From NCBI RefSeq assembly GCF_900104795.1, contig NZ_FNTG01000001.1:3534001-3598000 (forward strand): a stretch of 64,000 nt of DNA, read 5' to 3'. The DNA comes from Burkholderia sp. WP9 (GTDB lineage: Bacteria; Pseudomonadota; Gammaproteobacteria; Burkholderiales; Burkholderiaceae). Of the stretch, positions 1 to 64,000 are shown in pieces. Every line of letters starts with the position of its first letter. Position 1 is the first letter of the stretch. The notes beneath the pieces were generated by a model. It did not search any database. It was not told where the DNA came from and saw nothing but the letters and a program-made list of their open reading frames with translations. A program made the translations under genes and the position numbers.

Positions 1-1167
1 GGCAAGTTCGTGCGGCCGGCCGTCGTGACGCTCGCGAGTTGCAGCAGCGGCGCGGTCGGCGACGTGACGGGCGTCGGTGCGAGCATCGGACACGCGTTGC
101 ATGAGGCGGGCATTCCGCTCGTGATCGCAAGCCAGTATCCGCTGACCTTCGGCGGTTCGGTGATGCTCGTGCAGGATCTTTATCAAGGCCTGCTGTGGGG
201 CGAGGACCCGCGCAAGCTGCTGGTCGGCCTGCGCCGGCGGATGCACTCCTGCTTCAAGGATCAGCACGACTGGGCGAGCATCGTCGCGTACGCATCGCTG
301 CCGCCGAACTTCGATGATCAACTGGCCGACGCGAGCATCCAGCAGGCCATGAGCAGCATCAACAATGCGTTGCGTGTGTCCGATCGTGTCATGGTGGCGT
401 TTTCCGATTTGGAATCCGGCTCCAGCGATCGCCACCAGATGCTCGACGACGACAAGCGCAAGGAGATGCTCGGGCACGTGCAGAAAAAAGTCGCCTACGC
501 CAAGGAGCGGCTCGAAGCGGCGAATGACGCGTACCCGGCTCACAGGGCGAGAATCCTGGCGCAGCTCGCGAGCACCGAGAAGCGCGAGGCGCAGATGCTC
601 TACCACTCGCTCAAGTTCGGTTCCCGCACGACGAAGAGAGCCGGCAAGGAGGTGCTGGACAAACTGGAGCGCTCGCGAGCCTGGTACTGGCAAGCCTATC
701 TGCTGAACCGGTCGCACCCTTGGGAACTGGTGCAATATGTATCGCTCACGTTATTTCTGCGGACTCTGGGTCGCCTGCCGCTCCCGGACTGGGCGGAGTC
801 CAAGGTCAGGCCCTTGTGGATCACAGCGGACGCGCAATCGCGGAACGACGCGGAGAACGGTTCCGTGCAGGATCGCGCGTGGGCTCACGGCAACATCGCG
901 GAACTGAGCCTGATCGAACCCTGGCTGCATGATACTCCTCACGAACCTGGCACACCGACTATAGACAAGGCGGTACAGGCTTGCCGCAGTCTGGTCGAAC
1001 TGGCGGGCGCATCATCGTTTCACGTGTATTCCACGCGACGCCAGATCCTTCGCTATCTCGAATGGTTCGGCCCGATGGTGGGCAAAGAATGGCCAGGACT
1101 GGAAGACCTCGCGAAGCAGATGCTCACTGTGTTGCCGGTCGGCGAGGAGCCCGAATGGAACTATTGA
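1..1167 (+). CDS. CHAT-domain protease, C-terminal part (5' end outside window)
   Basis: The reading frame is open at base 1, so this is the 3' part of a longer gene. The first ~80 residues fit the end of a CHAT (caspase-like) peptidase domain: the catalytic-Cys block ASCSSG, then the helix-strand pattern around GVGASIGHALHEAGIPLVIA and the LLWGEDPRKLL region. The catalytic His would lie upstream, outside the window. The remaining ~300 residues are helical and resemble no domain I can name. CHAT proteases are typically triggered executioners in bacterial conflict systems. The gene precedes a SLOG-like and a TRAFs-binding gene on the same strand with short gaps, suggesting one operon. CHAT assignment is good; the specific role is inference. 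Confidence 0.7.
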   Translation, partial: GKFVRPAVVTLASCSSGAVGDVTGVGASIGHALHEAGIPLVIASQYPLTFGGSVMLVQDLYQGLLWGEDPRKLLVGLRRRMHSCFKDQHDWASIVAYASLPPNFDDQLADASIQQAMSSINNALRVSDRVMVAFSDLESGSSDRHQMLDDDKRKEMLGHVQKKVAYAKERLEAANDAYPAHRARILAQLASTEKREAQMLYHSLKFGSRTTKRAGKEVLDKLERSRAWYWQAYLLNRSHPWELVQYVSLTLFLRTLGRLPLPDWAESKVRPLWITADAQSRNDAENGSVQDRAWAHGNIAELSLIEPWLHDTPHEPGTPTIDKAVQACRSLVELAGASSFHVYSTRRQILRYLEWFGPMVGKEWPGLEDLAKQMLTVLPVGEEPEWNY

Positions 1168-1218
1168 GGCTGGCTCGTATCGCACGCCATTCCACGCTCA
1201 TCGACAAGGATTTGAAAC

Positions 1219-1803
1219 GTGCCTGAAAACTTTGTGCCGAAGCGCGTCTTTCTCTTCAGCGGACACATGATCGATCGTCCCGACCGTCTGCAACCGCGCT
1301 TCCCGCCGGAGCGTGAAGCCGCGGTGACGGCGGACATCGCCGCGCGGCTCACGAGTCAGCAAGCGGGCATTGACGACCTCGCCATCTGCGGCGGCGCGTG
1401 CGGCGGCGATCTGATCTTCGCGGAACTGATGCTTGGTTACGGTGCGCATCTCGATCTCTATCTGCCGTTCGAGCCGGAGGTGTTCGTGAAGGAGTCCGTC
1501 GACTTCGCGGGCTCGGACTGGCGCAAGCGCTTCGATGCCGTTCGCGCGCACGAGCGGGCGGGCACCTTCGTCCTCGCGGGGCCGCGGACCGACGAAGAGC
1601 GTCAGGCGTCGCCCTACGAGCGCGATAACCTGTGGATGCTCCAGCGCGCGCTGGCGTGCGGGGCACTGAAAGTGCATTTCCTTTGCGTATGGGACGGCCA
1701 GGCGGGCGACGGCCCCGGCGGCGCGGGCCATATGTACGAAGCGGTCAAGGCGGCTGGCGGCGAGGCGCAAGCACCTATCCATCCACTCGGATCGACACAG
1801 TGA
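1219..1803 (+). CDS. SLOG-like nucleotide-binding protein
   Basis: A 194-residue protein starting at GTG, with AAGGA about 8 bases upstream. It has an N-terminal FLFSGHMID strand-loop, a glycine-rich GGACGGDLIF turn, and then LDLYLPFEPEVF. This is the Rossmann-like layout of SLOG/LOG-type proteins, which bind nucleotide-derived ligands. No membrane segment or signal peptide is visible. It sits 51 bases after the CHAT gene and 7 bases before the TRAFs-binding gene, so co-expression is likely. In nucleotide-centred immunity systems SLOG domains are proposed sensors or processors of nucleotide signals; that role here is inference. The family call rests on motif resemblance only. Confidence 0.5.
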   Translation: MPENFVPKRVFLFSGHMIDRPDRLQPRFPPEREAAVTADIAARLTSQQAGIDDLAICGGACGGDLIFAELMLGYGAHLDLYLPFEPEVFVKESVDFAGSDWRKRFDAVRAHERAGTFVLAGPRTDEERQASPYERDNLWMLQRALACGALKVHFLCVWDGQAGDGPGGAGHMYEAVKAAGGEAQAPIHPLGSTQ

Positions 1804-1810
1804 GGCAGTC

Positions 1811-3178
1811 ATGCCGAAACCACTTTGCTTCGTCATCATGCCGTACGGCCGCAAGCCGACGCAGGCCGATCGCGCGCGGGGCCCGGGCGAGATCAACTTC
1901 AACGCATTGTGGGACCGTGCTTACGTGCCGGTGATCGAGGCGCTGGGCTACGAGGCCGTGCGCGCGGATCAGGACACCGGCTCGATGATCATCACGCAGA
2001 TGCTCGAGCGCATCTACTACGCGGATCTCGTGCTCGCCGACATGACCATCCCGAACGGGAACGTCTACTACGAGGTTGGCATCCGGCATGCGTCCAAAGA
2101 GACGGGCTGCGTGATGCTCGCGGCGGACTGGTCGCAGCCGCTGTTCGACGTGGCGCAGATGCGCACGGTCCGCTATCCGCTTCTGAACGGCGATATCGAC
2201 GAAGCCACCGCGCAGGTCATTCGGGAACGCATCACGTCCGGCATCAGCGCGCTCACGGATGGCAAGTCGCCGATGTTCATGGCAGTCAAGGGCTTCCCGA
2301 GCGACCCGGATCCCGCCCTCGCATCGACGATGAAGCAGCGCATGATGGACCTCGCCCTATTTCAGTCGGCCGTGCGAAATGTCCGTCTGCTGCCCGAGAA
2401 ACAGCGCATGGCGGCGGCGCAGGAGCTCGTGAAGCGGCACGGAGTGCCGCCCCTGATGGCGAGCGTCGTGTTTGCGTTGCTGCTGCTGCTGCGGGATTCG
2501 ATCGACGACCCGGCCGACTGGAGCAAGCTGCTCGCCTTCATCGACTCGCTGCCAAAGGAATTCCGCGATAAGCCCGAAGTGCAGACCCAGCGCGCGTTCG
2601 CCGTCTCGGAGACGGGCGACGTGCAAGGTGCGATCAACCAGTTGACGGCCTTGCTGGAAATAGCCGGGCCTTCGGCGGAACGACTCGGCTTGCTGGGCGG
2701 GCGGTACAAGCGGCTGTACCAGAAAGCCGTCGACCCACGAGAGCAGTCGAGATTGCTCGACCAGGCGATCGACTGCTACGAACGCGGCATGGATCTCGAC
2801 CTCAACCAATACTACTGCTCGTCGAATCTCGCGCGTCTGTACCGCAAGCGCAATCGCGGCGACGACCAGAAGCGGGCTCATGTCGCATCGGCGCTCGCGA
2901 GTGCCGGCTGCGACCGTGCGTTCCGGCGCGGCATCACCGACGAATGGTTGCGACCGACCTGGCTCGCCCTTGCCTTCGACGATGCTAACGCCGATCTCGC
3001 GGAAGATCTCGCCGAAAAGGTCGCCAGGGAAGACGTGCCGCGCTGGAAAATCAAGAGCGTGCTGATGGATCTGCGCTTGAGCACGCGGTTGGTTACGGAC
3101 AAGGCGCAACGCGCGCGGCTCGCTGTGGTGGCAGACTGGTTGGCCGAGCAATCCGGTCTCAAAAGCGGTGAACCATGA
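1811..3178 (+). CDS. TRAFs-binding domain protein with N-terminal TIR/deoxyribosyltransferase-like domain
   Basis: A 455-residue protein; ATG start with GAGG upstream. Residues 1-140 begin with LCFVIMPYG and continue through YYADLVLADMT and NVYYEVGIRHA, the pattern of the small alpha/beta domains related to nucleoside deoxyribosyltransferase and TIR folds. Residues ~170-450 are helical repeats with ERLGLLGGRYKRLY and AIDCYERGMDLD, matching the domain annotated as TRAFs-binding (DUF4071). Such proteins often accompany CHAT, SLOG and TIR genes in bacteria, exactly the neighbours found here. A predicted role as adaptor or sensor linking a nucleotide-type signal to the CHAT protease is inference. 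Domain boundaries are approximate. Confidence 0.7.
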   Translation: MPKPLCFVIMPYGRKPTQADRARGPGEINFNALWDRAYVPVIEALGYEAVRADQDTGSMIITQMLERIYYADLVLADMTIPNGNVYYEVGIRHASKETGCVMLAADWSQPLFDVAQMRTVRYPLLNGDIDEATAQVIRERITSGISALTDGKSPMFMAVKGFPSDPDPALASTMKQRMMDLALFQSAVRNVRLLPEKQRMAAAQELVKRHGVPPLMASVVFALLLLLRDSIDDPADWSKLLAFIDSLPKEFRDKPEVQTQRAFAVSETGDVQGAINQLTALLEIAGPSAERLGLLGGRYKRLYQKAVDPREQSRLLDQAIDCYERGMDLDLNQYYCSSNLARLYRKRNRGDDQKRAHVASALASAGCDRAFRRGITDEWLRPTWLALAFDDANADLAEDLAEKVAREDVPRWKIKSVLMDLRLSTRLVTDKAQRARLAVVADWLAEQSGLKSGEP

Positions 3179-3241
3179 TGCGCTCGTGGCGCCAAGGCGT
3201 CCGCCCGGCGGCCGGGTCGTCAAGCCCGTGGGGAAACAGGT

Positions 3242-3310
3242 ATGCGTTCAATATTCGTCAGTTACCGCCGGGACGATGCCGAGGGTCAGGCCGGCCGTTT
3301 TGTGGGGAGA
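3242..3310 (+). pseudogene. Start of a TIR-domain gene, truncated after ~21 codons
   Basis: The ATG at 3242 has GGGGAAACAGGT just upstream and encodes MRSIFVSYRRDDAEGQAGRF, the first strand and loop of a bacterial TIR domain. The similarity then stops abruptly and the frame runs into the next gene, which has its own ribosome-binding site and ATG at 3317. This looks like a TIR gene that belonged to the upstream operon and lost the rest of its sequence by deletion. Read-through would give a fused product, so a functional fusion cannot be excluded. Confidence 0.5.
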
Positions 3311-3316
3311 CCTAGT

Positions 3317-4162
3317 ATGACTCAGCATTTCATTCACTACATACCGAGGCGCATCGGCGCCTCCCTGCCCCAAAAAAACGAGGACCTCTGGTTCGCAACA
3401 TCGCAGGATCTTGGGGCCGGATTCAGAACGCCCGAGTTTCACACCACACGCTCGAAAAAAGGTGCTGCAATGCGCGTGCGCAAAGGCGATGTCATCTGGA
3501 TCGTTGGACAACTGTTCTCGCCTTGGGGCATGCTGCCTCCCGGCGTCGACGCGATGATCCGCGTCCGCGACATCGTGCATGGAAGCAATGGAAGCATCAA
3601 GTTCATCGCGAGTAAGTCATCGAAGTGGCTGCCACTGGCAAACGCCACAGGCGTGCTACGCAGGCTGCGGACCATCACGATTGACGGACGCGGCCGCGCG
3701 CTGCTCGGCGCCAGTTATGAACCCGATGCGGCCGTTGGCCGGTATCTGCAGAGCATGCGTCATCTGGAGTCTGGCGAACCACTCGTCAAATGGACAGAGC
3801 GGCTCGCGTCGCGGCCGCTGAGTTTCATCAGCTATCGGCTTTGCGATGGAACGGAACGGGCGTTCTACACGGCATCGCGGCTAATAAGGAGAGGACAGAC
3901 TGTGTTCTGGGATAGGTGGTGTCTTCCGAGACGGCTTGCCGAAAGACGTGAATTCGTATCGAACGCAGCGCTCGACCGCTACCTGATGCAATCGCTACGA
4001 AATTCTCAATCGGTGTGGGGTGTCGAGTCGCCTGCGTACCACGAACCCACAAGCTATGCGGCTAGGGAATATACCGCGGCGCGCGCGCTCGGCATCTATC
4101 GTCGGGTGCCGTTTCGACAGGAGAAGACATGTGGCCCACGATGTTTTCCAACCAGACAATGA
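3317..4162 (+). CDS. Protein with C-terminal TIR-like domain
   Basis: I place the start at ATG 3317 because GGGGAG lies 8 bases upstream and the in-frame sequence before it is a truncated TIR start. The protein is 281 residues. The N-terminal ~165 residues (from MTQHFIHYIPRRIGASL) have no family I recognise. From about residue 170 the sequence LSFISYRLCDGTERAFYTA, then RGQTVFWDRWCLPRRL, SQSVWGVESPAY and SYAAREY follows the strand and helix order of a TIR domain, with a late Glu as TIR NADases have. The last ~10 residues are in a frame that may have shifted near 4128. NADase activity is untested inference. Confidence 0.5.
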   Translation: MTQHFIHYIPRRIGASLPQKNEDLWFATSQDLGAGFRTPEFHTTRSKKGAAMRVRKGDVIWIVGQLFSPWGMLPPGVDAMIRVRDIVHGSNGSIKFIASKSSKWLPLANATGVLRRLRTITIDGRGRALLGASYEPDAAVGRYLQSMRHLESGEPLVKWTERLASRPLSFISYRLCDGTERAFYTASRLIRRGQTVFWDRWCLPRRLAERREFVSNAALDRYLMQSLRNSQSVWGVESPAYHEPTSYAAREYTAARALGIYRRVPFRQEKTCGPRCFPTRQ

Positions 4163-4235
4163 GCGCAATAGGTAGCCATGCCGTGAGGCGCATTGAGGAT
4201 GAAAGGCCCGAGAGGTGATATTGGGTGATCCAGAA

Positions 4236-4520
4236 AGCCGGTGACCGTGATTTCGTGTGCCATACCTTCGCCGCACAGGCCTCGAACTCCGGATCGTGCG
4301 TGACGCCGCGCTCGAGCGTGAGCGCCTCGAACCCCGTGAGCCCGGGCGAACTGCGGTTTGTACTCGAGTCGTCGTCTTCGCGATGCTCAACCAATTCCGT
4401 CTTGCGCTTATGCGCCGAAACCTTGCTCATGCCCGCGACGTAGCGACCATCCAACTCGATGCGAACTTGAACTTCTGTACGAATCGAAAAACTTTGGATT
4501 GGCGATGAACTGGACACCAT
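4236..4520 (-). pseudogene. Contractile tail/eCIS tube protein relic (gp19-like), 3' end lost
   Basis: On the minus strand, starting at ATG 4520, about 95 residues match the phage tail-tube/extracellular contractile injection system tube family (T4 gp19-like): VRIELDGRYVAGMSKVS, TELVEHRE, then GFEALTLERGVTHDPEFEA. Intact members are about 145-150 residues and continue with a conserved KDFRKD region, absent here. After 4236 the frame continues into unrelated sequence. The same strand upstream (4521-4657, starting MNIRIGSVPLGPEKII) is open and could be the tail of the preceding gene of the same cluster. No other tail genes are present, so this is a remnant. Confidence 0.6.
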
Positions 4521-4680
4521 GACTCGCCTCCGTGGGCTGCAGTTGGCTCTATTTTCGGAGCGATGCGCTCAGGCGCCGGTTGCGCATTAATGCGTTCGAT
4601 CTGGGTCACAATAATTTTCTCGGGCCCGAGCGGCACCGAGCCAATCCGAATGTTCACGATGCCGATGTCCGCTCCCTGTT

Positions 4681-4815
4681 GGCGGATTCAACTGGTGGAC
4701 GCAACACACTAAAGACTGCGCAAGCAGTAGGAGTGTTGCAGATGAAACAGCGACGCCGGATTTACTACAGCGAGAAGCAGAAAGCGCTGATGTGCGAACG
4801 TTGGCGGAAGGGACC
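4681..4815 (+). mobile_element. IS30-family relic (left end and transposase start)
   Basis: Begins with GGCGGATTCAACTGG, which is also the terminal inverted repeat of the intact IS30 element at 13239-14689. About 60 bases later, ATG at 4741 encodes MKQRRRIYYSEKQKALM, the usual N-terminus of one IS30 transposase group. The frame becomes meaningless after about 4815. Between there and the STAND gene end at 5013 I see no gene; the stretch contains a short run of ATCAAC repeats near 4850. Confidence 0.6.
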
Positions 4816-5012
4816 GCACATATCGTTCACCTTGCGGCCAGCGACCACAACATCAACATCAACATCAAGAATATTCCGACGCAGGAGTTTGCTTGGTGAC
4901 TGAGCTGCATGAAGCAGTGAGCGGGGAGCGTTCGAGCAGCTGCATCCGCTGCAGACCTGAGGCGACCATATCAAGCACGCATGGTCCTGGTTGGAGGCTT
5001 GCGATGTGACGG

Positions 5013-7193
5013 CTAAGGCTTGAGCGTGATAGCACCCTTGGCGAACCAGAGCTCGTAATGTTGAGCGCGAATATTCTGGGAGGTTGGATAGCGCTCGCTC
5101 AGGTCCACCAGTTCGACCCGAGGCGTGAGCAACAGCGCGTTGATCTCGTCGACGATTTTTCGGCCAGTGCCTTGGCATTCGTCGGTGCGAAAGCATCTCA
5201 GCTCGCTTCGTTGAGATCCGTAGCTCTTGAGCTCGATGCCTGGGACCGCGAGAGACAGTGTCTTGTCGGGATTGCTTTTGAGCCGGCTTTCAAGTCCCTC
5301 TGCCTGAACGCGTTGCGTTTCGTCAGCGATGTGTATGTAGACTCTGGGAGCGAGCGCCGCCGGAGAAGCTTTGCCGGCCTTCTCGGCCAATGCCATCGCC
5401 GCAGCATCGACCCTATCCCTGAGTGCCGGATCGTGCTCGGCGCTGGTGATTTCCTTGATCTGACCGAGTTCGCTTTGCGTGGCCTCATAAAATTGGTTAT
5501 TCAATCCGAGTTGAATTTGAAGTTCTCGCAGAGCCTTCTCCCGGCCCAAGTACTGATAAGTCGATAATGAGACGAGGAGTATGGTCGTTGCCAAACCTCC
5601 GACGAGCAAGTGTTGCACACGGCGCGCCGACTGAAGCTTGACATTCGCGACGCGCGCCTCTTCCGTCTTTTTACGGATTGCCTCCTGTTCGGCCTTCTGA
5701 TGCTCAATCTCTGTGCGGCTTGCCTGGAGGAGCGCCTGAACTCGTTCCCATCCGCCTCCATAGCGGTTGGCCCAATGAGCGTTGCGTGAGGTGATCCACC
5801 GCGTTCGCTCCTCGGTAGCGATCGGCCCGAGCACGTTCGATCGATCCTCCTCGAAGCCCTCCGCCTGAACGAGCAACGCCCGCCAGATAAGACCGTCTCG
5901 GAACTCTCTAAGCGCCCATCCGTTCTCGGGGGTAGCGAGCTTCTTCCAACTGCGGATGAGCGCTTCGTGACTGATGTCGATGAGATCTTTCGGCCCGACG
6001 GCCTCGCTGCCGCTGGGCCGGAGAAACGAAACGTCGTCTGCGCGAAAAACATCGACGATTCTGCGGAGCACATCGATCTCACAATCGATGCTCCTGGCTA
6101 GATCCTCGAGACTTCTCGGCCGGCGAATTGCCGGCATGTCGGCACTGATGTCGGTTAGCTCGCGAAATAAATTTTCAACTAGGCGGACGGCCTTCTCCTG
6201 TCCTGCGGCTTGCTCGGCCTTCTGCATCACTTCGTCGGCGTGATCCGACAACAGACACGACAGACCCTCGGCGCTCTGAAACTGTTCGATGTCTAGGCGC
6301 CAGTGCAACGCATTTTCATCTCCGCTGCCGTTACGAGCGGCCAAAGCCTTGACGCGCGCAAGTTCCCTGCGTTGCATCAACATCAGACCATGCTGGATGA
6401 GCGGCAACTCGTCCTGACTGCCGCCAACGTTCGCAATCAGCCGTGCGGCGAGTTCGCGACTAATTTCTCCACCGTAAAGCGGCGCGGGTTCGCGAATCGC
6501 TCGCAGCAGGTCGCTGCATTCCATACGTGGCACGAGATACTGGATTTCGTTGACGACTTCAGCGAAACCGTTGAAGCGCGCGCATGCGCCGAGGAACTCC
6601 GAACGCATCGTCAAAATCATATAGAGACGCTCTTGCGGATGCCGGTACAGTGCGACCAGCGCCTGTGTAAGCATCTGCGCGTCTCCGACCCCACACCGTT
6701 TCGCGTGTGCGAAGATCTCTTCGAACTGGTCGATGAGAATGCAGAGCCGATCCTGCGGGTCCAGTTGCAGGAGATCGGAGATTCGCCCCGGCGCTTCCTC
6801 GCCGAAGTTAAACGCCCGCAGAAAATCCAGAGCGCGATTGTCGCCTGGGTCAGGACCTCGGAGCGCCGCCAGCGATCGCGCGAGGTTCCAGAGCGGCTCA
6901 TCGCCCGGTGTCGACACACACGTGATCCAGCGAAACATGCCCCGCGCATTTTCCTGTTCGAGCCTCGGTAACACCCCTGCGCGAACGAGCGAGCTTTTGC
7001 CGCATCCCGAATCACCGTGAATGACGAGAAGCCGCTCCTTGAACAAGCGCTTGACCACGGCGTCCGACATCCGCTCGCGGCCGAAGAAGATCGGCCACTC
7101 AGTCTTTTCGAATGCCCTGAGACCAGGATACGGCCGCGGCGGCAACTCGACCCGGAACATCGCGTCGAATTCGTCGACGTCGATGGACGTCAT
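5013..7193 (-). CDS. STAND-type P-loop NTPase with membrane segment
   Basis: A 726-residue protein. The start is ATG 7193 because it overlaps the stop of the upstream TIR gene as ATGA, implying coupled translation. Residues ~17-45 carry the PYPGLRAFEKTEWPIFFGRE lead-in of the nSTAND1 group; Walker A is GDSGCGKSSL (~residue 65) and Walker B is CILIDQFEEIF (~residue 150). A helical regulatory region follows, then a coiled-coil stretch near KAEQEAIRKKTEEARVANVK, one membrane helix (LLVGGLATTILLVSL) and a C-terminal domain that starts PRVYIHIADETQRVQAEGLE and resembles SPOR-like ligand-binding modules. STAND proteins oligomerise on sensing a trigger. There is no WD40 or TPR sensor; the C-terminal domain may do that job. 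Confidence 0.75.
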   Translation of the reverse strand: MTSIDVDEFDAMFRVELPPRPYPGLRAFEKTEWPIFFGRERMSDAVVKRLFKERLLVIHGDSGCGKSSLVRAGVLPRLEQENARGMFRWITCVSTPGDEPLWNLARSLAALRGPDPGDNRALDFLRAFNFGEEAPGRISDLLQLDPQDRLCILIDQFEEIFAHAKRCGVGDAQMLTQALVALYRHPQERLYMILTMRSEFLGACARFNGFAEVVNEIQYLVPRMECSDLLRAIREPAPLYGGEISRELAARLIANVGGSQDELPLIQHGLMLMQRRELARVKALAARNGSGDENALHWRLDIEQFQSAEGLSCLLSDHADEVMQKAEQAAGQEKAVRLVENLFRELTDISADMPAIRRPRSLEDLARSIDCEIDVLRRIVDVFRADDVSFLRPSGSEAVGPKDLIDISHEALIRSWKKLATPENGWALREFRDGLIWRALLVQAEGFEEDRSNVLGPIATEERTRWITSRNAHWANRYGGGWERVQALLQASRTEIEHQKAEQEAIRKKTEEARVANVKLQSARRVQHLLVGGLATTILLVSLSTYQYLGREKALRELQIQLGLNNQFYEATQSELGQIKEITSAEHDPALRDRVDAAAMALAEKAGKASPAALAPRVYIHIADETQRVQAEGLESRLKSNPDKTLSLAVPGIELKSYGSQRSELRCFRTDECQGTGRKIVDEINALLLTPRVELVDLSERYPTSQNIRAQHYELWFAKGAITLKP

Positions 7194-8299
7194 GGCGCCG
7201 CCCCAATATCCGTTTTCAATCCTGCCAACCATTGGCGTAGCATCGGAGTCCAGGGCAGGCGAGGGGCGTCAAGCCAGTGTGCCTGCAGCAAGCGGGCATT
7301 CGTTTTCCTGATCGGTGTCGAGATTGACATCCCACCCGTGTTGACCACGCCGCATGGAAGAAGGCGGTTCGTGCGAGCCCGCGCTGATTGCCGATCGTGT
7401 TTGCCCACAAGCACGAGGTCGTGGTCGAGCGTCCGGCCGTTGCCCGTGCCGAGCAACAGTAGCGCATCGCACTCGCTCATGGTTTCGACGCGCTGTTCAC
7501 GGATTTCCTGCCGTTTCTCGGGGTCTTTCTCGGTCGGTTCAGGACTTCCGGGAAGCACAACGAAGCCACTGTCGCCGAGATGGACGCCGGCTTCCTGCCA
7601 CGCGTTCTCTTCTTCTGCGTGGCCATGTAGATAGATAGTCAGGCCGTCCGGCTTGCCGAGTCTCTCAGTTTCCGCCTGCTGCCGCTGTTCGGCCTCGAGC
7701 CGCTCCCTAATTGCAAAGAGCTTCGTCGACAGGTGCCCGGCAATGTGAACAAGCGCCTTGCTGAATTCGCCGTCTGGGTTGCGCATGTCGTGCCATCCGA
7801 ACGGACGAATTGCCGCTAGGTTTCTGCCCTCCACCGGTACATGAAATGGGAAGCCCACCAGTTGCTCCCCTCGCGAATCGACGAGCTCCGGCGGCCATGT
7901 TCGGTCGGTCGGAAATACCCTCACCACGGCGATGCGATCGTGATCCACGCTGACGGGTACCTCGTGATGCTCGCACCACCATTGGCGCTCGTCCTTGCAC
8001 CATTGCGACTCGAGGTAATGGGGCGTCATCAGCACCATCAGTACGGCCGATTTTTGAATGTGTGATCGCAGCCCGTCGGAAAGAGGAACCATCGGATCGA
8101 CGGAGCGGTCGGGCCGATAATCGACATCGAGAAAGTGCTCGTATTGACGCAGACTTGGATGGACGCGCACCTCGCTTTCGAGCTGTTTCGCGAATGCTTC
8201 CGACCAACGCGCGTGCGGCCCCCGGCCATCCTGATTGCCAGAACCATGGCTGTAGCTGATAAAAACGTCGTGAGTGAAAGGCTCGCCTAGGTATGCCAT
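7190..8299 (-). CDS. TIR-domain protein, partner of the STAND NTPase
   Basis: I set the start at ATG 8299: AAAGGG lies just upstream and the TIR domain follows at once (FTHDVFISYSHG). The protein is 369 residues. Residues ~8-150 form the TIR domain, with YLESQWCKDERQWW carrying the position of the usual catalytic Glu. A coiled-coil-like linker (EQRQQAETERLG) leads to a second alpha/beta domain starting GLTIYLHGHAEEE with CDALLLLGTGNG, which resembles another TIR/SLOG-like fold. The stop overlaps the STAND start by 4 bases. A TIR effector run by a STAND sensor is a common immune layout; NAD+ cleavage is expected from the family, not shown. Confidence 0.75.
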   Translation of the reverse strand: MAYLGEPFTHDVFISYSHGSGNQDGRGPHARWSEAFAKQLESEVRVHPSLRQYEHFLDVDYRPDRSVDPMVPLSDGLRSHIQKSAVLMVLMTPHYLESQWCKDERQWWCEHHEVPVSVDHDRIAVVRVFPTDRTWPPELVDSRGEQLVGFPFHVPVEGRNLAAIRPFGWHDMRNPDGEFSKALVHIAGHLSTKLFAIRERLEAEQRQQAETERLGKPDGLTIYLHGHAEEENAWQEAGVHLGDSGFVVLPGSPEPTEKDPEKRQEIREQRVETMSECDALLLLGTGNGRTLDHDLVLVGKHDRQSARARTNRLLPCGVVNTGGMSISTPIRKTNARLLQAHWLDAPRLPWTPMLRQWLAGLKTDIGAAP

Positions 8300-8627
8300 T
8301 TTCCCTTTCCGTTGCAGGTGTTCTGCTGGCCGCAGCGCCGTACTTCGCCATGCAGTCGCGTCGGCCGGTCTGACGGTCGTTGACGGCTCACGAGTCGCCC
8401 TGGTTGGCATGGCGCGCGGAGCGCGAAGGCAAGCTTCGCGTGTGCGCTTCAACCTACTCAATGCTTAGTGTCCCCGACGGCAATTTCAAGGCTTTTGTCA
8501 GATCGAGTGTGTGCTCAATCACGTCGCTCACTTGTCGAGCAGGGGCACCATGACATTCAAATTAGTCGATCCTTATAGGCAACGTCGGCTTAATATCAGT
8601 CTAGAAGAGCCATCCTAGGAGAGTGCA

Positions 8628-9521
8628 ATGCCTCGCATTTTCATCAGCTACCGGCGAGGCTACAGCAACGGCGAAGTGGGACGCCTCTTCCAGGATCTGA
8701 GCACGGAATTCGGAAGGCGGAATGTGTTCATGGACGTTGCAACCGTTCAGCACGGCACCAACTTCCGCAGTTCAATTGACCAAACAATTGCCTGCTGCGA
8801 CATTCTCCTAGCCGTTATCGGACGTGATTGGGCAACCGCGACCGATAACGAGGGACGACGAAGGCTGGATGGCGCCGACGACTACGTGCGCTTCGAAATC
8901 GCGTTAGCGCTGCGTGGCAAAGTTACGGTGATCCCGGTGCTGGTGCATGGCGCTGCGCCGCCATCCGACACCACCCTGCCCAGTGATTTGAAAGAACTCG
9001 GCGTCCTTCAGGCAGTAGAGCTGTCGCACACGAAATGGGAAAGCGACGTGCAATACTTAATCAAGAGGTTGAGAACTCGAGAGCCATCAAAAATATGGGG
9101 CAGGCCGACGTTACTTGCGGTCGGTGTTGCTCTAACCATTCTGGTGTTCGGCTTCTTTGCTGCCGAGCTAATTATCGAAGAAATCAACATCCGACGCGAA
9201 ATAGCAATTCCACTGCTCGCAGATTTCCCGGAAGAATTTGGACACATCATCGCGAGACAATCGCAAAGCATCTGCGACTTGACCGGAATTCACCGAAACG
9301 ATGGAGATGGATCGTATAAACCGGTAAGCGCAAGAGAGCGATTCCTGCTTTATGCACGATGCGAGGCGACAGGCGAAATGTTCCCAACCATCCCCCGAGG
9401 AGGCCATAGTTGTTGCGAACACCTTTCGCAATCTGACGCGCGCGCGCTCCGAGTATGTTCTGACGCTCAATGGAGCAACAATCTCGCGTATATAAGGAAA
9501 ACGATACGTTGCCCGAGGTGA
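8628..9521 (+). CDS. Membrane-anchored TIR protein, probable frameshift near its end
   Basis: TIR domain at residues 1-145: PRIFISYRRGYSNGEVGR, NVFMDVATVQHGTNF, CCDILLAVIGRDWA, and DDYVRFEIALAL carrying the likely catalytic Glu. One membrane helix (LLAVGVALTILVFGFFAA, ~residue 165) separates it from a C-terminal domain. A run of five C at 9392-9396 seems to break the frame: reading with four C gives EEAIVVANTFRNLTRARSEY and a stop at 9493-9495, far more protein-like than the annotated Cys- and Arg-rich end. It is transcribed away from the TIR/STAND pair and shares a ~330-base divergent intergenic region. Start ATG 8628 follows GGAG. Confidence 0.7.
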   Translation: MPRIFISYRRGYSNGEVGRLFQDLSTEFGRRNVFMDVATVQHGTNFRSSIDQTIACCDILLAVIGRDWATATDNEGRRRLDGADDYVRFEIALALRGKVTVIPVLVHGAAPPSDTTLPSDLKELGVLQAVELSHTKWESDVQYLIKRLRTREPSKIWGRPTLLAVGVALTILVFGFFAAELIIEEINIRREIAIPLLADFPEEFGHIIARQSQSICDLTGIHRNDGDGSYKPVSARERFLLYARCEATGEMFPTIPRGGHSCCEHLSQSDARALRVCSDAQWSNNLAYIRKTIRCPR

Positions 9522-9773
9522 AGACGCCAGCCTGAGATTCGCAACCGTAAAACGCTGGAAGCAAACTCCCGTGCGAAGTTTCAGGGGATAAATCGAGTCA
9601 TGCTCACCGAGGGCGAATACCCGCGTCTATTAGATGAAATCGTCGCCCCCAACGTCTTAATGCATCGGTTGAATCTTGGCCAACATGCTCACGGTTATCA
9701 CTCCGTTCTCCTGCCTGGCGTCCGGCGCGGAAATTTGACGACACTAAGCGTATTGATTCTGAATCACTGATGA

Positions 9774-9956
9774 GCCGGGTTCGGCAGCCAGGTCAATTTC
9801 GAGTACGTCTCCGCCTTGCCACCCCTAAGCGGCCAATTCGTTCTGGAGCTCGTCGGAGAATTTCAGAATGCCGTCTCCGCTCCCATCAGCAGAGCCCTGA
9901 ATCTCAATTATCCAATGCGTCAGGGGAGCCACATCCATATAGGTCACGCGATTTGA
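9774..9956 (+). pseudogene. Possible relic of an unknown gene
   Basis: Open for ~60 codons without a credible start. The translation (VNFEYVSALPPLSGQFVLEL, ISRALNLNYPMRQGSHIHIG) looks protein-like and ends at TGA 9954-9956. It is reminiscent of the ends of some secreted effector proteins, but I cannot name a family. The rest of 9522-10212 shows no gene I can support. A perfect 20-bp palindrome lies at 10161-10180. Confidence 0.25.
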
Positions 9957-10212
9957 AGAGCCGACGGGAGTCGATGTTATAGGGCAATTGCAGAATGCCG
10001 TGACGTCGAGGAGGCCGGCTCGGCATGTAACTGCATGCTACACCGGATTCGTTGCGCGCCGGCGCTTCGGCCGAAATAATCAGGAATCGCACGAGCACCA
10101 TGAGCGATGGAAAATCCTCGAGGGCGGGTCGATGCGGCCTGCGGGCCAAGCTTCGAATTCGGCTCGCCCCGGGGCGAGCCCAGCTCTTCAGACACCAGCG
10201 CGGAACTCTGCG

Positions 10213-10317
10213 ATGAAACCGGACCGGATCTGCGCCGCCTGCGGCGCCCTTTTTACTCCGCTCATGCACGTCCCGAATCAGCGCTACTACACATTGGCGG
10301 CCTGCCAGCTCGCTCGT
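10213..10317 (+). pseudogene. N-terminal relic of the small Cys-rich (zinc-ribbon-like) element protein
   Basis: ATG 10213 encodes a start closely resembling the intact protein at 37587: CAACGALFTPLMHVPNQRYY against CIACGVSFEPRPQNRNQRYC, then ACQLAR against ACQRER. Similarity ends after about 35 codons. The second Cys of the ribbon is Tyr here (QRYY), so it is decayed as well as truncated. Between 10318 and 10698 I see no convincing gene; a minus-strand open frame at 10383-10757 has no recognisable features. Confidence 0.55.
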
Positions 10318-10698
10318 GCCGACAATTTAAACACTCAACAGCGGCTAACTAACCACTCACATTGTCGTCAATATCGCGGAATTTATCCATGCTCCCGATG
10401 ATCTAGTTCACGTTCTAGTTCACGTAACTGCGCGTTAGCTTCGACGCCAACGACTTTGGCGATTTTCTCAAGGCCTTGAGCGCGTGGTCCTGAGGTTCCC
10501 AAGTAATTCCTGTTCCAAACCGTATTGTCTGTGAGCTTTCGACGAACGTTCAAGTTTGCCCAGCGAACGACGTAAACAAGATAAAGGGCCAGGCCATATC
10601 GGCGGCATAGATGATTCGAATCAAACGGCCTCTGGAACTCGTTGTGTGCTGCGTCCGATTCACTCCTCGTTTCAATCAACAAGCAAGAAGAGAGCCAA

Positions 10699-11148
10699 AT
10701 GAACATCAAGAACGCCACAGTGGTGGGCCTTCTGTCAATCGCAGTCTTCTGGCACATTGCATACGCGGCTGCTCCGGCTGATCAAGCGCGACTTATATCG
10801 GATATGGCGGACCGAATCTGTGTCCAAGCGGCGACTGGTGGAACGAGCCGTTCAGCCAACTTGCAAGCATCCGTCGGCGCGGAGTTAAGCAATTTGCTTC
10901 GCAGATTAGTAAACGCCAAAGCAGACGTCCGGGCTGAAGCGCAGGGGGAAATTCATAGCGGAGTACTTCCCGGTCAAGTTCTGACGGCAGCTGAACAAGC
11001 AAACAATTGCAAGTTAAAGGTTTTGCAGATCCTGACACCTGCCCTCCTTGGGAGAAAAACTAACGGCGGTAACGTACAGACCACGTACGGGCCCAATAGT
11101 CCAATTTTCGGCAACGTGTCTGGTGGTACGATTACTATCGGGAAATAA
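10699..11148 (+). CDS. Small exported protein
   Basis: Start chosen at ATG 10699 (AGAAGAGAG upstream), giving 149 residues. Residues 1-23 form a Sec signal peptide (basic MNIKN, hydrophobic VVGLLSIAVFWHIAYA, Ala-rich cleavage region). The middle is helical with two Cys (DRICVQ, NNCKLK). The C-terminus ends in a Gly/Asn/Thr strand, QTTYGPNSPIFGNVSGGT. It lies 1 base before the next exported-protein gene, which carries a similar motif near its mature N-terminus. I recognise no family. A shared role in the envelope or periplasm is inference from the signal peptides and the motif. Confidence 0.6.
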   Translation: MNIKNATVVGLLSIAVFWHIAYAAAPADQARLISDMADRICVQAATGGTSRSANLQASVGAELSNLLRRLVNAKADVRAEAQGEIHSGVLPGQVLTAAEQANNCKLKVLQILTPALLGRKTNGGNVQTTYGPNSPIFGNVSGGTITIGK

Positions 11149-11149
11149 G

Positions 11150-11974
11150 ATGAAATATCTGACCTCATTTCTGCTTCTGGTCTGTACTGCCGCGTCTGCA
11201 CAAACAACGCATGGCAACTGCAGCCCCACTTTCGGCACCATTGGCGGGAACGCGGTTGTCAACATTTGCCCGGGCGATCGATTTTCCTCCGCTCAGGAGG
11301 CTTTTTTTGTCGCGTCGCACCCAACTACAGTAACCGTGGCCGATCTTCAATTTAAGAGTTGGTTCGAAGACGCAACAACTCCGTTCTTGACGGTGGTATT
11401 GGACAACAAGTCTGATGTTCCTGCGCTAGATGTGTCTGTGGACGTTCTCAATGAACGAACCGGTTCTAGCTATCCCGTGCTCCGTCCTTTCAAGTTAAAT
11501 GAAAGCGGTGTGTTCAAACGCTTGGGCGCGCGAGCGATCTCGATTGCCGCCAATCAACGGGGTGTATACCCTCTTTTGTCTGTGCCAGACCTCTGGACGC
11601 AGGTTCATCCTGATGTTTCTGCCAACTATTGTCCATATGACGCTAGTACTTCGCTGATTGATATGACGGAAGCGAGCGCTGCGGAATTCCAATCGTTTCT
11701 AGAGCACCGCGTGTCCGGCGCGACATCTGATTATGATAATAAAGATGCGCAGTTTCATTCGAAACGGGGAACGCAGGAAATCGGCACACTTCTCCGGATT
11801 CGCTATCGAACCATCTTTGACCAACGCGTAACGTCTTATGCTGTTGTGTTCATTCACTATGCTGATACGACTGGCCAGGGAGACGTTTGGTATCCAAGCA
11901 GGAAAGCAGTTGGTTCACTTCGCTGTATCAACAGATCAATGGAAGGTATGCCGGTAGCGAATTTCTCTTCCTGA
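11150..11974 (+). CDS. Exported protein of unknown function
   Basis: Start at ATG 11150, directly after the TAA of the upstream gene. The 274-residue product begins with a clear signal peptide (MKYLTSFLLLVCTAASA) and then TTHGNCSPTFGTIGGNAVVN, similar in pattern to the C-terminal tail of the upstream protein. The body is beta-rich, with FLTVVLDNKSDVPALDVSVD resembling an immunoglobulin-like fold, and has paired Cys residues. It ends with short AT-rich codons before an unassigned 300-base stretch (11975-12276) in which I see no gene. Both genes have lower GC than their neighbours, suggesting separate acquisition. Confidence 0.6.
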   Translation: MKYLTSFLLLVCTAASAQTTHGNCSPTFGTIGGNAVVNICPGDRFSSAQEAFFVASHPTTVTVADLQFKSWFEDATTPFLTVVLDNKSDVPALDVSVDVLNERTGSSYPVLRPFKLNESGVFKRLGARAISIAANQRGVYPLLSVPDLWTQVHPDVSANYCPYDASTSLIDMTEASAAEFQSFLEHRVSGATSDYDNKDAQFHSKRGTQEIGTLLRIRYRTIFDQRVTSYAVVFIHYADTTGQGDVWYPSRKAVGSLRCINRSMEGMPVANFSS

Positions 11975-12342
11975 GTATCGATCGCCGAGAGACAACTTTG
12001 TGCTAGTTCCCGCGGAGCTGGAACATGGGTAATGTCCTGTCAGAGAGGGGGAGTTTTGGCCGAGATTTGCCTCGGCGCCATCAGCTTCCGGCCGAGTTTT
12101 CTCGACCCGCCCGTGCACGGACTGCCAACGGCGTCGACAGTGGAAGCGCCATGAACTCCGACTGCCCGCTCTCTGCTCACTCCTTGCTGAATGGCAAAAA
12201 CAAGCGGATAACCCACGCGTCAAGATCAGTGGGCGTCGACGATTGCTTGCAGCTGAGCTGCGATAAATGCCATGCGTAATGAGCTTGCCCCCGAAAAACG
12301 AATCCCTTGCTGAGCAGGTAAACTCAAGCAAGGAGAAGAACG

Positions 12343-12639
12343 ATGACAAGCAAGGCAAAGCGGGCACAGTACACGCTCGAGTTCAAGCTGGAAGCGGTAC
12401 GACTGGTCAAAGCCGGGCAAAGCATGGCAGCAGTGGCGGCGACACTGGGTGTGGTTGAACAGACGCTGTACAACTGGGTGAAGGCTGACCGGGAAGGCAA
12501 GCTGGCGGGCGCAGGCACGAAGCCTGTGAGCCCGGAACAGATGGAGCTGGCGCGGCTGCGTGCGGAGGTAGCGCGCCTGAAGATGGAGCGAGACATATTA
12601 AAAAAGTGCGCAGCGTACTTCGCGAAGGAATCGATGTGA
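12343..12639 (+). CDS. IS3-family transposase OrfA
   Basis: A 98-residue OrfA. Residues ~8-50 form the helix-turn-helix that binds the element ends (FKLEAVRLVKAGQSMAAVAA, then LGVVEQTLYNWVKA). Residues 65-95 form the leucine-zipper-like helix (LARLRAEVARLKMERDILKK). It overlaps the orfB frame by 34 bases, with a slippery A6G near the end. Product identical to that of copy 2 (49361-49657). With the partner orfB split, it probably acts only as a repressor-like DNA-binding protein. Confidence 0.9.
   Translation: MTSKAKRAQYTLEFKLEAVRLVKAGQSMAAVAATLGVVEQTLYNWVKADREGKLAGAGTKPVSPEQMELARLRAEVARLKMERDILKKCAAYFAKESM
12600..12606 (+). promoter_or_regulatory. Programmed -1 frameshift site (A6G) in IS3 copy 1
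   Basis: The heptamer AAAAAAG lies in the orfA/orfB overlap. In IS3-family elements ribosomes slip back one base here to make the fused OrfAB transposase. Confidence 0.7.
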
Positions 12640-13238
12640 AGTACGCGTTCATCGAGCACAATCGACGCCGCTGGCCAGTCTCGGTCCTATGCGAAGTGCT
12701 GGAAGTCAGTCCCAGCGGATATCATCAGCGCCGGCAACGCACCGCGCACGACAAGCCGCACCGTAGCCGCGTAAGCAACGATGCGCTGCTCGCGCAAGTC
12801 AAGGCGATTCACATGCAGGTCAAGGGCGAATACGGCTGGCCTCGCATGTGGAAGGAGTTGCTCACGCAAGGCGTGCGCGTGGGCAAAGAACGGGTTCGCA
12901 AACTGATGGCGCAGCATGGCATTCGAGCCCGCCACAAGCGCAAGTACATCGCGACGACGAACTCGAACCACGATTTGCCGGTGGCGCCGAATCTGTTGGA
13001 GCGCGACTTCACCGCTAACGCACCGAACCAGGTCTGGACGACCGACATCACGTACCTGGCGACAGCCGAAGGCTGGGTCTACCTCGCGGCCATCATCGAC
13101 CTGTTCAGCAGGCAGGTGGTGGGCTGGTCGATGCAGCCGCACATGAAGGCTGAACTGGTCACGGACGCATTGCGAATGGCGTGGTTCCGGCGTCGCCCTG
13201 ACGCCGGCGTAATCGTGCATAGCGACAGGGGCAGCCAG

Positions 13239-14689
13239 CTTAGGTTCAAGGGGTCGTTGCAACACCTAATGCTTATGACGCAAGTAGTAGATCTCTTAGT
13301 GCTTCTGCTGGTGATTTCCATCCAAGGCTTTTACGCGGTCTGCAATTTAGTGCGTCTGCGACGGCATCAAGTTCGCGCTGCGTGTACCGGCTGATGTCGG
13401 TGCCTTTCGGAAAGTATTGACGCAACAGACCATTCGTATTCTCGTTGGTCCCGCGTTGCCATGGGCTTTGAGGATCGCAGAAATAGATCTCCAGACCCGT
13501 ATCGATTCGAAGTTGCACGTGCTGGGCCATCTCTGCGCCTTGATCCCATGTGAGCGATCGCCACAAGTGCTCAGGCAATAATACGATCTTCGCAGCTATG
13601 GCATTGCGGACGGCCTCCGCTCCATGACCCGCCAAGGGTGGCCCATTCTTGGCCCGCACGCCAGTGCCATGTCCCTCCATAGGTGGGAGATGGAGCAACA
13701 TTGTATAGCGGGTAGTCCGCTCGACCAGCGTACCCACTGCGGATCGATTAAGGCCGATGATCAGGTCACCTTCCCAGTGACCCGGAACGGCACGATCATC
13801 AGCCTCAGCCGGACGTTCACTGATCATGACCTCCGGAGTAATGAAATGCTTTCCTCGCTGTTGCGTCCTGGCTCGAGGCACACGAAGTGCACGGCCCGTA
13901 CGCAAACAGGCAGTAAGCTCCTTGCGCAGAGCGCCACGGCCCTGAATGTAAAGCGCCTGATAGATGGCTTCGTGAGAGATTCTCATGGATTGGTCTTCTG
14001 GATAGTCGGCCTCCAATCGTCGACTGATTTGTTCGGGACTCCAGCAGGTGCCCCAACGACGGTCCGCGCGGCGGCCTTGCCGTCGTCCTTTCCATGGTAC
14101 GTTGGGTCCGGCAATCGGCCTGCCTTCTGAATCGGTGACCGCTCCCGCCAATCGACTCTGCACATAATTCTTTAATCTATCGTTCTTGGTCAGTCTGGAA
14201 GCTTTCGGACGTTCCGCGGCCCGCTCAGCTTTCCACTGAGCAACTGTCGCCCTGTATATCAATGTGCCGCTACGGGTTGCAGCATTACGGCGCAACTCGC
14301 GCGAGATGGTCGAAGGTGAGCGCTGCAGTCTTCGCGCGATCTCACGGATCCCGCAATCCTGCGCCCGTAGCAGCGCAATTTCCTCGCGTTCAGAAAAAGA
14401 CAGATAAGGCGCAGTGCCCGGCGTCAGCTCGATCGGCGGCATTCCGCCTGCATCACGAAACCATCTTGGCCCCAAAGGTTGGGACACGCCACACGCGCGC
14501 GCCGCAGCCTCGCTCTCCATGCCTTGCGCGACACAAGTCCAGAACGCTCGCTTTGTATCTCGCTGATTGACACCTGGCCTGCCGGGCGATTGCATTATTG
14601 GTCTTCCTGTCTGTTCCGAACCCCAACCCTGTGCTCGTCCCATTTGGCACCTCCTTTAGGAGATGTTGCAACGACCAGTTGAATCCGCC
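13239..14689 (-). mobile_element. IS30-family element inserted in IS3 copy 1
   Basis: A 1,451-bp element bounded by imperfect inverted repeats: CTTAGGTTCAAGGGGTCGTT at the left and GGCGGATTCAACTGGTCGTT (reading inward) at the right, both continuing GCAACA. It is flanked by a 3-bp duplication CAG (13236-13238 and 14690-14692). The arithmetic against copy 2 of the IS3 confirms the boundaries to the base. A relic with the same right-type terminus lies at 4681. Confidence 0.9.
13273..14643 (-). CDS. IS30-family transposase
   Basis: A 456-residue protein, apparently intact. Helix-turn-helix region at ~80-125 (LSFSEREEIALLRAQDCGIR, then IARRLQRSPSTISRELRRN), typical of IS30. The DDE catalytic residues fall in GHWEGDLIIG, LTWDQGAEMAQ and GTNENTNGLLRQYFPKGTD. 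It fills the element and runs opposite to the host IS3. A GGAGGTG ribosome-binding site precedes the ATG at 14643. Lengths of 320-460 residues are normal for the family. Confidence 0.9.
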   Translation of the reverse strand: MGRAQGWGSEQTGRPIMQSPGRPGVNQRDTKRAFWTCVAQGMESEAAARACGVSQPLGPRWFRDAGGMPPIELTPGTAPYLSFSEREEIALLRAQDCGIREIARRLQRSPSTISRELRRNAATRSGTLIYRATVAQWKAERAAERPKASRLTKNDRLKNYVQSRLAGAVTDSEGRPIAGPNVPWKGRRQGRRADRRWGTCWSPEQISRRLEADYPEDQSMRISHEAIYQALYIQGRGALRKELTACLRTGRALRVPRARTQQRGKHFITPEVMISERPAEADDRAVPGHWEGDLIIGLNRSAVGTLVERTTRYTMLLHLPPMEGHGTGVRAKNGPPLAGHGAEAVRNAIAAKIVLLPEHLWRSLTWDQGAEMAQHVQLRIDTGLEIYFCDPQSPWQRGTNENTNGLLRQYFPKGTDISRYTQRELDAVADALNCRPRKSLGWKSPAEALRDLLLAS

Positions 14690-15306
14690 CAGTATTGCAG
14701 CGGCCTGTTTCAGGACGCGTTGAAGGCCTACGGCATGCGTTCGTCGATGAGCCGACGTGGAAATTGTTGGGATAACTCGCCGACGGAAAGTCTATGGGGT
14801 TCGCTGAAGGTAGCACGCATGCACGGACGACACTTCCCCACCCGGCGGGCAGCAATGGATGAGGTGATTGACTGGCTGGGTTTTTACAACGCGCGCCGGT
14901 TACATTCAACGCTCGATTACGTCAGCCCCATGACATTCGAAAAGAACTGGTTCGCGGCTCATAGAGGCGAAGCCGCATAATTCACCCAGCTATGGGATTC
15001 GTCAAACGGGGGCAAGGTCATAACACCTCGGTTGGGGGAGAAGAACAGCAAGACCAGCGAAGTTACTTCCTGCCATCGACTCGACCTTCACGGTATTGCT
15101 ATGAACTGCGTGAGCATGTCGTGCGGCATGGCGAGGTCGTGCACCCAAAGGGCTCCCGAATCGCGTGGGGTATCGATATGATGCCGCTGGCAAAACTGCT
15201 CGCTTCGCCCCTGCGGTTCAATCCGAAAGTCGCGTTATCGTTGAAGCTGACGAAGATAGCGAGCAGATATCGCAAGCAATCGAAACACTGCGGATCAACG
15301 CCCCGA

Positions 15307-15680
15307 TGTTGATTTGCGCGGAATCCTGACCCACCCTACGCAGTAATTTGCATCGAATATTGACCCACGTAGAACACTGACCTGCTCGGCAACGGGCAGG
15401 GGAAACGGAGTGATCGACGTGGCTATATTGAGCATCATCCGACGCTGGCACTTTCGCGATCATGTCTCGTTGCGCGAGATTGCCAAACGGCTTGGCGTGT
15501 CCAGAAACACGGTCAGGCGCTACATACGGGCCGGCACCGTCCTGCCCGCCTATCCCGAACGTCACAGCCCCAGCAAGCTCGACGGGTTTGCTGCGAAGCT
15601 CGCAGGCTGGCTCAAGACTGAGGCGACCCGGCCGCGCAAACAGCGAAGAACCCTCAAGCAGATTCACGCGGATCGGCCCC
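15307..15680 (+). mobile_element. IS21-family element fragment with istA start
   Basis: An IS21-type left end (TGTTGATTTGCGCGGAATCC, with the related repeat TTGCATCGAATATTGACCC further in) precedes the start of istA at 15410. The istA frame encodes IIRRWHFRDHVSLREIAKRL and GVSRNTVRRYIR, the N-terminal helix-turn-helix, and stops being IstA-like at about residue 88 (15674), where the zinc-ribbon relic begins. The rest of istA and all of istB are missing. The 285 bases before it (15021-15306) hold nothing I can identify. Confidence 0.7.
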
Positions 15681-16059
15681 GAACTGCCAGCGAGAGCGAC
15701 GCCGGCGCTGGCAACGCCAGCACATGCGCGCCGACGCGGACTATCGCGAAAACCAGCATCGCGCACAGGCAAGCTGGTGCGCCCGCCATCCGGATTACTG
15801 GCGGCTGTACCGAGCGACCCATCCTGCCTATCGCGAAAGAAATTCCGCCTTGCAACGTGAGCGAAACGCTCAGCGACGCTCACTCGTGGTTGCAAATATG
15901 GACGCGTCCCAGATCGCCCCACCTTTGCCCTCGGGCGTCTACGTATTGCGCCGTATATCCGACGTCAGGATTGCAAAGATGAACGCGTGCATCGTCCATC
16001 TCACTGTGCTATCGCCGCCTCGTGGATCACCGGCGCCTGATTGCAAAGAGATGATGTGA
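15681..16059 (+). pseudogene. Relic of the small Cys-rich element protein, N-terminus lost
   Basis: In the frame of base 15724 the translation reads CQRERRRRWQRQH, then DYRENQHRAQASW, RHPDYWRLYRATHPAYRERN and IAKMNACIVHLTVLSPP. This is the C-terminal three quarters of the protein encoded at 37587. The N-terminal CxxC part is cut off where the IS21 fragment ends. A piece carrying only the N-terminal part sits at 10213. It stands in the same position relative to the recombinase relic as the intact gene does to the intact recombinase. Confidence 0.65.
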
Positions 16060-16222
16060 TCGACAACTGCGCGGCGCCTGCTACTTTTCTACCTGTACCC
16101 GCTCTCAACCGCTCGTCGGACGCGATCCGCGATGTCGTTTTTTAAAGTGGAGATCTGCCGTGCTCGACGTGACCGCGCCGGCAGCTTCGGAGAGAGGGAA
16201 TGATTCTGCCCGGAGCAGGACC

Positions 16223-16669
16223 ATGGCACCCGACAGCAGAGGCGATGTAGCTGGCAGAGAGGCTCCGATGGTGCGGGCCGCCGAGTACGTGCGGATGTCG
16301 ACCGAGCATCAGCAGTATTCGACCGAAAACCAGCGCGACAAAATCCGGGAGTACGCAACCCGCCATGGGATCGAGATCGTACGTACGTATGCTGATGAAG
16401 GAAAAAGTGGTCTCAGGATTGACGGGCGGCAGGCGCTACAGCATCTGATTCGTGACGTAGAAGGTGGTAACGCTGACTTCCAGGCAATTCTTGTCTATGA
16501 CGTGAGCCGCTGGGGACGATTCCAGGATGCAGACGAAAGCGCCTATTACGAATACATCTGCCGACGCGCTGGCATTCAGGTCGCCTACTGCGCGGAGCAG
16601 TTTGAGAATGACGGTTCGCCGGTCTCAACCATCGTCAAGGGAGTAAAGCGTGCGATGGCTGCCACTTGA
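16223..16669 (+). pseudogene. Large serine recombinase, 5' fragment
   Basis: About 150 codons starting at ATG 16223 after GGAGCAGGACC. The product is nearly the same as residues 1-150 of the recombinase at 38213 (EYVRMSTEHQQYSTENQRDK, DVSRWGRFQDADESAYYEY). The similarity stops after VKGVKRAMA at about 16660, where PRPP synthetase coding sequence begins. It keeps the catalytic serine (YVRMST) but lacks the DNA-binding C-terminal domains. The deletion that created this junction also removed the start of the next gene. Confidence 0.85.
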
Positions 16670-17432
16670 ACTCAAGACGCTGCAGTTTCCGGGCGGCGAA
16701 GTTCACGTAACGGTCGGATTAGACGTGCAGGCAGACGAGTTGCATGTGCACGCGCACGTGCCGGATTCGAACACCGTCATGGCGCTACTGATGGTCACCG
16801 ACGCGCTGCGCCGCGGTTACCCCGGCAAGCCCATCTCGCTCTACATGCCCTATGTTCCTTATGCCCGTCAGGACCGCGTGGCCAACGCGGGCGAGGCGCT
16901 GAGCGCCAAGGTCTTCTGCCAGCTCATCAATGCGCAGGGTTTTGAGCGTGTCGTGATCCAGGATCCGCATAGCGATGTCGTCTCCGCCCTGCTCGATAGG
17001 GTCGAGATCGAGGATCCAGTGCCGGCCTTGCGCCTCGTCGCGGAGCGACTCGGAAACGTCGCACTCGTGGCACCGGACGCCGGCGCACGGAAACGGGTCA
17101 TCAAGCTCGCGAGCGCACTCAATGTGGAAGCTGTGTTCGCCGAAAAGATTCGCAGTACCCATACAGGCGCCATCACAGGCACACAGATCGCGTCCGACCT
17201 GCCAGACTGCGCGCTGCTGGTGGTTGACGACATCTGCGACGGAGGCCGCACCTTCACCGAACTGGCAATGGCGCTCAGGACACGGCAGTCGGAACAAGAC
17301 ATCGACCGGTCGCTGTATCTCTACGTGACTCACGGCATTTTCAGCAAGGGGCTCGGTCCGCTCGCCGAGCACTACCAGACGATCTTTACGCGAAACAACT
17401 GGACCAGCGATACCCGCTGCGAAGTGGTCTGA
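16650..17432 (+). CDS. prs: PRPP synthetase-like protein, 5' end replaced at a deletion junction
   Basis: Makes phosphoribosyl pyrophosphate, the co-substrate of the nadV product downstream. The 260-residue product starts at GTG 16650, inside the recombinase relic, which also supplies AGGGAG as ribosome-binding site. True homology begins around LELKTLQFPGGEVHVTV. Seen motifs: MPYVPYARQDR (ATP-binding flexible region), DPHSD (metal site) and LLVVDDICDGGRTF (PRPP-binding loop, divergent from the housekeeping VDDIIDTAGT form, as in NAD-salvage-linked paralogues). About 10-40 N-terminal residues are probably missing relative to full-length enzymes, so activity is uncertain. It lies 22 bases before nadV. 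Confidence 0.75.
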   Translation: MRWLPLELKTLQFPGGEVHVTVGLDVQADELHVHAHVPDSNTVMALLMVTDALRRGYPGKPISLYMPYVPYARQDRVANAGEALSAKVFCQLINAQGFERVVIQDPHSDVVSALLDRVEIEDPVPALRLVAERLGNVALVAPDAGARKRVIKLASALNVEAVFAEKIRSTHTGAITGTQIASDLPDCALLVVDDICDGGRTFTELAMALRTRQSEQDIDRSLYLYVTHGIFSKGLGPLAEHYQTIFTRNNWTSDTRCEVV

Positions 17433-17454
17433 CACCGCCTCCTGGAGAATTCAA

Positions 17455-19170
17455 ATGAACGCACCTGATCGCACCAAAACGCTCGAGAAGAATAAGCTCG
17501 TTCCATTTTGCCTCGCCGACTTTTACAAGACCGGCCACCCATTCATGTACCCGCGCGAGACCACAAAACTCGTGGCGAATTTCACGCCCCGTTCGGCCAA
17601 GTACGCGCCAGTGCTCCCGCAACTGTTTGACAACAAGGTCGTCTGGTTCGGACTGCAGGGCTTCATCGTTGAATACCTGATTGACCTTTTCACCAGGGAT
17701 TTGTTCGCCACTTCGAAGGCGCAAGCCGTGCGCAAGTTCAAGCGTCGCATGGATTCGGCGCTGGGTCCGGGAGTTGTGCCGGCGGATCACCTCGAAGCGC
17801 TGCACGAGCTTGGCTACCTCCCGCTCGAAATCCGCTCACTGCCGGAAGGCTCGCGCGTCGACATCAAGGTTCCGCCGGTGCTCTTCAGCAACACCCACGA
17901 GGATTTCCCGTGGGTGGCGACGTACTTCGAGACGCTGTTCAGTTGTGAGGTCTGGAAGCCGTCGACTGTCGCAACCGTCGCTTTCGAGTTCCGCAAGCTC
18001 CTCACATACTTTGCAAAGCTGACCGGAGCGCCAGAAGAGTTCGTCGACTGGCAGGGGCACGACTTCTCAATGCGTGGCATGAGCGGCGTGCACGACGCAA
18101 TGCGTTGCGGCGCCGGTCACCTGCTGTCGTTCCTCGGCACCGACACGATTCCGGCGATCGACTATGCCGAAGACTTTTATGGTGCCGACGCTGACAAGGA
18201 AATCGTGGGCGGCTCGATTCCCGCGTCGGAGCACAGTGTGATGGCTCTGCGCATCCTGCTTACCCAGCAGCGTCTGGCGCGTGAAGCGGCAAATGCCGAC
18301 ATGGAGCCCAAGGCCCTGCGGCGGCTCGCCGAACGCGAGGTGATCCGCGAGTTTGTTTCGCGTGATTATCCGGAAGGTATGGTGTCGATCGTCTCGGACA
18401 CGTTCGACTTCTGGAATGTGATGACCGTCATAGCGAAGGAGTTGAAAGACGACATCCTCGCGCGCAAACCGAATGCCCTCGGGATGTGCAAGGTGGTATT
18501 CCGTCCGGACTCGGGCGACCCCGTGAAGATCCTGACAGGCTACACGGACGACGAACTGCGTTGCGGTCCGGACGGCAAGCCGGCAATGCTCGCCGACGGA
18601 CGTTACGAGGTTCGCGACGAAGTCGGCCTTTACGTCACCGAAGCCGAACGCAAGGGCGCGGTGGAGTGCCTCTGGGATATTTACGGCGGCACCACGACAG
18701 AAAAGGGATACAAGGTTCTCGATTCGCACGTCGGACTGATTTATGGCGATAGCCTGACACTCAAGCGCGCAGTCCTCATCATGCGACGGCTCGCAGCGAA
18801 AGGATTTGCGTCATGCAACTTCGTGCTGGGCATCGGTTCCTATACGTACAATATGCTCTCGCGCGATACGTTCGGCTATGCGATGAAGGCGATCTACGCA
18901 GAGGTCGGTGGAGAGTCGGTGGCCATCTACAAGGATCCGGCCACCGACGATGGCACCAAGAAGTCGGCCAAGGGGCTGTTGCGCGTCGAGATGGAAGGCG
19001 AGCGCTTCGTGCTTTACGAACAGCAGACTGTCGAACAGGCCCAAGGTGGTGAGCTGGTTCCAGTCTTTCGCAACGGCGAGCTTCTGGTCCGCCAATCTCT
19101 CGCCGAAATCCGAGACCGGCTTAGGGCGTCGTGGACCTGCCCGGCGCCCGACTCGATCGATTGGGATTAA
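17455..19170 (+). CDS. nadV: Nicotinamide phosphoribosyltransferase (NadV/NAMPT type)
   Basis: Converts nicotinamide and PRPP to nicotinamide mononucleotide, a one-step NAD+ salvage route. The 571-residue protein is larger than bacterial nicotinate enzymes and fits the NadV/NAMPT family. Seen: DFYKTGHPFMYP at the N-terminus, WQGHDFSMRGMSG (active-site region), SIPASEHSVMA, SIVSDTFDFWNV, VFRPDSGDP and LGIGSYTYNMLSRDTFGYAMK. GGAG precedes the ATG. The linked PRPP synthetase is a familiar arrangement in plasmids, phages and islands. Because TIR and SIR2 proteins in this window may consume NAD+, a replenishing role is attractive but inferred. There is no regulator gene alongside; the upstream side has been deleted. 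Confidence 0.9.
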   Translation: MNAPDRTKTLEKNKLVPFCLADFYKTGHPFMYPRETTKLVANFTPRSAKYAPVLPQLFDNKVVWFGLQGFIVEYLIDLFTRDLFATSKAQAVRKFKRRMDSALGPGVVPADHLEALHELGYLPLEIRSLPEGSRVDIKVPPVLFSNTHEDFPWVATYFETLFSCEVWKPSTVATVAFEFRKLLTYFAKLTGAPEEFVDWQGHDFSMRGMSGVHDAMRCGAGHLLSFLGTDTIPAIDYAEDFYGADADKEIVGGSIPASEHSVMALRILLTQQRLAREAANADMEPKALRRLAEREVIREFVSRDYPEGMVSIVSDTFDFWNVMTVIAKELKDDILARKPNALGMCKVVFRPDSGDPVKILTGYTDDELRCGPDGKPAMLADGRYEVRDEVGLYVTEAERKGAVECLWDIYGGTTTEKGYKVLDSHVGLIYGDSLTLKRAVLIMRRLAAKGFASCNFVLGIGSYTYNMLSRDTFGYAMKAIYAEVGGESVAIYKDPATDDGTKKSAKGLLRVEMEGERFVLYEQQTVEQAQGGELVPVFRNGELLVRQSLAEIRDRLRASWTCPAPDSIDWD

Positions 19171-19249
19171 TCTGGCCCGGCATTGCGCGCGTCGGCAGTC
19201 ACCAGGCACACGCAGCCGCGAAAAAATTCACCGATAGAGAACGCCCGTC

Positions 19250-19966
19250 ATGCAGCAAGCCACCGCTTCCAGTTGGAAAAGCCGTTTGAAGACCGTGATT
19301 TTCGCGGTGATGGCTTTTGGGGCGGTCGGCGCGTTCCTGACGTCAATGTGGGCGGTGCTCGAAGTACTTCGCTGGCTCGGCGGGTTGATGTTTATCCACG
19401 TTCCCGCGGGCCGCTACATCCGGCTGGATTCAAACAGCATCATCAACGTCTGGCCGAATAATGTACTGGTGTTCTTTTATATGCTGGTCGTTCCGTCACT
19501 GCTTGCCAACTCAGTGGAGCAATACCGCAAGCGTACGAAACGAAAGCGGCACACGGTGACCGGGGCGAGGCCGGCTTGGAGTTGGCGTTTGCTGTCTCTT
19601 CGTTTAACAGGCGTGACGCTCGCACTGTTCGTGCTTGCCGTACCGGGCATGAATACTTATACGATCGTCACCCCCGTCGCCATCGTGCAGAAGACGTTTT
19701 TCGCGGTGCACGCGGACACCTATCCGATAAGCGCTCTGTCCGGGATCGCCTGCACGGTGGCCGGTCGCGGCACAATTTTCACCGATTTTTCTCTGATCGA
19801 CGGGCGCCAGCTCAGCCTCAGCGGCTTCAACACGCGCATCGTGACAGCAATTGCGAAGGCGCGGGGCATTCGTATCGACTACGACGATCGCTGCGCTTCG
19901 GGCGTCGGCATTCCATCGCACGACCCATCGGCTACCGCATTGGCCGCGTTCTTTGGAGACACATAG
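19250..19966 (+). CDS. Inner-membrane protein of unknown function
   Basis: A 238-residue product with three predicted membrane segments: VIFAVMAFGAVGAFLTSMWA near the start, VLVFFYMLVVPSLLA at ~75 and LTGVTLALFVLAVPG at ~120. A ~100-residue soluble C-terminal domain follows (CTVAGRGTIFTDFSLIDGR, then ARGIRIDYDDRCASG). I recognise no family. It follows nadV by 79 bases on the same strand and may be cotranscribed. The region 19967-20260 has no gene I can support. Confidence 0.55.
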   Translation: MQQATASSWKSRLKTVIFAVMAFGAVGAFLTSMWAVLEVLRWLGGLMFIHVPAGRYIRLDSNSIINVWPNNVLVFFYMLVVPSLLANSVEQYRKRTKRKRHTVTGARPAWSWRLLSLRLTGVTLALFVLAVPGMNTYTIVTPVAIVQKTFFAVHADTYPISALSGIACTVAGRGTIFTDFSLIDGRQLSLSGFNTRIVTAIAKARGIRIDYDDRCASGVGIPSHDPSATALAAFFGDT

Positions 19967-20260
19967 TGATCGGAATGCGCGCAACTCATCCCTGTGCTGC
20001 TCTTCGGGCATGAACTGGCGTGGCCGCGGAGGAATCTGGACGCCCGTTTCCTGTCGCTTTGCGCCCCTTTGCTCCAAACGCTGCCAGGCCGCTCAATCGC
20101 CGCAGCCCCTTGTGGATCAGCATGCTGGGCGACGACGCCGCGATAGCGCCGGTATGTCTACCCTTACCCCGTCTCTTATAAGAATCGTCGCAATTGCTTA
20201 TGCTGGAAACCGCTAGATCGAACATCAAATCTGTTTGCCATCAGTTCGAAGATTCATTGC

Positions 20261-20455
20261 ATGCGTTTGTCTTTCACGAAATACTCCATCCTCGGAGCGA
20301 TGCCGTTGGCCGCTCTTGCTTTTTGCTTTTCCTGCATGCGGCCAAACGGGCCAACCGCCCGAAGTCAAAGCGCTCGTTAAAAAATCGATTGCCGATCTAG
20401 CTGCTCCAGGCATCGCCAATGCGACGCGTGGCGTCCCATCAGACATCGAAACCTA
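20261..20455 (+). pseudogene. Lipoprotein gene broken by a one-base frameshift
   Basis: ATG 20261 begins MRLSFTKYSILGAMPLAALA, a lipoprotein signal, but the frame then fails. A run of five T (20320-20324) is the likely cause: with four T the sequence continues AFAFPACGQTGQPPEVKALV and ends at TGA-free codons until the stop at 20453-20455, giving a lipobox (FPAC) and a ~64-residue lipoprotein. As written the ATG frame stops after ~38 codons. A sequencing error in the run cannot be excluded. From 20456 to 20788 nothing else is convincing. Confidence 0.5.
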
Positions 20456-20788
20456 GCGAGAACAATGGTCAACGGCTTTTTCGACAGTATCGGTCGGTTG
20501 CGGACCTTCAACAAGATCGCGGCAATCCGCAATAATCACTTTTACACCGCTCCGTCATTCGACTTCCGCCCTTTCCACGTATCAAGGGCCTATCACGCGT
20601 TGTCGATTGACGCTCGCTGTCAACGAGATATTGGCAGCGACCTCGCTGACGGGCCGCTGCCCTCGTCGTAATAGTATTCCGCCAGCAGCAGAGCAGGATT
20701 CTGTTGAGTTTATGCGCGATGAATCAATATCACGTTTTGTTGCGGACAAAGCCCGGTCTGTCGTGCAGAATACTCTTTCAGCCTATTC

Positions 20789-21340
20789 GTGTTTGTCCGA
20801 ATAAAAAATCGCTACATTATCCGGGTCGTGGAAGTGCAAGGAAGTGCCGTGCCTGATGTCTTCCACGAGTTCAACTTTCTTATTCCTTATATGAACAGCC
20901 TACCCCAGACTATCGAGCCAGAACTGATCGTGCGTGGCAGCCGCTTTGCAATGCCGGCTCTCGGTATCATTTTTCTCATTATTGTCGGGTCTTACATCGT
21001 CTTTGCGCAATCGAACCCATTCATGAGTTTGGGCGATGTTTTTATGGTCTTCCTCGCACCTCTGGCTGCCTTGGTAAGCATGAATTTCACGACACGCGCG
21101 GTTTTCTATGTCGATCGATGCAAGGTGGGTCGCACCACGATTCTTTACGAGAACATCGCTTTTGTAAACCGGGGGCGCTTTCTGCTGGTGATCCGGTATA
21201 ACCGCCCGAATGAGGCGCGTACCAGTCCGCGTCGAGCCGCACTGTCATTCTATGAAATGCGTCGACACGAACAAGAAAAGTGTCTTGATATTCTTCATTC
21301 ACGTCTGAGTGAAAAGGCCGTTTTAAACTCCCGTTTCTGA
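20789..21340 (+). CDS. Small membrane protein of unknown function
   Basis: Up to 183 residues; an internal start at ATG 20891 (MNSLPQTIEPELIV) gives 149 residues and is more natural, though neither start has a strong ribosome-binding site. Two membrane helices are adjacent (MPALGIIFLIIVGSYIVFA and FMVFLAPLAALVSMNF), followed by a soluble C-terminal PH-like stretch (RAVFYVDRCKVGRTTILYEN, then ENIAFVNRGRFLLVIRY). I know no named family. It stands alone between the lipoprotein relic and an IS3 relic. Confidence 0.5.
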   Translation: MFVRIKNRYIIRVVEVQGSAVPDVFHEFNFLIPYMNSLPQTIEPELIVRGSRFAMPALGIIFLIIVGSYIVFAQSNPFMSLGDVFMVFLAPLAALVSMNFTTRAVFYVDRCKVGRTTILYENIAFVNRGRFLLVIRYNRPNEARTSPRRAALSFYEMRRHEQEKCLDILHSRLSEKAVLNSRF

Positions 21341-21669
21341 ATCCACGATACGAGCGCAGCTGCGACGCCTCCCGCCGATCGCTTGTGTTTTTGCGGCGAT
21401 TAATTTCTCTTCTCATCAGGTTAGCGCGATCGATCGGCGGGTTGCAAGATGCTTAAGCGCCGGTCGGCTTCGTGGGCACAAGCGCCATGCGGATGTTCAA
21501 AATTCGAATACAAAGTGTAGCGTCTTTCCTCGGCCGAACTGTCTGTCCGTTCGCTAAGAGAACTGGAGGCAGTGAAGCCACGTGCCGAGAGCGAGTAAGC
21601 GTGGCCACTTTTTGGTCATCGTGGTCGCTTCCAAAATGAACGATAAGGCCTGTCGAAGCTATTTCAACG

Positions 21670-21882
21670 AGTGCCTCACGACTGCCGCCATGCCTTGCTA
21701 TTCTTTGACCCGCCGTACCGATTTTAGCTTGAATTCGAGCGCGTCTTTATCCGCTTTGCGTTGCGGGTCATCGCGAACTCCCTGCTTGAGTTTATCTGTC
21801 CAGCAAGGGATTTGTTCTACGAGGACAAGCTCATTGCCACGAATCATCTTACTAACTGGGCGCCGGTTACATTAACGCCCAA
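21670..21882 (-). mobile_element. Decayed IS3-family relic related to the two intact copies
   Basis: Read on the minus strand from 21833, the sequence TGAGCTTGTCCTCG, AAATCCCTTGCTG and AAACTCAAGCA follows the left end of the IS3 element at 49298. It then continues through degraded orfA codons (GCAAAGCGG, TCGAATTCAAGCT, GGCATGGCGGCAG) to about 21670. Immediately right, 21859-21882 (GCGCCGGTTACATTAACGC) matches the orfB 3' region in the opposite orientation. It is far more diverged than the intact copies, so it is an older insertion. The remainder of 21341-22062 has no gene. Confidence 0.55.
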
Positions 21883-22062
21883 GCACCCAAGAAAATATTT
21901 CCGACCTTCAGAATTTAACAATTTGACAGGAATTTATTTCCGGTCGCCGTCGCCTTTAAATGGAACGGATAGCGACATTCAAAGGGAATGTTTACCATCC
22001 GCTATCATCAGACTTAGAATCTGCGGGCTAGAACCAATGCGTGACAAGACGGGGTGTAAAAA

Positions 22063-24771
22063 ATGGGCGCAGCTGACCTAATCGACCAAATTCGTTCGGG
22101 AATTTTCCAGAATGAGCGTTTGCTCAAACTGGATACGCCTATCGGCGCGAATGCATTGCTCGTCCAGCGAGTGGTGGGAAACAGCCGCATAGGCCGCGAT
22201 TACGCATTCACCGTCGATGTCGCGTCTACAGACGAAAACATCGAACTCAAACGGCTTATAGCGCAGCCCGTTACGCTATGGATCCAGCAAACCGACAAAT
22301 CGTATCGCCCAGTGCACGGCTTCGTTCACACCGCTCGCCGGCTCGGCTCGGATGGCGGGTTGACCAGCTATCAAATCGCATTTGCATGCTGGTTGCATTT
22401 TCTGCGCTTCAGAAGTGATGCGCGCATCTGGCAGGACGTCACAGTTGATGAAATCATTGGTGACGTATTCAATCAGCATCCTCAAGCCCAAGGCGCGTTT
22501 CGCTTTGCACTAAATAAGCCGCTGCAGCCGCGGTCATTCTGCGTTCAATATGAAGACGACTGGAATTTCGTCAATCGCTTGATGGAAGCCGAAGGCTGGT
22601 ACAGCTATTTTGAACAGTCCAAAGACGGACAGTCGCACCAGTTAGTGGTGACGGACAATCTGGATTCGTTCAAACCTGCTTCACCGCAAAGGGTGCCGTT
22701 CTATCGGGCGGGCACAAACAGCGAAACCGACGCGCTCGTTCAATGGTCCGGTACCCGAACGCTGCAAAGCACCTCGCTTGTCACGAGTACATTCGACTAT
22801 AAATCGCCGCATTATGCGAAAGGCACCAATATCCCGACGGTCGGCAATCAAGGTTCATTGCCTTCGCAAGCGGAAGTCTATGAATATTCCGGTGCGTACA
22901 CTTATCGCGAGCAGGACCGTGGCGACGCGCTTTCGAAGATCCGCATGGAGGAGTGGGAGTCCCGCGCAAAGCGTTTCTATGGCGTAGGCGCAGTGCGGCG
23001 GCTCGATGCAGGGCAGTGGTTTGAACTCGTCGATCATCCGGATCATTCAGGCGGCAACGAGCAAGAGCGGCAATTCGCCGTGCTCGCAGTAGAGTGGGTG
23101 ATCGAGAACAATCTCCCGGTATCACGTGGCGGTGCCGATTTTCCGCATAGCCTCCAGAGTAAGGTCAACGCGACGCGCGCCAATTTCGGCCCAGTGCAGC
23201 CGTCCGCGCTGATTCCGAGCGGCGACGGCAGCACCGGCTTTTTCATGGCGACCATTGAGGCTCAGCGGCGCAGCATTCCGTTTCGCAGTCCGTTGGACCA
23301 TCACAAACCCGTCATGCCGACGCAGACCGCAACGGTCGTCGGTCCCTCGGGTGAAGAAGTCTTTACGGACTCGTTGAATCGCGTGAAAGTCCGCATGCAC
23401 TGGGACCGGATCAATAGCGGCGACGAAAAGGCATCCTGCTGGGTGCGCGTGTCATACCCGAATGCCGGCAGCAACTGGGGCGGCGTCTTCGTGCCGCGCA
23501 TCGGTCAGGAAGTCATCATCACGTACATTGACGGCGATCCTGACCGGCCGCTCATTACAGGTCGCGTCTATAACTCCTCAAGCTCGCCGCAGTGGCACAC
23601 GCAGGGCCAGCTGTCCGGCTATAAGTCAAAGGAACATAAAGGCTCGGGGTATAACCAGCTAGTGCTCGACGATTCCACCGGTCAGAATCGCGCGCAGCTT
23701 TACAGTACGCAAACCGCAGCACAGTTGAATCTCGGCTATCTGGTCTCGCAAACCGACAACACGCGTGGCGCATTCCGCGGCACGGGCTTCGAACTTGCCA
23801 CCGACGCCTACGGCGCGATCCGCTCGCAGAAAGGTCTCTACATCAGCACGTTTGGCCGTCCGGGTGCGCGCGGTGAGCAACTCGACGCCACCGAGGCGCG
23901 GGGTCAGTTGACCGCAGGCCAGCAGTTGCTGAGCGCAACGGCTGACACGGCGCGACAACACGGCGCAGCCGATATGCAAGCGATCGACTCGCTGAAGACG
24001 TTCACAAATGCCACCCAGTCGAGCTACGGCGGAAGCGCTTCGCCTGCCTTGTCGGCTTCCTCCGCGCAGGGACAGGAGACGTCGGGCGGCACTGGGCAAG
24101 CCAACGGCTTCAGCGATTCCGTGCTGTTGCTCGCTTCACCCAAAGGCGTAGGAATCACCACGCCGGAGAGCGTCCATATCCACGCGGGCGAGAACGCGAC
24201 GATATCCGCGAACACCGATATCAACGTTGCGATCGGCAAGAGCCTCGTCGCGAATGCGGTCGATAAGATCAGCCTGTTCGCATACAAGCTCGGCATGAAA
24301 CTGATCGCTGCGCGCGGCAAGCTCGAGATTCAGGCGCAGACAGACGGCATTGACGTGTTGGCGAGCAAAGGCATCAAGATTTCATCCTCCACCGATGCCA
24401 TCCAGTTGAGTGCGGAAAAAGAAATTCTTCTCACGTCGGGCGGCGCCTATATCCGCATCAGCGGCGGAAACATTCAGGTTCACGCGCCCGGCCAGGTGGA
24501 TATCAAAGGCTCCGAACATTCGTTCACCGGCCCGACGCGCTACGACGGGCAACCCGCGGCATTGCCCAAGAGTGTGGTCAACGACCAGCAATTCATCCTG
24601 AAGGACGAGACCACCGGCAACGTAATGCCGCTCGCGCCTTACCGCATCGAAAGCGGCGATGGTCAGGTGCTGGCTCGCGGCATTACCGACGCCGAGGGCA
24701 AAACCGTGCGGGTCTTCACCGGTACTCAGGAACAGGAGTTGAAGATGTTCCATGAGGACGATCTGGCCTAG
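22063..24771 (+). CDS. vgrG: T6SS spike protein VgrG
   Basis: A 902-residue VgrG that forms the tip of the T6SS tube and carries the downstream cargo. The N-terminal gp27-like part spans residues ~1-400 (YAFTVDVASTDENIELKRLI, FNQHPQAQGAFRFALNKPLQ); the gp5-like OB fold follows (VRVSYPNAGSNWGGVFVPRI, GQEVIITYIDGDPDRPLI). The DUF2345 beta-helix spans ~590-830 (VLLLASPKGVGITTPESVHI). A small C-terminal beta domain (FILKDETTGNVMPLAPYRIE, GITDAEGKTVRVFTG) probably docks the effector. No catalytic extension is evident. It leads an operon of effector, accessory and immunity genes. Confidence 0.93.
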   Translation: MGAADLIDQIRSGIFQNERLLKLDTPIGANALLVQRVVGNSRIGRDYAFTVDVASTDENIELKRLIAQPVTLWIQQTDKSYRPVHGFVHTARRLGSDGGLTSYQIAFACWLHFLRFRSDARIWQDVTVDEIIGDVFNQHPQAQGAFRFALNKPLQPRSFCVQYEDDWNFVNRLMEAEGWYSYFEQSKDGQSHQLVVTDNLDSFKPASPQRVPFYRAGTNSETDALVQWSGTRTLQSTSLVTSTFDYKSPHYAKGTNIPTVGNQGSLPSQAEVYEYSGAYTYREQDRGDALSKIRMEEWESRAKRFYGVGAVRRLDAGQWFELVDHPDHSGGNEQERQFAVLAVEWVIENNLPVSRGGADFPHSLQSKVNATRANFGPVQPSALIPSGDGSTGFFMATIEAQRRSIPFRSPLDHHKPVMPTQTATVVGPSGEEVFTDSLNRVKVRMHWDRINSGDEKASCWVRVSYPNAGSNWGGVFVPRIGQEVIITYIDGDPDRPLITGRVYNSSSSPQWHTQGQLSGYKSKEHKGSGYNQLVLDDSTGQNRAQLYSTQTAAQLNLGYLVSQTDNTRGAFRGTGFELATDAYGAIRSQKGLYISTFGRPGARGEQLDATEARGQLTAGQQLLSATADTARQHGAADMQAIDSLKTFTNATQSSYGGSASPALSASSAQGQETSGGTGQANGFSDSVLLLASPKGVGITTPESVHIHAGENATISANTDINVAIGKSLVANAVDKISLFAYKLGMKLIAARGKLEIQAQTDGIDVLASKGIKISSSTDAIQLSAEKEILLTSGGAYIRISGGNIQVHAPGQVDIKGSEHSFTGPTRYDGQPAALPKSVVNDQQFILKDETTGNVMPLAPYRIESGDGQVLARGITDAEGKTVRVFTGTQEQELKMFHEDDLA

Positions 24772-26556
24772 GATCGACAACAACATGACGGGTGAGTCGA
24801 GATCAAATCATGAATAGTCAGAACGCAGCTGGGACAAGCCAATCGAACGCGCAGGAAGGCAGCACCGCCGACGCAAAAGGTAGGCAGCGGCCGCTCTTCT
24901 TTTTTTATCCGGATACAGCCGAGCTTTTCGAATGCCCGGTCGAGTCCGTCGATGCCGTGGCGAAAGAGATTGCGCTGATGAGTCGGCTATCCGAGAACCT
25001 GATCGAGGCGCGGCAAGCACTGGGCGTCGCGCACGCTGCCTGGCTGGAGCAACAGGCAAATGTGGCGTTGCGTCCGCAGCTCGAAGCGAACCTGAAAGAA
25101 GCGATCAAGAAAGAAGAAGCCGCCACCGCGGAAGTTCACGAGCAACTCGAGGAGACGCCTGCCTTTAACAAGGATGGCGTATGGGAGCTTTTGCCCTTGC
25201 GCAAGACAGCGGCCGGCAAAGACAAGTACAGCGGTCAGCGCTTCACATACGTGCGGTCGTCGAAGGTGAAGAACCATTTTCGACGCTACAAGCTGGACTC
25301 CGACAAGCCCCAACTCAAATCCTTTCTCGTCAAGGACGCGACGACGGGCAACTATAAGCTGGATCACGAGAAGATCCAGGAGAAGCTCGACGAAGCGTTC
25401 AAGAAAGCGAAGCTCCACGAATGGAAGACACCGCCTTGGGGTCGCGAGTGGGCACCTGAGTTTGCAGAGGCGTTCAACAAGGCCGCCAAATTCAAATCGC
25501 CGGACGATCCCAACGCAATGTGCGAGTTCTCCGGTGGCACTCAGATCCTGCGGCTGTTCGCCGGCGCTGGCGCGAGCGCCAAAGCGGAAAGCACCATCAA
25601 GTCGTTCGACGACCTTCTGCACCTGCGCGGCGAAGTCGCTGCATCGGCGAAAGCGAAGGGTGAAGTCGGCGGAGTGCTGGCTGACGGAAACATCAAAGCC
25701 ACGCTTTATCTGCCGTGGAAATCCGGGCTTGAACTGTGGATACCGGCACCGACCGAGAGCCAGAGCGGCGCGATCTCGTGGAAGAGCACGCCCGACACCA
25801 CCCTAGGCTTCTTCAGGATCTCGCTCGCGGCAAAGGCGGAAGCTTCTTGCGGCGCCAGCCTCCTCGCGGAAGGCGGGGTCGAATTCAAACTCGGCCGCGA
25901 CGGTAAGACGCAGAAGGTTAAAGGTACCCGTGCTACTCGCAGCGCGGCGCAAATGCAGCAGCCCAAACTCGATGTCACAAAGGTCGAAGTCAAGGTTGAC
26001 GCGGGCGGTGATCTGAAGGCCTTCGCCGGCGTCGAGGCGGAGGCCTCCGTGGAGGGAGCATTCGAATGGCGACGCCCCCAGGAAAAGGTCAAATGGACCT
26101 CGTTCGCGTCCGTCAAGCCGGGCGTGAGCGGCCAGGCCGGCGCCGGCGCGCAGGCCGCGTTCCACATTACCTATAACGACAAGTTTCGCATTCTGATGAG
26201 GGCGGGCTTATGCGTCGGTGTTGGTTTGAAGGGCGAAGTGGAAGCTGCGGTCGACGTCGTCAACATGGCCGAGTTCGCCTGGTGGGCCAAAACCCAGATC
26301 GCCTATGCTGGCGACAAAAACCTTCAGTACTTCGCCAAGGATGCCTTCAAGACGTTCGTGGCGATGTACACGTTGGCGATTGCCAAGGGTAAGGAGATCG
26401 GCGCCTACGTCGGCAAACAGTTCGACGAAATGAGAACCGAGCTGACCGACTTTATCCGTACCCAGCCCCGGGCATTCCTCAACGCAATCAGGAATGCGCA
26501 CGACTCGCTGCTGAACAGTCTTGCGGAGGTAAAGGGCTATATCGTTTATGCGTTAA

Positions 26557-27763
26557 GGCAAAGCTGAATAAGTCCACCGTTCATGACGGTCACGCGTTAT
26601 AGCGTGAGCATGCAACGGCGAAAGCGAAAAATGATGAATCAACTGACACTGGCGATGGCTGTCGATCAATGCGCGGGGTTCGGGGCGCAGCGCAAACCAA
26701 CGCGACGTGAAGCGTTTCTTGATGAGATGAACAGGATCGTGCCTTGGGCGCAACTGTGCGCAGTGGTCGAGCCGTTCTATCCGAAACGTGGCAATGGCCG
26801 CCCGCCGATCGTGCTGGAGCGCATGCTGCGGATTCACTTTGTGCAGCACTGGTTCAACCTTGCGGACCTTGCGTGCGAAGAGGCGCTGTACGACAGTCTC
26901 AGCCTGCGCCGTTTCGTTGGGATCGACCTTGGCAGCGAAACGGTTCCGGACGCGACCACGCTGCTCAAATTCCGGCATCTGCTGGAAGAGCACAAGCTGG
27001 GCGAGCGGATCTTCGCGGAAGTGGGTCAGGTGCTGCAGGCGCGGGGAGCAAAGCTCAAGAGCGGCACGATTGTCGATGCCACACTGATCGGTGCACCCTC
27101 GTCGACGAAGAACAAGGACAAGGCGCGTGACCCCGAAATGCATCAGACACGCAAAGGCAAGCAGTGGCATTTCGGCATGAAGCTCCATATCGGCGTGGAC
27201 AGTCAGAGCGGGCTTGCTCATAGCGCAGTCGTAACGGCGGCGAACGTGCATGACAAGTATCCGCTGCCACAGTTGCTGCACGGTGAGGAGCAACGCGTGT
27301 ACGGCGACAGCGCATACGCGAGTCAGAAAGCGCTGATCCATGGCAAGGCACCGAAGGCGCGCGACTTCACCAACAAGCGCACGCGCCGCAAGGGCATCGT
27401 CGACGAGGTGGCGCGCCGCAAGAATCGCAACAAGTCGAAGATCCGTGCCCGGGTCGAGCATGTGTTCGCGGTCGTGAAGCGGTTGTGGGGCTTCACGAAG
27501 GTTCGCTATCGCGGTCTGGCGAAGAACGCCAATCGCGCCTTCGTTGCACTCGCGCTGGCCAATCTGTACATGTGGCGAGGTCGCGCGACGGCACAGGTGC
27601 GCCCGTAAAGGGCCAAAGACGGGCAAATAGCCCGCGCAGAGCCCCTCGAGGGGCGTAACGTGACACGGAATGCCCGCTTTTACGGCCGTCATTCGCGATC
27701 TCGAAAGATTACACATGCCTTGGTCGCAACCTGTCGTGTTTACGCGGCTTGATCAGCGCAGCC
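26557..27763 (+). mobile_element. IS5-family element inserted in the vgrG cargo gene
   Basis: A 1,207-bp element with imperfect inverted repeats (GGCAAAGCTGAATAAG at the left, GGCTGCGCTGATCAAG reading inward from the right) and a 4-bp duplication TTAA (26553-26556 and 27764-27767), which fits the YTAR target of the IS5 group. Boundaries are supported by the exact restoration of the host reading frame. A 14-bp palindrome centred on CCTCGAGG near 27656 follows the transposase gene. Confidence 0.8.
26583..27608 (+). CDS. IS5-family transposase
   Basis: Up to 341 residues; the methionine at residue 18 (MNQLTLAMAVDQCAGFG) is an alternative start that matches common annotation of the family. DDE residues lie in SGTIVDATLIGAPSS, VYGDSAYASQKAL and KIRARVEHVFAVVKRLWG. 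The N-terminal DUF772-type region (RGNGRPPIVLERMLRIHFVQ) is intact. No frameshift is seen, so the element may be active. It lies in the same orientation as the interrupted gene and could drive weak downstream transcription of the remaining T6SS genes. Confidence 0.9.
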   Translation: MTVTRYSVSMQRRKRKMMNQLTLAMAVDQCAGFGAQRKPTRREAFLDEMNRIVPWAQLCAVVEPFYPKRGNGRPPIVLERMLRIHFVQHWFNLADLACEEALYDSLSLRRFVGIDLGSETVPDATTLLKFRHLLEEHKLGERIFAEVGQVLQARGAKLKSGTIVDATLIGAPSSTKNKDKARDPEMHQTRKGKQWHFGMKLHIGVDSQSGLAHSAVVTAANVHDKYPLPQLLHGEEQRVYGDSAYASQKALIHGKAPKARDFTNKRTRRKGIVDEVARRKNRNKSKIRARVEHVFAVVKRLWGFTKVRYRGLAKNANRAFVALALANLYMWRGRATAQVRP

Positions 27764-28150
27764 TTAAAGTCCATCGCTGACCGATTCGACGAATTGCGGC
27801 TGGAAGCGACCGATGCGATCAGCCGTATTCTTGCCTCCGCCCAGATACGGAACGAACTGGAGAACGTCTACCAGTTCACCTCGTCGGAAATTGCGGTTAA
27901 GGGCAATGCACAAGTTGCGCGCAATGAGATCGGACAGTTAGTGGGCACGAGCCAACTGGCGATGGTGGAAAGCCGTATACGTGTCGACCCGGCGCCGGGT
28001 TTCGGCTTCGTCTTCAACGATTCGGCCGCGTACCAGATGCAGCAAGGAACCGCGGTCGCCTGGATGGATCCAAAAACGACTGCGGGCGACGGCTCCCAGA
28101 TGGCTTGAGCGGCGACATCGGTTCAATAGAGAATATAGGAGTGGTGCTGC

Positions 28151-29233
28151 ATGAGTTATCGGTCTCGCCTGGCTCAAGAGAAATCACGGGCGCTATTGGT
28201 TGCTGGAATATCGTTGCTGTTGTCGGGCAGCGTTTTTGCGCAGAAAGTCGACGTGAACGCACCCGCTGACAAAGATCGATTAATCCGCGAGATTACGACA
28301 CCGTCACCGAAGAAGGACACGTGGGAACATCTCAGCGCAGTGCTGAACTGGGGAACCGGTAAGCCGTACGACGATACCATGCGCATCTTGCAGGATTACT
28401 TCAAGTCGTTGCCGCCGCCTTCTAACGACGAACTCGCCAGATTCAAGGACAAGGTGCATCGCGAACTGGTCTTCGTCAAAGGCGGCCAGTTCCTGATGGG
28501 CGATTTCGGTCCGGAAAAGTCGCAGGAAAGACTGCCCTACTCCGCCAACGACGGCGCCGCGCCCGCACACAACGTGACGCTCGACAGCTACTCGATTCTG
28601 AAGCATCGCGTGACTTACGCCGACTACGACCTTTACACGCGCGCCAATGGCTTGCCGCCGATCGCGATCAGCAAACACGAAGACCTGGAGTTCCGTTTTC
28701 CCGACTATCCCGTAGCGCATATCACGTGGCAACAGTCGCGCGATTTCTGCGCATGGGTCGGCAAGCTCGTGAGTCTGCCGTTCGATTTGCCGACTGAGGC
28801 GCAGTGGGAATATGCAGCACGTTCGCGCGGCGAGTTGTGGGTGATTCCCAGCGCCGCGGTGCCGGTTGTCGACGGCAAATACAACCTCGAACAGCTCGAC
28901 AACATCATCGACAAAATGGAAGAGAACGGCACCAGCCCGGAGCCGCTGGTTAGCCGGCCGGTAGGCACGTATGGCGACAATCGGCTGGGCGTGTCGGACG
29001 TGTTCGGCCGCGGCAAGGAATGGACTTATGACTGGTTCGACAAGAACTACTATAGCCACGCGGCGTCGCACGACCCGCGAGGTCCGGTGCGAGGCAGCCT
29101 GCGCAGCGTCCGGTACGCAACCGATAGCCGCACGCGACTCGTCATCGACCGCACGGGCCTCGCACCCGATACCGCGAAGGCCGATCTCGGGTTTCGATGC
29201 GTGCTCAACCAGTCTTCGCCAGCGGGTCAGTGA
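28151..29233 (+). CDS. Exported formylglycine-generating-enzyme-like (SUMF1) protein
   Basis: A 360-residue protein with an N-terminal signal (LLVAGISLLLSGSVFA) ending near residue 30. The FGE/SUMF1 fold starts at about 100: ELVFVKGGQFLMGDFG, the WQQSRDFCAWVGKL helix, LPTEAQWEYAARSRG, a KEWTYDWFDKNYY version of the usual EWVWD motif, and the closing GFRC. FGE-like proteins are common passengers of vgrG clusters and are thought to act in effector maturation or as cargo. True formylglycine activity is doubtful without sulfatase partners nearby. It follows the split effector by 42 bases. Confidence 0.8.
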   Translation: MSYRSRLAQEKSRALLVAGISLLLSGSVFAQKVDVNAPADKDRLIREITTPSPKKDTWEHLSAVLNWGTGKPYDDTMRILQDYFKSLPPPSNDELARFKDKVHRELVFVKGGQFLMGDFGPEKSQERLPYSANDGAAPAHNVTLDSYSILKHRVTYADYDLYTRANGLPPIAISKHEDLEFRFPDYPVAHITWQQSRDFCAWVGKLVSLPFDLPTEAQWEYAARSRGELWVIPSAAVPVVDGKYNLEQLDNIIDKMEENGTSPEPLVSRPVGTYGDNRLGVSDVFGRGKEWTYDWFDKNYYSHAASHDPRGPVRGSLRSVRYATDSRTRLVIDRTGLAPDTAKADLGFRCVLNQSSPAGQ

Positions 29234-29263
29234 GATGCTCACGCACGCTCCAACCGGCCACTC

Positions 29264-30196
29264 ATGATGAATTCACCTGCTGCCCCGTCGCGGCACAGTT
29301 GGAGCACGCTCGTCATCCTGACGCTCAGTCTCGGCGCGCTGCTTTTTTCGCTGTGCTGGCTCGTGTCTTCGCTGATCGCCACGCATCGCATGACGGTCGC
29401 CGAAGGAACCGTGGTGAGTTACGACCAGGGCGGCCGGAGCTGGCGTTCGTATCAACCCGTGATCGTCTTCACGACCGCACTCGGCGAGCGCGAACAGATC
29501 ACGGGCCAGACGTCGTCGACACAGCCGGCCTACGATATCGGCCAAACGTTGCGCGTGTTCTACGACCCCGCGAACCCCGCACGCTCGGCGATCATCGACG
29601 ACTTTGGGCAGCGCTGGTTTCCTGTCGGTGTGGTGATGTTGCTCAGCGTGGTGTTTTCAGCGATTGGCGCGGTGATGTTCGTAATCGAGCGCGGCAAGGT
29701 TAAACATGTGGCGCCTTCGTCGTACTCGCAGGGGAGGCGCAAACGCGGCCGACAGAATCTACTGATCTGCCTGATTCCGATTGTCATCGGCGCGGGATTT
29801 CTGCTGGGCGCTGCCGCTTCGGCAATGCACGAACGGCAGATCATTGGAAGCTATACGCGCACGACTGGCAAAGTCGTCGAAGTCCAGGAAGCCGAACGGC
29901 CTTATCGGCCGCGCTCGCACATGTACTCGGCGATTGTCGCGTTCAAAACCGCGACGGGGAAAGAAGTCACCTTTGCGCAGGGGTCGTCGTCATCGCATAA
30001 CGATCTCGGCAGCGGTGACGAGGTCAGTGTTCTGTACGATGCGAATTCGCCCGATCGCGCGATGATCGACAGCTTCTGGGAGCACTGGGGACTGCCTGCC
30101 ATCCTCGTTGTCATCGGCTTGCCGTTCTTCGCCGTTGGTGTGTTCTTTGTCAGCACTGTCGACTTCAGCGGTGGGCGCCACAGCAAACGGACCTAG
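29264..30196 (+). CDS. DUF3592-containing membrane protein (two repeats)
   Basis: A 310-residue protein built of two similar halves. Each has a membrane segment (LVILTLSLGALLFSLCWLVS; VGVVMLLSVVFSAIGAVMFV; LICLIPIVIGAGFLLGAAAS; AILVVIGLPFFAVGVFFVS) and a DUF3592 beta domain (EGTVVSYDQGGRSWRSYQPV in the first, TGKVVEVQEAERPYRPRSHM in the second, each followed by a YD.NSPDRAMI-type motif). DUF3592 proteins occur often in polymorphic toxin and T6SS loci, and some appear to give immunity against envelope-targeting toxins. Here that would fit protection from the large vgrG cargo; this is inference. Confidence 0.75.
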   Translation: MMNSPAAPSRHSWSTLVILTLSLGALLFSLCWLVSSLIATHRMTVAEGTVVSYDQGGRSWRSYQPVIVFTTALGEREQITGQTSSTQPAYDIGQTLRVFYDPANPARSAIIDDFGQRWFPVGVVMLLSVVFSAIGAVMFVIERGKVKHVAPSSYSQGRRKRGRQNLLICLIPIVIGAGFLLGAAASAMHERQIIGSYTRTTGKVVEVQEAERPYRPRSHMYSAIVAFKTATGKEVTFAQGSSSSHNDLGSGDEVSVLYDANSPDRAMIDSFWEHWGLPAILVVIGLPFFAVGVFFVSTVDFSGGRHSKRT

Positions 30197-30239
30197 CTTT
30201 GAACGTGATTCGAGATTCGAGATTGATGGCAGGTGACCT

Positions 30240-30629
30240 ATGACTTCGATCGCATGTGAAGGCGATAGCACGTCGCACGGCGGCAAGATCGTTTCCGCCT
30301 CGGCGACCATCGGCGTTGGCGACAGCGGACGGCGCGCCGCCCGGCTCGGCGACCTCGTCCATTGTCCGAAATGCGACGGCACGTTTCCGATTGTGACATC
30401 ACAGAATCCGGCGATGACCGTGGAAGGTGTGCCGCTCGCTTTTCATGGCGACAAGACCTCGTGCGGTGCGGTGTTGATCGCCGCGCAATCCGAGACCATC
30501 GGCAATGTACCTGCGTCGATGCAGGGCACGACGGCCGCGGCGGCGGAGTCCACAGTCGCGCCGACGTTGTGTCGCGAGTGCCTCGCTCATGCCGCAGAAA
30601 CGGGCGCTTCCACAGTCGTGCGCTCATGA
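30240..30629 (+). CDS. PAAR-domain spike tip protein
   Basis: A 129-residue protein with the PAAR pattern: CEGDSTSHGGKIVSASATI, RRAARLGDLVHCPKC, then GVPLAFHGDKTSCGAVLIAA. It forms the sharp point on VgrG. A ~35-residue C-terminal extension contains a second Cys pair (CRECLAH). Its stop overlaps the DUF4123 gene start by 4 bases (ATGA), so the two are translated together. Confidence 0.88.
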   Translation: MTSIACEGDSTSHGGKIVSASATIGVGDSGRRAARLGDLVHCPKCDGTFPIVTSQNPAMTVEGVPLAFHGDKTSCGAVLIAAQSETIGNVPASMQGTTAAAAESTVAPTLCRECLAHAAETGASTVVRS

Positions 30630-31126
30630 TCCCGGCGACTCTCGCTAAACGGCTGGAGCGTTTGCGCGCGGATGCCCCGGCGCTGCGTGCGTATGCGCTG
30701 GTCGATGGCCTGCAGTATGAGCAGCATTTCGGCCGGAGTTTGCGGCGCCGCTGGGGCACTGTGCACTCGCTTTTCGCCGGGACAGAAGACGAGCCATTGG
30801 CGTCCGCTGGACCTTGGCTTGTAGACATCGCGCAACCCGATGCCGACGTGGTTGCTTCACTCGATGAACTGGAAACGGCGCGGCCTGGTGTGATGTGGTT
30901 ATTCAGCACGCAGGATATCGAGTCGCTCGTGCGGACACTGCAACGCAAGCTCAATAGCAAACTGCCGAATGGCAAGATTGCGTTGCTCCGGTTTTGGGAT
31001 CCGCGTGTTTTCGTGCCGCTCTTCAATGCGCTCGACACCGAAAGACGTCGCGCTTATTTCGGCGATGTGGACGAGTGGCACGGCCTTGCGGAAGGCAAAC
31101 GCTTTCACGTCTCTCACCATGCTTGA
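30626..31126 (+). CDS. DUF4123 T6SS effector chaperone
   Basis: Starts at ATG 30626, overlapping the PAAR stop. The 166-residue product shows the DUF4123 sequence AYALVDGLQYEQHFGRSL, the WLVDIAQPDAD strand and LLRFWDPRVFVPLF near the end. DUF4123 proteins load effectors onto VgrG/PAAR and sit directly before their client gene. The client here is probably the Tox-REase-5 protein two genes on. It overlaps the next gene by 8 bases. Confidence 0.85.
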   Translation: MIPATLAKRLERLRADAPALRAYALVDGLQYEQHFGRSLRRRWGTVHSLFAGTEDEPLASAGPWLVDIAQPDADVVASLDELETARPGVMWLFSTQDIESLVRTLQRKLNSKLPNGKIALLRFWDPRVFVPLFNALDTERRRAYFGDVDEWHGLAEGKRFHVSHHA

Positions 31127-31469
31127 ACTGACCGCAGACCAATGGGCCGCTTTGTGCGCAAGCGACGAACGCAATTTTGTCGCGACGATTCGTGACGATA
31201 TCGTGCACGACGCCCCCCGCTATGCCAGCGATCCGACCTTGCTCGACCGCCTGATGCGGGCGTATGGGGACGCTAAGCGCATGGGGTTTCAGCAGGACAA
31301 GGAGCTGGTGGAGTTTCTTTATATCGAAGCGGATGTGCCGGAGTTTTATCGCAAGCCGGGGATCGCGGCCTGGCTTGCGAAGCCAGGACGACCGGTTGAG
31401 GAGCGTTTCGAGGATCTGCTGGCGGTGACGCGGCGGAAGTTGATTGATAGGGATAGGGAGACGCGGTGA
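31119..31469 (+). CDS. Small T6SS accessory protein
   Basis: A 116-residue protein starting at ATG 31119 inside the end of the DUF4123 gene. It is helical (MLELTADQWAALCASDERNF, EFLYIEADVPEFYRKPGIAA, RFEDLLAVTRRKLIDRDRE) and has no signal or membrane segment. Similar small genes stand between DUF4123 and Tox-REase-5 genes in other proteobacterial T6SS clusters, so a helper role in delivery is likely, but no function is known to me. Its stop overlaps the toxin start (TGATG). Confidence 0.7.
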   Translation: MLELTADQWAALCASDERNFVATIRDDIVHDAPRYASDPTLLDRLMRAYGDAKRMGFQQDKELVEFLYIEADVPEFYRKPGIAAWLAKPGRPVEERFEDLLAVTRRKLIDRDRETR

Positions 31470-32053
31470 TGGCTGTGTTGGCAATTCCGCTCGTCGAAGG
31501 AGCGGGCGCATTGCTTGCCGAAGCATTCCCCGCTTTGCTAGGCGGGACCGCTGCGGCGGGAATCCTGTCGCTATCCGGCGATCAGGCGCAAGACAAGAGC
31601 AAGACCCAACCGGTCGCGCGAACCATGCCGAAGACAGACGAAGCGTGCAACAAGTGTCCACCGGATGCGGGTAACCTCGTGACGCGTAACTGGAATATGT
31701 CAGCCACCTCGCGCACATATCAGGCGCAGGTGACAGGCTTCGCGCCGAATACGGAGTGGAGTTTCAGCGGGCTCGACTTCGATGGGTTTCGTGCGTCGCT
31801 GTGTCAGCTGGAAGAGGCAAAGGCGAATTATGATCAGTTTTTTGATCCGGAGACGGGTAATCCAAAGCGATTCTTCCTGATTTCTGGTGTTGAAAAAATG
31901 CGCAACCAGGCGAGAGAACAAAACGTCGTTGCGGCGGCCAATACACCGGCGCTGTTGCATTGGTATTTTATGCAGCCGCTGAGCTATCGGTACTTCACGC
32001 GCAGTTTTCGCACCACCGCGCCGCTGGTCAACACAGAATTGAAGCCACTTTAA
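31469..32053 (+). CDS. T6SS nuclease effector, Tox-REase-5 domain
   Basis: A 194-residue protein. An N-terminal glycine/alanine-rich hydrophobic segment (ALLAEAFPALLGGTAAAGIL) is common in PAAR-delivered effectors. The Tox-REase-5 domain begins at about residue 60: ACNKCPPDAG, VTRNWNMSATSRTYQ, EWSFSGLDFDGFR, CQLEEAKANYDQFF with the catalytic-type Glu and Lys, and ALLHWYFMQPLSYRYF. The family has a restriction-endonuclease fold and cleaves nucleic acid in target cells (as Pseudomonas TseT). It is followed by two Imm52 genes, its expected immunity family. Confidence 0.85.
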   Translation: MAVLAIPLVEGAGALLAEAFPALLGGTAAAGILSLSGDQAQDKSKTQPVARTMPKTDEACNKCPPDAGNLVTRNWNMSATSRTYQAQVTGFAPNTEWSFSGLDFDGFRASLCQLEEAKANYDQFFDPETGNPKRFFLISGVEKMRNQAREQNVVAAANTPALLHWYFMQPLSYRYFTRSFRTTAPLVNTELKPL

Positions 32054-32081
32054 TGAGTACGAGCACTGAACGTTGACGAAC

Positions 32082-32801
32082 ATGGCCTTTCATTTGAACA
32101 TTGATGTCACCTATCGCGTAGCTGCCCTGCAATTGCCGACCATCGAGTCGGAGTACGACCGACTTTGGCAGTTTGCGAACGTTCTGACGCGAGCCGGCTT
32201 ACCCGTGGAGAAATGGTATCCAGCGGCGGATACGGAAAGAGCGTCGCTGCTAAACGCTGCCTTCGATGCCAATGGACCGACCAGAGCGGCGATTGCCATG
32301 GCCAAGAATTCCGCTTTATCCAATGGCACTAGAGTCAGGTCGCTCGGGGTATGGAATGGCTTAGAGGGAGACGGTGGAGCTGCTTTTTCCGACTCGCAAG
32401 GCATTGATAGTGTGTGCTCGGTGACCTTCCAGATGAAAGGCATTGTCGGATTTCAGCAGGCAACCCTGGTCGCGGACGTTGTTTTGGAAGCGGCGCGCAT
32501 CTGGTCCGCGTCGAGCGTTCAGGTCGGGCCATTCAAGTATTTTTCGCAGCAGCAGGTCTTCGAAAAACGACCCGGCGCCGGTTGGATGCTTTATTTGCCG
32601 AGAGTTTTCACCGCGCAGCAAGTGCCTGAGGCTCGCGACCTGATTCCGGTCATGGATGGTAAGCAGCGGATAGGCACCCTCATCGTCAGTGTTGTCGATG
32701 AGCCTTTCTCCGCTTCAAATCCGGAACATGTGAAGATCGCCAACTCAATTGAAGAGCGATTGGTCGATCAAGACTTGCTGCCCTTATTCACCGAACTTTA
32801 G
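32082..32801 (+). CDS. Immunity protein Imm52, first copy
   Basis: A 239-residue protein; I choose ATG 32082 because alignment with the paralogue starts there (MAFHLNIDV against MKFSLNLEL), though a TTG at 32073 is possible. Typical blocks are LWQFANVLTRAGLPVEKWYP, RVRSLGVWNGLEG, VFEKRPGAGWMLYLPRVF and SVVDEPFSA. Imm52 proteins protect against Tox-REase-5 toxins and directly follow them, as here. No signal peptide, consistent with neutralisation in the cytoplasm. Confidence 0.82.
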   Translation: MAFHLNIDVTYRVAALQLPTIESEYDRLWQFANVLTRAGLPVEKWYPAADTERASLLNAAFDANGPTRAAIAMAKNSALSNGTRVRSLGVWNGLEGDGGAAFSDSQGIDSVCSVTFQMKGIVGFQQATLVADVVLEAARIWSASSVQVGPFKYFSQQQVFEKRPGAGWMLYLPRVFTAQQVPEARDLIPVMDGKQRIGTLIVSVVDEPFSASNPEHVKIANSIEERLVDQDLLPLFTEL

Positions 32802-32824
32802 CTCGGATGAAATTGGCCGATACC

Positions 32825-33541
32825 ATGAAGTTCAGTCTGAACCTTGAATTGGCATTTCGTCTGCCGGAGCCGGTGTTGCCCGCCATCGAAACCGAATGCG
32901 CCTGGTTGTGGGAGTTCGCAAGCGTGTTGCAACGCGCGAATTTGCCGATCGACGGTTGGTATCCGCCGGCGACAAGCGTAAAGGCTTCACTCCGCAATCG
33001 TGCCTTCAATGCGTCAGGGCCGACCACGGCCGTAATTGCGATGGCCAAGGCCGAGAAGCAGGGCTGCCCGGGGGTGCGCTCGTTTGGTGCCTGGAATGGA
33101 ATCGAAGGTAACGGAGGCGCGGTTTTCACGGACCATTTATCGGTGAGTGGTCTGTGCACCTTGAGCTTGCAAACCAAAGGCGTTACGGAGATGACAAGGC
33201 TTGAAGTCGTGGCGTATATCGTCAGCGAAGCGACGCGTATCTGGCCAGCACTGAGCATTGAAGTGGGGTCCTTTATATACGCCTCGGAACACAAGGTCTT
33301 TGAAAAACGACCGGGTGCCGGTTGGATGCTTTATTTGCCGCGTGTTCTCACGTCACGGCAAGTGCCGGAAGCCGCTTCCCTCATTCCTGTGATGGATGGC
33401 GAGTTGCAGAAAGGGACGATTGTGGTCAGTGTCGTCGATGAACCGTTTTCAGCGGCGAAGGAGGAGCATGTGGCGGTCGCGAATGCGATTGAACTGCGGT
33501 TGGTCGATCAGGATTTATTGCCGTTGTATGCCGAACTGTAG
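32825..33541 (+). CDS. Immunity protein Imm52, second copy
   Basis: A tandem paralogue of the preceding gene, 238 residues from ATG 32825. Shared blocks include VFEKRPGAGWMLYLPRVL and SVVDEPFSA; other regions differ at many positions (e.g. RVRSLGVWNGLEG versus GVRSFGAWNGIEG), so the copies are diverged rather than a recent duplication. It may neutralise a different toxin allele, an arrangement known for orphan immunity genes. Roughly half the residues are conserved by eye. Confidence 0.82.
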   Translation: MKFSLNLELAFRLPEPVLPAIETECAWLWEFASVLQRANLPIDGWYPPATSVKASLRNRAFNASGPTTAVIAMAKAEKQGCPGVRSFGAWNGIEGNGGAVFTDHLSVSGLCTLSLQTKGVTEMTRLEVVAYIVSEATRIWPALSIEVGSFIYASEHKVFEKRPGAGWMLYLPRVLTSRQVPEAASLIPVMDGELQKGTIVVSVVDEPFSAAKEEHVAVANAIELRLVDQDLLPLYAEL

Positions 33542-33728
33542 GTCGGACGGAGATTTAGCGGACGAGGCGAACTCTAGCCTTCAATACAGGCCTCGCCCAC
33601 GAGATCGCGCATAAGGGGCTCAGTCTGCGCATCCGCAATGTCGCCGGCGCTAACTCTATGCCCAATCTCAACCAGTCGATCGATCACATACACCAGTCAC
33701 CGGCGCTAAATCCGCTACTGGCTCTGCC

Positions 33729-34058
33729 GTGCATGCCATAACTACGGCGGTGAACAACGCTGCCGGAAATAACCTTCCAGCGTCACCGCCACAAGTTGCG
33801 GCGACGGCCAGCACCGGTCGCGCGGCGACTAGTGAATCGAGTACAACTCCGTATCCGGCCGCCAGTGTAGCGCCTCGCCATAACTATGGCGCGGCGGTCC
33901 GTCTGAATAACACGCGGAACTTGGGCAAGCGGGTCAAAGATACGGCAGGCCATGCCGTCGAGGTTCGGTCATTTGCCGACCTGAAGCACGTTGGAGACGG
34001 CTATGGGGTGACTTATCATCCCCACGAAAACATGCATTGGTCTGACACGGGTCATTAA
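33729..34058 (+). CDS. Possible toxin-tail fragment
   Basis: A 109-residue product starting at GTG 33729 without a clear ribosome-binding site. The first 55 residues are low-complexity Ala/Ser/Thr/Pro; the end (AVRLNNTRNLGKRVKDTAGH, then VTYHPHENMHWSDTGH) is His-rich and resembles a displaced C-terminal toxin tip. Just before it, 33574-33742 is open in another frame (HEIAHKGLSLRIRNVAGANS), also fragment-like. Both may be leftovers of recombined polymorphic toxin tips before an immunity-like gene. No family is recognised. Confidence 0.3.
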   Translation: MHAITTAVNNAAGNNLPASPPQVAATASTGRAATSESSTTPYPAASVAPRHNYGAAVRLNNTRNLGKRVKDTAGHAVEVRSFADLKHVGDGYGVTYHPHENMHWSDTGH

Positions 34059-34069
34059 TAGGGAGAATT

Positions 34070-34567
34070 ATGCGAAACGGCGGACCCAATGCGGCGCGCC
34101 ACAATATTGTTTTCGTCGATCAAAAAATTGCCGACGATACGGTATTCAGCGGGTTGGTGGATGCCGGCACAAAGAACAGTGTGCTCTGCTGCGTGAAAGT
34201 CAGCAGGAATTCGTCTATCGCACTGGCGGAGTTGCTGAGAAAATATGAGTGGGATGACGACATGGCGGATCACCTCAAGAAGATCACCGGCTGGAAATAT
34301 ATCTACGAAGCGAGCCTTGTCGATCAGTCAGCGCAAAATCCGAAGATGCGCAAATTGGTGAAAGACTTGAGCATGCCCCCTGCTCTGTCGCCGTATTCTG
34401 CCGCTATTGTTTCGGGAAAAATCGCAGGCGAAGAGGTTGATAGGAAATTTTCGACTAGCGGCGTGGCAATCTCCTTTTCCACGTTGGAGAACAAGAACGT
34501 CATGCAGTACAAGTTTTCTGTCGATGGCGAGCCGGTGAAACTGACGGAAGGGATGTTTGCCGATTGA
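34070..34567 (+). CDS. Small soluble protein, possibly immunity
   Basis: A 165-residue protein with ATG at 34070 preceded by GGGAGAA. No signal peptide or membrane helix. It contains NIVFVDQKIADDTVFSGLVD, a Cys pair in VLCCVKV and KITGWKYIYEASLVDQ. It follows the toxin-tail fragment by 11 bases, the position expected for an immunity gene. I recognise no family, so this is a positional guess. Confidence 0.5.
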   Translation: MRNGGPNAARHNIVFVDQKIADDTVFSGLVDAGTKNSVLCCVKVSRNSSIALAELLRKYEWDDDMADHLKKITGWKYIYEASLVDQSAQNPKMRKLVKDLSMPPALSPYSAAIVSGKIAGEEVDRKFSTSGVAISFSTLENKNVMQYKFSVDGEPVKLTEGMFAD

Positions 34568-34707
34568 TTGATGAAGCCGATTCAGCGCGCGAGAACGGTA
34601 GTCGATGACATCGGATATCGACTCAACTGATGCGGAGCGTCAGAAGGGTCGGTGACCGTACCAGTTCGAATGGCGAAGTGCTGGGTGGATAGGCGAACTG
34701 TTTTGTC

Positions 34708-34887
34708 ATGAGGCGGCCCGTCGTGAGAATCGGAGACCCTGTGTCCTTTCCCAAACACGGGGATAACCACATTGCCCATGCCACGTCGAAAGCTCGTGAC
34801 AAAGGCTTGGAAGTCGCGCAACACAGCGATGCATGTGAGTGTGGTTGCACGCTAATTTCTTCTCAGCCTACGGGTGGGCTAAGGTAA
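34708..34887 (+). CDS. Shortened PAAR-like protein
   Basis: A 59-residue frame from ATG 34708 to TAA 34885-34887. It starts with the PAAR N-terminus (RPVVRIGDPVSF) and ends with the PAAR C-terminus (DACECGCTLISSQ), but the ~30 residues normally between, including the GD..CP.C part, are missing. This is an internally shortened or pseudogenised PAAR protein. It lies within the T6SS remnants. Confidence 0.5.
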   Translation: MRRPVVRIGDPVSFPKHGDNHIAHATSKARDKGLEVAQHSDACECGCTLISSQPTGGLR

Positions 34888-34965
34888 GCGCGGTAGACTG
34901 GGTTCACCGTCCCGTCGGCGCTGCTCAGCCGTCTGGGGAAGCCACCACCCCGAAGAGACTTTGAA

Positions 34966-35322
34966 ATGCAAAGTGACCTTGCTAGCTTGCGCGACCTCGT
35001 TCGTCAGTTCGCGGATGAACGCGACTGGGACAAATTTCACACGCCAAAGAATCTAGCGACAGCTCTAAGCGTCGAGGCGAGTGAGCTACTGGAGCCGTTT
35101 CAGTGGCTGACCACCGGGCACAAGAGCGAACTGGACGACGGCAAGCAAACCGCCATTCGTCACGAAATGGCGGACGTATTGCTCTACCTCGTCCGCCTAG
35201 CAGACAAGCTTGATGTCGAGCTCTATCAAGCCTGTTTGGAAAAAATGGGTATCAATGGGGTCAAGTATCCCGCCGAAAAAGTCCGTGGCGATTCGCGAAA
35301 GTATTCCGATTACCAAGACTAA
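34966..35322 (+). CDS. MazG-like nucleotide pyrophosphohydrolase
   Basis: A 118-residue all-alpha NTP-PPase of the MazG-like/dCTP pyrophosphatase group. The metal-binding signature is clear: SVEASELLEPFQW (ExxE) and EMADVLLYLVRLADKL (ExxD). It hydrolyses (deoxy)nucleoside triphosphates to monophosphates and is found both as a house-cleaning enzyme and as a conflict-associated gene that lowers nucleotide pools. It stands alone, with the start at ATG 34966 and no near operon partner. Which nucleotide it uses cannot be told from sequence. Confidence 0.85.
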   Translation: MQSDLASLRDLVRQFADERDWDKFHTPKNLATALSVEASELLEPFQWLTTGHKSELDDGKQTAIRHEMADVLLYLVRLADKLDVELYQACLEKMGINGVKYPAEKVRGDSRKYSDYQD

Positions 35323-35499
35323 GAACTTTCGCGCGCCGGGTTAGCGCAACTAGGACGTCATACTCAATTCCAACTGCCGACAAACTCGAAGCGTATCCAC
35401 TGCTTGCCATGCGGCTTCATGAAAGATGGAACACCGACGGCCGTTGCGATCGGACTGAAGCAATGGCACGCATGCGAGGAGCCGGCGGGGACAGCGAAA

Positions 35500-36090
35500 T
35501 CTCGACGTTCATCAATGGTTGCGTGCGCCTAAATTCTCGACGTTGCTGGGATGGCATCGACGTTCACCGACGCGCTCTTGTAGTCCCAGCTCGCGCGCTG
35601 CACGTTGCCCGGCAGGAGCTGACGCGAGGCCGACCACAGTGTGATCGAATCGCGCGCTTCGGTGACCGCGTCGCGGTGATAGCGCGCCGTGCCGGCCGAC
35701 GACTGCGGCAGTTTCATCGGGCGCTCCAAGCACCGGCGTGTGCACCGGCGACTCACCGGCGCCGTCGGCCGATGGGGCCGCGCCCCGCTTGCCCGCCGCC
35801 GTGAATCACGCAGCCACACGCGACGGCACAGCCGCCGGATGAAATCCGCGTCCGACTTGTGAAACTGCAACAGCGTCTCGCGCACCGGATACTTCGCGCG
35901 ATCCAGCGACGACAGGTCGAAATCGAACGCGCGCGCGGGACTTTTCTTCTGCTATTCGTCCAGCAGCTTCTCGATCAAATCGGGCCCACTCAGCGTGGGG
36001 GAAGATGCGCGTATTGGTTCGCCCCTCCAGCACCGATAACGCATCGCGCAGATCGGGTGCAAGGCGACGCTGTCGGCGACATCTGCACCG
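35500..36090 (-). pseudogene. vgrG relic
   Basis: Broken minus-strand frames keep VgrG phrases: VLEGRTNTRIFPHAEWARFD (36033 side), then YPVRETLLQFHKSDADFIRR and LCRR, and DSITLWSASRQLLPGNVQRA with SWDYKSASV (35529-35885). Several frameshifts and a stop separate them and both ends are gone. It is the middle of the gp27-like part of a second VgrG, distinct from the one at 22063. Confidence 0.7.
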
Positions 36091-36104
36091 ACAGCGGCAA
36101 ACCG

Positions 36105-36365
36105 TCAGCGGCTACCTGTGTTGACCTGAGTGGCAATCAGTCGACCGCCGCAGGCGAGTTCGTCGCCATCACACGCGGCTTCCTTGCCGTCGAGCATGAC
36201 TTTGCCTGAAACCTTGGAAATCGAAGTACTGCCGTGGATCTCGCACACTGCGGCGTCACCCAAACGAGCGATTGGCCGCCCGCCAGTTTTCGAGTTCGGC
36301 GCGCCCGACGTCACATGTCCGCCGTGGCTATGGGAATCCCCAACGACGATGAAGTTCTTGCTCAT
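36105..36365 (-). CDS. PAAR-domain protein
   Basis: An 86-residue PAAR protein, apparently complete: VVGDSHSHGGHVTSGAP, RPIARLGDAAVCEIHG, KVMLDGKEAACDGDELACGG and RLIATQ. Its minus-strand neighbours are a vgrG relic and a truncated DUF2875 gene, so it is the best-preserved member of a dying T6SS cluster. It could still cap a VgrG made elsewhere. Confidence 0.8.
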   Translation of the reverse strand: MSKNFIVVGDSHSHGGHVTSGAPNSKTGGRPIARLGDAAVCEIHGSTSISKVSGKVMLDGKEAACDGDELACGGRLIATQVNTGSR

Positions 36366-36409
36366 CTCATACCTAAGGTCGCTTGAAGATGTATCGGCGT
36401 CAGCGCGTA

Positions 36410-37009
36410 TCAGGACACTTCAAAGCTGAATAGTTGAGGAGCAGCCTTTCGCGATGCCTCAGCCGGCGGCGTCACCATGATGATGCTAGCGCGTAACGGA
36501 TCGCGCATGTCGATCGCCGCGCTGGTTTTACCGTCACCGTAACCACGCATCAGCGCCATCGCGATCTGAACCCATTGCGAACTGACGCCCGTATCGCCGA
36601 TGCGTCGCGCCATATCGAACGCGTCCTTCGGGTCATCGAGGTCTATATGCTGCGCGTTGTCATGCAGTGACTGGACGAGCAACGGCAATGCGCCAGGCAT
36701 ACTGCCAGTGTCGTAGAAAATGCGAGAGGGGACATCGCCCGTCGTCAGCGTGGCCTGTGCCTGCGCCCAGCCTTCCCTGATCTTTGCGATGCGCTCGGCT
36801 TTTTTCAACGGCTGGCCGTTAGTGTCACTCAGATTGATCTCAATGGGCCGATGCAAGTGGGCGAGAACCGGTGCGTTGTCGTATTCCTTGAGCTGCCAGT
36901 CGGTCCACGGGACAGGAACCCAAGGGTTTGGTTTGAATCCTTGCGGAATATGGATTGAGTTTTTGCTCCAGAACTCAGGTAGCTTTTTCTGCCAATAGTC
37001 CCACGGCAT
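36410..37009 (-). pseudogene. DUF2875 (Tla3-type T6SS adaptor) gene, 5' truncated
   Basis: About 199 codons from the conserved GFKPNPWVPVPWTDWQLKEY through APVLAHLHRPIEI to the C-terminus, matching the DUF2875 family annotated as T6SS lipase adaptors. Full proteins are ~450-500 residues, so the N-terminal half and signal are gone. In the region just upstream (37010-37060) the frame continues for a few codons (ALKGNEEMPWDYW) before breaking. No lipase gene remains nearby. Confidence 0.65.
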
Positions 37010-37129
37010 TTCCTCGTTGCCTTTCAGTGCGGTAGTACCAAACCTTGCCCGGATCAGGAGGGAAGGTGTTGAGTACCGCCGTCACCTGGCACTGGTCATC
37101 CCTATCCTTGCCCTGATTGAGACGTTTTT

Positions 37130-37249
37130 CTACATCCGCATGACACCGCCGCCGATCTTGACGTAGCTACCGTCTTCAGCAACAAGCCGAATCGACTTGG
37201 CGGTGAACTTCGTGCAGATGTCGCGTTCGCTGAGCTCTTTTTTGTTCAT
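37130..37249 (-). pseudogene. Junction relic: restriction-subunit-like start joined to VgrG beta-helix piece
   Basis: Minus-strand ATG 37249 encodes MNKKELSERDICTKF, which resembles the start of EcoEI-type HsdR subunits. It passes without a stop into TAKSIRLVAEDGSYVKIGGG, a DUF2345 phrase from VgrG, and stops near 37135. The piece is too short to be functional and probably marks an illegitimate recombination joint between a restriction locus and a T6SS cluster. The HsdR resemblance is from memory of the family start. Confidence 0.35.
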
Positions 37250-37360
37250 GCGGCAAGGGTGAGTTGTATTTCCTTGCGGTTCCGAGGTGGAGGAGGATCA
37301 AACTCTTGACCCTCACACCACACCTGCCTTTTGTAGGTTCTCAAAGTAAGTGAAAAATTC

Positions 37361-37385
37361 AGCCCTTGAAAAACAAGGCTTTTTT
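37361..37385 (+). terminator. Rho-independent terminator before the recombinase cassette
   Basis: AGCCcTTG-AAAAA-CAAGGCT forms a 7-bp stem with one bulge and a 5-base loop, followed by six T (37380-37385). On the plus strand it would stop transcription from the left shortly before the cassette genes. Confidence 0.5.
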
Positions 37386-37552
37386 CATCTCCTGTGACAA
37401 ACGCGCCCACATGGTTTTTCAGCGAACGTGAAAATTTCCCACGGTTTTGTCAAAGTTCCTGAAAATTTCCGGAGCGACAGCGTATGTTGTTGTTAGTTAA
37501 AGAGTTTTTGGGTCGCTGACGAACAGCATCAACCCGTCCCGAACGCTACCTC

Positions 37553-37583
37553 GAGCTCCATAGTTCAAACATCTATGGAGCTC
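37553..37583 (+). promoter_or_regulatory. Hairpin covering the ribosome-binding site of the first cassette gene
   Basis: GAGCTCCATAG (37553-37563) and CTATGGAGCTC (37573-37583) form a perfect 11-bp stem with a 9-base loop. The right arm contains GGAG (37577-37580), the only good ribosome-binding site for ATG 37587. In a transcript entering from outside, the hairpin would hide this site; a transcript starting inside the loop or right arm would leave it free. Some transposons protect themselves from read-through expression this way. Confidence 0.6.
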
Positions 37584-37586
37584 GCC

Positions 37587-38030
37587 ATGAAAACGGTCCA
37601 TCGGTGCATTGCCTGCGGCGTTTCTTTCGAACCGCGCCCGCAGAACAGGAATCAGCGGTACTGCTCCATGCCGGCGTGCCAGCGCGAGCGCCGAAGGCAA
37701 TGGCAACGAGCGCGACTGTGTAACGACCCCGATTACCGCGAAAATCAGAAGCACGCGCAATCGAACTGGCGCCTTCGGCATCAAGACTACTGGCAGCAAT
37801 ATCGCGCGTCCCATCCAGCGTATTGCGAGCGCAATCGCGCCATGCAACGAATACGAAACGCCATGCGATGTTCTGGTTCGATTGCAAAGGTGGATGCGTC
37901 GCCGCCTTACCAACCACTAGCATCAGGCTTTTACATTTTGCGTCGGGCGGCTGAAACCGACGATGCAAAGATGAACTCGTGCACCGTCCACATAGCCGTG
38001 CTATCTGCGCCGCGCGCCGGCGCGGGATGA
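37587..38030 (+). CDS. Small Cys-rich zinc-ribbon-like protein of the recombinase cassette
   Basis: A 147-residue protein from ATG 37587 (GGAG at 37577). N-terminal residues ~5-32 have CIACGVSF and RYCSMPACQ, a four-Cys zinc-ribbon pattern, followed by a strongly basic helix (RERRRQWQRARLC). Next is a repeat-like aromatic/basic region (DYRENQKHAQSNWRLRHQDY, then RASHPAYCERNRAMQRIRN) and a C-terminal beta part (SGFYILRRA, MNSCTVHIAVLS). It looks like a nucleic-acid-binding protein. Relics of the same family lie at 10213 and 15681, the latter also directly before a recombinase relic, so it belongs with the recombinase. Function is unknown. Confidence 0.75.
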   Translation: MKTVHRCIACGVSFEPRPQNRNQRYCSMPACQRERRRQWQRARLCNDPDYRENQKHAQSNWRLRHQDYWQQYRASHPAYCERNRAMQRIRNAMRCSGSIAKVDASPPYQPLASGFYILRRAAETDDAKMNSCTVHIAVLSAPRAGAG

Positions 38031-38132
38031 TTGCAAAGAGATGACGTGTTCGACTTCGACGTCTGGCCTGCTACCTTAGCTTTGTAACCGCTCCCAATGA
38101 ACGCCATCGCGGAAGCAACGCGCCAGCGTTTC

Positions 38133-38147
38133 AAAGTAGAGATCTGC
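38133..38147 (+). promoter_or_regulatory. Conserved intergenic motif before the serine recombinase
   Basis: AAAGTAGAGATCTGC here and AAAGTGGAGATCTGC at 16144-16158 differ at one base, although the surrounding intergenic sequence of the intact and relic cassettes has diverged. It lies 65-80 bases before each recombinase start. It could be an operator, a promoter part or a recombinase/ParB site; which one cannot be told from sequence. Confidence 0.4.
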
Positions 38148-38212
38148 GTTGGCCGGAACTCGCCGGAACGCTGTTCAGAGAGCGAGAATTCAATGCTCGC
38201 CGGAGTAGGACC

Positions 38213-39781
38213 GTGCCGTTCTATCAAACAGGCGTTGATCTAGTTGCAGCGCGGGCTCCGACGATACGGGCCGCTGAGTATGTGCGCATGTCGACCGAGC
38301 ATCAGCAATACTCGACCGAAAACCAGCGCGACAAGATCCGTGACTACGCTGCCCGGCGCGGCATGGAGATCGTTAGGACATACGCCGACGAGGGGAAAAG
38401 TGGCCTGCGTATCGACGGGCGTCAGGCTCTACAGCAGCTGATCAAAGACGTCGAAAGTGGGCACGCGGATTTTCAGGAAATCCTCGTTTATGACGTGAGT
38501 CGCTGGGGGCGATTCCAGGACGCGGACGAAAGCGCGTACTACGAGTATGTCTGTCGCCGTCGCGGTATCCAGGTGGCGTACTGTGCTGAACAGTTCGAAA
38601 ACGACGGCTCGCCTGTCGCCACCATCGTCAAGGGTGTCAAGCGCGCGATGGCCGGCGAATACAGCCGGGAATTGTCGGCGAAGGTGTTCGCGGGCCAGTG
38701 TCGATTGATCGAGCTCGGATTTCGCCAAGGCGGTCCCGCCGGATACGGATTACGACGCGTGCTTGTCGATCAGCATGGCCTTATGAAAGCGGAACTGTGT
38801 CGCGGTGAGCACAAGAGTCTTCAAACGGATAGGGTCATCCTGGTGCCAGGACCCGAAAGCGAAATCAGGATCGTAAACCTGATCTATAGCTGGTTCATCA
38901 ACGAGTCGCTCAACGAATATGAAATTGCGGCACGATTGAATGGCATGCGGGTCCGCACAGATCTTGATCGTGAATGGACTCGCGCAACTGTGCGGGAGGT
39001 GCTAACCAACGAGAAATATATCGGCAACAACGTCTATAACCGTGTGTCGTTCAAGCTAAAGAAGATGCGCGTGACAAATGCGCCTGATATGTGGATCCGT
39101 AAGGAAGCGGCGTTTCAGTCGATTGTACCGAGCGAGGTTTTTTACACAGCGCAAGGCATCATGCGAGCACGAGCGCGGCGCTATTCGAACGAGGAACTTA
39201 TTGAGCGGCTGCGCAACTTATATCGCAGTAGAGGCTTTTTGTCAGGCGTCGTCATTGATGAGACAGAGGGGATGCCATCCACATCCGTCTATGTGTACCG
39301 CTTCGGCAGCCTGATTCGAGCCTATCAAAGCGTCGGCTTCACGCCCGGTCGTGACTACCGATACATCGAGACTAACCGCTTCCTGCGGCAACTACATCCG
39401 GAGGTCGTAGCCCAGACGGAGAAGAAGATTGCTGACCTTGGCGGTGCCGTGCTTCGAGACCCGGCGACAGATCTCCTCACCGTCAACAATGAGTTCACCG
39501 CTTGCCTTGTTCTAGCTCGCTGCCAAAAACAGGAGAACGGCCTGAATCATTGGAAAGTCCGTTTCGACACCAGTCTTCTGCCGGACATCACGGTTGCGGT
39601 GCGGCTCAATCACGCAAATTCGGCCGCGCTCGACTATTACCTTCTACCGAGACTCGATTTTGGTCAACAGCGCATCAGCCTCGCAGATCAGAACGCCGTT
39701 GAATTTGAGAGCTATCGATTCGACACGCTGGATTATCTGTACGGCATGGCAGAGCGGGCGCGTCTGCGGAGGGTGGCATGA
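38213..39781 (+). CDS. Large serine recombinase
   Basis: A 522-residue recombinase. Start GTG 38213 follows GGAGTAGGACC and aligns with the relic start at 16223. The N-terminal catalytic domain (residues ~20-165) has the nucleophile region AAEYVRMSTEHQ, then YADEGKSGLRIDGR and VYDVSRWGRFQDADESAYYE. The recombinase domain follows (FRQGGPAGYGLRRV, MRVRTDLDREWTRATVREVL and TNEKYIGNNVYNR). The C-terminal ~200 residues lack the usual Cys-rich zinc ribbon and long coiled coil; DNA contact may be helped by the separate Cys-rich protein. It overlaps the next gene by ATGA. Expected to integrate, excise or invert DNA. Confidence 0.9.
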   Translation: MPFYQTGVDLVAARAPTIRAAEYVRMSTEHQQYSTENQRDKIRDYAARRGMEIVRTYADEGKSGLRIDGRQALQQLIKDVESGHADFQEILVYDVSRWGRFQDADESAYYEYVCRRRGIQVAYCAEQFENDGSPVATIVKGVKRAMAGEYSRELSAKVFAGQCRLIELGFRQGGPAGYGLRRVLVDQHGLMKAELCRGEHKSLQTDRVILVPGPESEIRIVNLIYSWFINESLNEYEIAARLNGMRVRTDLDREWTRATVREVLTNEKYIGNNVYNRVSFKLKKMRVTNAPDMWIRKEAAFQSIVPSEVFYTAQGIMRARARRYSNEELIERLRNLYRSRGFLSGVVIDETEGMPSTSVYVYRFGSLIRAYQSVGFTPGRDYRYIETNRFLRQLHPEVVAQTEKKIADLGGAVLRDPATDLLTVNNEFTACLVLARCQKQENGLNHWKVRFDTSLLPDITVAVRLNHANSAALDYYLLPRLDFGQQRISLADQNAVEFESYRFDTLDYLYGMAERARLRRVA

Positions 39782-40680
39782 TCCAGCGCCAGCAGAAAGG
39801 CGAAGTGCGGATGATTCCAGTCGATCAGGTTGAGGTAATCAACCCGCGCGAACGCAATGGGCGTCTATTCGACGAAATCGTTGGCAACATCAAGGCGATT
39901 GGATTGAAAAAACCAATCCTGGTCACTCCGCGAGCCACTGCGGCGGGTGTCGAACGGTATCTGTTGGTGTGCGGTGAGGGCCGGCTGAAAGCATTCAGGT
40001 CGCTTGGCGAAACTACGATCCCCGCGCTTGTCGTGAACGTAAGCGATGAGGACGCGTTCATCATGAGTCTCGCCGAGAATATTGCTCGTCGGCAATGCCG
40101 CCCACTCGAACTCCTCGCCGGCATACGACAACTTAAAGAACAGGGGTATTCATCAAAGGCGATTGCGGAAAAAACCGGGCTCACGCCGCATTACGTCCAG
40201 GGAATTCTGGCATTGCTACATCAAGGCGAGGAGCGTCTTGTCATTGCGGTTGAGAAAGGTCACATCCCTTTGAACGCTGCGCTCGCAATTGTCGGCGCCG
40301 GCGACGATGATATGGCTGTTCAAGCCGCGCTTCAGGAAGCCTATGAATCGGGCAAACTGCGCGGGAAGCAGCTGATGAGCGCGCGCCGAATCATCGAGCG
40401 CAGGAAAGTGCTCGGACGATCGGCAGGACGTAACATGTCCGGCAAGACGGCTGACGTCACAACTTCCAGTCTGGTCCGAACCTATCAGAATGAGGTGGAA
40501 CGGCAAAAAGCGATGGTAAGAAAGGCAGAATTTGCGCAGCAACGGCTGGTGTTCGTCGTGGGCGCACTACGCCAGATGCTCGCAGATGAGAATTTCGTGA
40601 ACCTGCTACGAGCTGAGGGGTTGGCTACACTGCCGAAATATCTCGCCGACAGGGTATGGGCGAGTGGGAGCCACATATGA
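39778..40680 (+). CDS. ParB/RepB-like DNA-binding protein 1 of the cassette
   Basis: A 300-residue protein. Residues ~12-110 form the ParB/Srx N-terminal domain (VEVINPRERNGRLFDEIVGN, then VCGEGRLKAFRSLG, ENIARRQ with the conserved Glu-Asn and Arg pair). A helix-turn-helix follows at 118-145 (YSSKAIAEKTGLTPHYVQGI). The rest resembles the RepB partition C-terminal helical domain. No ParA partner is present. It overlaps the recombinase stop and its own stop overlaps the next start, so recombinase and both ParB-like proteins are made in fixed ratio. A role as directionality or site-organising factor is inference. Confidence 0.85.
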   Translation: MIQRQQKGEVRMIPVDQVEVINPRERNGRLFDEIVGNIKAIGLKKPILVTPRATAAGVERYLLVCGEGRLKAFRSLGETTIPALVVNVSDEDAFIMSLAENIARRQCRPLELLAGIRQLKEQGYSSKAIAEKTGLTPHYVQGILALLHQGEERLVIAVEKGHIPLNAALAIVGAGDDDMAVQAALQEAYESGKLRGKQLMSARRIIERRKVLGRSAGRNMSGKTADVTTSSLVRTYQNEVERQKAMVRKAEFAQQRLVFVVGALRQMLADENFVNLLRAEGLATLPKYLADRVWASGSHI

Positions 40681-41579
40681 CTGGCGTCACACTCGGTTTC
40701 ATCCCCGAGCCGCTGTCGGTGCCGGTTGCCTGCATACTTCCATCGCGCAGGACCCCGGTGGCGATCATCGATTCGCGCAAATTCAAGCAGATCAGGAGCT
40801 CGATCGAGGAAGTTGGTCTGATCGAACCGCTGTCAGTGACAGCAGTAGACCAGACGTTCGGTCAGCATGTGCTTCTCGATGGTCACCTGCGTCTGATTGC
40901 CATGCAGGAGCTCGGGTTTGTGGAAGCTTCCTGCCTTGTAGCAACCGACGACGAGAGCTACACGTACAACAATCGAGTCAACCGACTGTCCACCATCCAG
41001 GAGCACTATATGATCCGGCGGGTCGTCGAGCGCGGCGTGTCTCCAGAGCGCCTGGCAAAGGCTCTGGCAGTCGACGTGTCGCAGATAATCAAAAAAATGT
41101 CGTTGCTCGATGGTATATGCCAGGAGGCCGCAGAGCTTCTGAAGGACCGCCAATTTTCGGCGGAGTTGGTCCGCGCTATCCGCAAAATGAAACCGACACG
41201 TCAGGTCGAATGCGTTGAGCTGATGACCGCGGCTAACAACGTGACCGTATCCTACGCTGAGGCGCTACTCGTTGCCACGCCCGCCAGCCGCCTGGTCGAT
41301 GGGAAGAAGCCCCCAAAACTGAGCGGTGTCAGTCCTGAACAGATGATCAAGATGGAGCGGGAGATGAGCAATTTACAAACGCAGTACAAACTCGTGGAGC
41401 AAACCTATGGTCAGGACGTGCTTAATCTCGTCCTCGCAAAGGGGTATCTTGCCCGACTGCTCGAAAACGGGCCTGTCAGTGCTTATTTGCGGCAGCGGCA
41501 ACCTGATTTGCTGGCAGAAATCGCAACAATCGTTGAAACCGTTTCTCTCGATCAACAGCAGTTCAACGTCACGACCTGA
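40677..41579 (+). CDS. ParB/RepB-like DNA-binding protein 2 of the cassette
   Basis: A 300-residue protein from ATG 40677, which overlaps the previous stop as ATGA. It shows the same overall plan: ParB-like N-terminus (VAIIDSRKFKQIRSSIEEVG, then LLDGHLRLIAMQELGF), a helix-turn-helix near 120-145 (SPERLAKALAVDVSQIIKKM) and a RepB-type C-terminus with a coiled-coil helix (MIKMEREMSNLQTQYKLVEQ). The usual GERR motif of ParB is replaced by LDGHLR. The two proteins are clearly different from each other, so they may form a heteromer. The cassette ends here; 41580-41820 holds no gene. Confidence 0.85.
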   Translation: MTGVTLGFIPEPLSVPVACILPSRRTPVAIIDSRKFKQIRSSIEEVGLIEPLSVTAVDQTFGQHVLLDGHLRLIAMQELGFVEASCLVATDDESYTYNNRVNRLSTIQEHYMIRRVVERGVSPERLAKALAVDVSQIIKKMSLLDGICQEAAELLKDRQFSAELVRAIRKMKPTRQVECVELMTAANNVTVSYAEALLVATPASRLVDGKKPPKLSGVSPEQMIKMEREMSNLQTQYKLVEQTYGQDVLNLVLAKGYLARLLENGPVSAYLRQRQPDLLAEIATIVETVSLDQQQFNVTT

Positions 41580-41820
41580 TCTGCACCCCTTGAGGACCTC
41601 AGGGTCGTATCCTGCGCCTGGAGTATCCAATGCACATAATCACTGTCTACCGCTTCTGAATGACGACCTCCATAGCTGAAGTAAGTACATCATCGCCTAC
41701 AATTAATTGCCTGATCATCGTTGCACGCGTGAAGTATTTTTCGCATCGAGCTATGATTCCAAAGATAACTAACAATTTCTCGATCGATTTCGCGTCTGAT
41801 GCACAAGTTCACGCGCGAAT

Positions 41821-44800
41821 TTGAAATTCGGGAGTGGCCTAAAGAAGTACATTTCCTTCGGGGGACAGTTGAATAACAACAGGCAGTTGCAGGACGCATA
41901 CCGCACCTTCAGGCTCCAAACGTTGGAGCAATGCGGGTCTGAAGCCGACAACGATACGAGCCTATATAACTTGGTTCAAGAGGATGTTCATCCCAGCCGG
42001 GTCCTGCGTGGAAGGATCAGCCGGTTTCGACGTCATCTTGCTTTCTACGGTACGGAGATGCTGCAGAATGCACCTCAGTTCGAACCCCATCTTCGCCGCG
42101 CCCTTGGCATACCTCCGCGCCTCGACATCACGACTGGCAAATGGGCAATAGCCCGCCAATATGGCCTGCTCTTCTGCCCTATGATCATCGCAATGCGCCG
42201 TGCACGTGCGCTGCTGGGACGAGTGCGTTCCTACGAAGGTCGAGAATTCATATTCAAGTTGTTTATCGAACGCTCCTTGCCCGGCCACTTCTACTACACT
42301 CCATCACTCGATTTCTCGCTGAGACACCTGCGACTTCCCCGATCTTTCGAAGAACTCAAGAAAATCAACTATCTGAACATCGGTTGGACAAAGGCCGCGC
42401 ATCACGTCGGACTACGAAGTCCAGTGGAAATTGCTCAGCTTATCGAAGGTCAAGCCTCACGACTTTCCGGCGCGTTTGTATATATGCTGGCTGAGGAACG
42501 CGTCATTCGCTCAAAGGAAGAGTTTGACTGGGTCCCTGAACGCGATCGGTACAACGATCGAAGGACACCAGACGCGAAGGAGCTAAGAGAGGCCAGGCGG
42601 ATAGTTCGAATCTTGCTTGAATACGATGTCGACCGCCGTCTGGTTGCGGGCCTGTTTAGATTTTTTATCAACCGGTGCTCCCCAGATGGTTTGAAAGAAA
42701 CACTGGCCGCGCTGCGTGACGGTGGTGTGGACGACCTATCAGCCGTCTTTGCTGCGCTACCTGAACCTGTCTTGTTCGCTTCTGTCGGGCGTTGGCGATT
42801 TCTGATTGATACCTTCGATGTTCGATCGGCTAAGGGCCTGGCGCAGTTCCACAGATTACTTGAGTCGGAGCGCCCAATTTCAGAGCCACTCGCCCGTGCC
42901 TTGCTTGCGTTAGGTGCGACCCCGCTAGAGCTGGTGGCATGCCAGTCATTGCTACTAGCCGTAAACGACCAAGAAAGTGAAAACCCGCCGATCTCGGAAC
43001 TGAAGCTTCTTGCGGGAGCGCCCTATCGCCTGGGAATCGAACAGATCGCCGAAGCAAGGCACTACCTACGTAAGCCAAGCGAGTTGAGAGAATTCCTAGC
43101 CGTTCTGGAGCGACATGGATACACAGAGCCGCAAGCGGTGCTCGCGTTTCAGCCATGTTATGGAGCGGTGAGGCCCCGCGCCCTTTGCAAGCTCCTCGCG
43201 ATTGTGGGTAGCCGTCGCAACGGTCACCCGCCCGAGGTTGTCGCGGAGTGGGTTCGCCAGGCAGCAGATAGAGGATACATCGAGTCTTATGAGTATCTGG
43301 TCAGCGCCTTGGAAATGCCGAATATTGCCCATCTAAATCAATCTCTAAAGTTGAGTCCAATTGGACCGGCAATTTTGCGTTATCTCGTGGAGGATCGAGG
43401 ACTGCGTACCCTGAAGGCCATACGCGATTGGTATTACCGCGACGCTGCAGGAATACATAGCGTGCGGATGTGGGGATCGCCGGATGTGGTTGATAAGACG
43501 TTGCTTGATGACGCGTTTGAGCGCAAGAACTTCAACGTCCTTGAAGGCAATCGCCAATGTGTCGGCGAGGCCATCGGTCGACGGATCTCACCGAGTATGG
43601 GCCCGTTCCCATTCGAAGCTGATGAGGCAACAAAGGAACTGTACCGCTCGACCAAGGACGAACTTCAACGTCGCGAACGCGAAACACTCGCGCCAATGCT
43701 TCCTTCCATATTGGGCAAGATGCAAGGCATCTTGGTTGGTAGCATCCTGGACTATGCGTGGGGACCAGCAGAGGCCATAGACACACAACTGGCCTTGCTG
43801 AACCCCTTATTGGATGAACTTAAAAACGGTGCAGGTCCGAGTGGGCCGGATTTAAGTCCAATGGAGGCCGAAGCCATAGCGCTGGTCTACCGAACAACTG
43901 TTCGTGAGATCAACACGAATTGGCTAAAGCTAATAGGACGGCAGTCGGATATCGCTCATCTAAACCCGACAACGCGCTATCCGATGGTGTGGAAAGGCGC
44001 GCAACGACGTCTCACAAAGTCGCTCGATCGCCGCGGCCTCTTCGCACTGGCCAAAGCTGCTCGGTTCGCCACCGATTTCAACACTGGTTTGGCTACGGAC
44101 ATGTCCACAGCATGTATGCATCTCAGCCCCAAACGGCTGGGAGACCCCGCTGCGGACGTCTGGTCACTGGCACGACACCTTGGCGTTCTTCTGGCGGTTG
44201 CACGAAAAGATTCTGTTGTAGCACCTTGGGTCGACGGCGGTTTCGAGGCCATCGCCAAAATCGACGAAGAGGGCTCCGAGGCGTACCAGCAAATCGAAGA
44301 GTTGTGTACCTTCTTTGATGCCGCGCTAGGTGACGGGCTCGACGCGCAGTCGAAGAAGTTTCTGAGTTCACTTGGGGACGTCGAAGCCGCGAGTCTCGCC
44401 TCAAGGCTAGGTGCGAATTGGCACGAGGATTCTTTGACCGCGCGTGCGGATATCCAAGAAGCGTTTGCGCTTTGTCGGCAAAGAGTGGTTGAGATCTATT
44501 CGAAGTGGGCCCAGAAGGAAAAAAAGAAATTTGCCCTCGAAGACGCAGACGGCCGATGTACGCGCCTTATGGCAATCGTATCCAAATCGCCCGCTGCATT
44601 CTTTGCCAAGGATGCGGCCAAGTTATGCACTCGCGGAAATATTGAAATGTGGCAGGAAGCACGCCACGCTCATCTCGTGGTATTTGACGAGAGCGACAAG
44701 CGTATCGCAGGTATGGCGTTGCTTTATTTCGAGGTGGTACCAACCCTGCATCGCAGCATTCCTACACTGATTATTCGCGCGATCAATCCAATGGAAGACG

Positions 44801-45198
44801 GTATCGCACACCATACGGCAACCTCGATTGTCGATGCGTTTTTTGATGTGGCGATTCGTATCGCAGAAGTTAGCGGCTTGGCTGCGGTAGCTTTCCCTTC
44901 TGACGGCGGGATGCACCTTCTATCAAACCACAGAGATATTGAAGGCGACATTAAGAGCCGATACGTTTCGCCTTCGGTATATATGAGCGGCAAACCGATA
45001 GCTGCGGATATGGCTGGGTCTGTTGCGTCGTGGCGAAAAAGGCCAAAACGTCTCAATGTTTCATTCGACGCCTATGAGCGAGGACGCTCTCGAGTAGGCG
45101 AAATATACGCAATCTGGCATGCTGGGTTTTCGAAGGCCAGCTCACCGCGGAACGCAGTAAGCGAGATCGATTCTTCGCCGGCCTCGCTGTACGATTAA
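41821..45198 (+). CDS. 1,125-residue protein of unknown function
   Basis: The frame opens after a stop at 41797 and has no ATG at its start. TTG 41821 lacks a ribosome-binding site; TTG 41869, preceded by GGGGGACA, is a good alternative. The protein is soluble, mostly helical and without any P-loop or nuclease motif I can see. A distinct C-terminal alpha/beta domain covers ~930-1100 (MWQEARHAHLVVFDESDKRI, IPTLIIRAINPMEDGIAHHT, AVAFPSDGGMHLLSNH), which faintly recalls acyltransferase-like or peptidase-like folds. It directly follows the recombinase cassette and may be cargo or the host sequence next to the insertion. I do not recognise the family. Confidence 0.6.
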   Translation: MKFGSGLKKYISFGGQLNNNRQLQDAYRTFRLQTLEQCGSEADNDTSLYNLVQEDVHPSRVLRGRISRFRRHLAFYGTEMLQNAPQFEPHLRRALGIPPRLDITTGKWAIARQYGLLFCPMIIAMRRARALLGRVRSYEGREFIFKLFIERSLPGHFYYTPSLDFSLRHLRLPRSFEELKKINYLNIGWTKAAHHVGLRSPVEIAQLIEGQASRLSGAFVYMLAEERVIRSKEEFDWVPERDRYNDRRTPDAKELREARRIVRILLEYDVDRRLVAGLFRFFINRCSPDGLKETLAALRDGGVDDLSAVFAALPEPVLFASVGRWRFLIDTFDVRSAKGLAQFHRLLESERPISEPLARALLALGATPLELVACQSLLLAVNDQESENPPISELKLLAGAPYRLGIEQIAEARHYLRKPSELREFLAVLERHGYTEPQAVLAFQPCYGAVRPRALCKLLAIVGSRRNGHPPEVVAEWVRQAADRGYIESYEYLVSALEMPNIAHLNQSLKLSPIGPAILRYLVEDRGLRTLKAIRDWYYRDAAGIHSVRMWGSPDVVDKTLLDDAFERKNFNVLEGNRQCVGEAIGRRISPSMGPFPFEADEATKELYRSTKDELQRRERETLAPMLPSILGKMQGILVGSILDYAWGPAEAIDTQLALLNPLLDELKNGAGPSGPDLSPMEAEAIALVYRTTVREINTNWLKLIGRQSDIAHLNPTTRYPMVWKGAQRRLTKSLDRRGLFALAKAARFATDFNTGLATDMSTACMHLSPKRLGDPAADVWSLARHLGVLLAVARKDSVVAPWVDGGFEAIAKIDEEGSEAYQQIEELCTFFDAALGDGLDAQSKKFLSSLGDVEAASLASRLGANWHEDSLTARADIQEAFALCRQRVVEIYSKWAQKEKKKFALEDADGRCTRLMAIVSKSPAAFFAKDAAKLCTRGNIEMWQEARHAHLVVFDESDKRIAGMALLYFEVVPTLHRSIPTLIIRAINPMEDGIAHHTATSIVDAFFDVAIRIAEVSGLAAVAFPSDGGMHLLSNHRDIEGDIKSRYVSPSVYMSGKPIAADMAGSVASWRKRPKRLNVSFDAYERGRSRVGEIYAIWHAGFSKASSPRNAVSEIDSSPASLYD

Positions 45199-45350
45199 CT
45201 AGAGCCCCCACTGTCTCGTGACAGACGGTGAACTATCAATCATGTGAGGCGCTTGCAGCGGTTGCCCACGCTGCGGCGGCAAAACTTATGGCTGGATGAT
45301 TACGATTCTCAAAAAAACTTTTCGACCGGATCGACGTTCTGCAGACTGCG

Positions 45351-45397
45351 AACCCGATCGTGGCGCCCAGCGAAAGTTGGGTGCCACGATCGGGTTT
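45351..45397. terminator. Strong hairpin between convergent genes
   Basis: AACCCGATCGTGGCGCCC (45351-45368) pairs with the reverse-complementary arm at 45379-45396 over 18 bp with one G-U pair; the loop is AGCGAAAGTT. It lies between the 1,125-residue gene (plus) and hsdR (minus), which converge, so a bidirectional terminator is the simplest reading. No real T-tract follows on either strand, which weakens the Rho-independent call. Confidence 0.5.
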
Positions 45398-45486
45398 GCT
45401 ACTGCTCAATGTGTGAACACGCAACCTTTCAAAGTCCGACTAGCTATGACATAGTCAAAACGCGGTACATATGAGCCCATGATAAG

Positions 45487-48567
<3,081 letters not shown>

Positions 48568-49360
48568 GGTCTCTCAGCGATTCTTGTTATTGGTCAGTCT
48601 ATGCGGCGTCCTGCAGCAGTGCTTCAGCTTCACTCAGACGCAGACGACCCGAGATTAGGCGTGGCAATAGCTCGTCCCGCAGATTGGCCAACGTTTTAGC
48701 CTTATGGACGTTAGCGACGATCGATTGGATCAACGGCGTCGTCACGACCCGAAAATAATCGGCTACAGGTTCTGGCGGCACTACGATAGGGTAGGCAGCA
48801 AGATCCTTCCAGTTCACGCGTGGCATCTTTGCGCCGTTGGACAGACGATCCGCATAGCCAACAAGAGGCTTGCTGAACAGATGCATTGCGACGACCGCGT
48901 AAAACGCCTGCTTCTTGGGGCGGCACACCAATATATCGGTTGAACAAACGCCGTCGAACGGTGCAACGACTACCTTGTGAAAGTAAGGACGCAGTTTGCC
49001 GAATAGGACATCGCCTTCCTTGAAACAGGATTTTGCGCTTTCCAATGCGCCAGCATTTCCCCAATCGGTAAGTGTCAACGATCGGCGGGGAATGTGTTCG
49101 AGTCCGACGTAATGAGTCGCATCATCGAGAGCCGACGGCTGGCGCTGTTCACGGGCAGTCTGTGCAAGCTCTCCCAGTACTCCAGCACGCCAACCCGCCG
49201 GAATTGGTCCAAACTCAGAATTTTCAAAGGAACCAGGGAAAAGCCGCGCAACCTCCGTATTGAAACGTCCCGGCTCCTGTCCCTCCGCTTTTGCCTGTGA
49301 GCTTGCCCCCGAAAAACGAATCCCTTGCTGAGCAGGTAAACTCAAGCAAGGAGAAGAACG

Positions 49361-49657
49361 ATGACAAGCAAGGCAAAGCGGGCACAGTACACGCTCGAGT
49401 TCAAGCTGGAAGCGGTACGACTGGTCAAAGCCGGGCAAAGCATGGCAGCAGTGGCGGCGACACTGGGTGTGGTTGAACAGACGCTGTACAACTGGGTGAA
49501 GGCTGACCGGGAAGGCAAGCTGGCGGGCGCAGGCACGAAGCCTGTGAGCCCGGAACAGATGGAGCTGGCGCGGCTGCGTGCGGAGGTAGCGCGCCTGAAG
49601 ATGGAGCGAGACATATTAAAAAAGTGCGCAGCGTACTTCGCGAAGGAATCGATGTGA
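49361..49657 (+). CDS. IS3-family transposase OrfA
   Basis: A 98-residue helix-turn-helix protein with a leucine-zipper tail (LARLRAEVARLKMERDILKK), identical in sequence to OrfA of copy 1. Alone it tends to repress; fused to OrfB by frameshifting it forms the transposase. Confidence 0.92.
   Translation: MTSKAKRAQYTLEFKLEAVRLVKAGQSMAAVAATLGVVEQTLYNWVKADREGKLAGAGTKPVSPEQMELARLRAEVARLKMERDILKKCAAYFAKESM
49618..49624 (+). promoter_or_regulatory. Programmed -1 frameshift site (A6G) in IS3 copy 2
   Basis: AAAAAAG in the 34-base overlap of orfA and orfB, at the same place as in copy 1. Expected to yield the OrfAB fusion. Confidence 0.7.
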
Positions 49658-50544
49658 AGTACGCGTTCATCGAGCACAATCGACGCCGCTGGCCAGTCTC
49701 GGTCCTATGCGAAGTGCTGGAAGTCAGTCCCAGCGGATATCATCAGCGCCGGCAACGCACCGCGCACGACAAGCCGCACCGTAGCCGCGTAAGCAACGAT
49801 GCGCTGCTCGCGCAAGTCAAGGCGATTCACATGCAGGTCAAGGGCGAATACGGCTGGCCTCGCATGTGGAAGGAGTTGCTCACGCAAGGCGTGCGCGTGG
49901 GCAAAGAACGGGTTCGCAAACTGATGGCGCAGCATGGCATTCGAGCCCGCCACAAGCGCAAGTACATCGCGACGACGAACTCGAACCACGATTTGCCGGT
50001 GGCGCCGAATCTGTTGGAGCGCGACTTCACCGCTAACGCACCGAACCAGGTCTGGACGACCGACATCACGTACCTGGCGACAGCCGAAGGCTGGGTCTAC
50101 CTCGCGGCCATCATCGACCTGTTCAGCAGGCAGGTGGTGGGCTGGTCGATGCAGCCGCACATGAAGGCTGAACTGGTCACGGACGCATTGCGAATGGCGT
50201 GGTTCCGGCGTCGCCCTGACGCCGGCGTAATCGTGCATAGCGACAGGGGCAGCCAGTATTGCAGCGGCCTGTTTCAGGACGCGTTGAAGGCCTACGGCAT
50301 GCGTTCGTCGATGAGCCGACGTGGAAATTGTTGGGATAACTCGCCGACGGAAAGTCTATGGGGTTCGCTGAAGGTAGCACGCATGCACGGACGACACTTC
50401 CCCACCCGGCGGGCAGCAATGGATGAGGTGATTGACTGGCTGGGTTTTTACAACGCGCGCCGGTTACATTCAACGCTCGATTACGTCAGCCCCATGACAT
50501 TCGAAAAGAACTGGTTCGCGGCTCATAGAGGCGAAGCCGCATAA
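49624..50544 (+). CDS. IS3-family transposase OrfB (catalytic)
   Basis: About 295-306 residues; the frame is entered by -1 slippage or from an internal start (MKYAFIEHNRRRWPV at 49655). The rve integrase core carries the DDE triad in VWTTDITYLATAEGWV, IVHSDRGSQYCSG and WDNSPTESLWGSLKVAR. It ends with the family's closing LHSTLDYVSPMTFEKNW. Intact, unlike copy 1. Confidence 0.92.
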   Translation: MRSVLREGIDVKYAFIEHNRRRWPVSVLCEVLEVSPSGYHQRRQRTAHDKPHRSRVSNDALLAQVKAIHMQVKGEYGWPRMWKELLTQGVRVGKERVRKLMAQHGIRARHKRKYIATTNSNHDLPVAPNLLERDFTANAPNQVWTTDITYLATAEGWVYLAAIIDLFSRQVVGWSMQPHMKAELVTDALRMAWFRRRPDAGVIVHSDRGSQYCSGLFQDALKAYGMRSSMSRRGNCWDNSPTESLWGSLKVARMHGRHFPTRRAAMDEVIDWLGFYNARRLHSTLDYVSPMTFEKNWFAAHRGEAA

Positions 50545-51182
50545 TTCACCCAGCTATGGGATTCGTCAAACGGGGGCAAGGTCACTGCGCCGGATCAAAA
50601 TCTACGAACCACGACTTGAATAGCGCTTGGACGATTGCCTCAAGAGTCCTGTTGGACTCTCGTAACAGATCGATTCTCGACGAAAGCGAATCTAAAATGG
50701 AGACAATTCGGTCTTGCTCGGCACGGGCGGGCGCAGCAAACTCAAGGGCTTTTATGTTGTACAGGGGAAGTTTTCCCTGAGCCGAGCCAACTGTCATTGA
50801 CCGGATCGCAGCCTGGCCAAAAGGGGATATCAAATAGTAATAAATGAACTTTGAGTTGACGCTCATATGTACCGAAGTGATTCGCGCGGCGTTTTCCGTA
50901 AGATTCACATCGTTCCACTCAGCACCCACATAGAAAACCATTCCTATCGTGTTGCCGACAATGGCCAGCCCAACATCCCCGGTGTTGACTACGTATCGTT
51001 TTATCGCGTCCCTTGTGTCAGGAGTAAGAAATTTAAGGTTTTCCCTTTGGATAGAGCCGTCGGCCACGTCGACTAATCTAATGTAAGGGAACAAAGTCGG
51101 TTGATCGATTAGCGTATGGCCGAGGGGAAGCCGCTTCCCACTTTTTACCGTAGCTATTTGTTCAACGGTGAATTTCTGCCAT

Positions 51183-52739
51183 TCAGAATTCATACCCGAG
51201 GCCCCCAAGTTTCTGCCGGATCGAAGCGTCGAGCTCCGAGCCCTTTGCCATTTGCTCGCCGAGCCGCTCGGTCAATTTCTGCATCTTTTCGGCAAAGGCT
51301 TCGTCGTCATCTTCGACATCTTCTGCACCGACATACCGACCCGGTGTCAGCACATGGCCATGTTCAGCGATTTCCTCACGCGACACGCTTCGACAGAAAC
51401 CCGGTACATCGGCATAGGCCGCTTTCGCGTCGGCACCACCGCGCCACGCATAGACGGTCTCCGCGATCCGGTCGATATCTTCATCGGCGAGCTCGATCTG
51501 CACCCGGCTCACGGACCGGCCGAGCTTGCGCGCATCGATGAACAACACCTCGCCTTTGCGAACGGACTTCTGCTTCGCGAGGAACCACAGGCACGCCGGA
51601 ATCGGCGTGTTGAAGAACAGCTGACCGGGCAGCGCGACCATGCATTCGACCACATCGGCATCGACCATTGCGGCACGGATATCACCCTCGCCGCTTTGGT
51701 TTGAACTCATTGAGCCATTCGCGAGCACGATGCCCGCGCGGCCCGCGGGCTTCAGGTGATGCAGCATGTGCTGCAGCCATGCGTAATTCGCGTTGCCCTG
51801 CGGCGGCGTACCGTACACCCAGCGTGGATCGCCCTCGAGGCTGCCATGCCACCAGTCCGACACGTTAAATGGCGGATTTGCGAGCACGAAATCCGCGCGC
51901 AGATCCGGATGCTGGTTGCGCACGAAGCTGTCGGCCGGCTCTTTACCGAAATTGAAGTCGATGTCGCGGATTGCGAGGTTCATCGCGGCAAGACGCCAAG
52001 TGGTCGGATTCGATTCCTGCCCGTAGATCGACACGTCGCCCAGCTTGCCCCCGTGCGCCTCGATGAACTTTTCGGACTGCACGAACATGCCACCCGACCC
52101 GCAGCACGGGTCATAGACCTGGCCGTGATGGGGCGCGAGCACCGCAACCAGTGTTTTGACAATGCTGGCCGGCGTATAGAACTGGCCGCCTTTCTTGCCC
52201 TCGGCGCTTGCGAACTGGCCGAGGAAATACTCGTACACCTGGCCCAGGATGTCCTTCGCGGTCGCGGTATCAGTGCCGAAGCCGATTTTCGAGACGAGGT
52301 CGACCAGCTCACCGAGCTTACCGTCGGGCAGCTGCGCGCGCGCATAGCGCTTGTCGAGCATCCCCTTGAGCTTCACGTTGTCCGCCTCGATCAGCGTCAA
52401 CGCATCATCGATCCGCTTGCCGATGTCGCCCTGCTTCGCCTGCGCGCGCAGGTTTTCCCAGCGCGCGCCTTCGGGCACCCAGAACGCGTTGACCGCGCGG
52501 TAGTAGTCGCGGTCCTCGAGCTCGCCGGCGACTACGTCCGGATCACTGTCGCCTAGGTGATACTCATCGTGTTCGTCGAGGAAACGCTTCGTCAGCTCGT
52601 CACGGCGCGCCTGGAACGCGTCGGAGATGTACTTCACAAAGATGAGCCCGAGCACGATGTGCTTGTACTCGGCTGCGTCCATGTTCGCGCGCAGCTTGTC
52701 TGCGGTGGCCCACAACGTTTTCTTGATGTCTTCGATCAT
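51183..52739 (-). CDS. hsdM: Type I restriction-modification, M (N6-adenine methyltransferase) subunit
   Basis: A 518-residue HsdM. The N-terminal helical domain starts [20 protein letters not shown]. The SAM-binding methylase core has [20 protein letters not shown], the motif I region [14 protein letters not shown] and the catalytic motif [18 protein letters not shown]. It looks intact. It is first in the operon; its stop overlaps the hsdS start. With hsdS split, methylation by this locus should be absent or altered. The type I call is firm; the subtype is not determined. Confidence 0.93.
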
Positions 52740-53319
52740 CGTTGGCTTTTTGGTATTGGTTACAGAATTTTCGATATTATGACGTCACCCGGTCTGTCCC
52801 CAAAAATCTAGCTTGTCGCGAAAATCGCAAGTGGGTGGGACCGGCATCGCAGCAGTCTCTTTCGGACGAAAGCCGTAGCGAGTTCCGGCTATGGACACCG
52901 CAGGTTCAGAGCAACATATGACAATGTCGGAGCGTGTCGATGCTCAACAGCATTTAAATGCTTCTTGCCGCATCAGGCAAAAGCTCGTGTCTCGATCCAT
53001 CTCATTTCGTACGCCGGACGCCATCGACCGAAATGACGTTCGGTCCCATTAGTGGCGGTGTGGGATTGTTTGTCGCGGCGAATGAGTCACGTTGCGACTC
53101 GGAGCCTCCGATTCAATGCACTTACTGAACATTGACAATACGTCCCGCAATACTTGTCGGTCGTGACTGAGTTGCATCCTCAGCCCTATAATAAAAAGTA
53201 GTAGTGCCGAGGACGCCAAGTACTTCGACTTGGAGCATCGAAACGCCTTCAGCCAATGGCTGACAAGGCGCCGCCACTGCGTGCGTGGCTCGACATTCCC
53301 GCAATAGAAAAAGTCCGGT
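52740..53319. other. Gene-free stretch with three TTGTCG-type repeats
   Basis: No convincing gene. It must hold the hsdM promoter (minus strand, just right of 52739). Three similar words occur on the plus strand: TTGTCGCGAAAATCGCAAG (52813), TTTGTCGCGGCGAATGAGTC (53070) and CTTGTCGGTCGTGACTGAG (53153). Transposons with tniABQ-type genes often carry several TGTCG-like transposase-binding repeats at their ends, so this may be the left end of the element whose tniQ lies at 61515. Evidence is thin. Confidence 0.25.
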
Positions 53320-53808
53320 CTATCCACATGCAGCCTTATTTGCGCGGGCATCGTGAAGCGCGTGATGTCGACCACCGTGCTCCCGGAAATACGCCTCTTT
53401 CCTCGCGAGATCGATTCGCGGTCCGATGAGTTTTTCTTTCCAACCTGGCAGTCTGCCCCCGATCAGTTCCCACAGCAGCTGAACGTCCACGGGATAGTCA
53501 TAACAGATGACTGGTCGCTGCTTAAGTCGAGAAAACTTAGACATCCAAGTCCGAGCCGCGTCGCATAGGGCTTTCCTGTCCATGATGAGTTCGGGATTTG
53601 CCCCCAGTTGCGGCAATACGTTTGCTTGGACAAAAGGGCTACACGCGGCACGATCGATCTCCGCCAACTCTCCGTAGAACTCCGGCCCGTCTTCTGCCAC
53701 CATGGCAACGCTTAGAAGATGTGGCGTCAAAAGGTCCGAAAACTCAGTGTCGATATAGATTCGACGCTCCCACGGATGAATTGTATCCACGATAACAAAG
53801 TCTCCCAA
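53320..53808 (-). CDS. DEDD-family 3'-5' exoribonuclease-like protein (Rv2179c type)
   Basis: A 162-residue protein. The DEDDh residues are visible: RRIYIDTEFSDL (Asp, Glu), CYDYPVDVQLLWEL (Asp) and HHALHDARANKAA (His, Asp). The spacing fits the Rv2179c-like exoribonuclease family, which also accompanies defence islands. Start ATG 53808. It could be a house-cleaning RNase or an accessory nuclease of the SIR2 locus upstream; a 420-base gap separates them. Nothing in 53809-54041 looks coding. Confidence 0.75.
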   Translation of the reverse strand: MGDFVIVDTIHPWERRIYIDTEFSDLLTPHLLSVAMVAEDGPEFYGELAEIDRAACSPFVQANVLPQLGANPELIMDRKALCDAARTWMSKFSRLKQRPVICYDYPVDVQLLWELIGGRLPGWKEKLIGPRIDLARKEAYFREHGGRHHALHDARANKAACG

Positions 53809-54041
53809 ATGTCACGCGGCGCCATTCTTCTTACGCAGCTTGCCGGTCGTGCCAAGGCGTACGCACGCTATACCGCTAAAATATTTCTGAAGCTGTCCCG
53901 AACTGAATAAACAACTACCGAGGGGAAGCCATCGGCCTGCAATCATCAGTTTAGTCGCCGGTGAGAGATCGTTCTATATGTTTATTGACCGGCTGCGCGC
54001 CAAGGCGCTCGAGCTATTTTTTCGCCCCAGTTCCGTCTGCG

Positions 54042-54221
54042 TCAACCATTGCGAAGAATCGCACCAAGTCGGGTAGAGCTTCGCACGATCTGATGCTGGG
54101 CGAAATCAGCGGTTAACTCCGCATTAGGCAAGCGCGACATCATCAGTTGGAACGATGGCCCGACGCGCGGACCGTGAGGCGGCGGTCCACCGCCAAGCAG
54201 TGCGGATTCGATCAGCATCAT
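54042..54221 (-). CDS. Small open frame after the deoxyribosyltransferase gene
   Basis: About 59 residues (MMLIESALLGGGPPPHGPRV, ending SSTRLGAILRNG), starting within a few bases of the stop of the preceding gene on the same strand. It could be the last gene of that operon or a fragment. No family is recognised and coding status is uncertain. Confidence 0.25.
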   Translation of the reverse strand: MMLIESALLGGGPPPHGPRVGPSFQLMMSRLPNAELTADFAQHQIVRSSTRLGAILRNG

Positions 54222-54225
54222 CAGA

Positions 54226-54726
54226 TCACATATCTTCGCGCCCCTCAAAAGCGCTGACGACCCAACGACTCAATTCCTCTTTGGAGTGAACCCACACGTC
54301 AACACAACCGCTAAGCATTGGATTTTGGCCCCATGGCAATACCGTTCGGATGTCAGTTTTGTAGCCAACGACGAATGCACCGACTGCTTTGCCATAGCCC
54401 AACTCTATGCAAACACCCTCGTCTAAAGCGCGGCCGTCGAGAACGGCGACGATGACGTCCGCCTCCTCGAGTGCATTTGTGTCGTGTACAAAAACCTGCT
54501 GGCAGATGGCAGCGTCGTCACGATCGCTCCCCAGCCGCAGCGACTCGACGAGCGCCCCATCGCGCTGAGGTAAATAAACTCCGCCGGCCGTTTCAAGCAG
54601 AGTGCAAAGCTCCGTGTTAAGAAGGCGTTCCGCTGGGCTGAATAGAGGCGACGCTAGATAGAACTTCGGCCGGTGGGGCAGCGGCCTTGCAAATGGCTTG
54701 AAAAGAGACTTCTTCATATTTTTCAA
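54226..54726 (-). CDS. Nucleoside 2-deoxyribosyltransferase-like protein
   Basis: Up to 166 residues. The fold signature is clear: KFYLASPLFSPAER at the start, EEADVIVAVLDGRALDEGVC with IELGYGKAVG holding the nucleophilic Glu, and VVGYKTDIR. The family cleaves or exchanges the base of deoxynucleosides; divergent members act on nucleotide signals in immune loci. It starts at TTG 54726 or ATG 54717, inside the last ~100 bases of the SIR2 gene. Such a long overlap suggests strict co-expression, or that the SIR2 frame end was shifted by a mutation. Confidence 0.82.
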   Translation of the reverse strand: MKNMKKSLFKPFARPLPHRPKFYLASPLFSPAERLLNTELCTLLETAGGVYLPQRDGALVESLRLGSDRDDAAICQQVFVHDTNALEEADVIVAVLDGRALDEGVCIELGYGKAVGAFVVGYKTDIRTVLPWGQNPMLSGCVDVWVHSKEELSRWVVSAFEGREDM

Positions 54727-56281
54727 AAAGAATGACCTCGAGGATGCGCTTGACCACTTCAGTGATCGTCATATGCGTCGTGTCGATGACGGTTACAGAA
54801 CAGGATTCACTCCACAGGGAATTGACCTTCGCAATGTGAGAGCGAAGCTGATCCAACGAGTAACGCTTTTCTCTGACCTTTAGCCGTGGCTGGAGCACCG
54901 CGGGATCACACGTGAGCATGATCAAGTGTCCAGGGGCAATGCTTGTTACGTTGCCTCCGACGGGCACCATTGCAGTTACCAATTCCTCTGCGCGCTTACC
55001 TTTCGCTGATTCATCTGCGGAAAAATAAAGCGGATCGATCGGGCTGCGATCGATCAAGGATATACCTTGGCGCACCTCGCTGATACGGCGGTTCTTTTTT
55101 CTAAACTGCAGGTTAATCCATTTGTCCACGTCTGCGCGCTGCTCGTCCGTCAGCTCTTCCTGCGGAATTACAAGCAAAGGGTTCTTACGGTCGACCCACT
55201 CGTCGAAGCTATCAAGGCAACGGATGTATTCCAACATCGTCGACTTTCCTGCCCCTACGGGGCCCGTCAAATAGTACCGAAAGCGTGTGCGAACGCCGTC
55301 TTGCTCGTCGTCGCACCGAGCGTTAAATACCTCCGAGTCAGCGACAAGCAATTTGGAAAATTCCCGCATCTCCGAAGTCGTGAAAAACAACGTTACCAAG
55401 TTATACAACGAAAAATTAGCTTCACTAAGTGCTTGCTGGTATTCCGGCGTTGGCTTCTCATCTTTGCACCAATGTACGACGTAGTGAAAATGTCCCGGGT
55501 TATTTCGGGCTGAAGTTCGCAACACATGCTTGAGCGAAGTGTCACTCACCGAAAGTCCAACGAAGACAACCGTCTGTTTAGAAAAGTGATTAAGAAGAGA
55601 CGCATAATGCCCGTCGGCTACATCGATCAACTGGTCTGCGAAGTCCTGCTCCATGAACACGATATCTTCGCTGAACCCGTCCGACAGCCGGTGGGGTAGA
55701 AAACCGTTAGGGTGATAGATGACACCTTTGTGCCTGCGAAACTGCGTTGAGGGTTTCCATACAACCTCGAAGCCCCGGTCGTCTCCGCCAGCACGGGTTT
55801 CTCCGTTGTACAGGTAAAGCAATCGCTCCACGCTGTCGTCGAAATTGTAGTTGATGGTCATCGACGACTTCTTTATCAGAGGGAGAAGATCCCACAGATA
55901 CGGATGCTGCCTTAGCCCTTCGTCGTCGACGGTCGCCCTTTCGTACAAGCACTCGTGAACTATGTGAAGCCAACTTGATGCTGCCGCGCGTCTGGCCTCG
56001 GCGGCAGTCGAACCTGCAGCAACGGCCGCAGCAACCTTGTTGCGCCGAAACTGCTGATATAACAATTGGGCTTGGATTGCGAGTCCTTCGGGCGTCACGG
56101 CCAAATGCGGCGCGTTGACTTCGCTATGTGCGGCGATGCTCACCACCAGTTCCTTCCACATTGGGAACTTGAAGTCCGCGCTGACGCCAGCGCCAAGGCA
56201 AAGCGCGAGCATGTTATCTTGATGAAGTCGCCGCCTGAGATGGACAAGCGTCTTGACGTTTTCTTGAAGGAACGAAGCCAT
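54617..56281 (-). CDS. SIR2 domain fused to nucleoside-kinase-like P-loop domain
   Basis: A 554-residue protein; start ATG 56281 chosen because AAAGGG lies 8 bases upstream. Residues ~15-310 are a SIR2-like NADase domain: ALCLGAGVSADFKFPMWKEL, TINYNFDDSVERLLYLY, IYHPNGFLPHRL and VVFVGLSVSDTSLKHVL. Residues ~345-545 are a P-loop kinase-like domain with YYLTGPVGAGKSTMLEYIR and ISLIDRSPIDPLYF, the DRS-type motif of deoxynucleoside/thymidylate kinases. A SIR2 NADase joined to a nucleoside-sensing domain and encoded with a deoxyribosyltransferase suggests a device that senses phage-altered nucleotide pools and then depletes NAD+. That mechanism is inference; the domains are well supported. Confidence 0.8.
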   Translation of the reverse strand: MASFLQENVKTLVHLRRRLHQDNMLALCLGAGVSADFKFPMWKELVVSIAAHSEVNAPHLAVTPEGLAIQAQLLYQQFRRNKVAAAVAAGSTAAEARRAAASSWLHIVHECLYERATVDDEGLRQHPYLWDLLPLIKKSSMTINYNFDDSVERLLYLYNGETRAGGDDRGFEVVWKPSTQFRRHKGVIYHPNGFLPHRLSDGFSEDIVFMEQDFADQLIDVADGHYASLLNHFSKQTVVFVGLSVSDTSLKHVLRTSARNNPGHFHYVVHWCKDEKPTPEYQQALSEANFSLYNLVTLFFTTSEMREFSKLLVADSEVFNARCDDEQDGVRTRFRYYLTGPVGAGKSTMLEYIRCLDSFDEWVDRKNPLLVIPQEELTDEQRADVDKWINLQFRKKNRRISEVRQGISLIDRSPIDPLYFSADESAKGKRAEELVTAMVPVGGNVTSIAPGHLIMLTCDPAVLQPRLKVREKRYSLDQLRSHIAKVNSLWSESCSVTVIDTTHMTITEVVKRILEVILFEKYEEVSFQAICKAAAPPAEVLSSVASIQPSGTPS

Positions 56282-56341
56282 AGGTAGCCCTTTGATATTG
56301 TTCGAACGGCGCCGCGCTCTCAGCGCCTCCAACGAGTACAT

Positions 56342-56950
56342 AAGCGATGGGCATCGGCAGCTCCATCCTATTGGCCAAATCTAAACGCCGCCACTATCTA
56401 TGTTCTCTAGCACAGTCGATCAATCGCCTCGGTGTCGTGCGAGCTTCTCGAGCGTCAAGGCCTGATGCACTAACTCCTGACGCCAGCTAGCCGCAGCATG
56501 AGCGAGTCCAATAAGTTCGACCGCGAATAGTTCCTACCGGTACAGTATCGGCGATACATTCAAATGCTTTTGACGTACTACATTCTACAAAAACTCGGCA
56601 GAGGTCTTAATCCATTATAGCTTTCGATAGCAGAACAAGCAGAAGCCGTCAGTGGCCTTCACGCAGAAGGCATAACTGTCGCGATCAGCCGCGGCGTGAC
56701 TCAGATCCCGAACTGTGGCCGGGAAGAATATTTTTGAAGCTACCGGCATTGCTCCCGCGTTGAGTCGTCGTCTGCGAGCATGGTGATGCTTTCGGCCCAA
56801 TCCAGCGATTGCCGGAAGATACATACCAGAACTGCACGTCCACCTGATAATTGACCTTCCGTCAGCGCTCCGAGTCACCCTCGGGGTAAAATGCGGTTCA
56901 GCCGAATCAAACGAAAATTACCAAATACACCATAGCCGGCGGCGATAACG
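56342..56950. other. Divergent intergenic region between the two arms of the cargo
   Basis: About 600 bases without a supported gene, between the leftward SIR2 gene and the rightward SelD-like gene, so it should hold both promoters. A minus-strand frame at 56615-56878 ends with SYAFCVKATDGFCLFCYRKL; this may be the tail of a lost gene. Base composition is lower in GC around 56520-56620. Confidence 0.4.
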
Positions 56951-57985
56951 ATGAGATTCATAGACCTTGCTACGGACGGCGGTTGTTCCAAGAAGGCAGA
57001 TGCAACTGAACTTGGGAGTTTCTTACGAACCGTTGCGGCCGCGTCAGAATCGGCCTCATTGAGGGGGCTAAGTGGGACTTTTCCAGACGTTGGGTTGTTC
57101 CGACTCGGGCAGATGAACTGCATGGCCACCGTCGATGTCCTGTTTCCGATGGTTCCAGATGCTGCAGACTTTGGCAAGATCGCCGTCAATCATGTGCTCG
57201 GCGATGTCTATGCTGCTTTCGGCATCCCGTGCTTTGCGCTCTCTGTGCTTGGGGTGCCATACGGACTCGAACCGACAAGTCCGGAAGTCATCCAGATGAT
57301 GGTGGGCTCCGTCCATGAACTGTCGCGGGCAGGGACAACACTGATCGGCGGCCACACGCTCGCGAAACAAGCCGATCTTTCGCTCGGATTCTGCGTGATC
57401 GCACAGGCAATGACTGACGCCACCGAGCCACTTCGCGGGATTAAGGAAGGTGATCCGATTTTTCTCACCAAACCGCTGGGAACCAGCATAGCGAGCCTCC
57501 TGTGGAAGCACGCCCCCCAGCTGGAGGAGGAGTTCGCGGATGTTCGGGCTTCGATGTTGGAAACCAGTCTGCCTGCTGCGCGGCTACTATATCGGCACGG
57601 GGTGACCGTCTGCACAGACGTCACAGGGTTTGGGCTGATCAACCACCTTCATCGGCTGCTGGTCCGCCTCGACAGTGCCGCGGAGATTTTTATCGATCAA
57701 CTTCCCGGCTTCGCGACGACCGAGCAATACTATGGCGAAGATCTTCCCACGACCAGCCTTTATTTTCACAACTTGAATCATGCTGCGCGGTTCGCTGATA
57801 TCAACAAAGCGTCTGGGCACGCAAAGGCTGCACTTTTGTTTGACGCGCAGGTTGCGGGCGGCTTACTGTTCGCGCTGCCTGTCGAACACGTTTTAAGGAT
57901 CCAAGACGAGTTCAAAACGTCAGGCCTTGCGATGCACTTGATAGGACGGTGCAGGAAGGGAACTGCAGGAAACGTGATCATATGA
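56951..57985 (+). CDS. Selenophosphate synthetase (SelD)-like protein
   Basis: A 344-residue AIR-synthase-family protein of normal SelD length. Compared with E. coli SelD, the catalytic Cys and Lys align (DGGCSKKA against GAGCGCKI). Also conserved are LFPMVPDAADFGKIAVNHVL, IGGHTLAK, ILTKPL-like FLTKPLGTS, CTDVTGFGLINH and DAQVAGGLLFA. SelD makes selenophosphate from selenide and ATP. No selA, selB or ybbB is near; instead the gene is coupled by ATGA to a HARE/Nudix gene inside a transposon cargo. It may make a modified nucleotide or phosphodonor for the system. The family is certain; the product is not. Confidence 0.85.
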   Translation: MRFIDLATDGGCSKKADATELGSFLRTVAAASESASLRGLSGTFPDVGLFRLGQMNCMATVDVLFPMVPDAADFGKIAVNHVLGDVYAAFGIPCFALSVLGVPYGLEPTSPEVIQMMVGSVHELSRAGTTLIGGHTLAKQADLSLGFCVIAQAMTDATEPLRGIKEGDPIFLTKPLGTSIASLLWKHAPQLEEEFADVRASMLETSLPAARLLYRHGVTVCTDVTGFGLINHLHRLLVRLDSAAEIFIDQLPGFATTEQYYGEDLPTTSLYFHNLNHAARFADINKASGHAKAALLFDAQVAGGLLFALPVEHVLRIQDEFKTSGLAMHLIGRCRKGTAGNVII

Positions 57986-58926
57986 ACCGAAAGATATCCG
58001 ACAAAGATAGCGGCGGCGTTCGAGATGATTTCGAGCTGACGGGCAAGCGTCAGATGACCTTCCTCGAGCTTGCGGAACACTACCTACGCATTGAAAACAA
58101 ACCATTGTCAGCCCGAGAGATTGTGGGCAAGGCCTTGCGCGACGGAACGCTTGTTTCTGCGGGAAAGACTCCGTGGCAGACGATGAAATCGAAGCTCTCG
58201 ACAGATATTCTCACGCACGGAGAAAGCTCTCGGTTTAAACGCGTATTCCAAGGGTCATTCGCACTAAGAGAATACGACGCCGACGAGTACGTCGCTACTC
58301 GCTTCATGAAGAGTAAGCTCGATGAGGACATCGCCGTAATTCCCCGAAGCAAGCTTGCCCAGATCGTTGACGGCGTAGGGTATTTCCCGGCTGGAATCGA
58401 TCGGTTCAAACTCTCACGGCTAGCAACCCCAATGCTACGCCGGCAGGCCGAGGAATCTTTCGACGTCGTCCAGCTTGTCTCGGTCTTCATCGTTAGGTAT
58501 CGCTCTAAGTATCTGACTCATATGCGTAGTGCACGTCTCCCGGAAAGCCGTTTGCGGGGCGAATATTCGATGATGCTTGGCGGTCACCTATCGGTCGAGG
58601 ACTTCGCTCAACTCACGCTCGACTTGTTCTCTGACGACGACGATTTGGCAGATTGCACATACATTCTGCGGGAACTGAGCGAGGAGCTCGTTGTAGACAG
58701 CGAGCCGACAATCAAGTCTTGTGGGTTTATCTACGACGACTCGCGTGTCGTTAGCACGCAGCACCTCGGCCTCGTCTACGAAGTCGTCATTGAGCGGCCA
58801 GATTTTGAGATTGGCGAAAGGGGATTTCTGCTCCATGCCAAGTTCGAGACCATCGAAGAAATTCGCGCGAGACGGGGCGAATTCGAGAATTGGTCGTGGA
58901 TATTGATGGACAGTTTCGACAAGTAA
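57982..58926 (+). CDS. HARE-HTH plus Nudix-like domain protein
   Basis: A 314-residue protein from ATG 57982, overlapping the SelD-like stop by 4 bases. Residues ~24-85 form a HARE-HTH DNA-binding domain (MTFLELAEHYLRIENKPLSA, then WQTMKSKLSTDIL). From ~115 the sequence fits predicted Nudix-like phosphoesterases: VIPRSKLAQIV, YRSKYLTHMRS, RGEYSMMLGGHLSVED, and the Nudix-box-like YILRELSEELVVD, then HLGLVYEVVI. The usual G-x5-E spacing is stretched, so hydrolase activity is uncertain. It could bind or cleave a nucleotide ligand and regulate or target DNA. This domain pair is unusual to me. Confidence 0.65.
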   Translation: MNRKISDKDSGGVRDDFELTGKRQMTFLELAEHYLRIENKPLSAREIVGKALRDGTLVSAGKTPWQTMKSKLSTDILTHGESSRFKRVFQGSFALREYDADEYVATRFMKSKLDEDIAVIPRSKLAQIVDGVGYFPAGIDRFKLSRLATPMLRRQAEESFDVVQLVSVFIVRYRSKYLTHMRSARLPESRLRGEYSMMLGGHLSVEDFAQLTLDLFSDDDDLADCTYILRELSEELVVDSEPTIKSCGFIYDDSRVVSTQHLGLVYEVVIERPDFEIGERGFLLHAKFETIEEIRARRGEFENWSWILMDSFDK

Positions 58927-58936
58927 ACAGGCAATC

Positions 58937-59767
58937 ATGAATCATTTTCTGCTTAAAAAGTTAGTCAAACTGGTCGTATTTATAACGTCCAGACATCGCA
59001 TCCTTGGCATCCGTGACTGGCTTGCGAGTTCGTTCGCGGTTTTGTTGGTGGCGCTTGCGGCTGTCAGTGGATGGATATTTTTGCTTACTGAGCGGCTTGG
59101 TGTGGGTCTCAAGCTCGCTTCGGCAGCTGCATTGATTGTGGTCCTGACAGCGGCTGTCGCCTTTGTCCCAATCGCATTTATAATAAAGCTTAGGCGCAAT
59201 GGCATAACCGACGCGGACTACAGCGTTGCGACCGGTATAGATTACAAGGGAGCGCTACGGAGCGCCCACGCAGGGTTCCAATTTCTTGGCATCGGTGCCT
59301 CAAAACTCAAGGAGAGCGAAACTGAATTGCGTACCGCGCTCGACAGCGCCCTGAAGAACGACTCAGAAATCAAGATGCTACTTGTAGATCCAAATGCTCG
59401 AAACGTCTTCACCGAGCTCGAGAGAATGGATGGCACGACCGGTTATCTAGCAAAAGCGCAAGGATCGATCAAATTCCTACAGGAATTGGCCAAACAAAAT
59501 GCGAATACCTGTTCGATCCGGCTCTATCGGCCGGCATCGGTTGACGAGGTCAAACCGTTGCGGCTGTTTTTCACCAACGACGACTGCCTAGTCAGTCCGT
59601 TTTCACCGAAAAATGGCGTTACTGATCAGGGGCGTGGCCTGCCGCAGCTAAGGATTACAGCGAAAGGTTTTCCAAAAGCTGGCGACCCAACCTTATATCG
59701 TCCGCTTAAGCGTTACTTTGACGCCCACTGGAAGGAACAGGAGACAAAAATTGAAAAAAGACGGTAG
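58937..59767 (+). CDS. Two-helix membrane protein with cytosolic domain
   Basis: A 276-residue protein, 10 bases after the Nudix-like gene. Two N-terminal membrane helices: LASSFAVLLVALAAVSGWIF and LASAAALIVVLTAAVAFVPI. A cytosolic alpha/beta domain follows (YKGALRSAHAGFQFLGIGAS, IKMLLVDPNARNVFTELERM, SIRLYRPASVDEVKPLRLFF), resembling phospholipase-D-like or related domains but without an HxK motif. Two-helix membrane modules are frequent terminal effectors or anchors in nucleotide-triggered immunity. It overlaps the next gene by 17 bases. Confidence 0.65.
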   Translation: MNHFLLKKLVKLVVFITSRHRILGIRDWLASSFAVLLVALAAVSGWIFLLTERLGVGLKLASAAALIVVLTAAVAFVPIAFIIKLRRNGITDADYSVATGIDYKGALRSAHAGFQFLGIGASKLKESETELRTALDSALKNDSEIKMLLVDPNARNVFTELERMDGTTGYLAKAQGSIKFLQELAKQNANTCSIRLYRPASVDEVKPLRLFFTNDDCLVSPFSPKNGVTDQGRGLPQLRITAKGFPKAGDPTLYRPLKRYFDAHWKEQETKIEKRR

Positions 59768-60323
59768 CGTCGACAAGGGCTGCGTTCACGGCCGATTTCA
59801 ACCACCGCATCTTGATCATATGGAATACATCTTGGCGGCGCTTGAGAAAGCTGAACACTTGATCATCGGGATCGCCCAGCCGAACGCTCCGTTCTTGGAT
59901 GACTGTGCAGCGGATCCCCATCGGGCGTTGCAAGCAGACAATCCACTAACCTACGTCGAGCGATGCATGGCCATGGAGAAGATGCTGACCGGTGTTGGCG
60001 TATCTCGTGACCGGTATTCATTTTCGCCGTTTCCTATTGACAGACCGGATGAGTTGCCGTCGCACGTCCCGACGTCGGTTCTGTGCTTTACTACAATTCG
60101 GGATGAATGGAACAAAAAGAAAATCGAAATTCTCACTGCGATCGGGTATAAGGTGCACGTGCTTTGGGACAAGAGCAGCGAGAGCGGTATCTCAGGAACC
60201 GACATAAGGCAACGCATCCGCTCTTCAGATGCGCAGTGGAAGGATCGCGTCCATCCGGCCGTTGCTGGCTATTTGGACTCTGAACACCTTCTGGACAGGA
60301 TAAAGCTCGCCTCACAGGGCTAG
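59751..60323 (+). CDS. NMNAT-like nucleotidyltransferase
   Basis: A 190-residue protein; I choose TTG 59751 because AGGAGA lies 7 bases upstream, giving a 17-base overlap with the membrane-protein gene. VHGRFQPPHLDHMEYI is the nucleotidyltransferase motif (normally HxGH; here HLDH), and SGISGTDIRQRIR is the ISxTxxR motif. Both fit the archaeal/NadM-type nicotinamide-mononucleotide adenylyltransferase group. It may rebuild NAD+ from NMN, or adenylylate a different nucleotide, given its unusual partners. The Gly-to-Asp change within HxGH is worth noting, as it could alter substrate or activity. Confidence 0.72.
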   Translation: MKKDGSVDKGCVHGRFQPPHLDHMEYILAALEKAEHLIIGIAQPNAPFLDDCAADPHRALQADNPLTYVERCMAMEKMLTGVGVSRDRYSFSPFPIDRPDELPSHVPTSVLCFTTIRDEWNKKKIEILTAIGYKVHVLWDKSSESGISGTDIRQRIRSSDAQWKDRVHPAVAGYLDSEHLLDRIKLASQG

Positions 60324-60359
60324 GGAACATAATTTCCGAGACGCTTCACGGTCAGGACT

Positions 60360-61349
60360 ATGTTACAAGGGCAATGGGAGACTTTTAATCCGTCGGGGGA
60401 AGTCCAGTTGGAGAAGGAAAGCGAAGCATCCGTGGTCGCGCCGCACCACAAAATACCGTGTGGGGTGGCCGAACGGCCCTATCAATCATTGCTTGCGGAG
60501 TGCCCGTCGGGGGGGCATATAGGTCCGCCGCGAAATGCCTCGGATCAACCTACTTCGCTAAAGTCTTTCCTCAAATGGCCCGGGGGAAAACGGTGGTTCG
60601 TCGAGAAGCACAGTGATTTTTTGCCAATCGCCATCCCAGGACGATATATCGAGCCGTTCTTGGGCGGTGGATCAGTCTTTTTCGCGCTACGTCCCAAAAC
60701 ATCGCTTCTTGCGGACGCATGTCCTGATTTGGTCTATGCCTACAGAGGCATACGCAATCAGCTTACCGAAGTCCTGAGCATATTGCGTCACCATGCGGCG
60801 TCACATGACGCAAACTATTACTATTATGTGCGCGAACAGGAGCCAGTCCGCGTCGCGGAACGCGCAGCGAGATTTATTTACCTCAATCGTACCTGCTTCA
60901 ACGGCATCTACAGGGTAAACAAACGGGGCAAGTTTAACGTGCCAATGGGATCTAGGGTGTCAGTGTTCCGGGAGGAAGATACATTCCGCCTCTGGTCTGC
61001 CGCGTTGAAAGCGGCTGAATTGCGGCTAGCAGACTTTGCAGAGGTGATTGATGAGGCCGTTGCGGGCGACTTCGTATTTGCCGACCCTCCTTACACCGTG
61101 CGACACAACAACAACGGATTTATTAAATACAACGAAGTTCTCTTCTCGTGGCACGACCAATTGCGATTGCACGAATGTTTGGTGAAAGCAAAAGCCAGAG
61201 GTGTCGACGTATTATCCACTAACGCCAATCACGAATCTGTTCGGGCTTTATATAAATCAGGGTTCACGCAGACGGTCGTGTCCCGCTATAGCTCGATTGC
61301 TGGTTCTGCTGCGCACCGAGAAAAATTCGAGGAATTAGTAATCGTGTAG
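60360..61349 (+). CDS. DNA adenine methyltransferase, Dam (D12) class
   Basis: A 329-residue protein with a ~65-residue N-terminal extension over typical Dam. Motifs: FLKWPGGKRWFVEKH (SAM-binding motif I), RYIEPFLGGGSVFFALRP, LNRTCFNGIYRVNKRGKFNV and the catalytic DFVFADPPYTVRH. It methylates N6 of adenine in DNA; the site is not predictable. It is 36 bases after the NMNAT-like gene and could mark self DNA for this system, or be an independent orphan methylase. No restriction enzyme gene is adjacent. 61350-61514 has no gene. Confidence 0.9.
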   Translation: MLQGQWETFNPSGEVQLEKESEASVVAPHHKIPCGVAERPYQSLLAECPSGGHIGPPRNASDQPTSLKSFLKWPGGKRWFVEKHSDFLPIAIPGRYIEPFLGGGSVFFALRPKTSLLADACPDLVYAYRGIRNQLTEVLSILRHHAASHDANYYYYVREQEPVRVAERAARFIYLNRTCFNGIYRVNKRGKFNVPMGSRVSVFREEDTFRLWSAALKAAELRLADFAEVIDEAVAGDFVFADPPYTVRHNNNGFIKYNEVLFSWHDQLRLHECLVKAKARGVDVLSTNANHESVRALYKSGFTQTVVSRYSSIAGSAAHREKFEELVIV

Positions 61350-61514
61350 ACATATATCTGTTCGTCGAGTCGACAGACACCGCGGAAGCTTCTCGACAGG
61401 TTCTTGCCTTTGGGGTCTAAAGCTCGCCGTGTGGCAGAACGAATCTACAATGTGGATATGCCCCAAGACGCGTCGCCGTTAGCGAGGATCGGCTTGAGCA
61501 GACACTTCCGATTA

Positions 61515-63365
61515 CTAATATTTCGCCCCGACATTCAAAGCATTAAGCGCTTCTGAAGCAAGCTCGACGTCTCTACGGCGAAAGATGTTCTGCCGGCTAC
61601 CGTCCGTTTGCGGCCCGCAAATGGGTGATACCCCGTGATCGGAAAGAACTGCTACAACCTTCCCAACTGATAAGGACAGGGCCGCGGCAAGCTCGACTGA
61701 GAAAACATAGCGCTGCTCGAAGTCCGATATGGCGTCTGGCGTGATCAAAGTGACAGATCGACGACCATGAGCGGCGACCCGCCCTTTCAGTAAGCCCGAT
61801 TTTACCAAGTGGTATGCGACTTCCTGCTTGACACGAAGGTGGACTGCAGCTTCAGGAACCGTCATGCCGCCGACGCAACATTGTTGCCGATGCCAGTCGA
61901 GGAACACCTCATGCCCAAAAATCGCACCGGCGATTCCTCGAACACTCTCATCCCACCGCCTCACGTTGATACGCTGCTCTTGTACTGCCCGAATAAGAGC
62001 TATGAATTCCGCCCGTTGCGACAAAAAGTATTTGCTGACTTCGGCAAACGAGATCTCGCGATCTGGATGTGCTGCAACGCGGCTGCCACCTTTGAGGCTA
62101 TCGATCAACTCCAACGCCTCGCTTCGCCTGAAAAGCGATGTCGAGACCAGTCCATGCGTCACGGGTTTTCGTTTCAGGAGGCCTACATCGGCGAGTTGTT
62201 CTACTCGCGACGTCGAAATTCCAAGAAGTAAGCTCATCTTCCGAAGGCTGATTTTATCGGAGAGTTCTTGCTTAAGTGACGAAAGAGCTGTCCGCTCGAT
62301 TAGAGTGAAGTGACGTCGGGTTCCTCCAGGCTTTTTGATCTCCGTGACACCGACACGTGCGGTCAAGGCGTGTAGTGTCGCAGCCCGAATTCCAAGTTGG
62401 CGTGCGGCGACAGCTGCCGCGACATATGCCTGAGATTGAATGTCGCCCTCGGTTGCCCAACCTCGTCTTCGGTCTAGAGTGTCCACGGACTCGTCACGCA
62501 TGTATCCACGGAATCCGTCGAGGAGAAAGTTCAGATCCGGAGGGAGCTCGTCAAATAAAAATTTCTTCAGTCGGCGCAGGCGAGGCGACATGACAGCGGT
62601 ACCCTCAGTTGATCGCTCTTCTTCGCGCAGGAAGTCGTGAAACTTCAGCGGCCAGTCGGTCAAGCGTGAATAAGCGGCAGATACCAGCCGAGAAGTTTCC
62701 GACAACGTAAGGTTCCGCCACGCTTTGGGCGACAGCATGTACTCGGTCGTATCCGTCGTCGCGCCGAGATGGGAAATCAACGACGCAACAGAAGGTAAGC
62801 AGAGGTCATCGATCGCACTCACTTGTGGCCTGTTGGCGTCTTGCTGGACACCCGTCGCTGTCACAAACGCGCGCCAAATATGCTGACCGGCGTCGACGCT
62901 AGCGCGGCTCGCTTCGATTTGTTTCCATGATGCAATCTCACTCCCGCAGCGGCATCTCATTGTTGACGCTCGCCTCCAACAGAGTTTGGTTCCGCATGTT
63001 GCGCACGTATCGATCAGCTCTAAACCGTGTTCGTGGCAAGCAACGTACAGTCGATGTTCCCATATCGCTCGCCAGTACGGCGTCGCCAGCAAGCAGGCCA
63101 CGCAGCATTTTGCTCGCAGACCGAGACAAAAATTTTTATCGAAGGGAGGCGGAGCTACGGCGGGTGTTTCAGGCTCACCGAGCCATTTGGGTACGAAGCC
63201 GAAAATGGTAGTACCCACGCACTCCCGAAGTTGCGCTTGGAGACCATCAACGCGCCGTAACCACTCGATACCCGGGTATGCGTTTGCTTCCGCTAATCGC
63301 AAAAGAAACCCCTGCACGCTCTCGAAAAGGTAAGGTGACGGCAGGTTGATCAATGGCACTCGCAT
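61515..63365 (-). CDS. tniQ: TniQ/TnsD-type target-selection protein
   Basis: A 616-residue protein. The N-terminus (LPSPYLFESVQGFLLRLAEA) and the paired zinc motifs (KCCVACLLATPYWRAIWEHR, YVACHEHGLELIDTCATCGT) are those of TniQ. The C-terminal half has several helix-turn-helix-like segments (ISLRKMSLLLGISTSRVEQL; PEAAVHLRVKQEVAYHLVKS), longer than minimal TniQ and closer to TnsD-size proteins, fitting a DNA-sequence-specific targeting role. It follows the partial tniB gene by 12 bases on the minus strand and marks the transposition module of the element that carries the defence-like cargo. Confidence 0.85.
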   Translation of the reverse strand: MRVPLINLPSPYLFESVQGFLLRLAEANAYPGIEWLRRVDGLQAQLRECVGTTIFGFVPKWLGEPETPAVAPPPFDKNFCLGLRAKCCVACLLATPYWRAIWEHRLYVACHEHGLELIDTCATCGTKLCWRRASTMRCRCGSEIASWKQIEASRASVDAGQHIWRAFVTATGVQQDANRPQVSAIDDLCLPSVASLISHLGATTDTTEYMLSPKAWRNLTLSETSRLVSAAYSRLTDWPLKFHDFLREEERSTEGTAVMSPRLRRLKKFLFDELPPDLNFLLDGFRGYMRDESVDTLDRRRGWATEGDIQSQAYVAAAVAARQLGIRAATLHALTARVGVTEIKKPGGTRRHFTLIERTALSSLKQELSDKISLRKMSLLLGISTSRVEQLADVGLLKRKPVTHGLVSTSLFRRSEALELIDSLKGGSRVAAHPDREISFAEVSKYFLSQRAEFIALIRAVQEQRINVRRWDESVRGIAGAIFGHEVFLDWHRQQCCVGGMTVPEAAVHLRVKQEVAYHLVKSGLLKGRVAAHGRRSVTLITPDAISDFEQRYVFSVELAAALSLSVGKVVAVLSDHGVSPICGPQTDGSRQNIFRRRDVELASEALNALNVGAKY

Positions 63366-63377
63366 GTGAGTACTCCT

Positions 63378-64000
63378 TCAATAACGGCGTCGTGCACCCC
63401 GGGTTTCACCTCGACGACTTGTGGGCGCAAAGGGCTCGCCTGGTTGATCCAGGCGACGAAATGAAAATCTTGAATGGAATGGATTTAGTTCTTCCTGCCC
63501 ACCCCTCCAGATTTCTTGAACGAAAGCCTCCTGTAGCAAGGCTCGGTCAATGCTGCATTGGTTCGCAGCCTCCATCAATTCATAGGCACCAGTTGTCAAC
63601 CGTCTGACGTACCCAATAAGGCCGTTGGTCGCCATGTATATCCGACGAGCGGTTTCAGGCTCAGCAAGGCCTGAACGACGTCGACAGGGAAGCATTTCGT
63701 CCAAGGCATTCAATATTGACCGGAACTCCACTTCTTCCTCGTCACGCTCGATTGAGAACGGAAGAAGTTCTATGCGAGCAGAGAATCGGCGCCTCAGTTG
63801 CTCGTTAAGCGTAAGAATGGCCGTCGATCTTGGTAGGCCCATCAGCAAACATGGTATTTGCGCGTCTTCGACGAAATTCTTCAGCCAGTCAGCTACCGAT
63901 TGAGGTGAATTGTGGGAGCCATGGTCGAGGAAATGCTGAAGCTCATCAACGATGAGCATCTGCACCTGGCACTGGCGAATGAGCGCCAACGCCCTTAGCC
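63378..64000 (-). CDS. tniB: TniB/TnsC-type AAA+ transposition ATPase (5' end outside window)
   Basis: The frame is open to the window end. The visible 3' part has the Walker B strand QVQMLIVDELQHFLDHG, sensor-like CLLMGLPRSTAIL and RRRFSARIELLPF with the arginine finger region; Walker A lies outside. TniB assembles on DNA and brings the TniA transposase to the site chosen by TniQ. tniA should lie to the right of the window. Confidence 0.88.
   Translation of the reverse strand, partial: LRALALIRQCQVQMLIVDELQHFLDHGSHNSPQSVADWLKNFVEDAQIPCLLMGLPRSTAILTLNEQLRRRFSARIELLPFSIERDEEEVEFRSILNALDEMLPCRRRSGLAEPETARRIYMATNGLIGYVRRLTTGAYELMEAANQCSIDRALLQEAFVQEIWRGGQEELNPFHSRFSFRRLDQPGEPFAPTSRRGETRGARRRY

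Follow-up and report, generated by a model that had tools for sequence, protein, structure and literature searches.

A mobile five-gene cassette pairing a SelD-like enzyme with an NMNAT-like nucleotidyltransferase in Burkholderia sp. WP9

The locus and its mobile setting

The stretch of DNA analysed here (hereafter the window; 64,000 nucleotides from Burkholderia sp. WP9) holds seven genes in two divergent arms, two leftward and five rightward, as ascertained by open-reading-frame checks and by Pfam, NCBIfam and PADLOC searches. An earlier reading made from the sequence alone had described the same seven genes, two arms and one common intergenic region, all of which were confirmed. The features are as follows.

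54226..54726, minus strand: nucleoside deoxyribosyltransferase, paired with the SIR2 fusion (Pfam Nuc_deoxyrib_tr, 5e-17)
54617..56341, minus strand: SIR2-like and P-loop kinase-like fusion (SIR2_2, 2.5e-11; AAA_18, 8e-5; dNK, 9e-4)
56342..56950: divergent intergenic region of 609 bases, common to both arms
56951..57985, plus strand: SelD-like "X, water dikinase" of 344 aa (TIGR00476, 175.5 bits vs a cut-off of 125)
57982..58926 (open reading frame from 57949), plus strand: HARE-HTH and Nudix-type protein (HARE-HTH, 1.5e-10)
58937..59767, plus strand: two-helix membrane protein with a soluble alpha/beta C-terminal domain, candidate sensor or effector (hydropathy)
59718..60323, plus strand: NadM/NMNAT-like nucleotidyltransferase of a distinct subfamily (Pfam CTP_transf_like, 3.9e-7)
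60360..61349, plus strand: Dam-family adenine methylase (TIGR00571, 206.8 bits vs a cut-off of 114.85)
61515..63365, minus strand: TniQ of the Tn7-like element that carries the cassette, not itself a cassette gene (Pfam TniQ, 5.8e-7)

The five rightward genes (the cassette) are closely packed or overlapping, and the HARE-Nudix gene more likely starts at the ATG at 57982, where it overlaps the stop of the SelD-like gene as ATGA. In the leftward arm, the kinase label of the SIR2 fusion is weak, because its AAA_18 and dNK matches both lie below the Pfam cut-off; the ThsA models of PADLOC matched only the SIR2 gene, weakly. TniQ is followed by TnsC-, TnsB- and TnsA-like genes and then by gyrB (identified by eye). 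With TnsA, TnsB, TnsC and TniQ beside it, the cassette qualifies as cargo of a Tn7-like element, the ends of which were searched for and not found.

In PADLOC-DB 2.0.0 (2023), the SelD-like, HARE-Nudix, two-helix and NMNAT-like proteins matched none of the families at E values up to 1, in keeping with the initial impression of an undescribed set with a SelD homologue among its members. For the Dam protein, the matches were to methylase models, with a weaker one to PD-Lambda-5_B (7.8e-8). Pfam and PADLOC searches of the cassette proteins gave no match to the CD-NTase, mCpol, TIR (ThsB) or Cas10 synthase models, nor to CARF, SAVED or S-2TM-beta, and no recognisable nuclease or phage sensor was seen among these proteins.

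The cassette recurs apart from the SIR2 pair

The identical gene set, in the identical order, was found in a genome of another genus of the same family (G454), with identities to the window proteins of 49% (SelD-like), 73% (HARE-Nudix), 57% (two-helix), 68% (NMNAT-like) and 56% (Dam). Because the full order recurs at 49-73% identity in another genus, the rightward arrangement is more than chance, and the search for the SelD-like/HARE-Nudix pair in other genomes, suggested with the sequence-only reading, thus gave a positive answer. In G454, a comM-like gene is interrupted by the island of about 43 kb that holds the cassette. The last four of the five genes (HARE-Nudix, two-helix, NMNAT-like and Dam) are also present in a Bryobacterales genome, after toxin-antitoxin-like genes (by eye); the cassette SelD is missing there and a housekeeping SelD lies elsewhere in the genome. 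Finally, a viral contig (L043) carries the Nudix, two-helix and NMNAT-like trio (35, 24 and 39% identity to the window); a SIR2-HerA defence system lies 1.7 kb away (PADLOC, 1e-126 and 3e-241), and the trio is followed at about 0.9 kb by an Eco57I-type methylase. The distinct trio loci known number only four, two of which (Bryobacterales and the viral contig) lack SelD. Dam adjoins the core in three of the four; it is conserved from about residue 66, and its homologues in G454 and Bryobacterales occupy the equivalent place.

The leftward arm behaves as a neighbouring, separable module. The SIR2-kinase and deoxyribosyltransferase pair also occurs on two plasmids (52% and 38% identity for the SIR2 fusion), neither of which has the SelD arm beside it. 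Conversely, the pair is present at none of the three other core loci: none was seen within the stretch read in G454, and the SIR2 of the viral contig is of the SIR2-HerA kind. In this small sample, the two arms therefore do not behave as the single system first envisaged, and NAD+ depletion, then suggested as an output, is probably not one of the SelD arm, because the arms occur apart. That both arms nevertheless form one system, the product of the SelD arm triggering the SIR2 arm as an NAD-depleting output, would fit their divergence from a common 609-base region in the window; given their separate occurrence elsewhere, we regard it as highly improbable.

The SelD-like protein keeps the SelD active site

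The SelD-like protein passes the TIGR00476 cut-off but does not reach the stricter PRK00943 SelD model (136 vs 299), and its profile, which includes the housekeeping copy of the host, matches the SelD structure 3u0o at 8e-85. The residues C12, K15, D46, D62, D85, D223 and G133-G134-H135 are identical in 13 of 13 aligned SelDs, three of which are near-identical Rhodococcus copies. The catalytic cysteine and lysine and the four aspartates of SelD, which we take to be C17, K20, D51, D68, D91 and D227 in E. coli numbering, are kept in the window protein.

Such an intact active site, together with the TIGR00476 match, is what would be expected of an ordinary selenophosphate synthetase carried along by the element and feeding selenocysteine or selenouridine. 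Three lines of evidence make this very unlikely. First, the host already has its own SelD, SelA and SelU. Second, no SelD of G454 other than the cassette copy exceeds the family cut-off, yet a profile search of that genome gave no match to SelA or SelU. Third, the SelD-like proteins form a long-branched clade apart from the other aligned SelDs, including the housekeeping copy of the host (28% identity, vs 49% to the G454 counterpart). The concern that the gene might merely cluster with housekeeping SelD was thus not borne out.

The NMNAT-like nucleotidyltransferase and its gene partners

The nearest solved relatives of the NMNAT-like protein are archaeal NMN adenylyltransferases (1f9a, 5.3e-26, with a profile of nine homologues), but it does not reach the curated NadM cut-offs (PRK01153, 51 bits vs 127; arch_NMN_Atrans, 37.7 vs 181.2). 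It carries the motifs GRFQPPHLDH, NPLTYVER and SGTDIR, presumably the ATP-site motifs of the NMNAT fold, and the family consensus keeps GRFQPxHxxH, NPxTxxER and SGTxIR-like motifs (alignment of nine members, tree of 14). Unlike true NMNATs, most members have an extra DPHR-like segment, and the alignment places PFPI..P where true NMNATs carry DIE...W, the tryptophan of which we take to be a nicotinamide contact.

Among 22 loci with an NMNAT-like gene, SelD or a SelD relative lies in the same gene run in 16, and a PEP-synthase-like gene in four. On the plasmid records with a match, all 16 have such a gene as direct neighbour: SelD in five (two of them assigned by coordinates), a SelD relative in seven and a PEP-synthase-like gene in four. 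In two further genomes (G018 and G133), SelD is in the same run with three genes between, the SelD reading frame listed in G133 corresponding to the C-terminal 256 aa only. A SelD relative of Halorussus, which matches NF038049 (SelD_rel_HyperS) below the model cut-off and our SelD profile only at E 0.27, lies beside the same nucleotidyltransferase family. In Treponema, an operon combines a member of the family with a PEP-synthase-like gene, a DndA/SspA-type cysteine desulfurase and viperin (PADLOC, 9.4e-67). The pairing with a SelD-type or PEP-synthase-type gene spans Pseudomonadota, Actinomycetota, Bacillota, Spirochaetota and Halobacteria. Because haloarchaea and further bacteria have the pairing with SelD or a SelD relative as well, there is indirect support for the earlier proposal that an unusual nucleotide is made by the SelD-like and NMNAT-like enzymes.

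Some of these contexts look like small-molecule metabolism rather than defence: the order is acyl-CoA dehydrogenase, SelD, NMNAT-like on the Rhodococcus plasmids, and the pair stands within an eight-gene run in G018. The cassette could accordingly serve selenium or sulfur metabolism with no immune role, the enzymes making a product that acts as a cofactor or in detoxification and that the membrane protein exports or senses, with mobility being incidental. The metabolism-like operons of Rhodococcus, haloarchaea and G018 are consistent with this, as is the earlier proposal (PMC4210487) that a SelD-like family of sulfur-reducing archaea makes thiophosphate; judging by its matching name and description, SelD_rel_HyperS may be that family. 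However, the cassette contains neither a dehydrogenase nor any other tailoring enzyme that could be recognised, and metabolite synthesis would not be expected to involve a Dam methylase or a HARE domain. Moreover, the DNA around the window, G454 and viral-contig cassettes is mobile or defence-like, and toxin-antitoxin-like genes precede the Bryobacterales locus. We consider a purely metabolic role possible, if rather unlikely.

The two-helix and HARE-Nudix proteins

Hydropathy of the two-helix protein, which has homologues at three other loci, peaks at residues 33-51 and 65-83, and its C-terminal half is soluble. The structure model is modest (pLDDT 63 overall; block means of 68-87 over residues 111-220, below 52 over 221-250 and 70-87 over 251-276), and no significant relative was found among PDB sequences, so that the alpha/beta fold of the soluble domain is tentative. 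The same domain, there joined to a regulator-like part, is encoded on plasmids of R. opacus and R. pyridinivorans, directly before the nucleotidyltransferase gene (hhalign probability 96.8, E 2.3e-10, in a single comparison).

The C-terminal half of the HARE-Nudix protein has no Nudix match in Pfam; with a profile built from three homologues, it matches Tm1382 (3e57), which we take to be a Nudix protein, at 2.9e-10. The REL-EE motif is kept in all four homologues, and the viral-contig homologue is without HARE.

HARE and Dam might both act on DNA, the SelD-like and NMNAT-like enzymes providing the activated group with which DNA or nucleotides would be modified in an unusual way, in a DNA-modification or restriction-type system. 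Dam at three of the four core loci, with the Eco57I-type methylase near the fourth, the cysteine desulfurase of the Treponema operon and the HARE fusions to restriction endonucleases reported in PMC12839542 are in line with such a system. We nonetheless judge it unlikely: Pfam, PADLOC and NCBIfam searches of the cassette revealed nothing recognisable as a nuclease, a glycosylase or an enzyme that modifies bases, and the two-helix membrane protein would have no obvious role.

Proposed working and significance

We tentatively favour, at somewhat less than even chances, the view that the five rightward genes are one mobile cassette that makes and reads a nucleotide conjugate, the SIR2 pair being an independent module. 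Because its catalytic residues are intact, we propose that the SelD-like enzyme transfers a phosphate of ATP to a small acceptor molecule, for which sulfide and selenide are the likeliest candidates, giving thio- or selenophosphate. The NMNAT-like enzyme would join this product to a nucleotide from an NTP, yielding a small nucleotide conjugate. Through its soluble domain, the two-helix protein may bind the conjugate and gate a membrane-damaging or signalling response, while the HARE-Nudix protein would hydrolyse or monitor it, perhaps linked to DNA through HARE, and the Dam methylase would mark host DNA. As the setting is mobile, defence-rich DNA, the cassette is probably anti-phage.

A broader proposal, which we hold to be doubtful, is that bacteria and archaea have in common a so far unrecognised pathway. 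In it, SelD, a SelD relative or a PEP-synthase-like enzyme would act as the water dikinase that phosphorylates an acceptor, possibly to thio- or selenophosphate, which an NadM-fold enzyme dedicated to this step would convert into a nucleotide. In the cassette, the product would be a new immune messenger, read by the two-helix protein and removed by the Nudix protein, and selenium or sulfur chemistry would in that case have a part in phage immunity.

If the proposed working is true, an intact SelD active site operates outside known selenium uses, and there is a small-molecule signal whose chemistry, as far as we know, is not known in immunity. As the nucleotidyltransferase pairing recurs across five groups (four bacterial phyla and Halobacteria), the product is a defined, testable biochemical question.

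Comparison with known systems

Like Panoptes (OptS and OptE) and the CBASS 2TM effectors (PMC12657218), the cassette sets a small nucleotide-making enzyme beside a two-helix membrane protein with a proposed soluble reader, in a defence-rich setting. Unlike them, it has no mCpol or CD-NTase, and its candidate synthase is the SelD-like and NadM-like pair. Among the prokaryotic viperin operons, that of Treponema shares the nucleotidyltransferase family, whereas the window cassette has no radical SAM gene.

NadM occurs as an NMN adenylyltransferase fused to Nudix (PMC9503650). The cassette likewise pairs an NMNAT-fold transferase, in which the three motifs given above are kept, with a Nudix protein, but the genes are separate and the Nudix type is different.

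As for SelD, the window protein resembles SelD_rel_HyperS in being a SelD relative outside known selenium traits, but it matches classical SelD (TIGR00476), and SelD_rel_HyperS is absent from its NCBIfam matches at E values up to 1. Orphan SelD genes have been tied to selenium-dependent molybdenum hydroxylases (PMC2276186). G454 resembles these cases in having SelD without selenocysteine or selenouridine machinery, whereas the cassette neighbours are HARE-Nudix, two-helix and NMNAT-like genes. Through the recurrent pairing described above, orphan SelD genes gain a new candidate partner, the NMNAT-like nucleotidyltransferase.

Gene content and setting of the two arms

The seven genes of the two arms lie where the sequence-only reading placed them, and family searches back each name. 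Two of the names call for caution: the SIR2 gene's kinase half falls short of the Pfam cut-off, and in the HARE gene the Nudix half has no Pfam match and is recognized via a solved relative (Tm1382, 3e57; 2.9e-10). The genes of the rightward arm, hereafter the cassette, nearly touch or overlap, the SelD-like and HARE-Nudix genes meeting at ATGA. The host genome spans 9.0 Mb in seven contigs, and the cassette is cargo adjoining the tniQ gene of a Tn7-like element, for whose ends a 14-mer search found no candidate.

Features of the window and their counterparts
Window 56951-61349 (+): the cassette, comprising SelD-like, HARE-Nudix, two-helix membrane protein, NMNAT-like and Dam genes
Window 54226-56341 (-); L004 8861-11019; L006 4348-10096: SIR2 + P-loop kinase-like fusion and deoxyribosyltransferase, a separate two-gene module
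Window 61515-63989, with L009 3516-12095: Tn7-like element, with consecutive TniQ-, TnsC-, TnsB- and TnsA-like genes, then gyrB (by eye)

By eye, the window also holds a type I restriction-like set (45487-52739), with HsdR-like (45487-48567), HsdM-like (51183-52739) and specificity-like pieces, inside which lies an IS3-type transposase pair (49361-50544).

The two arms are separable and share a core with other loci

The proposal that the two arms form one system did not hold, since each occurs without the other. First, a genome of another genus of the same family (G454) carries the whole cassette in the same order (L008 7986-12352), with identities to the window of 49% (SelD-like), 73% (HARE-Nudix), 57% (two-helix), 68% (NMNAT-like) and 56% (Dam), and no SIR2 fusion is encoded by any frame listed in the surrounding 19.5 kb. 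Close to the cluster are three genes that look recombinase-like by eye; of the two scanned with Pfam, one has a Phage_integrase match just under the cut-off and the other has no match. The whole is inside a stretch of about 43 kb that interrupts a comM-like gene (C-terminal half, 223264-223812, by Pfam; N-terminal half, 266506-267564, by motif). Second, a Bryobacterales locus has HARE-Nudix, two-helix, NMNAT-like and Dam genes (53, 30, 37 and 44% identity to the window), with no SelD within 10 kb before or about 2 kb after. Third, a viral contig (L043) has a Nudix gene without HARE, followed by two-helix and NMNAT-like genes (35, 24 and 39%); a SIR2-HerA pair (PADLOC, 1e-126 and 3e-241) lies 1.7 kb off on one flank, and the other flank has an Eco57I-type methylase accompanied by a HATPase. 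Fourth, an Eleftheria and a Rhizobium plasmid, the only two matching plasmid records, carry the SIR2 fusion and deoxyribosyltransferase but no SelD arm; in the latter a KAP-NTPase gene precedes the pair. In the window, this module gave weak PADLOC matches to ThsA/LmuA (residues 32-77) and a mad3 match at 0.014.

Four distinct loci (window, G454, Bryobacterales and viral contig) thus have in common a core of Nudix, two-helix and NMNAT-like genes, Dam and HARE each being present in three and SelD in two.

The cassette is rare among the genomes sampled

At the cut-offs set for each search, the HARE-Nudix protein was found in 1/398 phylum genomes and 1/399 order genomes, each time in the window itself, and in six of the 247 genomes of the Bryobacterales phylum, one match being nearly full-length (the known one) and five partial. 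The cassette-type SelD-like protein occurred in 2/398 family genomes, the SIR2 fusion in 1/215 (the window itself) and the NMNAT-like protein in 3/329 phylum genomes; these genome draws overlap and the counts are not additive. Nudix-only or HARE-only matches (L026-L030, L048) stand outside the counts, and two loci (L007, L051) were judged by annotation only. A scan of genome contigs returned one locus, using exact short patterns that divergent relatives would escape. None of 50,697 phage records matched the NMNAT-like protein at E 1e-5, and scans of viral contigs with single proteins or with one alignment (A3) led nowhere.

The SelD-like protein

All 13 aligned SelDs, among them three nearly identical ones from Rhodococcus, share the catalytic cysteine and lysine, four aspartates and the GGH motif without change. 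A tree of the 13 groups the proteins of the window and G454 as a separate clade (support 1.0), which has the longest branch. That the SelD-like gene might be the housekeeping selD of the host is ruled out, as the housekeeping copy, an ordinary SelD with 28% identity to the SelD-like protein, lies at G000:C2:1360886, next to selU and some 7 kb from selA. Host contig C5 carries a second selU match and a third split in two adjoining pieces (G000:C5:110021-110818, 24365-25286). In G454 (99% complete, two contigs), the cluster copy is the sole SelD above the cut-off and the genome search gave no SelA or SelU match; hence this SelD would not serve selenocysteine or selenouridine synthesis, Se-cofactor genes aside.

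The NMNAT-like enzyme and its dikinase-type neighbours

The NMNAT-like protein has matches in 16 of 72,556 plasmid records, 14 inspected by annotation and two (H10, H12) by coordinates only. SelD directly precedes it on five Rhodococcus plasmids; on the three annotated ones an acyl-CoA dehydrogenase gene precedes SelD, and in two of these an "alkaline phosphatase family" gene follows, which is phosphomutase-like by Pfam (one scanned). On seven haloarchaeal plasmids, the gene directly before it is a "hypothetical" SelD relative, three matching the SelD_rel_HyperS model NF038049 under its cut-off (1e-36, 2e-34 and 8e-51) and the other four having 49-52% identity to an NF038049-matched one. Six Halobaculum operons start with an acyl-CoA dehydrogenase gene and a phosphatase-family or unnamed gene, those of L016 having 41% and 35% identity to the Rhodococcus ones. 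In four records (Enterococcus, Treponema, R. opacus and R. pyridinivorans), a PEP-synthase-like gene, named mainly from its ATP-binding domain, directly follows the NMNAT-like gene. Two genomes from the phylum search (G018, G133) have SelD in the same gene run as NMNAT-like, with three genes between; in G133 the listed SelD frame is confined to 256 C-terminal residues, 28% identical to the window's SelD-like protein.

Operons and gene runs with the enzyme pair or the NMNAT-like family elsewhere
L015 4669-8865, L059 2739-6779, L062 1669-5865 (Rhodococcus plasmids): acyl-CoA dehydrogenase, phosphatase-family (phosphomutase-like), SelD, NMNAT-like
L016 3053-7585, L063, L065-L068 (Halobaculum plasmids): operon of the same content, with a SelD relative
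L013 6980-11343 (Treponema saccharophilum plasmid): operon encoding viperin, a cysteine desulfurase and NMNAT-like and PEP-synthase-like proteins
L040 330-9893, L041 4072-13584 (two genomes, one genus): eight-gene run

Altogether, SelD or a SelD relative accompanies 16 of 22 NMNAT-like loci (the 16 plasmid records, G018, G133 and the four core loci), a PEP-synthase-like gene four and neither of them two, i.e. 19/21 loci with one or the other when the query window is excluded; as only about five lineages are involved, this tally is not a probability. Three of the four viral loci found are outside the 22: L042, taken as a second L043-type contig without full comparison; L044, an NMNAT-Nudix fusion (28% identity); and L045, whose match spans 37 residues. 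The NMNAT-like tree joined the members from the four core loci, with low support.

SelD and PEP synthase both catalyse X + ATP + H2O -> X-P + AMP + Pi. Finding one nucleotidyltransferase next to either of two unrelated enzyme classes with this shared chemistry points to the phosphorylated product of the SelD-type or PEP-synthase-type enzyme as its possible acceptor.

The operon of acyl-CoA dehydrogenase, phosphatase-family, SelD and NMNAT-like genes is a candidate for an undescribed selenium or sulfur metabolite pathway, the actinobacterial and haloarchaeal versions differing in SelD type and gene order. In L059 the phosphatase-family gene is annotated as hypothetical and adjoins an IS3 transposase gene. 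The eight-gene run, which encodes in order ligase-like (by eye), SelD, adenosine-deaminase-like, kinase-like (by eye), Pfam-less, HAD/NMNAT-like fusion, Hsp70-like and radical-SAM-like (by eye) proteins, looks like a natural-product cluster using SelD. The Treponema operon, with viperin (9.4e-67) and a DndA/SspA-type cysteine desulfurase (1e-106), hints at defence for the NMNAT-like family. At the R. opacus locus L014, a radical SAM gene stands in viperin's place, with MoaA as best match and a partial viperin match. On a Bacillus velezensis plasmid (L007), a NUDIX gene (5803-6441; 33% over 45% to the window's Nudix half) is flanked by ribonucleotide reductase genes on one side and a diadenylate cyclase gene on the other.

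A soluble domain shared by membrane and regulator-like proteins

Each of the four two-helix homologues combines a soluble half with two or more strongly hydrophobic stretches; AlphaFold modelled the window protein with modest confidence (pLDDT 63). In R. opacus and R. pyridinivorans, the gene immediately preceding that of the nucleotidyltransferase encodes a protein whose C-terminal part is matched by a profile built on the soluble half (single-comparison hhalign 96.8 with E 2.3e-10; hmmsearch 8e-6 and 1.4e-5, with the search space taken as 5,000). These two proteins have no predicted membrane helix, and in R. opacus the part fused to the domain weakly matches BTAD, a transcriptional-activator domain (8.7e-4, slightly short of the cut-off). 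A domain borne by a membrane part here and a regulator-like part there looks as a ligand-reading domain is expected to look, and we propose the soluble half as a candidate for such a domain. Plasmid searches with the R. opacus protein returned only itself and that of R. pyridinivorans, those with the two-helix proteins gave no match, and PHROGs had none for either kind. A by-eye reading of the soluble half as phospholipase-D-like was withdrawn, as PDB profile searches gave no significant match; for this reason we call it an alpha/beta domain only.

Comparison with known systems

A word-based full-text search of the open literature, which mostly misses subscription papers, found no defence system described with a SelD homologue, including in passages of PMC9503650, PMC12839542, PMC12657218 and PMC13064858; defence models were those of PADLOC of 2023. 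The SelD genes, the Treponema desulfurase and the thiophosphate synthesis proposed earlier for SelD relatives (PMC4210487) together suggest that the acceptor could be a sulfur or selenium compound. With NadM, a transferase-Nudix fusion (PMC9503650), the cassette shares an NMNAT-fold transferase accompanied by Nudix. With Panoptes and CBASS, where the nucleotide synthase has as its neighbour a two-helix protein that reads the product (PMC12657218), it would share, in the roles proposed here, a synthase beside a two-helix reader. Such an arrangement would be of a known kind; the chemistry of the cassette, if confirmed, would be new.
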